DNA of 38,238 nt from Syntrophobacteraceae bacterium (GTDB lineage: Bacteria; Desulfobacterota; Syntrophobacteria; Syntrophobacterales; Syntrophobacteraceae). The notes below the pieces were generated by a model. It made no database searches and was not told where the DNA came from. It was given only the letters and a program-made list of their open reading frames with translations. Position 1 is the first letter of the stretch; each line of letters opens with the position of its first letter. The position numbers and the translations under genes were made by a program. Below are positions 1 through 38,238 of this stretch, in pieces. The stretch spans positions 1 to 38,238 of the forward strand of contig JARLHO010000172.1 of NCBI GenBank assembly GCA_031292215.1, written 5' to 3'.

Positions 1-9
1 ATCACTCAT
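1..9 (-). CDS. Possible 5' end of a leftward gene leaving the window
   Basis: Read on the minus strand, an ATG at 9-7 is preceded by GGGAGG (19-14) with a four-base spacer, and the first codons would be Met-Ser-Asp. Only three codons lie inside the window, so no product can be named. The call rests on the ribosome-binding site alone. Confidence 0.3.
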
Positions 10-262
10 GGGGCCTCCCTTTCCTTATGGTTTCCCATGATGACCTAGTCTATCTTGCCGAGAATGTCCAGCTAATTGTTTTGACACGCAAAATAATTCC
101 GCCAGCGGCAAAAAACCGCGTATCAGTTTGAATTACACCCATTTGCAGCTTGCTTGTTGCCGGGTCGGGTCGGGAAGTGATACAGTACGCAGTAATTTCG
201 TAATTGGGCTTCGATATTGAATCCGCTCAATTGTCTGCTCCTGGAAGCGAGTACACTTTACT
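10..262. other. Intergenic region, possibly divergent promoters
   Basis: No open frame with coding character is visible. The stretch lies between a possible leftward gene start and the rightward DUF166 gene, so it may carry promoters for both. I could not pick a convincing -35/-10 pair; a TTGACA at about 79 has no good partner. Confidence 0.3.
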
Positions 263-973
263 ATGCAAATCGGCGACTGTGCATTGATCGGTCCATCGGA
301 TTCGGCCCTTCGCAGGGCGGCGCCGGCCGGCGTTCAGAAGTTGCTGGTCTTTCAGCAGAACGCAAGAGGGGAAAATAAGATCAGGGGCATTCGAGCGCAT
401 GGCCAAAGGCGTTTCGAACTGGAAATCCTATCTATCGAGAGCCCGGTACCCGCCGTTCTCGATGACACGAGCGAGTATCTGCCCTCCGATCTTCATGCCG
501 ATCTGGTCCTGGATTATCTCAACCATCCCGACCTCTCGCAGGATCTTGCCGTCATGTGCCAAAACAGGGGTATCCCCCTGGTCGCCTCCGGAAAGAAAAT
601 CCGTGTACAGGGGGCCTTTACGCCGATGATCTGCTGCGCGCTGTCCCGAGACCGCCGCCTGGGATGCTACGGAGATCGTTTCGGAGCACCGGAGTTCGCT
701 ATCGAAATCGAAGGCGAAAGGATTCGAAAGATCACGGTGGTGCGCGGCGCACCGTGCGGAGCGAGCTGGGAGGCCGCGACCCGCATGGCGGGCTCGCCCG
801 TCCAAGACGCCGCCGTCCGCATGGGGTTGGAAGTCCAGTTCTTTTGCACCGCCGACCCGTCCGGTTGGGACCCGTTATATGGCAAAAGCCCGGTCCATCT
901 GGCCGCGGAACTCCACCGGGCGGCGCTTTCCAGGGCTATGGAGGCGGATGCGGGAGACAGGAGCGGAAGGTAA
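263..973 (+). CDS. DUF166-family protein (DfsP-like)
   Basis: A 236-residue soluble protein. The C-terminal half carries motifs I associate with DUF166 proteins of anaerobic bacteria and archaea: LGCYGDRFGAPEF, RGAPCGASWEAA, GLEVQFFC and WDPLYGKSPVH. No catalytic function is established for the family. I recall that some bacterial members are selenoproteins; here the segment TPMICCAL has a Cys-Cys pair and the frame is uninterrupted. Homologues would be expected to begin near LLVFQQN (residue 27), so the first 26 residues may be an artefact: ATG 263 has only a distant GGAAG upstream. It stands alone on the plus strand. The family call is fairly firm; the start is not. Confidence 0.7.
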   Translation: MQIGDCALIGPSDSALRRAAPAGVQKLLVFQQNARGENKIRGIRAHGQRRFELEILSIESPVPAVLDDTSEYLPSDLHADLVLDYLNHPDLSQDLAVMCQNRGIPLVASGKKIRVQGAFTPMICCALSRDRRLGCYGDRFGAPEFAIEIEGERIRKITVVRGAPCGASWEAATRMAGSPVQDAAVRMGLEVQFFCTADPSGWDPLYGKSPVHLAAELHRAALSRAMEADAGDRSGR

Positions 974-1000
974 GGAGCGAGCAACGGCCAAGCCACCCGA

Positions 1001-1117
1001 TTGGTGCACTGGAACAAGTTTACCGGGGAGGTACAGGCCTTTGGAGATCTCATCCGGGAAAAAATGATAGAGGACCAGGAGGAAGTATTAGCGTTAATCG
1101 ATACTCATTTTAAATAG
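1001..1117 (+). other. Possible small ORF or gene fragment
   Basis: In the same frame as the upstream DUF166 gene, after its TAA, a 38-codon open stretch begins with TTG or GTG (1001/1004), reads VHWNKFTGEVQAFGDLIREK and onward, and ends at TAG 1115-1117. Residue composition and codon use look protein-like. I do not recognise it, and no ribosome-binding site is obvious at the start. It may be the tail of a gene whose 5' part was lost. Confidence 0.2.
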
Positions 1118-1279
1118 CGAAGGAGACCCGTCGAGAGTCTGGACGACCTATCCGAGGTGGGGATCGAAGCGCTTTGGGTTGAAGAGGCCGAGCGGCGCCT
1201 GGACGAGATGGAGCTGGGCCAGGTGAGCGAGATACCTGCCGAAGAGGCGCTTCGCAAGGCACGGAAAGCCATTTCATGA
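1118..1279 (+). pseudogene. Truncated RelB-type antitoxin (addiction module component)
   Basis: The frame ending at TGA 1277-1279 reads VESLDDLSEV, then LWVEEAERRLDEMELGQV, then an acidic C-terminus ending in KAIS. This is the C-terminal part of the 'addiction module component' antitoxin family (about 70-80 residues when whole). The N-terminal LP-x-EER-type helix is missing and no start codon precedes VESLDD in frame after the TAG at 1115. It overlaps the downstream toxin by ATGA, the usual arrangement for such pairs. I read it as a 5'-truncated remnant. Confidence 0.6.
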
Positions 1280-1599
1280 AGCTGATATTTCATCCCGATG
1301 TCGATGCGGAACTCACCGAGGCGGCGCAGTACTATGAGTCCCGTCGGCCGGGTCTGGGTTCAGACTATCTTACAGAAGTGGAGCGATCGCCGGATCAGAT
1401 TTTGACAAATCCGGAGGCTTCCCCGAAATTCGGCAGGAGAGTACGGCGGTAGCCGTTATGGCGGTTCCCCTATAATCTGATATATGCAGTTTATCCGGAA
1501 CGAATACGAATCGTAGCGTTTGCTCACCGGAAACGCCGACCTTTTTACTGGCGAAAGCGTCTGAAAGACAAACCGGAAAGGCAGGGTCCTAAGGACTAA
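1276..1599 (+). pseudogene. RelE/ParE-family toxin interrupted by an in-frame TAG
   Basis: From ATG 1276 the frame reads a RelE/ParE toxin: an N-terminus with FHPDVDAELTEAAQYYESR, a middle NPEASPKFGRRVRR, then an amber stop at 1450-1452. The same frame continues with RFPYNLIYAVYPERIRIVAF and AHRKRRPFYWRKR to TAA 1597-1599. Both halves belong to one domain of about 107 residues, so a single point change explains the stop. The fragment before the stop (58 residues) lacks the C-terminal strand carrying the conserved FPY...IRIVA motif. Amber readthrough or pyrrolysine is far less likely than inactivation. The partner antitoxin is also broken. Confidence 0.7.
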
Positions 1600-1830
1600 A
1601 CATTCAACAGAGTCTTTTTTCTTTTCAAAGTTTTCTGTTGCAAGTTTCAAAGTCCATATTTTTGCTCCATGGATGACGGTTGGCTCTGTTTCAATAGGAA
1701 TAAGGGATGCTTAGAAGTAACGACATGACCCTTTTTACCGACGTGCGAAACCCTATTGCTGCACTTGATTCAATGACCCGAGGACCGACACTGTGGAATA
1801 CCTTGCGATTCGATTAGGAGGAGGGGTTGG
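1600..1830. other. Intergenic, nothing recognised
   Basis: An AT-richer spacer between the broken toxin and the lipoprotein gene. No coding frame, RNA gene or clear promoter was found. The AGGAGGAGG at 1817-1825 is the ribosome-binding site of the next gene. Confidence 0.4.
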
Positions 1831-2217
1831 ATGAAACACAAAGCTATCACCTGGACAGGCAGAATCGCCACGCTCTTAATCTTTTCACTCCTGCTGGCGA
1901 GCGCCGGCTGCCAGTACCTGCCTTTCGGATTGACCAGTATAAAGGATATCGTGAACAACCCGTCCGCCTATGACGGCAGGGAGGTCAAGGTAAGAGGAAC
2001 GGTTTCAGAAATCACCAAGCTCCCTCTAATAGATATGAAACTCTACGTTTTAAGTGAAGGCGGAAGTAAAATCGTGGTAGTGACCAGCGGCACGACGCCA
2101 TCGGCCAACTCCAAAGTTATCGTAATGGGGCGTGCTGAAAATGTTGCCATTTTGAACGATGAAAGCGTCGGCCTCCATATCCGGGAATTGAAGCGGATCG
2201 ATAACCCATTATTTTAA
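1831..2217 (+). CDS. Small lipoprotein with an OB-fold-like domain
   Basis: 128 residues. A basic N-terminus and hydrophobic segment end in the lipobox LASAGC, giving a lipidated Cys at about residue 27, so the mature protein is a membrane-anchored periplasmic lipoprotein. The remainder (IKDIVNNPSAYDGREVKVRG, then TVSEI, then IVVVTSGTTPSANSKVIVMG) resembles the small all-beta OB-fold lipoproteins in which a 'NP..Y.G..V.V.G.V' strand pattern is typical. No ligand or partner can be named. A strong AGGAGG sits just before the ATG. It is monocistronic, flanked by decayed toxin-antitoxin genes and a repeat block. Confidence 0.7.
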   Translation: MKHKAITWTGRIATLLIFSLLLASAGCQYLPFGLTSIKDIVNNPSAYDGREVKVRGTVSEITKLPLIDMKLYVLSEGGSKIVVVTSGTTPSANSKVIVMGRAENVAILNDESVGLHIRELKRIDNPLF

Positions 2218-2369
2218 TCGTTTTGGGACTTACTTCAGGGTTTTCTCCCTGTCCTCCTTTTCTATATGCCTGCAAACCTCTTATGAAACTTCATTGGGCC
2301 AAGATCGTCCTTAAGCAGCCAAGGGTTCAATCTTATGGCTATTTCTTTTTGCAACGACGGGCCGCTGGT

Positions 2370-2690
2370 AATGACGCGCATGGAGGGGCAAGGCTCAATC
2401 ACCCCCCTTTTTTGCAACTTACAATTACCCACACATGCGCCCACCTATCTCCTTTTTGCAAAGTTGCAAATAAAGGGGCCGAGCGTGCCCAGCCGGTCCA
2501 TGCGCGTCATTGCAAGCGGCTGGAGAGTAAATCCCCCCAACCCCCCTTTGCAAAAAAGGGGGGTGATCGAGCCAAGCCCCTCGAAGCGAGTCATTGCCAA
2601 AGGAGGTAAGTGGGCGCATGTGTGGGTAATTGTAAGTTTTCAAAGGGGGGTTGGGGGGATTTCGAGTCCGTTCGTAGAGCGCGGAGTACC
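2370..2690. repeat. Dispersed GC-rich repeat block, composite with inverted copies
   Basis: Module A (2370-2416, running into a CCCCCCTTTTTTGCA end) recurs inverted at 2549-2595. Module B (2417-2458, containing ACAATTACCCACACATGCGC) recurs inverted at about 2598-2638. Between and after them lie C-modules of the type CCCCCCTTTG...GGGGGGTTGGGGGGATTT (2531-2560 and 2639-2662), followed by a tail GTTCGTAGAGCGCGGAGTA. The same modules occur at 16300-16420 and 32100-32233. Nearby open frames read through the repeat and are not genes. Confidence 0.85.
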
Positions 2691-2699
2691 AACGCATTG

Positions 2700-3434
2700 C
2701 GTGGTAACTGGTCAAACGGGAGGCTTGACCCATCGTCTTTTCATGGCTGACCCTATCCCCCGGGCTCCCGGCTCCAACCGATGGCTTGCCTTCTCCATGG
2801 CTTACAGGCAGGGATCGCTGCCACAGGCCTTTCCCGACCGCTCTGACAAAATAAGCATGGCCCGGCCTTCCTCAGAAAGCTCTAAGATCGATTTACCGAA
2901 TGGCCGAGCCTCCTCGGAAGAGCCATTGACAATCCATGACAAGCTTCTTACTAGAGACTGAAATTTACTCACTCTCATTCAAAAATTCCCGCAAAGGAGA
3001 TGTGCTGGTAGTGTCGCTCATCGTGATTCCAGGTGGCCGTTCATTGCGCGTATCCCTCATAAGGATAAAGGGAAGTTCCGCGCTACCAGGGGCAATACCA
3101 ACATTAGCGCCATGAGGGGCCGTCTGGTGGAACGCGAAAATCGTCAGTGTCGATTTGTCTTTCGACGAAAACGAGAACCATCCATCCGGATTGTTCTTTC
3201 ATTCGTGATTACCCCTTGTCCCATGCAATGCGTATTGCATTGTTTCCAATCTAATTGCTTCCAATTACCCTTGGCGCCGTCAATGTCTAATTGCGCCTAA
3301 TCAGATTGCTAAATAACAGGTTGACAGGTGCAAGTCCGAGTTGATAGAAGGGAAAAATGGCCCAGCCCGAAACGTTTAGGCGCCTTGTGAAAAATCAAAG
3401 CCTTATCACCTCACCTGTATAAGAGGAAAGAAAA
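2700..3434. other. Gene-free region upstream of the oxidase operon
   Basis: No open frame has coding character; the frames present run through repeats or lack ribosome-binding sites. GGTGCAAGTCCG near 3327 resembles a string seen in group II introns, but no maturase or intron ends accompany it. The stretch must contain the coxB promoter; one weak candidate is listed separately. Confidence 0.4.
3321..3349 (+). promoter_or_regulatory. Weak candidate promoter of the oxidase operon
   Basis: TTGACA (3321-3326), a 17-base spacer, then ATAGAA (3344-3349), about 85 bases before coxB. The -35 is perfect but the -10 is poor, so this is tentative. Confidence 0.25.
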
Positions 3435-4367
3435 ATGGATGCGTTTACATCCGTTTTGAAACCGGGAACCAAGGAGGCCGGCGATATTCTCAGCGCTTTT
3501 TATATCGTGCTCGGCATCGCCACCCTTATCTTTATTATTGTCGCAGGGCTGGTGGTGTACGCCGTGATCAAATTCCGCCGACGGAAAGGACGGGAGCCCG
3601 GGCAGTTGAGCGAGAAGGTCTGGCTGGAGGTCCTCTGGATAACCGTTCCCCTTGTCATCGTGATCGGCCTCTTTATCCTTGCTGTCCGGGTAATGTTGCA
3701 GGTCAATCCGCCGTCGCTCGGCCATAAGCCCGACCTGACCGTGGTGGCTCACCAGTGGTGGTGGGAGCTGCACTATCCTCCGTCAGGGGTGACGGCGGCC
3801 AATGAGATTCACCTGCCCGTTGGCAAACACCTCCTCTTAAGGTTCGAATCCGCAGACGTCATCCATGGTTTCTGGGTCCCCTCCTTCGGGCAGAAGATCG
3901 ATGTCATACCGGGCCATCCCAACACTATGTGGCTGACCATCACGCGCCCGGGTCTTTACCTGGGGACCTGTCACTCTTTCTGTGGCATGGGGCATGCCCA
4001 CATGGGAATCCGGGTATTTGCCCAGTCTCCCGAGGATTTTAGCGCATGGCTCGCACACCAGAGCCGGCCGGCTTCGCCCCCCTCTTCGGTTGAGGCGGCC
4101 CAAGGCGCCGAGCTCTTCCGGGAAAAAAACTGCGTTAACTGCCACTCCATTTCCGGGTTCATGACCACGGGCCGCGAGGCCCCGGATCTCACCCACGTGG
4201 GGAGCCGCACAACCCTTGCGGCGGGCACGCTTGCCAATACGCCGGAGAACATGGCCAAATGGCTAAAGGACCCCCAGGCCGTGAAAATGGGCGTTCTCAT
4301 GCCCGAGATCGGCCTGGAACCCGATCAGATAAAGGCTCTGAGCGCCTATCTCGAAGGATTGAAATGA
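3435..4367 (+). CDS. coxB: Cytochrome c oxidase subunit II with fused cytochrome c domain (caa3 type)
   Basis: 310 residues. Two membrane helices (about 21-46 and 66-88) precede a periplasmic cupredoxin domain with the binuclear CuA ligands H144, C179, C183, H187 and M190 (motif CHSFCGMGHAHM) and the aromatic patch HQWWWELHY. After a Pro/Ser linker comes a cytochrome c domain with haem motif CVNCH (233-237) and a likely axial Met at VLMPEI. The protein accepts electrons from a c-type donor and passes them to CoxA; the fused haem c is the caa3 hallmark. There is no clear N-terminal lipobox. The start ATG follows AAGAGGAAAG. It is first in the operon and its stop overlaps the coxA start (ATGA). 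Confidence 0.96.
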   Translation: MDAFTSVLKPGTKEAGDILSAFYIVLGIATLIFIIVAGLVVYAVIKFRRRKGREPGQLSEKVWLEVLWITVPLVIVIGLFILAVRVMLQVNPPSLGHKPDLTVVAHQWWWELHYPPSGVTAANEIHLPVGKHLLLRFESADVIHGFWVPSFGQKIDVIPGHPNTMWLTITRPGLYLGTCHSFCGMGHAHMGIRVFAQSPEDFSAWLAHQSRPASPPSSVEAAQGAELFREKNCVNCHSISGFMTTGREAPDLTHVGSRTTLAAGTLANTPENMAKWLKDPQAVKMGVLMPEIGLEPDQIKALSAYLEGLK

Positions 4368-6064
4368 ACAACAGCGAGATCAATGCTTCAAAAGAACCGG
4401 GGAGCATCCTGGAGGTCGGGGAATACAAAGGGCTGCTGAGCTGGCTCTCCTCCGTGGACCATAAGCAGATAGGGATCATGTATTTCACGACATCGCTGAT
4501 TTTCTTCCTTGCGGGGGCATCTCTGGCGATGGTCATGCGCACCCAGCTTATAAAACCCAACCATCACTGGCTCTCTCCCGAGACCTACAACCAGATCTTC
4601 ACAATGCACGGCACGACGATGATATTTCTGGCGATCATGCCGATGCTCACCGCATTCATGGTCTATTTCACGCCCCTTATGATCGGGGCTCGCGACGTTT
4701 CGTTTCCGAGGATGAACGCTCTTAGCTACTGGCTCTATCTCATGGGCGGCCTCCTCATATATTTCAGCTTTTTTACGGGAGACACCCTCCATATGGGCTG
4801 GTCGGCCTATCCGCCGCTCACATCGGTCAACTATTCGATGGACCTCTATTTTGTCGGCACCGGCGTGGATTACTGGATAGTCGGCCTCCTTTTGACCGGG
4901 GCAGGGACGATCATGACGGCAATAAACATTCTAGTGACCGTCGCCGACCTGCGCGTTCCGGACATGAAACTGGCCCGGCTTCCGCTCTTTGTCTGGATGT
5001 CCTCGATTAACGCCATTCTCATGCTCCTGGCCCTGCCCGCGCTAAACGCCGCGCTCGTCATGCTTTTCCTGGACCGACACCTGAACGCTCTTTTCTTTAA
5101 CCCCGCGGCCGGCGGCAACCCTCTGCTCTGGGAGCACTCTTTCTGGTTTTTCGGCCACCCCGAGGTCTATATCCTGATCCTGCCCGGCTTCGGTATCGTC
5201 TCCGAGGTAATTCCGGTTTTCTCCCGCAAGGTGATCTTTGGCTACTCCTTCATGGCCGTTGCAACCGTGGCGATCGGTTTCTTAAGCTTCGGCGTATGGG
5301 CCCATCACATGCTCGCCACGGGCATGAGCTTTTCGATCTATTACGTCTTCGCTTTTTCAACCGCGCTGATCGCAGTCCCCACCGGGATCAAGGTCTTTAA
5401 CTGGATCGCCACCATGTGGGGCGGCTCGATCAGCTTCGACACGGCCATGCTGTTCTGCGTCGCCTTCATCCTGCAGTTTACGATCGGCGGGCTGAGCGGG
5501 GTGGCTTTCGCCACGGTGCCCATCGACTGGGACCTTACCCAAAGCTATTTCGTGGTGGCCCATTTTCACTACACCCTGCTCGGAGGCACTCTTTTCACCG
5601 TGATGGCCGGATTTTATTACTGGTACCCCAAAATCACCGGTCGCATGCTCTCCGAAAAGCTGGGTAAGATTCAATTTTGGCTCATGGTGATCGGGTTTAA
5701 CGGCGCTTTTTTCATTCTCCACTTCGCCGGGCTAGCCGGCATGACGCGCAGGGTCTATACGTACCCCGATTTGCCCCATCTTGCGACCATCAACCTGATA
5801 TCCTCTCTTTTTGCCTACGTCCTCGGCCTGGGAATCCTGATCTTTTTCGCGAACCTGGTCATAAGCCTTTTCAAAGGGAAACCGGCCGGGGACAACCCCT
5901 GGGGTGGCTGGACCCTGGAATGGGCCACATCCTCTCCACCCCCACCCCACAATTTCGATCGGATTCCCCCTGTTCGCAGCATCAGGCCTCTGTGGGATCT
6001 GGAGAGGTCCCAAATGGCGCCGGGAGCTGCCGCGCCGCCTTCTCGCGGGGGGGAGAGTTCATGA
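4364..6064 (+). CDS. coxA: Cytochrome c oxidase subunit I (haem-copper oxidase, A type)
   Basis: 566 residues from ATG 4364, which overlaps the coxB stop; the longer open frame upstream lies inside coxB and is not used. Twelve or more membrane segments. Redox ligands are visible: H82 (low-spin haem, MHGTTMIF), H265 in GHPEVY with the Tyr269 cross-link partner, H314/H315 in WAHHM (CuB), and H400/H402 in HFHY (high-spin and low-spin haem). E267 in GHPEV and the D/N pair in GARDVSFPRMN (D111, N118) are D-channel residues of A-type oxidases; PTGIK contains the K-channel Lys. It reduces O2 to water with proton pumping. The residue matching the 'GN' before YFxPL is Val here, so one D-channel Asn is absent. 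Confidence 0.97.
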   Translation: MNNSEINASKEPGSILEVGEYKGLLSWLSSVDHKQIGIMYFTTSLIFFLAGASLAMVMRTQLIKPNHHWLSPETYNQIFTMHGTTMIFLAIMPMLTAFMVYFTPLMIGARDVSFPRMNALSYWLYLMGGLLIYFSFFTGDTLHMGWSAYPPLTSVNYSMDLYFVGTGVDYWIVGLLLTGAGTIMTAINILVTVADLRVPDMKLARLPLFVWMSSINAILMLLALPALNAALVMLFLDRHLNALFFNPAAGGNPLLWEHSFWFFGHPEVYILILPGFGIVSEVIPVFSRKVIFGYSFMAVATVAIGFLSFGVWAHHMLATGMSFSIYYVFAFSTALIAVPTGIKVFNWIATMWGGSISFDTAMLFCVAFILQFTIGGLSGVAFATVPIDWDLTQSYFVVAHFHYTLLGGTLFTVMAGFYYWYPKITGRMLSEKLGKIQFWLMVIGFNGAFFILHFAGLAGMTRRVYTYPDLPHLATINLISSLFAYVLGLGILIFFANLVISLFKGKPAGDNPWGGWTLEWATSSPPPPHNFDRIPPVRSIRPLWDLERSQMAPGAAAPPSRGGESS

Positions 6065-6609
6065 ACAAGACCCGATTGGCAATGCTGCTTTTTGTGGCCT
6101 CGGAGGCGGTTTTCTTCATCGTGCTGATCCTCGCCTACGTGCTCTATCACGCGACCTCGCCCAGCGCAGCCGACGCCTCCCGCTACCTCGATATTCCGAA
6201 GACCGCGGTGTTCACCGCATGCCTCCTCCTCAGCAGCTTCACCATGCGACAGGCCGCCGTTTTTTTGAGGACCGGGAGGCGCAAACCTGCTCTCGCGTGG
6301 CTTTTGGCCACGGTGGCGCTGGGGGCCGTATTTTTAGCAGGGCAGGGCGCCGAGTACGTCTCCCTCATCGGAAAAGGCATGACCGTTAGCCGGGATCTTT
6401 TCGGCACGACATTTTTCACCCTCACCGGCTTTCACGGTCTCCATGTCTTTATCGGACTCATCATGCTGGGGACCCTTTTCGGCCTCGAACTGAAGGGGGG
6501 AGCAGCGTGTCCCGCCGAGGCCGTGGAATGCGTTTCGATTTACTGGCACTTCGTCGACGCGGTATGGATGATTATCTTTCCCCTCGTCTACCTGTGGGTG
6601 CTGAGATGA
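6061..6609 (+). CDS. coxC: Cytochrome c oxidase subunit III
   Basis: 182 residues from ATG 6061, which overlaps the coxA stop as ATGA. Five predicted membrane segments match a short-form CoxC lacking the first two helices of the mitochondrial type. Family motifs include the N-terminal LLFVASEAVFFIVLI, the central FFTLTGFHGLHVFIGL and the C-terminal IYWHFVDAVWMIIFPLVYLW. Subunit III stabilises the O2-reducing core and the proton uptake path. The next gene starts on its stop codon. Confidence 0.93.
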   Translation: MNKTRLAMLLFVASEAVFFIVLILAYVLYHATSPSAADASRYLDIPKTAVFTACLLLSSFTMRQAAVFLRTGRRKPALAWLLATVALGAVFLAGQGAEYVSLIGKGMTVSRDLFGTTFFTLTGFHGLHVFIGLIMLGTLFGLELKGGAACPAEAVECVSIYWHFVDAVWMIIFPLVYLWVLR

Positions 6610-7430
6610 CCAACGGACAACTTTTCGCTGAGGCCTGGGATTTGGAACCCACGGTGATCGTTGGATCCGCAGCCCTCTTTTTGGCCTATCTATGGGTCGT
6701 TCGCTTTCGCATGAACCGAAAAACTGCCTTCTTTGGCTCAGGCGTGCTGCTCATGCTGCTGACGCTGATCGGGCCCCTTGATTTTCTCGGCGACGATTAC
6801 CTCTTTAGCGCCCACATGTTGGAGCATATCCTGCTCTATGTGGCCGTGCCTCCGCTTCTGGTGCTCGGACTCCCGCCCGAGCCGGTCGAATCGCTTTTGT
6901 CCTTTGAATTTGCGGCCAGGGCCGAGCGGTTTCTCAGCAGGCCTACCATTGCCTGTCTTTTGGCAGTGGGGGCCATGTGGCTCTGGCACCTGCCCGTGTT
7001 ATTTAATGCAGCGCTGAAAAACGACTGGATCCACGCCGCGGAGCATCTGAGCTTTCTGGTCACGGGAACGATTTTCTTTTGGCCCCTTTTCACCCCCTTG
7101 GAGTCGCACCGCCTTTCACCGGTCATCGGGGCGGTTTATATCTTTATCGCCATGTCGGCCAATATGATCCTGGGGATAGTGTTGACCTACGCACCCCTGG
7201 GATATTATCCCGCCTACATGCACTCCTCCGGCGACGCCGTCTTCCGGTTTATCCGCACGGTCTGGAAACTCGACCCCCAGTCGGACCTCAATCTGGGAGG
7301 CGCGTTCATGTGGATGATCTGTGGCCTGCCGTATTTCGTGTCGCTGCTGGTCGTAATCAGCCGGCTGTACAGTAATCCCGAAGAATGGGAGTCAGCAGAG
7401 AAAGGAGTCGGAGGTGCCAAACCACAGTGA
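6606..7430 (+). CDS. ctaG: CtaG-type cytochrome c oxidase assembly protein
   Basis: 274 residues with about seven hydrophobic segments. Motifs typical of the caa3-CtaG family are HMLEHILLYVAVPPLLVLG, the MWLWHLP string, and the later W..HAAEHLSFLVTGTIFFWP. Family members are needed for caa3 oxidase maturation, probably copper delivery to CuB, although their chemistry is less settled than that of the unrelated Cox11-type CtaG. ATG 6606 overlaps the coxC stop. Its position directly after coxBAC supports the role. Confidence 0.88.
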   Translation: MTNGQLFAEAWDLEPTVIVGSAALFLAYLWVVRFRMNRKTAFFGSGVLLMLLTLIGPLDFLGDDYLFSAHMLEHILLYVAVPPLLVLGLPPEPVESLLSFEFAARAERFLSRPTIACLLAVGAMWLWHLPVLFNAALKNDWIHAAEHLSFLVTGTIFFWPLFTPLESHRLSPVIGAVYIFIAMSANMILGIVLTYAPLGYYPAYMHSSGDAVFRFIRTVWKLDPQSDLNLGGAFMWMICGLPYFVSLLVVISRLYSNPEEWESAEKGVGGAKPQ

Positions 7431-7674
7431 AAATCAGCCTGGCCCCGCAGGTTTTTCCGGGGAGAACGAAAAGGCGAATTTGGCAGGCTGGAACATTCCC
7501 AAGCCCGCAATCATACCCCCGCCCACCTATTGGCCCTTCGTTCTTTCCCTGGGAGCAACGCTGCTGGGTCTGGGGGTCCTGACATCAAACATTATTAGCG
7601 GTGCGGGCGCGGTGCTTTTCATTCTCGCCATCGCAAAGTGGGTAGGAGAGCTCTGCCGTGACAATCGAGGATAA
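7414..7674 (+). CDS. Small membrane protein, possible oxidase subunit IV-like
   Basis: 86 residues from GTG 7414, overlapping the end of ctaG by 17 bases and ending inside the Rieske start region. A hydrophilic N-terminus with a Pro-rich stretch (IPKPAIIPPPTYWP) is followed by two hydrophobic segments separated by a short turn. The size, W/P-rich entry and place between ctaG and the Rieske gene fit the small subunit IV-like proteins of bacterial oxidases. No residue motif proves it. Confidence 0.6.
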   Translation: MPNHSENQPGPAGFSGENEKANLAGWNIPKPAIIPPPTYWPFVLSLGATLLGLGVLTSNIISGAGAVLFILAIAKWVGELCRDNRG

Positions 7675-8188
7675 CGATAGCGCCGTTCGATCCGGCCAGG
7701 AAGACCCGGGCAGGCGCCGTCTCCTGGCTTTGCTCGGCGTGGCCGCCGGGTCTCTGATCGCGATTCTGGCCGGACTGCCGGTAATCGGCTACATCGTGCT
7801 GCCGGTTACCCGCAAGATGCATCGTCAGTGGGTGTCAGTGGGGCCGGTAGACCGCTTCCCTGTCGGCGATACGGTCCTGGTCTCCTTTGAAAACCCCTCG
7901 GCGACGCCATGGGCGGGTGTGTCGGGAAAGACCGGGGCCTGGGTACGCAGGGGCGGGGATAGCAACTTCATAGCCTTTGTTCTCAATTGTTCCCACCTCG
8001 GCTGCCCGGTGCGCTGGGAGGCCTCCCCCAAGCTGTTTATCTGTCCTTGCCACGGCAGCGTGTACTATGAGGACGGGACTGTCGCGGCGGGCCCCGCTCC
8101 CTTTCCTTTGCAGCGTTTTCAGGTCAGAGTGCGCGGTGGCAATGTCGAACTGCAAAGCCGTCCCATCCCCATAACAGAAGGTACGTAG
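7658..8188 (+). CDS. Rieske iron-sulfur protein of a bc-type complex
   Basis: 176 residues from GTG 7658, with TAGGAG just upstream. An N-terminal RRR-LLALLG segment and one hydrophobic anchor (about 22-50) resemble a Tat-type signal anchor. The [2Fe-2S] boxes are C111-S-H-L-G-C116 and C129-P-C-H-G-S, giving the two Cys and two His ligands plus the disulfide pair. The G-x-Y-Y pattern (GSVYYEDG) and the late PAPFPL loop are typical of b6f/bc Rieske proteins. It takes electrons from quinol at the Qo site of the cytochrome b encoded next and passes them to c haems. Confidence 0.95.
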   Translation: MTIEDNDSAVRSGQEDPGRRRLLALLGVAAGSLIAILAGLPVIGYIVLPVTRKMHRQWVSVGPVDRFPVGDTVLVSFENPSATPWAGVSGKTGAWVRRGGDSNFIAFVLNCSHLGCPVRWEASPKLFICPCHGSVYYEDGTVAAGPAPFPLQRFQVRVRGGNVELQSRPIPITEGT

Positions 8189-8201
8189 AGAGTATTAAGG
8201 G

Positions 8202-9623
8202 ATGAAACAGCGTAAAAAACTCTTTCGATGGCTAGACGATCGAACCGGCCTTGTCACACTGATTGAATCGATTGCCGCTCATCCGGCCGCGCCCGGCGTT
8301 AAATGGAAATACGTCTTCGGCAGTGCGGTCCTTACGGCTTTTATCCTGCAGGTGGTAACCGGCATCGGCTTGCTCACGACCTACGTCTCCTCGACGGGCG
8401 GGGCCTTTGAAAGCCTGCAGTATATCACCCGCAAGGCGCCGCTCGGCGCTTTCCTAAGAGGCATGCACTACTGGGGAGCCTCGATGATGGTCATCTTGAT
8501 CGTCACTCACCTGCTCAGGGTATTCCTCATGGGGAGCTTCAAGTTTCCACGGGAATTGAACTGGGTGACTGGAGTATTGCTGCTCGCGGCTACGTTGGCG
8601 ATGGCGTTCTGCGGTCAGATAATGCGCTGGGACCAAAACGCCGTATTCGGGTTGGTGGCGGCCGCAAAGATGGCCGGACACGTTCCGCTGATCGGCCCCT
8701 GGCTTGCTCGCTTCATAATAGGCGGGGATGTGGTGGGCTCCTACACCTTGAGCCGCATATTTGACATGCATGTCTTTGTCCTGCCGATCCTGCTCGTGTC
8801 CCTGATTGGCCTGCACGTGCACCTGGTGCTGCGAAACGGCGTATCGGAGCCACCCGTCCCGGGCCGCGGGGTGGACCCCGCGACGTACCGTTCCACTTAT
8901 CGCGACATGCTGCGAAGAGATGGCGTCCCTTTCTGGCCGACCGTCGTGTTGCGCGATTTCGTGTTCGCTCTCTGCGTGGTTCTCGTCGTGCTGCTGTTGG
9001 CCTGGGTGGTCGGTCCGGCCAGGCTTGACAATCCGCCCGATCCTTCGCTGATTAACGCCCAGCCCCGCCCGGACTGGTATTTCTGGTGGCTTTTCGCACT
9101 CCTTGCCCTCTTGCCGCACGCACTTGAGAATTATTTCATGGTCCTGACGCCCCTGGTGATCGGTCTGGTCCTCCTTTCGGTCCCGCTTGTGAGCAACCGC
9201 GGCGAGCGTCACCCGGGGCGAAGACCTCTGGCCGTGGCTGCCGTCGTGGTAATCCTTTCGGGAATCGCAGCCCTTACCGTGGCCGGATGGCATGAGGACT
9301 GGTCGCCTCGCGTCCATGCGCCTCCCCTTACCGCGAACCTCATAGGGGTATCTTCCGGTCCGGTATATGAAGGGGCAATGGTTTTTAACAAGATGGGTTG
9401 CCTTTTCTGCCATACCATAGAGGGCCATGGAGGAAAGAGGGGACCTGATCTGACTGAGATTGCCGACGAACTGACCCGCGATCAACTGACTCTTCGCATC
9501 ATGAACGGCGCCTACAACATGCCGGTGTTTGGCCGCATCCTTTCCACCGAGCAGACCGAAAACCTGCTGGACTTTCTTGCGACCCGGAAAAAGTCGGGCT
9601 TTGCGATAGGCAAAAAGCAGTAA
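8202..9623 (+). CDS. Cytochrome b with fused C-terminal cytochrome c (bc complex)
   Basis: 473 residues. The cytochrome b part has haem ligand pairs H89/H103 (13 apart) and H190/H205 (14 apart), so one pair has b6-like spacing. The Qo motif is PDWY (290-293), a known variant of PEWY. Further membrane helices follow, then a C-terminal cytochrome c domain with CLFCH (400-404) and a likely Met ligand in YNMPVFG. With the Rieske protein it would oxidise quinol, and the fused c haem can stand in for cytochrome c1 or f, since no separate gene for one is present. It starts 13 bases after the Rieske stop and ends the operon. Confidence 0.94.
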   Translation: MKQRKKLFRWLDDRTGLVTLIESIAAHPAAPGVKWKYVFGSAVLTAFILQVVTGIGLLTTYVSSTGGAFESLQYITRKAPLGAFLRGMHYWGASMMVILIVTHLLRVFLMGSFKFPRELNWVTGVLLLAATLAMAFCGQIMRWDQNAVFGLVAAAKMAGHVPLIGPWLARFIIGGDVVGSYTLSRIFDMHVFVLPILLVSLIGLHVHLVLRNGVSEPPVPGRGVDPATYRSTYRDMLRRDGVPFWPTVVLRDFVFALCVVLVVLLLAWVVGPARLDNPPDPSLINAQPRPDWYFWWLFALLALLPHALENYFMVLTPLVIGLVLLSVPLVSNRGERHPGRRPLAVAAVVVILSGIAALTVAGWHEDWSPRVHAPPLTANLIGVSSGPVYEGAMVFNKMGCLFCHTIEGHGGKRGPDLTEIADELTRDQLTLRIMNGAYNMPVFGRILSTEQTENLLDFLATRKKSGFAIGKKQ

Positions 9624-10077
9624 AGGCTGCCAATATTATGAAGTCCGAAACCGTCGATGGTCTTATGTAAGCCATCGGGAAAGATTCGCAAACAACCCAT
9701 TATGGAAACAACGTGGTGCTGCCCCTCGGGGTGTCAATAATTTGTGATGGGTGAAACGAAGTGCAACCCATCGCTTCTTGGTCAATGATGAAAACAGGGC
9801 AGGGGCACGTTCAAGGGATATATTGGCCAGGCGGAAGTCTCCAGAGATCAAATCATTTTGGCCGCCCGTCTCGCGCCGAAATTGGCTGCTCAAATTCATC
9901 CCGATTTTTTCTATTTGAAAAAGTCCTCCGATATCGTATCCTGCTGCAAATTCGGAATCTGCTCAGTTTGATAAGGTCTATCGGGATCACGGTGGACAGG
10001 TTTTTCAGTCGCGGGGCATTGCTTTGTTTTTTTGAGCTTCGCCCCATGTAGCGGTGAATATTTACAGGCAGGTTAGT
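9624..10077. other. Intergenic region between the respiratory and efflux operons
   Basis: No convincing gene. It holds the REP-like hairpin at 9746-9775. A frame open over 9761-10051 lacks recognisable motifs and a good ribosome-binding site. I found no clear T-tailed terminator after the cytochrome b gene. Confidence 0.4.
9746..9775. repeat. REP-like hairpin repeat, copy 1
   Basis: GATGGGT (9746-9752) pairs with ACCCATC (9766-9772). A near-identical 30-base copy lies at 32039-32068, with two differences in the loop. Confidence 0.75.
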
Positions 10078-10350
10078 ATGGGGAATTCAAAAAGATTAGC
10101 CTTTATCTGCCTGCTTCTTTTTTCGTTGGCCCTCGCCGCAATAGCATTTCATCACCACGATGACGGCTGTTCGCACGACGACTGCCCGATTTGTCTGGCG
10201 TCCGTTGTCGTATCCGGCGCCTTTGTCGGCTTTGGCTTGCTCATCCATGCGGTTTATTTTGTGGCCTCAAGGGCTGAGGCCTTCGAGGCGACTCCTCGCT
10301 ATTATTATCTCGGCCTTTGTCACCCACCTGCAAGGGCGCCTCCCGCCTGA
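10078..10350 (+). CDS. Small His/Cys-rich membrane protein linked to metal efflux
   Basis: 90 residues from ATG 10078 (AGG five bases upstream); a GTG at 10054 would add eight residues. One hydrophobic segment leads into HHHDDGCSHDDCPIC, a cluster of His, Asp and Cys fit for binding a soft metal. A second hydrophobic segment and a short Pro-rich tail follow. Small proteins with such HxxxCxxDxC-type clusters are often encoded just before CusCBA/CzcCBA operons, as here. It may be a periplasmic metal binder or sensor. The role is inferred from composition and position only. Confidence 0.6.
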   Translation: MGNSKRLAFICLLLFSLALAAIAFHHHDDGCSHDDCPICLASVVVSGAFVGFGLLIHAVYFVASRAEAFEATPRYYYLGLCHPPARAPPA

Positions 10351-10443
10351 TACCACTTACAAATAAAATCACGACTTTACCTCTAATTTTTGTGTGATGC
10401 CCCGCCCTTAGCAAACCAAGGGGGTCATAAATATTTTCGCCGT

Positions 10444-10464
10444 GCTGTCTCTAAAAGTGACAGC
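10444..10464. promoter_or_regulatory. Short inverted repeat upstream of the efflux operon
   Basis: GCTGTC (10444-10449) and GACAGC (10459-10464) form a perfect six-base inverted repeat, 20 bases before the outer-membrane factor gene. It could be a small operator or leader hairpin; nothing else supports a function. Confidence 0.25.
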
Positions 10465-10484
10465 GGGCAAGATCGCGGAGCCTT

Positions 10485-11993
10485 ATGAATTCGAGATATA
10501 TCAGGCGGGTTCCACGCATTGCCGCAGCCCTGTGGTTGCTGCTTGCGGCCGGGTGCGCGGTGGGCCCCAATTTTAGAAAACCGGCCGCTCCGGCAGTCGG
10601 AGCATACACTGCCGGGCCGCTGCAAACCACCACCAGCGAGACCAAAGTCCCCGGCGGCGCCGCCCAACGCTTCGTGCAGGGCCTAAATATTCCGGGCGAG
10701 TGGTGGAGGGTGTTTCACTCCCCTCCCTTAAACGATTTGATCGAGCGGGCGCTAGCAAACAATCCGGATCTCAAATCCGCGCAAGCGGCTTTGCGGGTGG
10801 CCCGCGAGGGCGTCCTCGCTCAACGGGGCGCATTTTTCCCCGGCATTACCGGCGGATTTTCCGCCAGCCGCCAGGGGCAATCGCAAATGCTCGCACCGGC
10901 CCCCAATTATCCGGCTGTTTCCAGTGAATTCCAATACAACCTGTTCACCCCGCAGGTGAGCGTTTCGTATGCGCCTGACGTCTTTGGCCTGAACCGGCGC
11001 ACCTTCGAATCTCTGGCGGCGCAGGAAAACGCTGTCCGTTTCCAGTTGATCGCAACCTATGTCACCCTGAGCTCCAACGTGGTGGCGGCCGCAATCCAGG
11101 AAGCCTCCTTGCGGGCGCAGATTCGGGCCACCCGCCAACTCATCGCCATCGACTCCTCCATGGTGCGCATCCTGCGCTACCAATTCGCAAAAGGTTATGC
11201 CTGCAGGCTCGATGTCGCCGGCCAGGAGTCGCAACTGGCGCAACTCGCCGCCACGCTGCCGCCGCTACGAAAACAACTGGCCCAGCAACGCGACCTGTTG
11301 GCCGTTTTGGCCGGCAGCTTTCCAAGCCGGCCGCCGGTTGAAAAATTCGAACTCTCAACCCTTCGGTTGCCGCAGGAGTTGCCCGTAAGCCTTCCCTCCC
11401 AGCTTGTCGAGCAGCGTCCGGACGTGCGCCAGGCCGAGGAAAATCTTCACGCCGCGAGCGCCCAGATCGGAATCGCCATCGCAAACCGCCTCCCCAATAT
11501 CACTCTCACCGCCGATGCCGGCAGCACCGCCCTTTCCCTGGACAAGGTGTTTTCATCCGGTACGGCCTTTTGGGGGATGGGCGCACAGTTGGCCGAGCCA
11601 CTCTTTGATGGAGGCGCGCTGCTCCACAAGGAACGGGCTGCCAAGGCCGCATACACCCTGGCTGCGGAACAATATCGCAGTACGGTGCTGACGGCGTTTC
11701 AAAACGTGGCCGACACCCTAAACGCCCTCGAACAGGACGCAAATGGCCTAAAGGCTACCGCCAGTGGCGCCGATGCCGCCAGGGTGACTTTGACTCTTGC
11801 GCGGCGACAAACGCGGGCCGGCTACGCCTGCGAACTGACGCTTTTGAACGCGGAACAAGCCTACTACCAGGCCCGCATCAACCTGATTCAAGCTCAGGCC
11901 GCCCGTTTTGCCGACACCGCGGCGCTTTTCCAGGCGCTGGGCGGCGGATGGTGGCATCACGCGGATTTAACCGGGGATAAAAATGAAAAATAA
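10485..11993 (+). CDS. Outer-membrane efflux lipoprotein (NodT/CusC family)
   Basis: 502 residues. The signal peptide ends in the lipobox LLAAGC, followed by the family-typical AVGPNFRKP. Two TolC-like repeats rich in helix-forming residues follow; recognisable strings are WWRVFHSPPLNDLIERALANN, LVEQRPDVRQAEENLHAA and GGALLHKERAAKAAY. It would form the trimeric outer-membrane duct of the pump encoded by the next two genes. It is slightly longer than the usual 450-490 residues, owing to an N-terminal linker. Its stop overlaps the start of the adaptor gene by 11 bases. Confidence 0.92.
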   Translation: MNSRYIRRVPRIAAALWLLLAAGCAVGPNFRKPAAPAVGAYTAGPLQTTTSETKVPGGAAQRFVQGLNIPGEWWRVFHSPPLNDLIERALANNPDLKSAQAALRVAREGVLAQRGAFFPGITGGFSASRQGQSQMLAPAPNYPAVSSEFQYNLFTPQVSVSYAPDVFGLNRRTFESLAAQENAVRFQLIATYVTLSSNVVAAAIQEASLRAQIRATRQLIAIDSSMVRILRYQFAKGYACRLDVAGQESQLAQLAATLPPLRKQLAQQRDLLAVLAGSFPSRPPVEKFELSTLRLPQELPVSLPSQLVEQRPDVRQAEENLHAASAQIGIAIANRLPNITLTADAGSTALSLDKVFSSGTAFWGMGAQLAEPLFDGGALLHKERAAKAAYTLAAEQYRSTVLTAFQNVADTLNALEQDANGLKATASGADAARVTLTLARRQTRAGYACELTLLNAEQAYYQARINLIQAQAARFADTAALFQALGGGWWHHADLTGDKNEK

Positions 11994-13131
11994 ACTCTTT
12001 GCCTTCATGGTACTGCTTATCGCCACAACGCTAACCTGCTGTTCGTCTAAGACCGCCTCGTCGAGTTCCAGGGAGTCGACTGTAACTGTTGGCAAGGTGA
12101 CTCTTACGCCAGTCCAGCGCCACAACATTCACCTCTTCACCGTGGAGCCGGGAAAATTCCGTAAAGCCGTCGAAGCCACGGGGACGGTGGACTTTGACCA
12201 GAACCGGGCAACCACCGTGCTCGCGCCCTTTGGCGGCCCGGTGTCGAAACTGCTCGTTTCCCTCGGTGCGCGGGTAAAGGCCGGAGAGGTGCTGGCCGAG
12301 GTGACCTCGCCCGACTTCGCCACGGCTGTAAGCGCGTACCGCAAGGCGATCGCAACGGAAAGGACCGCACGAAGACTCGCCGATCTGGATAGGGATTTAC
12401 TCGCGCACCAGGGCGTTTCCAGGCGCGAAGCCGATCAGGCGCAGTCCGATGCCGTAAACGCGCAAGCCGACTGCGACGCCGCCCGGCAGACTCTCGTATC
12501 CCTTAAGGTCGATGCCCGGACCATCACAGCCATCAAGAACGGAAAGCCCGTCGCAAACATCGTCGGTCTCATTCGCTCGCCCATCGCCGGAACCGTGGTC
12601 GAAAAGATGATCACTCCCGGCGAACTGCTCCAGGCCGGCACTACGCCCTGCTTTACTGTTGCCGACATCTCGCGGGTCTGGGTCATGGCCCACCTGTTTG
12701 GCGCCGATGTCGCTTCGGTACAGGTCGGCGACCCGGCTGAAGTGATCGCCGGAAACGATGGGGAGAGTTTGCCCGCAAAGGTCGAAAACGTCTCGGCCGA
12801 AGTCGATCCCGACACCCGGTCGGTAGTGGCGCGGGTGGTAGTCAAAAATCCTGGCGACGTTCTCAAAAAGCAGATGTATGTCCGCGTGTCGATTCGCGCC
12901 CCGCGTGAGAGCACGGGTCTTTTGGTCCCGGTTTCGGCGATTTTGCGCGACTCGGAAAACCTGCCCTTTGTCTACGTGGCCCGGCCTGACTCCGGTTTCG
13001 CGCGGCGACACGTGACTCTGGGGTATCGCGCGGGAAACGACTATGACATCACCGAAGGGCTTGTGGCCGGTCAACAGGTCGTGGTTAACGGCGGGCTCTT
13101 TGTTCAATTTCTCGAAAACCAGAACCAATGA
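11983..13131 (+). CDS. RND efflux periplasmic adaptor (CusB/CzcB-like)
   Basis: 382 residues. A lipoprotein-type signal ends at TLTCCSSK. The protein then shows the membrane-fusion layout: beta-barrel strand (GKFRKAVEATGTVDFD), lipoyl half-motif (VLAPFGGPVSKLLVSLGARV), alpha-hairpin (about 100-165, with DRDLLAHQGVSRREADQAQS), second lipoyl half (IRSPIAGTVVEKMITPGELL) and barrel plus membrane-proximal domain. It bridges the inner-membrane pump and the outer-membrane duct. No CusB-type N-terminal Met triad is visible, so metal specificity cannot be read. The RND gene begins eight bases after its stop. Confidence 0.92.
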   Translation: MKNKLFAFMVLLIATTLTCCSSKTASSSSRESTVTVGKVTLTPVQRHNIHLFTVEPGKFRKAVEATGTVDFDQNRATTVLAPFGGPVSKLLVSLGARVKAGEVLAEVTSPDFATAVSAYRKAIATERTARRLADLDRDLLAHQGVSRREADQAQSDAVNAQADCDAARQTLVSLKVDARTITAIKNGKPVANIVGLIRSPIAGTVVEKMITPGELLQAGTTPCFTVADISRVWVMAHLFGADVASVQVGDPAEVIAGNDGESLPAKVENVSAEVDPDTRSVVARVVVKNPGDVLKKQMYVRVSIRAPRESTGLLVPVSAILRDSENLPFVYVARPDSGFARRHVTLGYRAGNDYDITEGLVAGQQVVVNGGLFVQFLENQNQ

Positions 13132-13138
13132 GGTACTA

Positions 13139-16100
13139 ATGGACGAGCAGATTTCTTCCAATGCGCCTTCGCCGCGCACGGCCTCGATCCTCCATCGGAT
13201 TGTGGCCTCGTCTTCGCGCCAGCGCTTTCTCGTCGTTCTCATGACGCTTCTATTGATTGCCGCCGGCTCCTGGGCTCTTTGCCAGCTTCCGGTCGACGCT
13301 TATCCCGACTTATCGCCTCCGATGGTCGAGATCATCAGCCAATGGCCGGGCCACGCCGCCGAAGAGGTAGAGCGGCTGATCACCGTCCCCGTGGAGCTGG
13401 GGATGAACGGCAGTCCAAAGCTTGAGGTAAGCCGCTCGATTTCGCTCTACGGCCTCTCCGACGTTATCCTCACCTTCCTCAACGGTACGGATAACTATTT
13501 CGCTCGCCAGCGGGTGTTTAACCGGATTGCCTCCCTCAACCTGCCCTCGGGCGTTACTCCCTCGGTTTCGCCTCTCTATTCGCCCTCGGGCCTCATTTAC
13601 CGCTACGTGCTCCAAAGTCCCGACCGCTCGCCCATGGAACTAAAGAGCTTCGAGGACTGGATCGTGGAACCCCAATTCAAAGCCGTTGCCGGTGTGGCCG
13701 ACGATTCGGGGTTCGGAGGGGGCGACATGCAATACCAGGTGTTGCTCGACCCCGATAAAATCGCCTCCGTCGGCATGTCTGTCCCGCAGGTGGAATCGGC
13801 CCTTACGGCCAACAACGGCAACGCAGGCGCCGGATTTTATTCGCAGGGCGGCCAGTTTTACTACGTGCGCAGCATGGGACGTCTCAAAACGCTCGAAGAC
13901 ATCGGAAACGTCGTTCTGGCTGTCCATAATGGCACGCCGGTGCTGGTAAAGGATGTGGGGCGCGTGGTCATCGGCATCGCGCCGCGTCTTGGCGAGTTCG
14001 GCTACATGAAGCAAAACGATGCCGTGGAAGGCGTCATCTTGATGCGCACGGGCGAAAAGACCCAGGAAGTCCTAAAACGGGTCGAGGCCAAGACCGAGCA
14101 ACTAAATCACGCAATCCTGCCAAAAGATGTCAAGGTCGTACCGTTCTACGACCGCAGCGATCTGATTGCGCTTACGACAAAGGTGGTGGAACAAAACCTG
14201 TTGCGCGGCATGTTGCTGGTCGTTGTGGTTCTCATCTTTTTCCTCTATGACGTCCGGTCCGGCTTGATCGTTGCCGCGGCTATCCCGCTCTCTCTTTTGT
14301 TCGCCTTTGTTTGTCTCCATCTGCAAAACGCCTCGGCCAACCTGCTTTCCATCGGCGCTGTGGACTTCGGGATCCTGGTGGACAGCGCGGTGGTTATGGT
14401 GGAAAACATTTTCCGCCAGGTCGCAAGACGCCAGGGGGAGCCGCTAAACATCCGCGAGATCGTCGTAGAGGCCGCCTCGGAGATGGACCGGCCTCTGTTC
14501 TACTCGGTTGCGGTGATTGTTGCCGGTTTCCTGCCGATTTATGTCCTGTCGGGCCCCTCGGCCAAGCTGTTTAAACCGATGGCCGATACCATGGTGTTTG
14601 CGCTTGTCGGCGCCCTGATCGTCACCTTGACGCTGCTGCCGGTGCTGTGCGCCTGGTTTATGCGAAAAGGCGTGCGGGAGCGTCGAAACGTCATCTTCGA
14701 GGCCTCCAAATCCGCCTATGCCAAAGGGCTCGATCTGTGTCTGGCCCATCCCCTGGGCACAACGCTTGTCTCAACGATACTTCTGGCCGCGTCACTGCTC
14801 CTCGTTCCCCACATCGGCGCCGAATTCATGCCCCAACTAGACGAGGGCGCCCTCTGGGTGCGCGCCACAATGCCCTACACCATTTCCTACGACGAAGCGG
14901 CCAGAATCACTCCGAGGATCCGCCGGATCCTGCGCTCGTTTCCCCAGGTCACAACGGTTGCCTCGGAGCTGGGTCGGCCAGACGATGGCACCGATCCGAC
15001 CGGTTTTTTCAATGTCGAGTTTTTCGTCGGCCTCAAACCTTACTCGCAATGGACTGGCCCCGTTCGCACCAAGCCCGAATTGATCGCCGCCATCGACCGC
15101 AAGCTCCAGTCGCTTCCCGGAATCATCTTCAACTATACCCAGCCCGCCGAAGACGCGGTGGACGAGGCCGAAACCGGTTTGAAAAGTGCTTTGGCCGTAA
15201 AGGTTTTCGGCCCCGATTTAAAAACCCTCGAACAAAAAGGAACGGACATAAAACAAGTCATAAAACATGTGCGCGGCATCCGGGATGTGACCTTGGTGCA
15301 GGAACTGGGACAGCCCAGCCTTGCCATCGACATCGACCGCGCAAGGATCGCCCGCTACGGCGTGAATGTATCGGACATAAACGCCATTGTCCAGGCCGCC
15401 ATCGGAGGCGATGTGGCCACTCAGGTGGTGCAGGGGGAAAAACAGTTCCCCCTGGTCGTCCGGCTCGAGCGCCGGTACCGGGACTCCGAGGAGGCCATCG
15501 GAAACGTCCTGGTGACCACACCCGGCGGCCAGCAGATCCCACTCAAGGAATTCGCCCACATTCGGGTGACCAACGGCGCCTCGTTTATTTACCGCGAGGA
15601 CAACTCGCGCTACATCGGCGTCCAGTTTTCCGTAGAGGGCCGCGACCTGGCCGGTGCGGTCGAAGACGCCATAGGGCAAGTAAAACATAAGGTTTCCCTC
15701 CCCGATGGCTACCGTTTGGATTGGGGCGGCGAATACAAGGAATATACGGCTTCACGCCGGCAGCTAAATCTCATTGTGCCGCTGACCCTTTTACTGATTT
15801 TTCTGCTGCTGTTTGCGCTTTACTCCAATTTCAGGGACCCGTTTATCATCGTGCTCGGCGTCTTGCTCTCTTCGCCCGTGGGAGGAATCGTCGCGCTGTG
15901 GCTGGCTGGAACCCCGTTTTCGGTCTCCTCGGGCATCGGTTTCCTGGCCCTTTTCGGCGTCTCGGTGCAAACCGCTGTCGTCTATATCTCCTATGTCAAC
16001 GAATTGCGCCAGGGCGGGGTCGCCCTGGCCGAGGCCGTTCGCGAGGGCGCTATCGTTCGACTGCGGCCCATCATGATGACCGCGCTGGTCGCAGCCCTTG

Positions 16101-16264
16101 GTCTTTTGCCTGCGGCGCTGGCCACCGGAGTCGGCGCCGACACCCAGAGGCCCTTTGCGCTGGTGATCGTAGGCGGTCTTTTCTCGCGCCTTTTGATCAG
16201 TATCTTCCTGATGCCCGCGCTGTATTCTCTGGTGTCTCGCTCCGGGGATCGGCTGAAAGTGTAG
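13139..16264 (+). CDS. Heavy-metal efflux RND transporter (CzcA/CusA family)
   Basis: 1041 residues from ATG 13139; the open frame extends further 5' but only inside the adaptor gene. Twelve membrane helices in two halves with two large periplasmic loops. The TM4 motif DFGILVDSAVVMVEN holds the D, D and E that mark heavy-metal (HME) RND pumps and carry protons. VDAYPDLSPPMVEIISQWPG near the N-terminus is also family-typical. It exports metal ions driven by proton influx, together with the two preceding gene products. Substrate (Cu/Ag versus Co/Zn/Cd) cannot be decided from the sequence. Confidence 0.93.
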   Translation: MDEQISSNAPSPRTASILHRIVASSSRQRFLVVLMTLLLIAAGSWALCQLPVDAYPDLSPPMVEIISQWPGHAAEEVERLITVPVELGMNGSPKLEVSRSISLYGLSDVILTFLNGTDNYFARQRVFNRIASLNLPSGVTPSVSPLYSPSGLIYRYVLQSPDRSPMELKSFEDWIVEPQFKAVAGVADDSGFGGGDMQYQVLLDPDKIASVGMSVPQVESALTANNGNAGAGFYSQGGQFYYVRSMGRLKTLEDIGNVVLAVHNGTPVLVKDVGRVVIGIAPRLGEFGYMKQNDAVEGVILMRTGEKTQEVLKRVEAKTEQLNHAILPKDVKVVPFYDRSDLIALTTKVVEQNLLRGMLLVVVVLIFFLYDVRSGLIVAAAIPLSLLFAFVCLHLQNASANLLSIGAVDFGILVDSAVVMVENIFRQVARRQGEPLNIREIVVEAASEMDRPLFYSVAVIVAGFLPIYVLSGPSAKLFKPMADTMVFALVGALIVTLTLLPVLCAWFMRKGVRERRNVIFEASKSAYAKGLDLCLAHPLGTTLVSTILLAASLLLVPHIGAEFMPQLDEGALWVRATMPYTISYDEAARITPRIRRILRSFPQVTTVASELGRPDDGTDPTGFFNVEFFVGLKPYSQWTGPVRTKPELIAAIDRKLQSLPGIIFNYTQPAEDAVDEAETGLKSALAVKVFGPDLKTLEQKGTDIKQVIKHVRGIRDVTLVQELGQPSLAIDIDRARIARYGVNVSDINAIVQAAIGGDVATQVVQGEKQFPLVVRLERRYRDSEEAIGNVLVTTPGGQQIPLKEFAHIRVTNGASFIYREDNSRYIGVQFSVEGRDLAGAVEDAIGQVKHKVSLPDGYRLDWGGEYKEYTASRRQLNLIVPLTLLLIFLLLFALYSNFRDPFIIVLGVLLSSPVGGIVALWLAGTPFSVSSGIGFLALFGVSVQTAVVYISYVNELRQGGVALAEAVREGAIVRLRPIMMTALVAALGLLPAALATGVGADTQRPFALVIVGGLFSRLLISIFLMPALYSLVSRSGDRLKV

Positions 16265-16280
16265 TCGCCATGGCTCCATC

Positions 16281-16308
16281 GCAAGGGTGGGCACAGTTTC
16301 ACCCTTGC
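16281..16308 (+). terminator. Hairpin after the efflux operon, possible terminator
   Basis: GCAAGGGTG (16281-16289) pairs perfectly with CACCCTTGC (16300-16308), 17 bases after the RND stop codon. No T-run follows, so termination is uncertain, and the right arm is the start of the dispersed repeat. Confidence 0.4.
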
Positions 16309-16420
16309 AATTAACCCACACATACGACGCCCACTTACCCCCCTTTGCAATGACTCGCATGGAGGGCCAGGCTCAGTCCCCCCCCCTTTTTTGCAAAGGG
16401 GGGTTGGGGGGGATTTACTC
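16300..16420. repeat. Dispersed GC-rich repeat, second locus
   Basis: It contains module B (AATTAACCCACACATACGAC and onward), module A (AATGACTCGCATGGAGGG and onward) and module C (CCCCCTTTTTTGCAAAGGGG, then GGTTGGGGGGATTTA), in the order B-A-C. This matches the blocks at 2370-2690 and 32100-32233. Confidence 0.85.
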
Positions 16421-16582
16421 TGCCGCCGCCGGAAACAACGAAACAACCTGTCCAATACGCATCAGTCCGGGGGGTAGTACTCAGGCCTTCCGACCTCGAT
16501 GGTGGTATCTATAGAAGAGCTCTCAGGAAAGCCACCTGATCTTGGAGGCCAAAGCGCGATGCATCGCGCCTTGAAGATCTGC

Positions 16583-16619
16583 CCTCCTGTGTTACACTAT
16601 TTTCGTGTAGCACAGGAGG
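16583..16619 (+). promoter_or_regulatory. Long palindrome over the vapB promoter and ribosome-binding site
   Basis: CCTCCTGTGTTACAC (16583-16597) and GTGTAGCACAGGAGG (16605-16619) are inverted with one mismatch that can pair as G-U in RNA, around a seven-base loop. The left arm includes the -10-like TACACT (16593-16598, with an upstream TG); a TTGAAG at 16571 could be the -35. The right arm includes the Shine-Dalgarno AGGAGG. It is well placed as the operator for VapB/VapC autoregulation, or as an RNA hairpin hiding the ribosome-binding site. Confidence 0.65.
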
Positions 16620-16623
16620 ACGT

Positions 16624-16857
16624 ATAGGAAACCTAACCATTGTGGTCGATGATGAGTCGTTGAGGAAAGCCCGGATACGAGCGCTTCAGGAAGGGACTTC
16701 AGTCAATGCGCTGTTAAAGGATTTTCTGGACTCCTATTCAGGTGTTCGTCGGGAGCAGCGAGAAGCCGCGAGCCGGATTGTCGATATATCCCGCGCTTCC
16801 CGGACCCGGAGGGGAGCCTTAAAGTGGACTCGTGACGAACTGCATGAGCGTGACTGA
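16624..16857 (+). CDS. VapB-type antitoxin with an apparent ATA start
   Basis: Read from ATA 16624, the protein is 77 residues: xGNLTIVVDDESLRKARIRA, then LQEGTSVNALLKDFLDSYSG, with a C-terminal RRGALKWTRDELHERD. This is a ribbon-helix-helix antitoxin of the VapB/FitA kind, whose members normally begin MxNLTI. The expected ATG is ATA, four bases after AGGAGG. The next possible start, GTG 16642, would remove the DNA-binding beta strand and lies 22 bases from the ribosome-binding site. So the gene has either a rare ATA start or a start-codon mutation. Its stop overlaps the vapC remnant by one base. Confidence 0.7.
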   Translation: MGNLTIVVDDESLRKARIRALQEGTSVNALLKDFLDSYSGVRREQREAASRIVDISRASRTRRGALKWTRDELHERD

Positions 16858-16943
16858 TGCGTGTGTTTTTTGACACATCCTTCTGCGGTGTGAGTGCCTC
16901 AGGATTTAGCCGCCCGCAGCGCCTCATCTATTTCCGCCCGTAG
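16857..16943 (+). pseudogene. Truncated VapC (PIN toxin) N-terminus
   Basis: ATG 16857 opens a frame reading MRVFFDTSF, the first beta strand and catalytic Asp of a PIN-domain RNase. The frame then runs into sequence antisense to thiE and stops at TAG 16941-16943 after 28 codons. A whole VapC is about 130 residues, so everything after the first strand is missing; the junction lies at about 16884-16899, where thiE ends. The toxin is dead while its antitoxin reading frame persists. Confidence 0.65.
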
Positions 16944-17558
16944 CGCCCGCGCCGCCGCCTCGGGATCGGCGCTCGAAACGATAGCGGATACGACCGCCAC
17001 TCCGTCTGCGCCCGCACGGATGACTTCACCGCCATTTTTATACGTTATTCCGCCTATCCCGACCAGGGGTACGCTAACGGCGCGGCGAATATTTCTCAGA
17101 ACGCTTAGACCTGTCGCCGGAAGAGCATCGGGTTTGGTCAACGTGGCAAAAAGAGGGCCCACGCCCAGGTAGTCCGCCCCAATGGCTTCCGCCTCCACGG
17201 CCTCCTCGACCGTACTTACCGAAACGCCGATAATCATGTCTTGGCCGACGATCCTGCGCGCAAGAGCGCATGGCATGTCCGACTGCCCCAAATGGACTCC
17301 ATCGGCCCGGCAGGCCAGTGCGATATCCACTCTGTCGTTTATGATAAACGTAAGGCCAAGTTCGGCGCTCGCTTTCCTTAGCGCAAACGCCTGCTCGATA
17401 AACTGCCGTGTCGTCGCGTTTTTCTCCCGGAGCTGAACTGCGGTTACACCCGCTGCCGCGCTTTGGCGAACCAATTTCTCCAGGGGCCGGCCACAAGAGA
17501 GATCCCTGTCCGTAACCAGGTAGAGCCGGTAATCGATCCCCGGTTTGCCCACGTTCAT
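16899..17558 (-). CDS. thiE: Thiamine phosphate synthase
   Basis: 219 residues from ATG 17558, which overlaps the thiM stop (ATGA); a GTG at 17579 is possible but lies inside thiM. TIM-barrel family motifs are [73 protein letters not shown] and DGVAVVSAI. It couples hydroxymethylpyrimidine diphosphate with thiazole phosphate to thiamine phosphate. Together with thiM it forms a salvage pair whose end product, thiamine diphosphate, is the cofactor of the KorAB enzyme encoded upstream on the same strand. Confidence 0.95.
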
Positions 17559-18358
17559 GATAGCGCGACCCGCGAACACTCGGTGATGGCAGAGCTCTCT
17601 ACGGCGTCGAGCGCATCGAGTAGCCTTACTTGAAAACTCCCGGGCCCCGGGTTCTCCCGGGCAGCAATCTCCCCTGCAATGCCAAAGGTGACCAGGGCGC
17701 CGACTGCTGCGGCAAAAGCATCCTTTGTAACTCCACAGAAGGCGCCGGTTATTGCGCTGGCGCTACACCCGGTTCCGGTGATCCTGCTCATAAGAGGATG
17801 GCCGTTTCTAATTACTGCTGTCCGCGATCCATCGGTCACGAAATCCTCAGCCCCCGTTACCGCTACGACCATGGCGTAAGTTTTCGCCAGCTCTTTTGCG
17901 GCCTCTCGGGCATCCTCCGATCCGGCCACGGAGTCCACGCCTTTAGTGGTTGCCTTTATACCGGCAATCGCAAGGATTTCAGACCCGTTTGCGCGAAGTA
18001 CTGCTACCGGGGCCTCGCCCAGGAGCCTCCGGGCAGTTTCGGTCCGAAACCGGGTCGCCCCCGCTCCAACGGGGTCGACCACAACGGGAATCGAGCGGTC
18101 CCGGGCAGCACGGACGGCCTTCGCCATGGAATCGATCCAGGGACCGGACAGTGTCCCGATATTTATCACAAGAGCGTTTGCCAGCCCCACCATCTCCTCG
18201 ACTTCTTCTATTGCGTGAGCCATTACCGGAGATGCGCCCAGGGCGAGGAGAACATTTGCGGTAAAATTCATGACAACGTAATTGGTGATGTTGTGAACCA
18301 GGGGATGGAGCGTCCTGATTTGTTCGATGCCGCTGCAAATCTCTTCTACCATCTTCAC
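17555..18358 (-). CDS. thiM: Hydroxyethylthiazole kinase
   Basis: 267 residues from GTG 18358, chosen because AGGAG lies seven bases upstream; ATG 18352 would be 13 away. Family motifs are [54 protein letters not shown] and the catalytic TGTGCSASA. It phosphorylates the thiazole alcohol for ThiE. No TPP riboswitch is visible upstream: the reverse strand before the start lacks the CUGAGA and ACCUGAUCUGG-type strings. It lies 159 bases after the selenocysteine hdrA gene on the same strand and may be the distal part of that operon. Confidence 0.95.
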
Positions 18359-18517
18359 TGTTTTACTCCTGGTTTTTTTCTGACGCCAACCTGGAGAAGT
18401 TTAGCCACGCGTCGCGCCGCCAGCAACACTCGGACGCCCAGGCCTCCCTGGAGGTATCCGCGATGCGGCAATGGAGAGTGGCAATGCGCACGGAGATTTC
18501 CGCGGCCATAAGGTCCG
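18359..18517 (-). other. Spacer between hdrA-mvhD and thiM
   Basis: 159 bases without a gene. CCAGG/CCTGG (around 18449-18462) could form a small hairpin. No riboswitch or strong terminator was recognised. Confidence 0.3.
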
Positions 18518-20953
18518 CTACGCAGCGGGAGCGCTTTTGGCCGCCCTTTTGGCCAACACCTCAACGGTCTTTGCGATTTCTTCCGAGCTCACCCCGCTCC
18601 GCAGCGTTTCCATCTCCTGCATCAACGCGGCAAACCGGATCCCCTCGGCTGCGCTGACCCATTCGAGGCGAAGCCTCTCCGGCCGGATTCCCAGAACTTC
18701 CATCTTCTTTCGAATCTTTTCGACCCGCTTTACCGTCCACTTGTTGGCATTTATGTAGTGGCAGTCGCCGATGTGGCAGCCGCTGACCAGTATTACGGGC
18801 GCCCCCTTCGCAAATCCCTCCCATATAAAGGACTCGTCCACTCGCCCCGAACACATCGTCCGCACCAATCTAACACTTGGCGGGTATTGAAGCCGCGATA
18901 CCCCGGCGTAATCGGCCCCCGCATAAGAGCACCAGTTGCATGCAAATACCAGGACCCTTTTTTCGGGGCCCTCGGAGAGCGCCTCGTCTACCTGCCCCAG
19001 GATCTGTTCGTCGGTGAAATGATTCATCGCAATCGCGTCAAACGGGCATTCGGCCGCGCATGTCCCACATCCCGCGCAGGCCGCCGGATTTACCGATGCC
19101 GGGATCCTGCGTTTTACATCGATTGAAATCGCTCCGTAGGGGCAGACCTCCACACACCTGTTGCACAATTTGCACTTTTCGGCCGCCACCTCGGCGGTAA
19201 TCGGCTCCGAGAGCATTTCCCCCCGGTGAAGCAGGCGGGCAACACGCCCTGCGGCAGCAGACCCCTGGGTAACCGATTCCTTAATATCTTTGGGACCTTC
19301 GGCGCATCCAGCAAAAAATATCCCTCGGGTGGCCGCGTCAACCGGTTGAAGCTTGGGATGGGCTTCCAGGAAAAAACCGTCGGACGTAAGCTGGAGTCCC
19401 AGCATTTCCTGGAGTTTCTTCGTCGTCCGGGACGGCTGCACCCCGACCGCCAGCACCAGCATGTCCAGGTCGTGGAAAACGATCTTTCCCATTGCGCCGT
19501 TATCGACTGCCACGCGCAACCCGTTATCCGCCGTTTCGACAAGACTTCCCGGTAAACCTCGTATGTACTGAACCCCAAGGCTTCGGCTCTTCTTGTACAG
19601 ATCTTCAAAACCTTTTCCAAAAGCGCGGATATCGATATAAAAGACCTTGATGTCTACTTCCGGATAGTGTTCCTTTAAAACCAGGGTGCTCTTTATCGTG
19701 TTCATGCAGCAGATATTTGAGCAGTAGGAACCGCCTTTTCTCTCCGAGCGCGAACCCACACACTGAATGAACCCGATCGATTTGGGGACTTTTCTATCCG
19801 AGGGCCGTATCAACTCGCCTCCGGTAGGGCCTCCCGCGCTTACCAACCGCTCGAATTCCAGGCTGCTCAGCACATTTTCATACCGCGTATAGCCGTACTC
19901 GTCGAGTTCTGTGGGGTCATAGGGCTCCATGCCGGTCGCAACCACGATGCCGCCCACCTTTTCGACCACTTCCTCATCCGACATGTGGAAGTTTATGCAC
20001 TGCTTCTCGCAGACTTCCACGCACTTGGCGCACACCACCGGGTTGTGGCCCAGGCACTCGTTGATGTTTATCACGTAGGCCGAAGGAACAGCCTGGGGAA
20101 ACGGCGAATAAATCGCCCGTCTCGAGGAAAGACCGGAGTCGAAATCGTCCGGACGCACCACCGGACACACCCGCGCGCATTCCCCGCAAGCCGTGCAATC
20201 TTTTTCCGATACGTACCGGGCCTTTTTTAAGATCTTTACTTCGAAATTGCCGACATACCCTTTTACATCGATTACTTCGGCGAGAGTAAGCAGCTTTATT
20301 CCTGGATGCCGACCGGCGTCCGTCATTTTAGGACCCAGAATTCAAATGGAACAGTCCATGGTGGGGAATGTCTTGTCGAGTCGCGCCATGTTGCCGCCAA
20401 TCGATGGACTCTTTTCCACCAGGACCACCTCGTAGCCGTTATCGGCGAGATCAAGCGCCGCCTGAATGCCGGCAATGCCTCCCCCGATCACCAGGGTTCG
20501 CTTGCTTAGCGGTATTTTTCTGCTTTCGAGCGGCTCAAGTCGAGCGGCCCGGGCCGCCGCCATTCGCACCAGATCCAGGGCTTTGTCCGTTGCCGCGCCC
20601 GGCTCGTGCAGATGCACCCAACTGCACTGCTCTCTCAGGTTGGCCATCTCGAGCAGGTAGGGGTTGAGGCCTGCGGCTTCCAACATCTTTTTAAAGGTGG
20701 GCTCATGTAACCTCGGAGAGCAGGAGGCGATCACGATGCGGTCAAGGCCAAGCTCGGCGATATCTTTCATGATGGCGTGCTGCCCGGGCTCTGAGCAGGC
20801 ATACTGGATGTTTCGCGCATGGACCACGTTTCCCATCTTGCCGCTTTCCGAGGCCACCTTCTCGCAATCCACTGTCCCCGCGATATTTAGCCCGCAATGG
20901 CAGACATAGACGCCGATTCGGGGTGTTTCACCGTCTGTCCCATTTTTTTTCAT
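18518..20953 (-). CDS. hdrA: Selenocysteine HdrA-MvhD fusion flavoprotein (TGA at 20342-20344 read as Sec)
   Basis: Two adjacent frames are one gene of 812 codons. The first 203 codons encode the HdrA N-terminal domain (VYVCHCGLNIAG, ASCSPRLHEPTF) and FAD motif GGGIAGIQAALDLADNG, and end FPTMDCSI. The in-frame TGA follows, then ILGPKMTDAG, restoring the HdrA signature DCSI-[C/U]-IL-PKM, so TGA sits at Sec204 in a CxxU pair with C201. Downstream come an inserted ferredoxin (CTACGECARVCP, near 253-264), the rest of the flavin domain, two C-terminal 4Fe-4S motifs (CKLCNRCVEVCP, CAGCGTCAAECP) and an MvhD domain (CNWCSYAGAD, CSG, GCHIGDCHY). HdrA carries the bifurcating FAD; MvhD connects it to an electron donor. 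A SECIS-like hairpin follows the TGA. Confidence 0.93.
20298..20341 (-). promoter_or_regulatory. SECIS-like hairpin directly after the hdrA TGA
   Basis: On the coding strand, ATTCTGG (20341-20335) can pair with CCAGGAAT (20305-20298) with one bulged G. Inside it, GCC-GGUC-GGC (20317-20308) makes a small apical helix with GGUC in the loop. The loop begins 27 bases after the UGA, within the usual bacterial SECIS range, and the GGUC recalls the SelB-binding loop of E. coli fdhF. Confidence 0.65.
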
Positions 20954-21071
20954 CTCGCAACACCATGATCAAGCTTTAACGTTAATAAATGCGTGGCCGG
21001 TCACCTACCCACAAACCAGCTCTTACTACCCATTCACCCATTCACCCACTCACCCGATTCACCGGCTTTTA
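20954..21071 (-). other. Spacer between hdrCB and hdrA with short tandem repeats
   Basis: 118 bases with no gene. On the plus strand, 21028-21061 carries four near-tandem copies of an eight-base ATTCACCC-like unit. Its meaning is unknown; it may be slippage-generated. Confidence 0.4.
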
Positions 21072-22652
21072 TTATTGCCACTCGATCGTTTTGGCCAGAA
21101 GGGAGGTCAAATCCATCATCTCTATGCGGATTTCATTTTCCAGCAAAGGGTCTTCCATCGCGCACCGCAGATGAATCTGGCATTTCGGGCATGCGGTTAC
21201 CAAAAGATTTGCCCCGGTCTCCTTGGCCTGCTTCAACCGGTTTACCTGCATCGCCTTGGAATAGGAGTCGCACCCGGTCCACGCGCAGTTTCCGCAGCAA
21301 AGAGAAGACGCCCCCCGGTCCCGCATTTCGGTAAAATCGGAGACCTTCAACCGCTTAAGAAGCCCGCGTGGCAATTCGCAGCCCGATTGTGTCCGGCTGA
21401 GCCTGCAGGGGTCCTGATAGGTGATCTTCCTGTTTAGTTTTTTAAATCCAACCGCTCCCTTCCCGATCTCGGCTTCGGCCAGCTCGAAAATATGGCGTAC
21501 CTTGAACCCGGTTTCTATTCCGTTTTCGGGATAGTCGCGGGAAAAGGCGCGGTAGCACTCGGGGCATGCCGTAACCAGTTCTTCGATTCCCATGGCCGAA
21601 ATCATCTCGACGTTTAACCGGGCAAGCTTTATGAAGTTTTCGCGGTCTCCGGACCACAGCAAGTCGTGGCCGCAGCACCTCTCGTTTTGCATGATCGCCG
21701 GGCGAATGTCGAAAAAGTTCATGAGCCTTAGAGCATCAAATAAAATATCGCTGGTATGGATCCCCAGGTGGTTTTTAAAAAATGTGTCGAAGTAGGGAGC
21801 GCATCCTCCAAAGAATAGGATTTTACTCTCCTGATCGGTCTGAATGTCTGAAGGGAGACCGCTCCAGTGTTTGACCGGGAGCCCGGGGGAAGTCATGGCG
21901 CGCATGAGTGAGTGGAAAAACCCTTCGTGGGCGTTAAATTTTCCGTTGGCAGACGACGCGCAGCGCATATCCTTTATGAAATCCGGAAAGCTTACCGCCG
22001 ACGGACACCGGTCGTAGCAAATACCGCACGTAAGACAGGACCAGATGTCTTCCCGAAGAGCCGGCGAGTCGATGTCTCCGGCCACTGCGGCGTTGGCGAT
22101 CGCCCGGGGGGAAAATTGCTTGCCCGACAACGCCACAGGACATGCCGAGGAACATTTGCCGCAGTCCTGGCAGGCGTAGATATTGTGCGCGCGGCTGATT
22201 GCGGCTGTCGATTGCGCCAGGAGTCCCGGCTCTTTGGCGCGGTTTGCGGCAACGATGACCGTTTTGCCGAGCTCGGCAATCTTCTCTCTAAACGTGGTCA
22301 AGTAGTCGAGAAGCTCCTGGTGCTGGTCGGGATGAAACGATCCAAATCCCAGCCGTTCATCTCCTAGCCCCAGCAGGTTGAGGATGCCCCTTGTGTCGTC
22401 TATGTTTCTCTGGGCGACGCGAGTCCCCAGCCCGTAGCGGCACGACCCCGGTTCGCACCCGAGAAGCACCACCCCGTCCGCCCCGGTTTCGAAAGCCTTA
22501 AACAGCAGCGACTTGGTGATTCGACCGCTGCACGGAATCCTTATCATGTGGATTTCCCGGGGCAGGGGCGCAAGAGCATCCTGGAGCGTCTGGTATGCCG
22601 CGTGCGGACTCCAGTTGCACAGAAAAAGAACTATCTTGAGATCGTCATTCAT
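21072..22652 (-). CDS. MvhD-HdrC-HdrB fusion protein
   Basis: 526 residues from ATG 22652, which overlaps the upstream stop as ATGA. Residues 1-130 are an MvhD-like domain (FLCNWSPHAA, PCSGRITK, GCEPGSCRYG); its first motif is CNWS instead of CNWC, so a usual [2Fe-2S] ligand is Ser15. Residues 155-220 are HdrC-like, with two 4Fe-4S motifs C161-x2-C-x2-C-x3-C171 and C206-x2-C-x2-C-x3-C216. The rest is HdrB-like with two CCG-type cysteine sets (ERCCGHDL...CPECYRAF, and CRLSRTQ...LCCGNC...CPKCQ) that bind noncubane clusters and reduce disulfides. It would receive electrons from HdrA. The substrate disulfide is unknown. Confidence 0.88.
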   Translation of the reverse strand: MNDDLKIVLFLCNWSPHAAYQTLQDALAPLPREIHMIRIPCSGRITKSLLFKAFETGADGVVLLGCEPGSCRYGLGTRVAQRNIDDTRGILNLLGLGDERLGFGSFHPDQHQELLDYLTTFREKIAELGKTVIVAANRAKEPGLLAQSTAAISRAHNIYACQDCGKCSSACPVALSGKQFSPRAIANAAVAGDIDSPALREDIWSCLTCGICYDRCPSAVSFPDFIKDMRCASSANGKFNAHEGFFHSLMRAMTSPGLPVKHWSGLPSDIQTDQESKILFFGGCAPYFDTFFKNHLGIHTSDILFDALRLMNFFDIRPAIMQNERCCGHDLLWSGDRENFIKLARLNVEMISAMGIEELVTACPECYRAFSRDYPENGIETGFKVRHIFELAEAEIGKGAVGFKKLNRKITYQDPCRLSRTQSGCELPRGLLKRLKVSDFTEMRDRGASSLCCGNCAWTGCDSYSKAMQVNRLKQAKETGANLLVTACPKCQIHLRCAMEDPLLENEIRIEMMDLTSLLAKTIEWQ

Positions 22653-25600
22653 TTGTGGACTATTTCTTCTATCGCCTGTTCGAGAAAACGCCGGTCGCGA
22701 TAAGGACTGTCCGCGGCGCCGGAGGGACAAATCGAAATGCAGTTGCCGCAGCCCTTGCAAAGGGCTTCGTCGACAGCCGCATACCCGGCCGGCTGAAGAC
22801 TGGCGTGAAAGCTGATGGCCCTGTAGGGGCAGGCCTTTACGCAACGGCCGCATCCCCTGCAGAGGTCCCGATCTATGGAAACCGTGTATCCCTTGTTCTG
22901 CCTCGGGCCGCGCGGCATGATCGTTGCCGCCAGCATTGCCGCCGCCGTGCCTTTTAGCCGGTCGGAGACATTTATGCCGGGCGGACTGGCCAAAAGAAGC
23001 CCGGGTATGGAGGTCGCTGCGGGAAGGAAAAACGGTATCCCAAGGCGGCCGCTTGTCTGCATGGTGTATTCGAACTCGTGGGGCGGCATGTCCGGATGAG
23101 GCATATAGGCCAGGCTCTTCCTCGATCGTTCGCCCAGTATTACCGCTCCGGCGGTAAAGACCTGGTGGGTGCCGTCCTCCATGCTCACTATTACCTGAAA
23201 GTCTCCCACCGAGCCCTTAAGCGATCGGGCGCAAGATCCCGGAAAGGCAAGAACGTTGGGGTAGGCGGGAGCAGCCGAAAGAGGCCTGTCGAGCCCCCCG
23301 AACAAAAAGACTTCCATGCCCATCTGCCCCAGGGTGAGAGCGCTTCTTAGCGCCGCTTCGGATTCTCCGATAACCGCTGTCGTAAAGTTGTACTTGCGAG
23401 CCGGAGGCGGGAGGGACTTAAGGCGTGCCGCGCGCTGGATCGACCGTCGCAAAAGCCCTTCAAAGCGGCTTATGGCGAGAGTTCGCTCACTCCCCAAAAG
23501 GGCCAGCGCCTCGCCTCGCAGGTTGCAGGTCTCGGCCATGGCCCGGGGAATGCCGGTCCCATTAAAGAGGGCGGCCTTCAGCCTGCTTCGCTGGTCGGTG
23601 CACGCGCCGCATATAAGGTCCTGCGGGCAGCACACGCAAGATGCCAGAACGAACCGGGTAAGCCCCTTTTCTCGAATCGTTTTCACTATGGATGCCGCGC
23701 CTTCCCGCGTGCAGGCCGAAGGAATCGACTCGGCGTACTCCACCGGCAAATTTTCGGGAAGATAGGACAGCATCCTGTCCAGTTCGGGGTCCCAGCCCAG
23801 CGAGTCGTTGCACCTGCATACGAAAACTCCGATTCGAAGCTCGGATTCGAGCCGAGGCTCAGGCGGGGAAAACAAAATCCCTCCCCCCTTCATGCGCGCT
23901 GTGCCGTCGCCTAGCAAAAGAGCGGTTTCCGCCGCTGCGGCAAACCCTCGCAGCATCATGGCGTAGACGTCAGGTTGGCTGGCCTTCGAGCTGTAGGTGC
24001 GGATGACGTCCTCGCCTTTTACGCTCGGAGCCGATGCCGGGTCGGTGAGAATGACCACCCCGGCATGCTCGATCTCTTCTGTGCACTCGTCGGCGTGAAA
24101 AACCGCCCCGGCTGCCGAACAGGCTTCCACGCACTCGCCGCACTCGGAGCACACCCCGCACTGGAGGCACCGGGACGCCTCGGAGCGGGCCTGCTCTTCG
24201 GAAAACCCCAGTTCGACCTCGGTGGTGAGTTGGAGCCGCGAAGCCGGATGGCGCTCAGACATCGCTATCCGCCCAACAGAGGCAATCTCCGGGGAAATCT
24301 CGGGATAGTCGAGATCATCGCGCCGCTTAAACAAAACAACCTCTTCTGCTCCAGGGACTTCTCCCGCCAAATACCGGTGAACTCCCCTTGCCGCCGCCCG
24401 ACCGGATGCCATGGCGGTCACAACCGTCGAAGGACCGCTTGTCGCATCTCCTGCGCCAAAGACCTTCGCAGACCGAGTTCTTCCGTTTTCAAAAACCCTT
24501 ATCAGTCCGGCAGAAGTTGCAAACTCTTCTCCATAACCGCTAAAATCTGCCGGGTTTCCCGTCTGGCCAATGGCTACGACGGCACGCTCAAATTCAAATT
24601 CGACAGGATTTGCCCCCTTGACCATAACGGGCCAGGGGATACCATTGGCATCCGGCGGGCCGGGAACGGTTGGAACGAAACGAATGGAGTTAAGCTTTCC
24701 GTTTGCCCCGACGAACTCGGCGGCCTTAAGGCCGGTCTTTATCGCTATTCCTTCTTTTGCTGCCGCTTGGACCTCGTGCGCATCGGCTGGGATCAACTCC
24801 TCGGGAAACCAGGAGATCAAGGTGACTTCCGCGCCAAGTCGCGCCAGGGTGCGGGCTGCTTCAAACGCCGAATTGCCATCTCCTAAAACCGCCGTTTTCC
24901 CGGCGGCCGACTTTATTTCTCCCCGGTGTACCGCGCATAGATACGAGAGGCATCCAAAAACGTTTTCCAGCTCTTCTCCGGGCGCCCCGACTTTTCGATC
25001 TTCCCATAATCCCGTTGCCAGAACGACTGCTCGAAACTCCTCGCCGTTCTCGGGTTTAAACTCGGTTCCCAGGTGGAATTGGACCCCAAGCTTATGGAGA
25101 TCGTCGATTTCCCGGTCGAGAACAGCTCTCGGGAGACGGTGCGGTCCTATTGCGTAACGCAAAAGTCCACCCGGCGCTTTTTCTTTTTCAAAAACCGTGA
25201 CTCGATAACCCAAACGGACAAGATCGGAGGCAGCGGCAAGGCCCGCGGGTCCGGAACCTATCACCGCAATTTTTTCGGCCCCGGTCCTTGCCGCAGCATG
25301 GGTAAACGGCCGAGGCGATGCGCTGTCGGCCAGAAATCTCTTGATGTCTCGTATCGCAAGGGGCTGGTCTACTCCGCTCCTGCGGCATGCCGCCTCGCAG
25401 GGGTGGGTGCAGATCCTGCCGCATATGCCCGGCAAGACATTGTCTTTTCGGATCAACTCGAGCGCTTCAACGTATCTGCCCGCCCGCGCAAGGGCCATGT
25501 AGCCCTGGACGTTTACCCCGAGAGGACAATTGGCCTTGCAAAGAGGGGTCCTGCGCTTGTCGATGACCGGTCTTCCCGGAAGAGCATGCCGTCCGCCGTA

Positions 25601-25999
25601 GCGTAGCGCCTTTTTGCCGTCCGGGCCAATCGCTGGACAGACCTGCCAACACAGGCCGCAAAGCGTGCACTTCTCACTATCTATGTAGGTGGGCGCCAAC
25701 GTATAGCGTATCGAAAATCCCTGGGGAGTGTGTTTGATCGATTTGACCGAAGCCGGAAGAATGAGCCTTGCCGAGGGATTTCTCATTATTCGTAGAAGCC
25801 CGGGGCGCTGGGCGTAGTTAAAGCCAACGCCCGTGTCCATTTTCCATGCAGGGGAGGCGAGCTTCTCGTTTAGATCGCCGGCCTCATCGATTAGCGTGAC
25901 GGGTATCCCCATCTCGCCCAGCTTGTTTGCCGCAGCGATTCCTGCGGGCGTAGCTCCTATAATGCACACCTTTTGAAGGCGTTCCCTGGGGTCTTTCAT
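22649..25999 (-). CDS. Giant GltD/HdrA-like iron-sulfur flavoprotein
   Basis: 1116 residues from ATG 25999; an extended frame overlaps korC and is not used. Order: a partial FAD-type fold (IIGATPAGIAAANKLGEMG); a ferredoxin motif CTLCGLCWQVCP (111-122); a GltD/NfnB-type Fe-S helical domain (CKANCPLGVNVQGYM, CGRICTHPCEAAC, 154-205); an FAD site GSGPAGLAAASDL (248) and NAD(P)H site LGDGNSAFEAARTL (372); a Cys-rich CLQCGVCSECGECVEAC (611-627); an HdrA N-domain-like part IGVFVCRCNDSLG (723); and two C-terminal 4Fe-4S motifs (about 1047-1092). It resembles an HdrA into which a pyridine-nucleotide module of the NfnB/glutamate-synthase type is inserted. A role passing electrons between NAD(P)H, ferredoxin and Hdr is likely. 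Confidence 0.85.
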   Translation of the reverse strand: MKDPRERLQKVCIIGATPAGIAAANKLGEMGIPVTLIDEAGDLNEKLASPAWKMDTGVGFNYAQRPGLLRIMRNPSARLILPASVKSIKHTPQGFSIRYTLAPTYIDSEKCTLCGLCWQVCPAIGPDGKKALRYGGRHALPGRPVIDKRRTPLCKANCPLGVNVQGYMALARAGRYVEALELIRKDNVLPGICGRICTHPCEAACRRSGVDQPLAIRDIKRFLADSASPRPFTHAAARTGAEKIAVIGSGPAGLAAASDLVRLGYRVTVFEKEKAPGGLLRYAIGPHRLPRAVLDREIDDLHKLGVQFHLGTEFKPENGEEFRAVVLATGLWEDRKVGAPGEELENVFGCLSYLCAVHRGEIKSAAGKTAVLGDGNSAFEAARTLARLGAEVTLISWFPEELIPADAHEVQAAAKEGIAIKTGLKAAEFVGANGKLNSIRFVPTVPGPPDANGIPWPVMVKGANPVEFEFERAVVAIGQTGNPADFSGYGEEFATSAGLIRVFENGRTRSAKVFGAGDATSGPSTVVTAMASGRAAARGVHRYLAGEVPGAEEVVLFKRRDDLDYPEISPEIASVGRIAMSERHPASRLQLTTEVELGFSEEQARSEASRCLQCGVCSECGECVEACSAAGAVFHADECTEEIEHAGVVILTDPASAPSVKGEDVIRTYSSKASQPDVYAMMLRGFAAAAETALLLGDGTARMKGGGILFSPPEPRLESELRIGVFVCRCNDSLGWDPELDRMLSYLPENLPVEYAESIPSACTREGAASIVKTIREKGLTRFVLASCVCCPQDLICGACTDQRSRLKAALFNGTGIPRAMAETCNLRGEALALLGSERTLAISRFEGLLRRSIQRAARLKSLPPPARKYNFTTAVIGESEAALRSALTLGQMGMEVFLFGGLDRPLSAAPAYPNVLAFPGSCARSLKGSVGDFQVIVSMEDGTHQVFTAGAVILGERSRKSLAYMPHPDMPPHEFEYTMQTSGRLGIPFFLPAATSIPGLLLASPPGINVSDRLKGTAAAMLAATIMPRGPRQNKGYTVSIDRDLCRGCGRCVKACPYRAISFHASLQPAGYAAVDEALCKGCGNCISICPSGAADSPYRDRRFLEQAIEEIVHK

Positions 26000-26003
26000 T
26001 CCA

Positions 26004-26588
26004 TTAGCCCTGTTCTTTGTTTTTATTGCCCGCAGCCTTTTTCGTCCGGGCCTTGAGCATCGCCTGCCCCAAATCGTAGCCCTTGGTAAAGGCCGCAATA
26101 TTGGTTTTCTCCGTCCCCTTTGGCACCGAATCAGCCACCGAGGAGAGCATTCCTTTAAGAGACACGGCCCCGGTAACCGATGTCACAAAACCGAGCATCA
26201 CGATATTGGCCATCATTTTTCTGCCAAGTTCCTCGGCCATCCGGGTCGCGGGAACCGGGAAAACATCCCCCGATGCGCCCTCCCAGGAACGCACCATGTC
26301 CTGGTCAACTATCAGCGTCCCTTCGGCTCTTAGTAAATGATGGTACTTCTCATATCCCGTCTGCGACATGCATACCAGAATATCCGCCGCGCGCACGTAA
26401 GGGTAATGAATCGGCTTGTCCGATATGACCAACTGGGCGCTGCACGCGCCCCCGCGCGCCTCCGGACCGTAGGACTGCGTAAAGCTGCTCTCCAGATGGT
26501 CTTCGATGCAGGCCGCCATGCCGAGCACCTGCCCCGCAAGCACTATCCCCTGTCCACCAAGGCCGGTTATCAAAATCTCTTTTCTCAA
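26004..26588 (-). CDS. korC: 2-oxoacid:ferredoxin oxidoreductase gamma subunit (KorC)
   Basis: 194 residues. Starts with TTG 26588, supported by GGAG six bases upstream. The family opening EILITGLGGQGIVLAGQVLG, then SFTQSYGPEARGGACSAQLV, IHYPYVRAADILVCMSQ and MANIVMLGF, identify the gamma domain that helps bind CoA in 2-oxoacid oxidoreductases. The Lys/Asn-rich tail (KKAAGNKNKEQG) is extra. It follows korB by 12 bases and precedes the giant flavoprotein by four, so these are surely co-transcribed. Confidence 0.93.
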   Translation of the reverse strand: MRKEILITGLGGQGIVLAGQVLGMAACIEDHLESSFTQSYGPEARGGACSAQLVISDKPIHYPYVRAADILVCMSQTGYEKYHHLLRAEGTLIVDQDMVRSWEGASGDVFPVPATRMAEELGRKMMANIVMLGFVTSVTGAVSLKGMLSSVADSVPKGTEKTNIAAFTKGYDLGQAMLKARTKKAAGNKNKEQG

Positions 26589-26600
26589 ATCAAGCTCCGT

Positions 26601-27422
26601 TTACTCACCACACACTGCCTTATAGTTTTCAGCATACGTCGGCCTGTCGTATTCGACAAACTTGCCAAGAGTTATCCCATGCTCTAGATCGAGGATCGTT
26701 TCGGCGGGGTTTATCCCGTTTTTCACCATTGCCTTTTCCTGGTAAATCTTTAGCATATCGGTTGCTTTTAGCCTGTTTTTGCGGCCGTAACCGGTAGGGC
26801 AGGGGGCAAGGACCTCGATAAAGGAAAAACCGGTGCGAGTCAGGGCCTCGGTTATCGACTGGGTGAGGTCGCGCGTGTGGAGCATTGTCCAGCGGGCGAT
26901 ATATGTCGCCCCGCTTGCGTATGCCAGAAGCGGCAGGTTAAATGGCGATTCGGGGTTGCCGCGCGGTGTGGTCGATGTCTTGGCCAGATGCGGGGTGGTA
27001 GCCGCGGCCTGTCCACCCGTCATGCCGTAATTGAGATTGTTTACGCAAATCACCGTAAGATCCATGTTGCGTCGTGCCGCGTGGATGAAGTGATTGCCCC
27101 CGATTGCAAACAGATCCCCGTCGCCGCTGAAAACGACCACCGTAAGCTCGGGGTTGGCGAGCTTCATGCCGGTAGCAAACGGAATCGCCCTGCCGTGCGT
27201 GGTGTGATAGGAATCGAGATTGACATAGCCGGCCCCCCTTCCCGAGCAGCCTATCCCCGAGACCACTGCGGTATTTGCCGGGTCTTTTCCAGTGGAGCTG
27301 ATCGCGATAAGAGAGGAAGAAAAAACCGTGCCGATTCCGCATCCCGGGCACCAGATGTGCGGTATACGGTCCGTGCGAAGAAGTCCGTCCAGAGGATGCT
27401 TTGGAGCCGTGCTGCCGTTCAT
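26601..27422 (-). CDS. korB: 2-oxoacid:ferredoxin oxidoreductase beta subunit (KorB)
   Basis: 273 residues from ATG 27422, with AGGA six bases upstream. It carries the N-terminal HIWCPGCGIGTV, the GIGCSGRGAGY segment, the thiamine-diphosphate motif GDGDLFAIGGNHFIHAARRN with the closing NNLNYGMTGGQ, and ATYIARW. With KorA it decarboxylates a 2-oxoacid (probably 2-oxoglutarate, from the subunit layout) to the acyl-CoA and reduces ferredoxin. Substrate choice is inferred from gene order, not residues. Confidence 0.95.
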   Translation of the reverse strand: MNGSTAPKHPLDGLLRTDRIPHIWCPGCGIGTVFSSSLIAISSTGKDPANTAVVSGIGCSGRGAGYVNLDSYHTTHGRAIPFATGMKLANPELTVVVFSGDGDLFAIGGNHFIHAARRNMDLTVICVNNLNYGMTGGQAAATTPHLAKTSTTPRGNPESPFNLPLLAYASGATYIARWTMLHTRDLTQSITEALTRTGFSFIEVLAPCPTGYGRKNRLKATDMLKIYQEKAMVKNGINPAETILDLEHGITLGKFVEYDRPTYAENYKAVCGE

Positions 27423-27492
27423 GGAATATCCTGTATCCCTGCGGGGAAATCAACTGGACGCCGGGGGGATTCCGGCGCGCTCTATTTTGGTT

Positions 27493-28638
27493 CTAGGTCT
27501 GTTCCAGAATTTTTTTGACTATATCCTCGGGCGTTATCACCGCCCCTCCGGCGTGGCCGACAAGTAGGCAGGGCGCCCTGCCTTCGGCGCACCTCTGCAC
27601 TTCGAGGTGAATCTGCCCAAGGTTTAATTCGACCGTAATGAACCTCTTGACCCGCTTTGCAAGCTCCCGTACAATCTGTTCGGGGAAAGGCCAAACCGTT
27701 ATAAGTCGCAGAAGTCCCGCTTTTACGCCGCGCTCCCGCGCCTCATCGACCGCCGCAAGACTGCTTCTCGAACTGATCCCGTATGACACCAGGGCTATGT
27801 CGGCATCCTCTAGCCGATACCTTTCCACCTGGATTATCTTGTCGAGGTTTCTTTGAATTTTTCCCGTTATCCGCTCGATCATCTCGGCCTGCGCATCGGC
27901 GGTCATTGCGGGGTAGCCCCTCTCGTCATGAGTAAGCCCCGTAAAGTGCACCATGTAGCCCTCGCCGGCGTGGGCCATCGGCGCCACCCCGTTTGCCCCG
28001 GGATGAAAAGGCTTGAAGCGGTCCTTTCTTCCCTTGGCGCGCGGCCTGGACTGCAGGCTGATCTTCGAGGACTGCGGGATGATCACCCTCTCGGCTAAAT
28101 GGCCCACGATCTCGTCGGCCATTATCAGCACCGGGATCCGGTAGGTCTCGCTGAGGTTAAAGGCCGTGATGGTCTGGTAGAAAATCTCCTGGGGCGAGCA
28201 GGGAGAAAGCGCTATGATCTCGTAGTGACCGTGCGATCCCCATCTGGCCTGCATCATGTCGCCCTGGGCGCCAAGAGTCGGAAGGCCCGTCGAAGGCCCC
28301 GCCCGCTGCACGTTTACCAGAACGCACGGGGTCTCCATCGCAATCCCCAGCCCGATGTTTTCCATCATCAGACTAAACCCCGGCCCGGAGGTAGCCGTCA
28401 TGCTCTTTACTCCGGCACACGATGCGCCGATGATCGCCGCCATCGCGCTTATTTCATCTTCCATCTGGATGAAGACCCCACCGACTCCGGGAAGCCTCTT
28501 GGACATGTGTTCGGCTATCTCGGTGGCAGGAGTTATGGGGTAGCCCGCAAAAAAGCGGCACCCGGCGGCCAGCGCGCCTTCCGCGCATGCCACGTCCCCA
28601 TTTAAAAAATGCTCTCCGGTGAGAACGGCAGGTTCCAT
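27493..28638 (-). CDS. korA: 2-oxoacid:ferredoxin oxidoreductase alpha subunit (KorA)
   Basis: 381 residues from ATG 28638; a longer frame overlaps korD and is rejected. Motifs are GDVACAEGALAAGCRFFAGY followed by PITPATEIAEHMS, QMEDEISAMAAIIGASCAG, TSGPGFSLMMENIGL, NVQRAGPSTGLPT, and in the C-terminal domain VSYGISSRSSLAAVDEARE and VWPFPEQIVRELA. This is the pyrimidine-domain subunit of the KorABCD type. It lies eight bases after korD. Confidence 0.95.
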   Translation of the reverse strand: MEPAVLTGEHFLNGDVACAEGALAAGCRFFAGYPITPATEIAEHMSKRLPGVGGVFIQMEDEISAMAAIIGASCAGVKSMTATSGPGFSLMMENIGLGIAMETPCVLVNVQRAGPSTGLPTLGAQGDMMQARWGSHGHYEIIALSPCSPQEIFYQTITAFNLSETYRIPVLIMADEIVGHLAERVIIPQSSKISLQSRPRAKGRKDRFKPFHPGANGVAPMAHAGEGYMVHFTGLTHDERGYPAMTADAQAEMIERITGKIQRNLDKIIQVERYRLEDADIALVSYGISSRSSLAAVDEARERGVKAGLLRLITVWPFPEQIVRELAKRVKRFITVELNLGQIHLEVQRCAEGRAPCLLVGHAGGAVITPEDIVKKILEQT

Positions 28639-28646
28639 AAAAAGAC

Positions 28647-28955
28647 TCACTTGACAGGATGCTCGGAAATTGATTGCGCCGCAGCCTCCACCGAGTAGAT
28701 GGCGAAGTCGGGGCAAACAGCCTCGCAGTAGTGACAATTTACGCACAGATCGGGCTGCTTTGCCACCGGGGGATGATACCCCCTGTTGTTAAAGCGGCTG
28801 GAAGCCTCCAGTACGCCCCTCGGGCAATAGTCGATGCAGTAGCCGCATCCCTTGCACCGTTCCTCTATTATATGGACCACTCCCCGGGTGACTACGATCT
28901 GTTCGGTATCGAGGGGAACGCGCCAGAATTTCATCTCTATAACCTCTGCAAGCAT
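28647..28955 (-). CDS. korD: 2-oxoacid:ferredoxin oxidoreductase delta subunit, ferredoxin (KorD)
   Basis: 102 residues from ATG 28955; ATG 28934, with AGAGG eight bases upstream, is the better-supported start and would give 95 residues. Two 4Fe-4S motifs are present, CKGCGYCIDYCP and CVNCHYCEAVCP, separated by FNNRGYHPPV, a pattern normal for KorD/VorD. It carries electrons out of KorAB. It is first in the operon, 270 bases from the neighbouring glycosyltransferase gene. Confidence 0.93.
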   Translation of the reverse strand: MLAEVIEMKFWRVPLDTEQIVVTRGVVHIIEERCKGCGYCIDYCPRGVLEASSRFNNRGYHPPVAKQPDLCVNCHYCEAVCPDFAIYSVEAAAQSISEHPVK

Positions 28956-29225
28956 AATGGGCGTGGCAGTCGAGTCTCTTTCATATCGGGTAAATCAGAG
29001 GGTAAGTCAAGATGAATGATATGGCCAAACCGCGAAAAGAGGCCTTGGGGGGTGATTATTTGGGGGGAGTAACGAGAAAAGCGTCGCGAACCGATGGCGA
29101 CCGATTAATTTTTGGCCTGAAAAAAGGGCGACTTTGATGGAGCTCGGACACCTTTGCCGTACTAAAAATCCGAAACTCAACTTTCCCCGGCCTAAAAAAA
29201 GCCCCGGGTCCAGTTTTTTTCCGCT
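28956..29225. other. Intergenic, promoter region of the kor-hdr operon
   Basis: No gene is visible. G- and A-rich runs occur (GGGGGG at 29046 and 29058; CCTAAAAAAAGCCCC at 29191-29205) without a clean terminator for the glycosyltransferase gene that ends at its right edge. Confidence 0.4.
28982..29010 (-). promoter_or_regulatory. Candidate promoter of the kor-hdr operon
   Basis: On the minus strand, TTGACT (29010-29005), 17 bases, then GATATG (28987-28982), 27 bases before the korD ATG at 28955. The -35 is good and the -10 weak. Confidence 0.3.
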
Positions 29226-31079
29226 CTATTTCCAGTTTACCAGGATTTCCTTTCCTCCATTCTTTGCAAGTATCCGGTAACTCAAATCGGGCTGGCGCGA
29301 AACGAACTTCTCCAGCGCTTTTTGCTCCCCGAATAGAAAAATACGCCTGCCCGATCGCCACCGGTCGAGCAGTTCTGCTTGCGTAAGTCGAAGCTTGGGG
29401 GCTGTCTTGTCGCGTAGTCCGTACCACAGTACGCCAAAGTCGCCGTTTAAAACGTCGACCTGGCGGCCCGTATAGTAGTTGAGGCTGGACCCCAACTCGT
29501 AGTTGCCGTCTATGACAATCGTATCTCCCGGCCGGTAATGGGCGCTTATGACCTGTGCGAGCGCTCTGGAGGATAGTACCGGCTCAAAGGCGATCATCCC
29601 CGCGTTGTAGCAATGGCAAAGGCCTATCATCATAACGGCAAGGACCGCATAGCTTAGCTTCCACCTTTTTTTACAAGCGAGCAGGAAGGCCGCAAGCGGG
29701 CCTGCGATAAGCAGCAGGGCGGTCCGGTATACCAGTGGGGCCAGGTCGTGGAAGGTCGCTGCCGTAAGATCGTGCAAATGTCCAAACGAGAGATTGTAAC
29801 ACTTGGGGTTTGCCGTAAGCGTGTGGGAAAGGGTAAGGGGCCGTCCCAATCCGCGCGCTGTCAGCGCGATCATCGCCGCGCCGGGAATAATTGTGAGCGC
29901 AGACATGACGCCAAGGCCGATTAGTCCCCGGCGGCCGGGGGATTTTCCCGAATCGAGCTCCTCCATGCCATGTCCCAGCAGCAGAGCAAACGCGCTCAAA
30001 ACCGGAAAGGTATAATACTCCTGGGTCGTGCCAAAAGAGAAAAAAAGAAGCACTATCGCGATCCAGACAAATAAAAGCAGCAGGAACTCCTCGCGCTTCC
30101 TGCTCTCGCTCTCGCCGGGCAGGGCCTTTTCACTACCTGCCCCCTGTCTCCAGAGATGGAAAGAACGGATCTCGGTAATCCTTCCCCGCACCAGGGCCTT
30201 TGGAAAATCGCGGACCAACTGCCACAAAAACGCGCTCCACGGCAGCAGCCACACGACCAGAAGCGCCGAGAAAAGGAGGGGAGGGACCGTGCCGTAATCC
30301 TTGGGATAGCGCAGTCCGAGATAGCGCAAAACATGCTCGCGGATAAAATAGAACCACAGAAAGTCACTGTTGGCGAGCGTTGCCGCCACATGCCACGGGG
30401 CCGAAACGAGCAGAAACACTATGGTCCCGTAGCCAATCTGGAGCCTCGCTATGACTTTTCGGTTTCCTGTTAAAAGGATGTGGCAGAAAATTATCGCCCC
30501 GGGAAATACGATTGCGATCAGCCCCTTCGATAACATGCCAAGGGCTGCGCCAACGTAGATGGCCATGCTCCAGAGATCCACGGGCCCGAGCTTTTTTGGC
30601 TCGACCTCCTCGATTGCAAGCCTTGCGTAGGCGTAGAGACAAAAAGTGAGGAAAAAGGTCAAAAGCACATCGGGAAGAAATATCCGTGTAAACGCATAGT
30701 GGCCCAGGCAGGTGGCAATCACGATCCCGGAATAAAAACCGGCTTTTTCCCCGAAAAATCTTGCCCCGAACCTGTAGACGAGCAGGATCAAAAACAGGGA
30801 AAAGAGTGCTACCGGCAGCCTCACCGCCCAGTCATGGAACCCGAAAGCCGACGCCGAGGTCGCCGCCAGCCAATACATGAGAGGGGCCTTTTCCAGGTAC
30901 CGGATGCCGTTATCGAGCCGGAGAGTCGTCCAGTCGCCCGTAAGAACCATCTCCCGCACGGCTTCGGCGTGGAAGGAATCAGCGTCGTCAAAGAGCGCGG
31001 GGCGTGAGATGGTGGCGATAAAGACCAAAAGCCAGAGGGCAATCAGGATAAACGAGCGCAAAAGTCTGCTTGATCCCAT
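29226..31079 (-). CDS. ArnT/PMT-like membrane glycosyltransferase (GT39 type)
   Basis: 617 residues with about a dozen hydrophobic segments. The first periplasmic loop holds DDADSFHAEAVREM (acidic catalytic-type residues) and RYLEKAPLMYWLAA, as in ArnT and PMT family enzymes that use polyprenyl-phosphate sugars. A C-terminal soluble part (VIDGNYELGSSLNYYTGRQV and onward) is typical of the bacterial ArnT-like group. It probably modifies lipid A or another envelope glycan; donor and acceptor are unknown. It begins seven bases after the LAB_N gene, so the two are likely co-transcribed. Confidence 0.85.
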   Translation of the reverse strand: MGSSRLLRSFILIALWLLVFIATISRPALFDDADSFHAEAVREMVLTGDWTTLRLDNGIRYLEKAPLMYWLAATSASAFGFHDWAVRLPVALFSLFLILLVYRFGARFFGEKAGFYSGIVIATCLGHYAFTRIFLPDVLLTFFLTFCLYAYARLAIEEVEPKKLGPVDLWSMAIYVGAALGMLSKGLIAIVFPGAIIFCHILLTGNRKVIARLQIGYGTIVFLLVSAPWHVAATLANSDFLWFYFIREHVLRYLGLRYPKDYGTVPPLLFSALLVVWLLPWSAFLWQLVRDFPKALVRGRITEIRSFHLWRQGAGSEKALPGESESRKREEFLLLLFVWIAIVLLFFSFGTTQEYYTFPVLSAFALLLGHGMEELDSGKSPGRRGLIGLGVMSALTIIPGAAMIALTARGLGRPLTLSHTLTANPKCYNLSFGHLHDLTAATFHDLAPLVYRTALLLIAGPLAAFLLACKKRWKLSYAVLAVMMIGLCHCYNAGMIAFEPVLSSRALAQVISAHYRPGDTIVIDGNYELGSSLNYYTGRQVDVLNGDFGVLWYGLRDKTAPKLRLTQAELLDRWRSGRRIFLFGEQKALEKFVSRQPDLSYRILAKNGGKEILVNWK

Positions 31080-31085
31080 TGCCGC

Positions 31086-31403
31086 TCAGGCCCTCTGCCT
31101 GGAGCGTTCTTCGTATATCAGAAATAAATTTCTCAAATATATCAGGAGTCCCCCGGCCTGCCCCAGGATAAAGACCGGGTCCTTTCTTAGGATCGCGTAG
31201 ATGAGAAGCAGTCCTCCGCCAAACACGCTGAAATACCAAAAGGACACTGGCACAACGCTTCTTCGCTGCTTCTCGCTGGCGATCCACTGGATCAAAAACC
31301 GACTAAAAAACAGTCCCTGAGCGATAAGGCCCAGAATCAGCAGGCAATGGGTCGATAAATAACGGACCGGGTCGCTAAAAGCCGAATACATAACGCTATC
31401 CAT
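31086..31403 (-). CDS. LAB_N-domain small membrane protein
   Basis: 105 residues from ATG 31403; the start is uncertain because no Shine-Dalgarno is clear and the frame stays open to 31538 through a GGGAT tandem repeat. Three hydrophobic segments contain the 'lipid A biosynthesis N-terminal domain' pattern: GLFFSRFLIQWIASEKQRRS, VVPVSFWYFSVFGGGLLLIY and DPVFILGQAGGLLIYLRNL. Stand-alone copies of this domain are found next to GT39 and GT2 glycosyltransferases, as here. It is related to SMR-like membrane folds and may help lipid-linked sugar handling. Confidence 0.85.
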   Translation of the reverse strand: MDSVMYSAFSDPVRYLSTHCLLILGLIAQGLFFSRFLIQWIASEKQRRSVVPVSFWYFSVFGGGLLLIYAILRKDPVFILGQAGGLLIYLRNLFLIYEERSRQRA

Positions 31404-31538
31404 AAAAAAAGTAAAAGGTGAAAGGGATGGGATGGGATGGCCAATCGGTGAATGACCCATCGGATACCAGCCGAGCCAGGTGAGGCCAAATGCCCTCGAA
31501 GCCGCCCACGTACGGATACCGCTTGAAAAAGTTGGCAT

Positions 31539-31796
31539 TATGTTCGGAAAATGAGCCTTTGGGAAGAAAAATTTCCGTCATCGATATCGAAAAGCCGTGG
31601 ACTTAACAATAATTTACAAAGACTTGTCGGGCCAAAATAGATCAATATTCCCAGTTACCCGTAATTTTTCCGCTCAAAGCCTATCGCCTTGCCCCCGATC
31701 ATGCTTCTTGACAATTGAAAAACGGGGAAATAATATCTATAGCGTATGTTATGTAATTTATTAAGTACACTCGCTTCACTGTTGAGGAGGTTACGT
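31539..31796. other. AT-rich intergenic region
   Basis: It separates the leftward LAB_N gene from the rightward antitoxin gene. It is visibly more AT-rich than its neighbours, which fits a horizontally acquired toxin-antitoxin cassette. The only element I can support is the promoter at 31708-31736. Confidence 0.4.
31708..31736 (+). promoter_or_regulatory. Near-consensus sigma70 promoter of the UPF0175 gene
   Basis: TTGACA (31708-31713), an exact 17-base spacer, then TAATAT (31731-31736). The start codon of the antitoxin lies about 60 bases downstream. This is the best promoter in the window. Confidence 0.7.
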
Positions 31797-31982
31797 GTGG
31801 ATCTGGCCATCTCCGTTCCAGACGAACTTGTCGAACAGATGAAAAACAGGTGGGACGATCTGTCCCGGGGCGCCCTCGAATCCCTGGCCCTGGAAGCTTA
31901 CCGGGCCGGAGTCATAAGTGAAGCCCAACTGCAGGGGATGCTCGGTTTGCCCTCCTGCTGCAGGCCGTGTTCGACGAGATAG
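31797..31982 (+). CDS. UPF0175-family antitoxin, C-terminally truncated
   Basis: 61 residues from GTG 31797, with GAGGAGG six bases upstream. The sequence DLAISVPDELVEQM, then GALESLALEAYRAGVISEAQ, then LQGMLGL, is the UPF0175 family (about 80-90 residues, antitoxin partners of PIN or related toxins). The normal continuation after LGLPS is lost: the frame ends SCCRPCSTR at TAG 31980-31982. A second frame stays open afterwards (AVFDEIVQSRRSNDERRSDV and onward) and stops within the REP-like repeat at 32039, so a frameshift or a repeat insertion has changed the 3' end. No toxin gene follows. Confidence 0.65.
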   Translation: MDLAISVPDELVEQMKNRWDDLSRGALESLALEAYRAGVISEAQLQGMLGLPSCCRPCSTR

Positions 31983-32038
31983 TCCAGTCCCGAAGATCAA
32001 ATGACGAACGCCGCTCTGATGTGAAACTTCAACCGTGG

Positions 32039-32068
32039 GATGGGTGAAACGTGGTGCAACCCATCGCT
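32039..32068. repeat. REP-like hairpin repeat, copy 2
   Basis: GATGGGT (32039-32045) and ACCCATC (32059-32065). The whole 30-base unit matches the copy at 9746-9775 except for two bases. Confidence 0.75.
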
Positions 32069-32099
32069 TCGGGGAGTCAATATTTAGCTCCTGAAGTCT

Positions 32100-32233
32100 C
32101 TTGTGAGTGGGCGCCCCCCTCAGCCCACTTACCCTTAACGGAGACGCGCAAGAAGGGGCCAGGCTCGATCGCCCCCCTTTTTTTCAAAGGGGGGTTGGGG
32201 GGATTTCAACTCTGTTCGTGCAGCACGGAGTAA
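32100..32233. repeat. Dispersed GC-rich repeat, third locus
   Basis: It contains parts of module B (CCCACTTACCC), module A (GACGCGCAAGAAGGGGCCAG and onward), module C (CCCCCCTTTTTTTCAAAGGG, then GGGTTGGGGGGATTT) and the tail GTTCGTGCAGCACGGAGTA. The tail matches the end of the block at 2639-2690. Confidence 0.85.
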
Positions 32234-32448
32234 ACTCCCTCCCTATTCTTATCCCATGCTCATTTAAGATACAAGCGGGGCCGCCGCCTCCGGGGATGCG
32301 GTTTGAAGGGAATGAAACTTCGTGTGAATACATCACCCGGCAGGCGGTGCGGACTGCCGTCCGAGCTGCCGCGGGCGCAGCCAGTCGGACAGCTCGGGGC
32401 TTGGCAACCCGTCTGCGGCGACACGCCGCTGAAGTTTCGTTCTCTGCT
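32234..32448. repeat. Long imperfect inverted-repeat element after mvhD
   Basis: Outer arms AATGAAACTTC (32311-32321) and GAAGTTTCGTT (32431-32441) pair with one mismatch. Inner arms CCGAGCTG (32361-32368) and CAGCTCGG (32390-32397) pair perfectly. The 131-base element lies just after the leftward mvhD stop, so it would be in that transcript's 3' end. It could be a folded RNA, a terminator-like structure or a MITE/REPIN. No coding frame is evident in 32234-32448. Confidence 0.6.
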
Positions 32449-32886
32449 CTAAAACTTTCCCCTCGCGCGAAAAAGTCCTGGAACAACGAGGCGCCCAAGC
32501 TCCCGCAACCGTTGGCTCATTTCCTGTACAACCTCAACGTAGAGGTGTTGTTCGGCGTGAGCGATCCACTCCAGCCGAAAACGCTCTTCTTCCACGCCTA
32601 GGCCGACCAGCAGGTTCCTTAGCAGGTAAGCTCGCCGCAAGGCCTTTATATTTCCCGATATATAGTGGCAGTTGCCGAGGGGACAGCCGATTACGACCAC
32701 TCCATCGGCCCCGCTCGCAAAGGCCTTCATTACATAACCCGGATCAACCATTCCCGAGCACAACACGCGCAGGACTTTTATCTGCGCCTTTCGGGGAAGG
32801 GCTGTCCGCGAGGCCGAATCCACCGCCCCCAACGGGCACCAGTTGCATACGAACACCATGATCTTGGGTTCAAAGTCTTTGCCCAT
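32449..32886 (-). CDS. mvhD: Stand-alone MvhD-like electron-transfer subunit
   Basis: 145 residues. It has the MvhD/FlpD cysteine pattern: VFVCNWCPLGAVD, VLCSGMVDPGYVMKAFASGA and GCPLGNCHYISGN, which bind a [2Fe-2S] cluster. Family proteins link HdrA to a hydrogenase, formate dehydrogenase or other donor. It follows the tandem-HdrA gene by 80 bases on the same strand and is presumably its partner. The second motif has CPLGAVD instead of the common CSYAGAD. Confidence 0.88.
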   Translation of the reverse strand: MGKDFEPKIMVFVCNWCPLGAVDSASRTALPRKAQIKVLRVLCSGMVDPGYVMKAFASGADGVVVIGCPLGNCHYISGNIKALRRAYLLRNLLVGLGVEEERFRLEWIAHAEQHLYVEVVQEMSQRLRELGRLVVPGLFRARGKF

Positions 32887-32966
32887 TTCGTTCCATGTCC
32901 TTTCCCGTTTTTGCCTCGCAGGGCAGGGCGAAATTTATGGAGATCGGGAATTCGACAAATTTCGCT

Positions 32967-35900
32967 TCAGTCTGCCAGCATGGCTTCAATCCAACCAATC
33001 ATCCGACCCGCCGTGTAGTTGCCAACGCTTATGGCGCCAACGGGACACGCGGCGGCGCAGACCCCGCATCCCTGGCACATCATTTCGTCGATACGGGAGG
33101 CTTTGCGGTTGTCATCAAAAGAAATCGCCTGGAATTCGCATAGGTCGACGCACGTCCTGCATCCCATGCATGACTGCGGGTCGACCGAAGCAAGGGTGGC
33201 GTCGCCGGCGCTAAGTTGCGCTTTGGAAAGGAACCTGAGGCTGCGCAAGGCGCTCGCTTGCGCCATCGCAATGGATTCGGTGATGTTTCGGGGCGAATGG
33301 GCGAGCCCGCACCCAAAGACCCCCCTTCGGGAAAGATCGACCGGGCGCCATTTGGATTCTTCTTCCTGGTAAAAACCGTTTTTGTCGAGCTTAAGACCGA
33401 GTACCCGCGCTGGTTCGCCGCAATTGTGAGAAACAACCCCCGTGCTCAGGACCAGCATGTCCGCCCTTATTTGGAATTCTCGGCCAAGGATCGGGTCTAC
33501 GGCGGTTAAAACGGGCGCGCCGTTTTCCACGACAACCCCCGGTTTTCGCTCGACCCCGTAGGGGATGAAGACAACGCCCTTTTGGCGCGCCAGGGTGTAA
33601 TACGTCTCAATAAATCCATAGGACATAAGATCTCTATAGAAAATGAATACATCTCCCCCGGGGTTTTTCTCCTTGAGATACAGAGCGTTTTTGAGCGCTG
33701 TGGCGCAGCAGATCCTGCTGCAATAAGGACGGGATTTCTCGCGTGAATCGACACATTGCACCATGGCGACCGTCCCGAGCTCTTCTGCGACTATCGCCCC
33801 CTCGTCTAGTTTTCTTTCGAATTCGCCCTGGGTTACGATGCGTTCGCTTTGCCCGAAACAGTAGGATTTTGTCGCTGCCTCCCTGCCGCCCGTTGCAACG
33901 ATGGTCACCCCATGGCCAATCCGCTCGACTGTTGCGTCTTGGTTCATAACGGTTGTGGCAAACCGTCCCACCTGCCCCTCGAACTTTACTACCCGCGCAT
34001 TCTTGTGAATCCGAATATTTCGGTGATGAATAACTGCTGCGATCGTTTCTGCCAGTAGCCTTTGAGGCTGCCCCCCGTCGAGAGTCCGGCGCAGGTTGAG
34101 CAGATTTCCCCCAAGCTCGGAGGTCTTCTCCACCACGTGCACCGGGAAACCGTGGTTTGCTATGGCCAAAGCGGCTGTTAACCCCGCGATTCCACCACCG
34201 ATCACCAAAGCCCGGGGCTCGATGGCTGCGGAGGGTGTCCGCCAGGGGAGCGTACCGCTAAGCTTGTCGACCCCCAAGGAGATCCTGGAAACAATGTCGC
34301 CTCTTATCCGTAGTGCATCCCGGTCGCCTTCGGGCTCAAGGCGAGGGCGCAGGTCGATTACTTCGACCTCACTCGCCTCCAGGCCAAGGTTTTGCGCAAA
34401 TTGGCGCAGCCTCCCGGCAAAAATATTCGGCACGCAGGAACAAATCAGCAACCGATTGCATTCGCTCCCGGCCACAGAGTCCTTTAGCTCGCTTGAGCCT
34501 TCAAAAGGATCCGGGTCCCTTACTATCCGGACCGTCCCAACAGAACTCATTGGAGCGGTTTGCGCCACAATATCGTCTAGGTCCGCTGCCTGCCACATGG
34601 CCTCGCCGCAGGCCCAGATCGCCACATAGACTCTGGGGGCCGCCCGGTCGCGATTTCCACCGGCAGCGGGCGCCACCTGTATTTCGGAAATCCCCTTACC
34701 CCTGGATGCAAGCAGAAGGGATGCCGCAAGGGATGCGCCATTGGCGGCGATAACCGATTCGGAGATATCGCGAAGACCCGCGAAGGAGCCGCTGGCGAAA
34801 ATACCCTCCCTCGAACTCCTGGTCAGGGAAAAAGGTTGAGCCTTCACAAACCCCTGGGGGGTTAGGGAGATTCCCGTAATTTCCGCCAGGGCGCGCGCAT
34901 CGGGTGCGGGCCTCTGGCCCACGGCAAGGACCACCAGGTCGAAAGTCTCGCTAACCATCCCGCCCCCCTGGTCCACGTAGGTAAGGTTTAAATCTCCCCG
35001 GGGACTCGATGGTTCGACGGAATGAATGCGACTGCGCACAAAGCGCACCCCGTGCTCCCTTTGGGCTCTATCCCTGTAGCTTTGAAAGTTTTTGCCGTAA
35101 GTGCGCATGTCCATATAGAAAATTGCCGCATCAAGTTCTTGGCCGCAAAACTCCTTGGCAAGAACGGATTGCTTTATGCTGTACATGCAACAGGCAGAAG
35201 AGCAAAAATCGGCATCTACCTTATGATCTCTTGAGCCAACGCACTGAAGCCAGGCCACCCTCTCGGCCTCTTTGCCATCGCCTGGCCGAAGCAGTCGCCC
35301 CTGGTTGGGACCGCTCGGACTCATTAACCGTTCGAACTCGAGACTGGTCACGACATTGGGGTGGTGGTAACAATAATTGCCCTCGGCTGCTGGGCTGTAC
35401 ATCCCGAATCCCGCAGCCAGGATCACCGCCCCGACCCCAATTTGTCGCTCACTGGCCTCCATCGAAAGATCGACGGCCTTTGTCGGGCATGACTTTTGGC
35501 ATGCGCCGCAGCGCGTACAGGCGTCAAGGTCCACCACGTAGTTGTTGGGAAGGTCGTAGGGGAGCGGAAGATAGATGGCTTTTCGCATCGTCAGGCCATC
35601 GTTTAGCCGCTTGGGGACGACCACCGGACAGACATCGGCGCAGCGGCCGCACCCGATGCAGCGGTCTCGATCCACCATGGTGGGTTTTCGCCGCAGCGTG
35701 GCGGTGAACCTCCCCGGCTCACCCTCCAGGCCAATGAGTTCGGTTGCGCGCATAACCTCCATATTGTCGTGAGAGACTCCCCTTCGCAGGCAATACTGAC
35801 CCGGGTCGTCCCGTTCAAAGAGCGGCAGCATCCGGCATATCCCGCAGGAGTCGTCGGGAAACTGGTGATCGAGTCGAACGAGTGTTCCCCCGGTGTAGTT

Positions 35901-36011
35901 GGCCTTGTCGATAAGTTTTACGCTGTACCCCATGATGGCCAAGTCGAGTGCTGAGCGAATACCGCTGATCCCCGCCCCCACCACCAGGATGGTGTCCAAA
36001 ATTTCTTGCAT
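32967..36011 (-). CDS. hdrA: Tandem double-HdrA protein
   Basis: 1014 residues from ATG 36011 (GAGG eight bases upstream); a TTG at 36062 is possible but poorer. The first HdrA unit has FAD motif VGAGISGIRSALDLAIMG and a Cys motif SCGIC (C56, C59) in place of CSI[C/U]; ferredoxin motifs C118-x2-C-x2-C-x3-C128 and C165-x2-C-x2-C-x3-C175; and the LQCVGSRD...FCSSACCM segment. The linker resembles a worn HdrA N-domain. A second unit has GGGIAGLTAALAIANHG and MVQCVDSRE...YCSRICC, but RTLDGGQPQRLLAE where the CSIC motif should be. Two 4Fe-4S motifs (CMGCRTCVDLCE, CQGCGVCAAACP) end the protein. Confidence 0.88.
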   Translation of the reverse strand: MQEILDTILVVGAGISGIRSALDLAIMGYSVKLIDKANYTGGTLVRLDHQFPDDSCGICRMLPLFERDDPGQYCLRRGVSHDNMEVMRATELIGLEGEPGRFTATLRRKPTMVDRDRCIGCGRCADVCPVVVPKRLNDGLTMRKAIYLPLPYDLPNNYVVDLDACTRCGACQKSCPTKAVDLSMEASERQIGVGAVILAAGFGMYSPAAEGNYCYHHPNVVTSLEFERLMSPSGPNQGRLLRPGDGKEAERVAWLQCVGSRDHKVDADFCSSACCMYSIKQSVLAKEFCGQELDAAIFYMDMRTYGKNFQSYRDRAQREHGVRFVRSRIHSVEPSSPRGDLNLTYVDQGGGMVSETFDLVVLAVGQRPAPDARALAEITGISLTPQGFVKAQPFSLTRSSREGIFASGSFAGLRDISESVIAANGASLAASLLLASRGKGISEIQVAPAAGGNRDRAAPRVYVAIWACGEAMWQAADLDDIVAQTAPMSSVGTVRIVRDPDPFEGSSELKDSVAGSECNRLLICSCVPNIFAGRLRQFAQNLGLEASEVEVIDLRPRLEPEGDRDALRIRGDIVSRISLGVDKLSGTLPWRTPSAAIEPRALVIGGGIAGLTAALAIANHGFPVHVVEKTSELGGNLLNLRRTLDGGQPQRLLAETIAAVIHHRNIRIHKNARVVKFEGQVGRFATTVMNQDATVERIGHGVTIVATGGREAATKSYCFGQSERIVTQGEFERKLDEGAIVAEELGTVAMVQCVDSREKSRPYCSRICCATALKNALYLKEKNPGGDVFIFYRDLMSYGFIETYYTLARQKGVVFIPYGVERKPGVVVENGAPVLTAVDPILGREFQIRADMLVLSTGVVSHNCGEPARVLGLKLDKNGFYQEEESKWRPVDLSRRGVFGCGLAHSPRNITESIAMAQASALRSLRFLSKAQLSAGDATLASVDPQSCMGCRTCVDLCEFQAISFDDNRKASRIDEMMCQGCGVCAAACPVGAISVGNYTAGRMIGWIEAMLAD

Positions 36012-36324
36012 GCCAAAACCTCGCGATTCCCGGTCCGTTGCGTGCGATGCATTGTTTTTCAATAAATATTTTACAATAACCGTGCCAAAATGTTTGACAG
36101 CCTCAGAAGCTTATATGCAAGCCGTTTGGCGGGAACCATCCATCTTTTTTGCCGGTGTTTGGAAGCCCCCCTTGGGGCGTTTCGCCCCAAGGGGGGCCTC
36201 CATGTTGCCGCTTCGAGCCGCCGCTATCGGGATAAGTGAATGAATGTCACTAATTCGTCACTGTTTTTTCATCCTTGAGAAATAGCTCAAAATTGTCGAA
36301 TATATCCTGCGAAGGAGAAACGAA
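36012..36324. other. Divergent intergenic region
   Basis: It lies between the leftward hdrA and the rightward histidine kinase gene and must hold both promoters. It contains a perfect 15-base hairpin (listed separately) and a small inverted repeat TTGAG (36275-36279)/CTCAA (36286-36290) near the kinase start. No gene is visible. Confidence 0.5.
36165..36197. promoter_or_regulatory. Perfect 15-bp hairpin between divergent genes
   Basis: GCCCCCCTTGGGGCG (36165-36179), loop TTT, CGCCCCAAGGGGGGC (36183-36197). It has no T-run in either direction and is not at a gene's 3' end, so it is more likely an operator, a leader structure or a transposition relic than a terminator. Confidence 0.6.
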
Positions 36325-37563
36325 ATGGGAAGGCAACTCGCAACACCGGCTGCGGCGATGAATACCGTGATTGCCAACCGGAAGGCATCTGGTGTAACCA
36401 TGGCTCTAGACCTCGCTTTTGACAGCTCCCCCGCGACCGACTACGCGCCTGCTAAGACCACCTCTGCGGTCGAGTTGGAGAAGCAGCTAAGGTATTTCAA
36501 CACCCTTACGCACGTTAAGGACATGCTGGATGCTGTCTCCACCATGGTAGCCGTTGTAAACGACACCAGGCAGATCCTCTTTTGCAACCGCAAGGTGGTC
36601 GATTTTTTGGGGGTGGCGGATACATCAAAACTGACCGGCCGGCGTCTTGGGGAAGCCTTTAGCTGCGTCAGGCTCAAGGATGCTCCCAACGGCTGCGGGA
36701 CCGGCGAATACTGCAAAACCTGCGGAGCGGTAAATGGCATGCTGATGGCCATAGGCGGCGAAGAAAACGTGCAGGAATGCAACCTTATGCGCTACAGCGC
36801 GGGAGTGGTCGAAACGATGGAGCTCTCGGTCCACGCTACTCCGCTCGATCTGGAAATCCCGCGCCTTGTCATGCTATCGCTTACCGACATCAGCCATGAG
36901 AGGCGCCGAAGAAACCTGGAGAAAATTTTCTTCCACGATATCTTAAACGCCATGAACGGCGTGGTGGGCTATGCCTACCTGCTAAAGGAAGACTGCGCCG
37001 GGCAGGCCCCCCCCTTAGTGGATAAGCTAAATATTGCGATAGACCGGGTGGTGGGCGAAATCAATGTGCAGCGAGAGCTTTTGGCTGCGGAAAACAACGA
37101 ATTGAAGGTGTATCGCTGCTTTCTGGGCGCCCGCGATTTCCTCCACGACATAATCACCACAAACTCTACCCTGGAGGTCGCTTGCGAGCGAAAGATCGTC
37201 CTTTCTCCCGATTCGGAAAATATTCCCATCGAAACCGACCCGGCCATCCTGGGGCGAGTAATCGGCAATATGGTGAAAAACGGACTGGAAGCCTGTAAGC
37301 CCGGAGAAATCGTCACATTGGACTGCAAAAGGGTGGACGACCTGGTGCGTTTTTCCGTCCACAACCCGAACTTCATGCCCCGAAACGTCCAGCTCCAGGT
37401 GTTTTCAAGGTCTTTTTCCACCAAGGGATGCGACAGGGGGCTGGGCGCCTATAGCATGAAACTTCTTAGTGAACGATACCTGAAGGGTTCGGTCGGCTTT
37501 GAGTCCGATCCGGACTCGGGCACTGTGTTTTTTGCCCTCTATCCTCTGCGGTTGTCGGGGTAG
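36325..37563 (+). CDS. Soluble sensor histidine kinase with Cys-rich PAS domain
   Basis: 412 residues from ATG 36325 (GAAGGAG seven bases upstream). No membrane segment. A PAS domain (about 65-190) contains C87, C114, C124, C130, C133 and C152; the strings FSCVRL and PNGCGTGEYCKTCG recur in PAS domains of sensors thought to bind an Fe-S cluster or sense redox. The phospho-acceptor is H204 in FFHDILNAMNGVVGYA. A HATPase domain follows with N-box VIGNMVKNGLEA, a short G1-like region, and FSTKGCDRGLGAYSMKLLSE. No response regulator is adjacent. It is divergent from the tandem hdrA and may regulate it. Confidence 0.88.
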   Translation: MGRQLATPAAAMNTVIANRKASGVTMALDLAFDSSPATDYAPAKTTSAVELEKQLRYFNTLTHVKDMLDAVSTMVAVVNDTRQILFCNRKVVDFLGVADTSKLTGRRLGEAFSCVRLKDAPNGCGTGEYCKTCGAVNGMLMAIGGEENVQECNLMRYSAGVVETMELSVHATPLDLEIPRLVMLSLTDISHERRRRNLEKIFFHDILNAMNGVVGYAYLLKEDCAGQAPPLVDKLNIAIDRVVGEINVQRELLAAENNELKVYRCFLGARDFLHDIITTNSTLEVACERKIVLSPDSENIPIETDPAILGRVIGNMVKNGLEACKPGEIVTLDCKRVDDLVRFSVHNPNFMPRNVQLQVFSRSFSTKGCDRGLGAYSMKLLSERYLKGSVGFESDPDSGTVFFALYPLRLSG

Positions 37564-37593
37564 GACCGATTGTCCCACGCTTAAAACCGCTAA

Positions 37594-37737
37594 CCGGTAG
37601 AGGAGGTAATCGTCCCTCCCGCCGTAGAGCTTGATGGCGGACGACACTATACAGATGAAGTCAGGGCAAAAAATGAGATCCGAGACAAGGTTCTCGCAAA
37701 CTTAGGGTTGTCGGTCTTCCGACCTCGATATTCTTAA
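37594..37737 (+). pseudogene. DUF559-like endonuclease-fold remnant
   Basis: After a TAA the frame reads VELDGGRHYTDEVRAKNEIR, then DKVLANLGLSVFRPRYS, and stops at TAA 37735-37737. This matches the ELDG..H...(R)...LGL.V.R core of DUF559/Vsr-like proteins, but the N-terminus and the following N.EV part are missing. There is no start codon with a ribosome-binding site. Confidence 0.45.
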
Positions 37738-38238
37738 GAATATGGACGCAAATCCCCCCAACCCCGGCAGTGGCCGGTTTGGGAACTTGCATGGCTTACA
37801 AAATGATCTGGAAATGCAAACGATTTCCGGCCTTAAAATATCAGGGCAGAGGAGAGAAGTGTGCACTTTCCCTTATCCAGCCGAACCCAGCTGCACGACC
37901 CGGGAACTGCACGAAGCAATTCGAGATTGTCACATCCCGCTTGGCTGACACTTTTATTACGCTTTGATTTTAGATTGTATACCCTTGTTTTCTTATAACA
38001 GCCTTTAGTCAATGATACCGTGTTGTTGTAATGCCAGTACATGTTGGTGTGAATATTATTTATTGCGCGTGCTTGCAAAATCAAAGTTATTGCTGGATCA
38101 GCAATTCCCGCAGTGCCGGAAAATCTGCTCAGGACGTAACTCGGGGTTATGAGCTTTCGTAAACGCGACTTCAATTTTGAGGGGCTCCCTCAAAAATACT
38201 TCTGAAGGCCGTGTATTCCCGTGTATTCGTGCTGGACA
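37738..38238. other. Right-end region, nothing recognised
   Basis: Only short frames without motifs, ribosome-binding sites or coding character. It is AT-richer than the operons. No tRNA or repeat was recognised. Confidence 0.4.

Follow-up and report, generated by a model that had tools for sequence, protein, structure and literature searches.

Hdr-type flavin-based electron bifurcation is one of the main energy-saving routes of anaerobes, and the known HdrA complexes take in electrons from H2, formate, F420H2 or NADH and pass low-potential electrons out to ferredoxin. GltD-inserted HdrA, tandem HdrA and selenocysteine (Sec) in HdrA itself (PMC1794560) are already known. In the methylene-THF reductase complex of Moorella thermoacetica, HdrA is a tandem, GltD-inserted protein whose second part lacks the inserted ferredoxin (PMC9430772); it is 1487 aa long, has Glu/Lys in both TrxR domains and is partnered by MetVF. 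The archaeal type III HdrA carries GltD at the inserted ferredoxin, but is otherwise nearest to single type I HdrA and comprises nine archaeal sequences (PMC12054007). In StnC of Sporomusa ovata and in NfnABC (8oh5, 9bov), a non-bifurcating NAD(P)H entry feeds a separate bifurcating module; StnC residue Lys170 is a ligand of the FAD-proximal cluster, and its flavin no longer bifurcates (PMC10482914).

The window analysed here, the whole 38,238-nucleotide stretch of contig JARLHO010000172.1, contains a gene, gltD-hdrA, that shares the plan of the Moorella HdrA. It differs from the Moorella protein in having two truncated TrxR domains and KOR, rather than MetVF, as its partner, and from type III HdrA, with which it shares the site of the GltD insertion, in being a bacterial tandem with TrxR losses, located in a KOR operon. 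The gene order is korDABC - gltD-hdrA - mvhD-hdrCB - hdrA(Sec)-mvhD:

28647..28955, minus strand: korD-like ferredoxin subunit (best NCBIfam match OGOR_delta, below its cut-off)
27493..28641, minus strand: korA, 2-oxoacid:acceptor oxidoreductase alpha (over the PRK08659 cut-off)
26601..27422, minus strand: korB (under the curated equivalog cut-off)
26004..26588, minus strand: korC (over the PorC_KorC subfamily cut-off)
22649..25999, minus strand: gltD-hdrA, 1116-aa reduced tandem HdrA with an inserted GltD module
21072..22652, minus strand: mvhD-hdrC-hdrB fusion of ~526 aa, whose ATG overlaps the gltD-hdrA stop
18518..20953, minus strand: hdrA-mvhD, intact HdrA2-type, with an in-frame TGA at 20342-20344 and with FAD, Glu/Lys and cluster motifs

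The gltD-hdrA ORF comprises 1116 codons plus a stop, with an ATG start a few bases past korC. Relatives have homologues that match it in length and domain order at 50-83% identity, and 59 of 60 related genomes have a match at 1e-60, paralogues included. The survey covered genomes within one phylum: among 297 genomes drawn over it, 32 have a match at or below 1e-125, of which 20 (at least 50% identical to gltD-hdrA) make up subfamily 1 and 12 (34-37% identical) subfamily 2. Upstream of gltD-hdrA, korA, korB and korC are found in 39 of 39 loci, and MvhD/HdrCB lies downstream in 39 of 39, with MvhD and HdrCB encoded separately in subfamily 2; an HdrA with an in-frame TGA (DCSI*ILGP) comes next in 38 of 38, each count being of loci where the contig reaches that far. 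The conserved operon of kor, gltD-hdrA, mvhD/hdrCB and hdrA is what a putative KOR-Hdr electron-bifurcating complex would require, although genes that share an operon need not encode a single complex.

For the gene in the window, a frameshift or assembly artefact was rejected. In one orthologue (locus L131; G003 C9, 5047-8266, plus strand), a frameshift separates the GltD part from HdrA copy 2 and is either a sequencing error or a real fission. Elsewhere in the window, a second Hdr locus (32449-36062, minus strand) encodes a 1031-aa tandem HdrA, with MvhD as a separate protein, while the plus strand encodes a DUF166 protein (263-973) and cytochrome c oxidase subunits with a cytochrome c domain, CtaG and cytochrome b (3435-9623). 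The oxidase genes would be unexpected if the organism were a strict anaerobe; in a contig scan of close relatives, MAGs carrying the labels Syntrophobacteraceae, Syntrophobacterales and Deltaproteobacteria came out nearest among those with a name.

The architecture of gltD-hdrA, its losses and conserved ligands and its operon were all read from the sequence. The features of the 1116-residue protein are:

25691..25978, minus strand: HdrA copy 1, FAD-side half of TrxR, residues 8-103, with GxGxxG worn to GATPAG/GANPAG
25562..25690, minus strand: split HdrA inserted ferredoxin, first half, residues 104-146, with Cys 111/114/117/121, invariant in 41 homologues
24152..25558, minus strand: inserted GltD/DsrL/StnC-type FAD, Fe-S, NAD(P)H module, residues 148-616, including Cys 611/614
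25340..25342, minus strand: Lys220, equivalent to StnC Lys170 (FAD-proximal cluster ligand); Glu in NfnB
24785..24898, minus strand: NAD(P)H site GDGNxA...SWF, residues 368-405, replacing GGGNxA...YRR
24092..24151, minus strand: split HdrA ferredoxin, second half, residues 617-636, with Cys 617/620/623/627
23903..24091, minus strand: HdrA copy 1, TrxR end, residues 637-699, ~220 aa missing relative to class B paralogues
23405..23839, minus strand: HdrA copy 2, N-terminal Fe-S domain, residues 721-865 (alignments and profile match)
23588..23638, minus strand: extra invariant motif CxCC-x5-CxxC-x-DQR in the N-domain, residues 788-804
22895..23404, minus strand: HdrA copy 2, TrxR remnant, residues 866-1035, GxGxxG lost and ~175 aa missing
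22652..22894, minus strand: HdrA copy 2, C-terminal 2[4Fe-4S] ferredoxin, residues 1036-1116 (domain search, BLASTP and profile)

The domain search of gltD-hdrA identifies Pyr_redox_2, the GltD/DPD-type Fe-S domain Fer4_20 and Fer4 pairs at the C-terminus. BLASTP against the HdrA of the same window aligns residues 9-127 with HdrA 155-273, residues from 722 with HdrA from 16 (N-domain and start of TrxR), and residues 1016-1113 with HdrA 567-663. Furthermore, a profile of residues 715-1116 matches solved HdrA chains with E values of 1e-49 to 1e-56. As in other GltD-inserted HdrA proteins, GltD sits between the cluster motifs at 111-121 and 617-627, that is, between the halves of the split ferredoxin, and an HdrA N-domain and a C-terminal ferredoxin are present.

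These searches and the homologues bear out the domain order given in the initial annotation, as well as its view that a GltD-type module is inserted into an HdrA-like frame. Its domain list nevertheless missed the worn second HdrA TrxR (~866-1035), and its 'Cys-rich segment' (611-627), although present, holds content that it did not describe, namely Cys 611/614, which look like displaced GltD/DsrL cluster ligands, and the second half of the split ferredoxin. The HdrA fold that it expected outside the GltD core is also predicted: in a separate model of residues 715-1116 (mean pLDDT 75.8, pTM 0.58), HdrA chains match with E values of 1e-16 to 1e-17 and the next fold with 6e-5, the PDB matches lying mostly in residues 154-320 of that model. 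Because of the pTM values of this model and of the full-length model (0.63, with a mean pLDDT of 79.7), the relative placement of the domains was left out of the evidence.

Unreduced paralogues in the same genome and in related genomes take two forms. Class A (1133-1155 aa, with two copies in the genome itself) is a single HdrA with GltD inserted, the single-copy plan that type III HdrA matches. Class B (~1500 aa, often with an in-frame TGA) consists of an HdrA copy 1 with the GltD insert, followed by an HdrA copy 2 that keeps the N-domain and the C-terminal ferredoxin and lacks the inserted ferredoxin, as in the Moorella HdrA. The order of gltD-hdrA is that of class B, and the N-domain near its C-terminus therefore belongs to a second HdrA copy. 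The location of this N-domain is what a circular permutation of one HdrA around the GltD insert, the rearrangement suggested at first, would explain; however, TrxR remnants lie both before and after the N-domain, each in its native order, and the unreduced ~1500-aa relatives contain two HdrA copies arranged likewise, as does the Moorella HdrA (PMC9430772), which rules permutation out to near certainty. Thus, gltD-hdrA consists of two HdrA copies fused in tandem, the first of which has a GltD/DsrL/StnC-type module in its ferredoxin.

In each copy, the stretch deleted relative to class B is the NAD-like half of TrxR, including the CVGSR...CC cluster and the lysine region. A complete TrxR with the FAD motif and the bifurcation Glu/Lys, as found in GltD-inserted HdrA, is absent from gltD-hdrA, which scores 159.7 bits against the NCBIfam HdrA2 model (NF040770), below its curated cut-off of 1100. 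The FAD motif of the GltD module, GSGPAG, is intact, with G248 and G250-G253 invariant in 41 homologues from both subfamilies, whereas the two HdrA motifs are worn: the first Rossmann motif of copy 1 is mostly GATPAG or GANPAG in orthologues, and the copy 2 TrxR has GESEAA in place of GxGxxG. Copy 1, with GATPAG, may bind a residual FAD. With the exception of C193, the Fe-S ligand cysteines are invariant in the 41 homologues of both subfamilies. The N-domain contains four further invariant cysteines, C790, C791, C797 and C800, in the motif CxCC-x5-CxxC-x-DQR, which among the loci scanned in the same genome and the paralogue loci occurs only in gltD-hdrA, and from these residues we infer a putative extra cluster.

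The closest structural match of the GltD module is the GltD domain of NfnABC (9bov_A, Z 41.7, rmsd 2.2 over 468), followed by StnC (8oh5_C, Z 40.5, rmsd 2.3 over 468), with lower scores for NfnL (5jca_L, Z 33.8) and for glutamate synthase GltD (Z 28.9), which entered the structural ranking and was left out of the tree. Lys220, the equivalent of StnC Lys170, is present in 41 of 41 homologues, while NfnB and NfnL have Glu at this position; the module is StnC-like in both its Lys ligand and its fold. The NfnB group is separate from the gltD-hdrA module with 100/100 support in a midpoint-rooted tree; several backbone forks of this tree are weak, and for five PDB references the sequence was taken from printed alignments. 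Fold and tree thus place the GltD part with StnC, NfnABC and GltD-inserted HdrA, and an NfnB-like origin, despite the shared FAD/NAD(P)H fold, is not supported by the fold ranking, by Lys220 or by the separate NfnB clade. StnC and NfnABC resemble gltD-hdrA in their Lys at the FAD-proximal cluster and, on our reading, in their non-bifurcating entry for NAD(P)H, but they are fused to NuoG/FdhF-like parts and carry the NADP(H)-binding YRR, where gltD-hdrA has HdrA and SWF. The best NCBIfam match of the module is DsrL/PRK12771 (403.8 bits, residues 147-637), although this score is below the family cut-off of 516 and gltD-hdrA does not occur with dsrAB.

The YRR triplet of NfnB, which would mark the module as NADP(H)-specific, gives way to SWF in subfamily 1, with a single exception (G018), and subfamily 2 has YRR or GIE/AIE at this position. 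In DsrL, YRR goes with NADP(H), and triplets starting with S or T prefer NAD(H) (PMC7596348). Because SWF replaces YRR as in the NAD(H)-preferring DsrL enzymes, the GltD module of gltD-hdrA likely uses NAD(H), SWF itself lying outside the triplets measured in DsrL; since YRR occurs in part of subfamily 2 and in G018, this use would not be general in the family. In the G018 protein (locus L063; G018 C378, 124-3483, minus strand), the GltD module carries YRR and nests in class B (96/86), while both flanks belong to subfamily 1, and 1443 bp of the module are 84.6% identical at the DNA level to the class B gene of that genome. Unless this contig is a chimera, the cofactor module appears to have been exchanged in nature.

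The change from GGGN...YRR to GDGN...SWF throughout subfamily 1, G018 excepted, could also mean that its GltD module binds no pyridine nucleotide and is an FAD/Fe-S relay between KOR and the disulfide site of HdrB. We consider this quite improbable. GxGxxA and the Rossmann fold are retained, and DsrL enzymes without YRR still use NAD(H) (PMC7596348). In addition, the operon is the same in subfamily 2, whose modules retain YRR or GIE/AIE, and the SWF module of G018 has apparently given way to one with YRR.

In contrast to gltD-hdrA, the downstream HdrA (18518-20953) is intact: it scores 1189.8 bits against the HdrA2 cut-off of 1100 and keeps GGGIAG, EFERL, CVGSR and RAFGKG. SelB is over its cut-off in the same genome. 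The Sec208 residue of this HdrA (DCSI[U]ILGP) aligns to Cys197 of methanogen HdrA, which is a trans ligand of the N-terminal cluster of the partner HdrA (PMC9012536), and a selenolate ligand across the HdrA interface would therefore follow.

No KorA other than that of the operon exceeds the KOR cut-off in this genome, which also encodes aconitase and NADP isocitrate dehydrogenase over their cut-offs and citrate synthase over its Pfam cut-off. On these grounds, 2-oxoglutarate is the likely KOR substrate, and no more than likely since KorB and KorD fall under the curated equivalog cut-offs. By reading of the sequence, an isocitrate-dehydrogenase-like ORF lies near the operon in one locus (L120) and a fumarase-like ORF in another (L112).

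Assembly into one complex, the electron path, the cofactor choice, the substrate and the direction are what we infer beyond these features. We lean towards a function of the reduced tandem HdrA as a flavin and Fe-S wire linking NAD(H) to the KOR-Hdr complex, with any bifurcation occurring at the intact HdrA; the initial annotation had proposed a bridge between pyridine nucleotides and Hdr, which was fairly drawn from the module and the operon. The GltD FAD motif and nearly all Fe-S cysteines are kept, but each HdrA copy has a worn FAD motif and has lost the NAD-like half of TrxR, together with its bifurcation lysine and CVGSR cluster. The GltD module would exchange hydride with NAD(H) at its one FAD and split it into single electrons, which would pass through the GltD clusters to the split HdrA ferredoxin, then to the remaining HdrA clusters and on to a multi-subunit complex of KorABCD, MvhD-HdrCB and the intact HdrA2-type selenoprotein, onto which the HdrA remnants would dock the wire. 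The gltD-hdrA protein would itself be non-bifurcating, and bifurcation or confurcation, if any, would take place at the FAD of the intact HdrA.

A simple NAD-linked KOR, in which electrons reach NAD+ through the GltD-HdrA wire and Hdr is a second outlet, with neither bifurcation nor confurcation, would agree with the non-bifurcating StnC kind of the GltD module and with the loss of the known bifurcation residues from the reduced HdrA copies. It is nevertheless unlikely, as the operon always encodes an intact HdrA with bifurcation residues, together with HdrCB, beyond what a wire needs. For a wire joined to a bifurcating intact HdrA, the couples would be 2-oxoglutarate as the likeliest substrate, NADH as the mid-potential couple and the thiol/disulfide on which HdrB would act. 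The 2-oxoacid couple lies near -500 mV, NAD(H) at -320 mV and the disulfide higher, and coupling with NADH in the middle would fit these potentials. As a tentative extension, KorABCD, GltD-HdrA, MvhD-HdrCB and the Sec-HdrA might make up a single enzyme that confurcates or bifurcates. In it, 2-oxoglutarate and a thiol pair would be oxidised and would jointly reduce NAD+ or, in reverse, NADH would drive reductive carboxylation; KOR would then replace free ferredoxin, and one HdrA paralogue would be a dedicated NAD(H) wire next to the bifurcating HdrA.

The open-access literature searched yielded no account of the reduced form, the extra cysteine motif, the SWF site or the constant KOR-Hdr operon, and the reduced form with its constant partners appears not to have been described previously. 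Conservation of the whole operon among distantly related members of one phylum points to a TCA-type KOR coupled to an Hdr machine, and to an HdrA paralogue that has lost its own flavin sites and turned into a wire. Full tandem HdrA, the reduced subfamilies 2 and 1 and one swapped cofactor module make up a natural series in which the contributions of the HdrA flavins and the NADH module can be tested separately.
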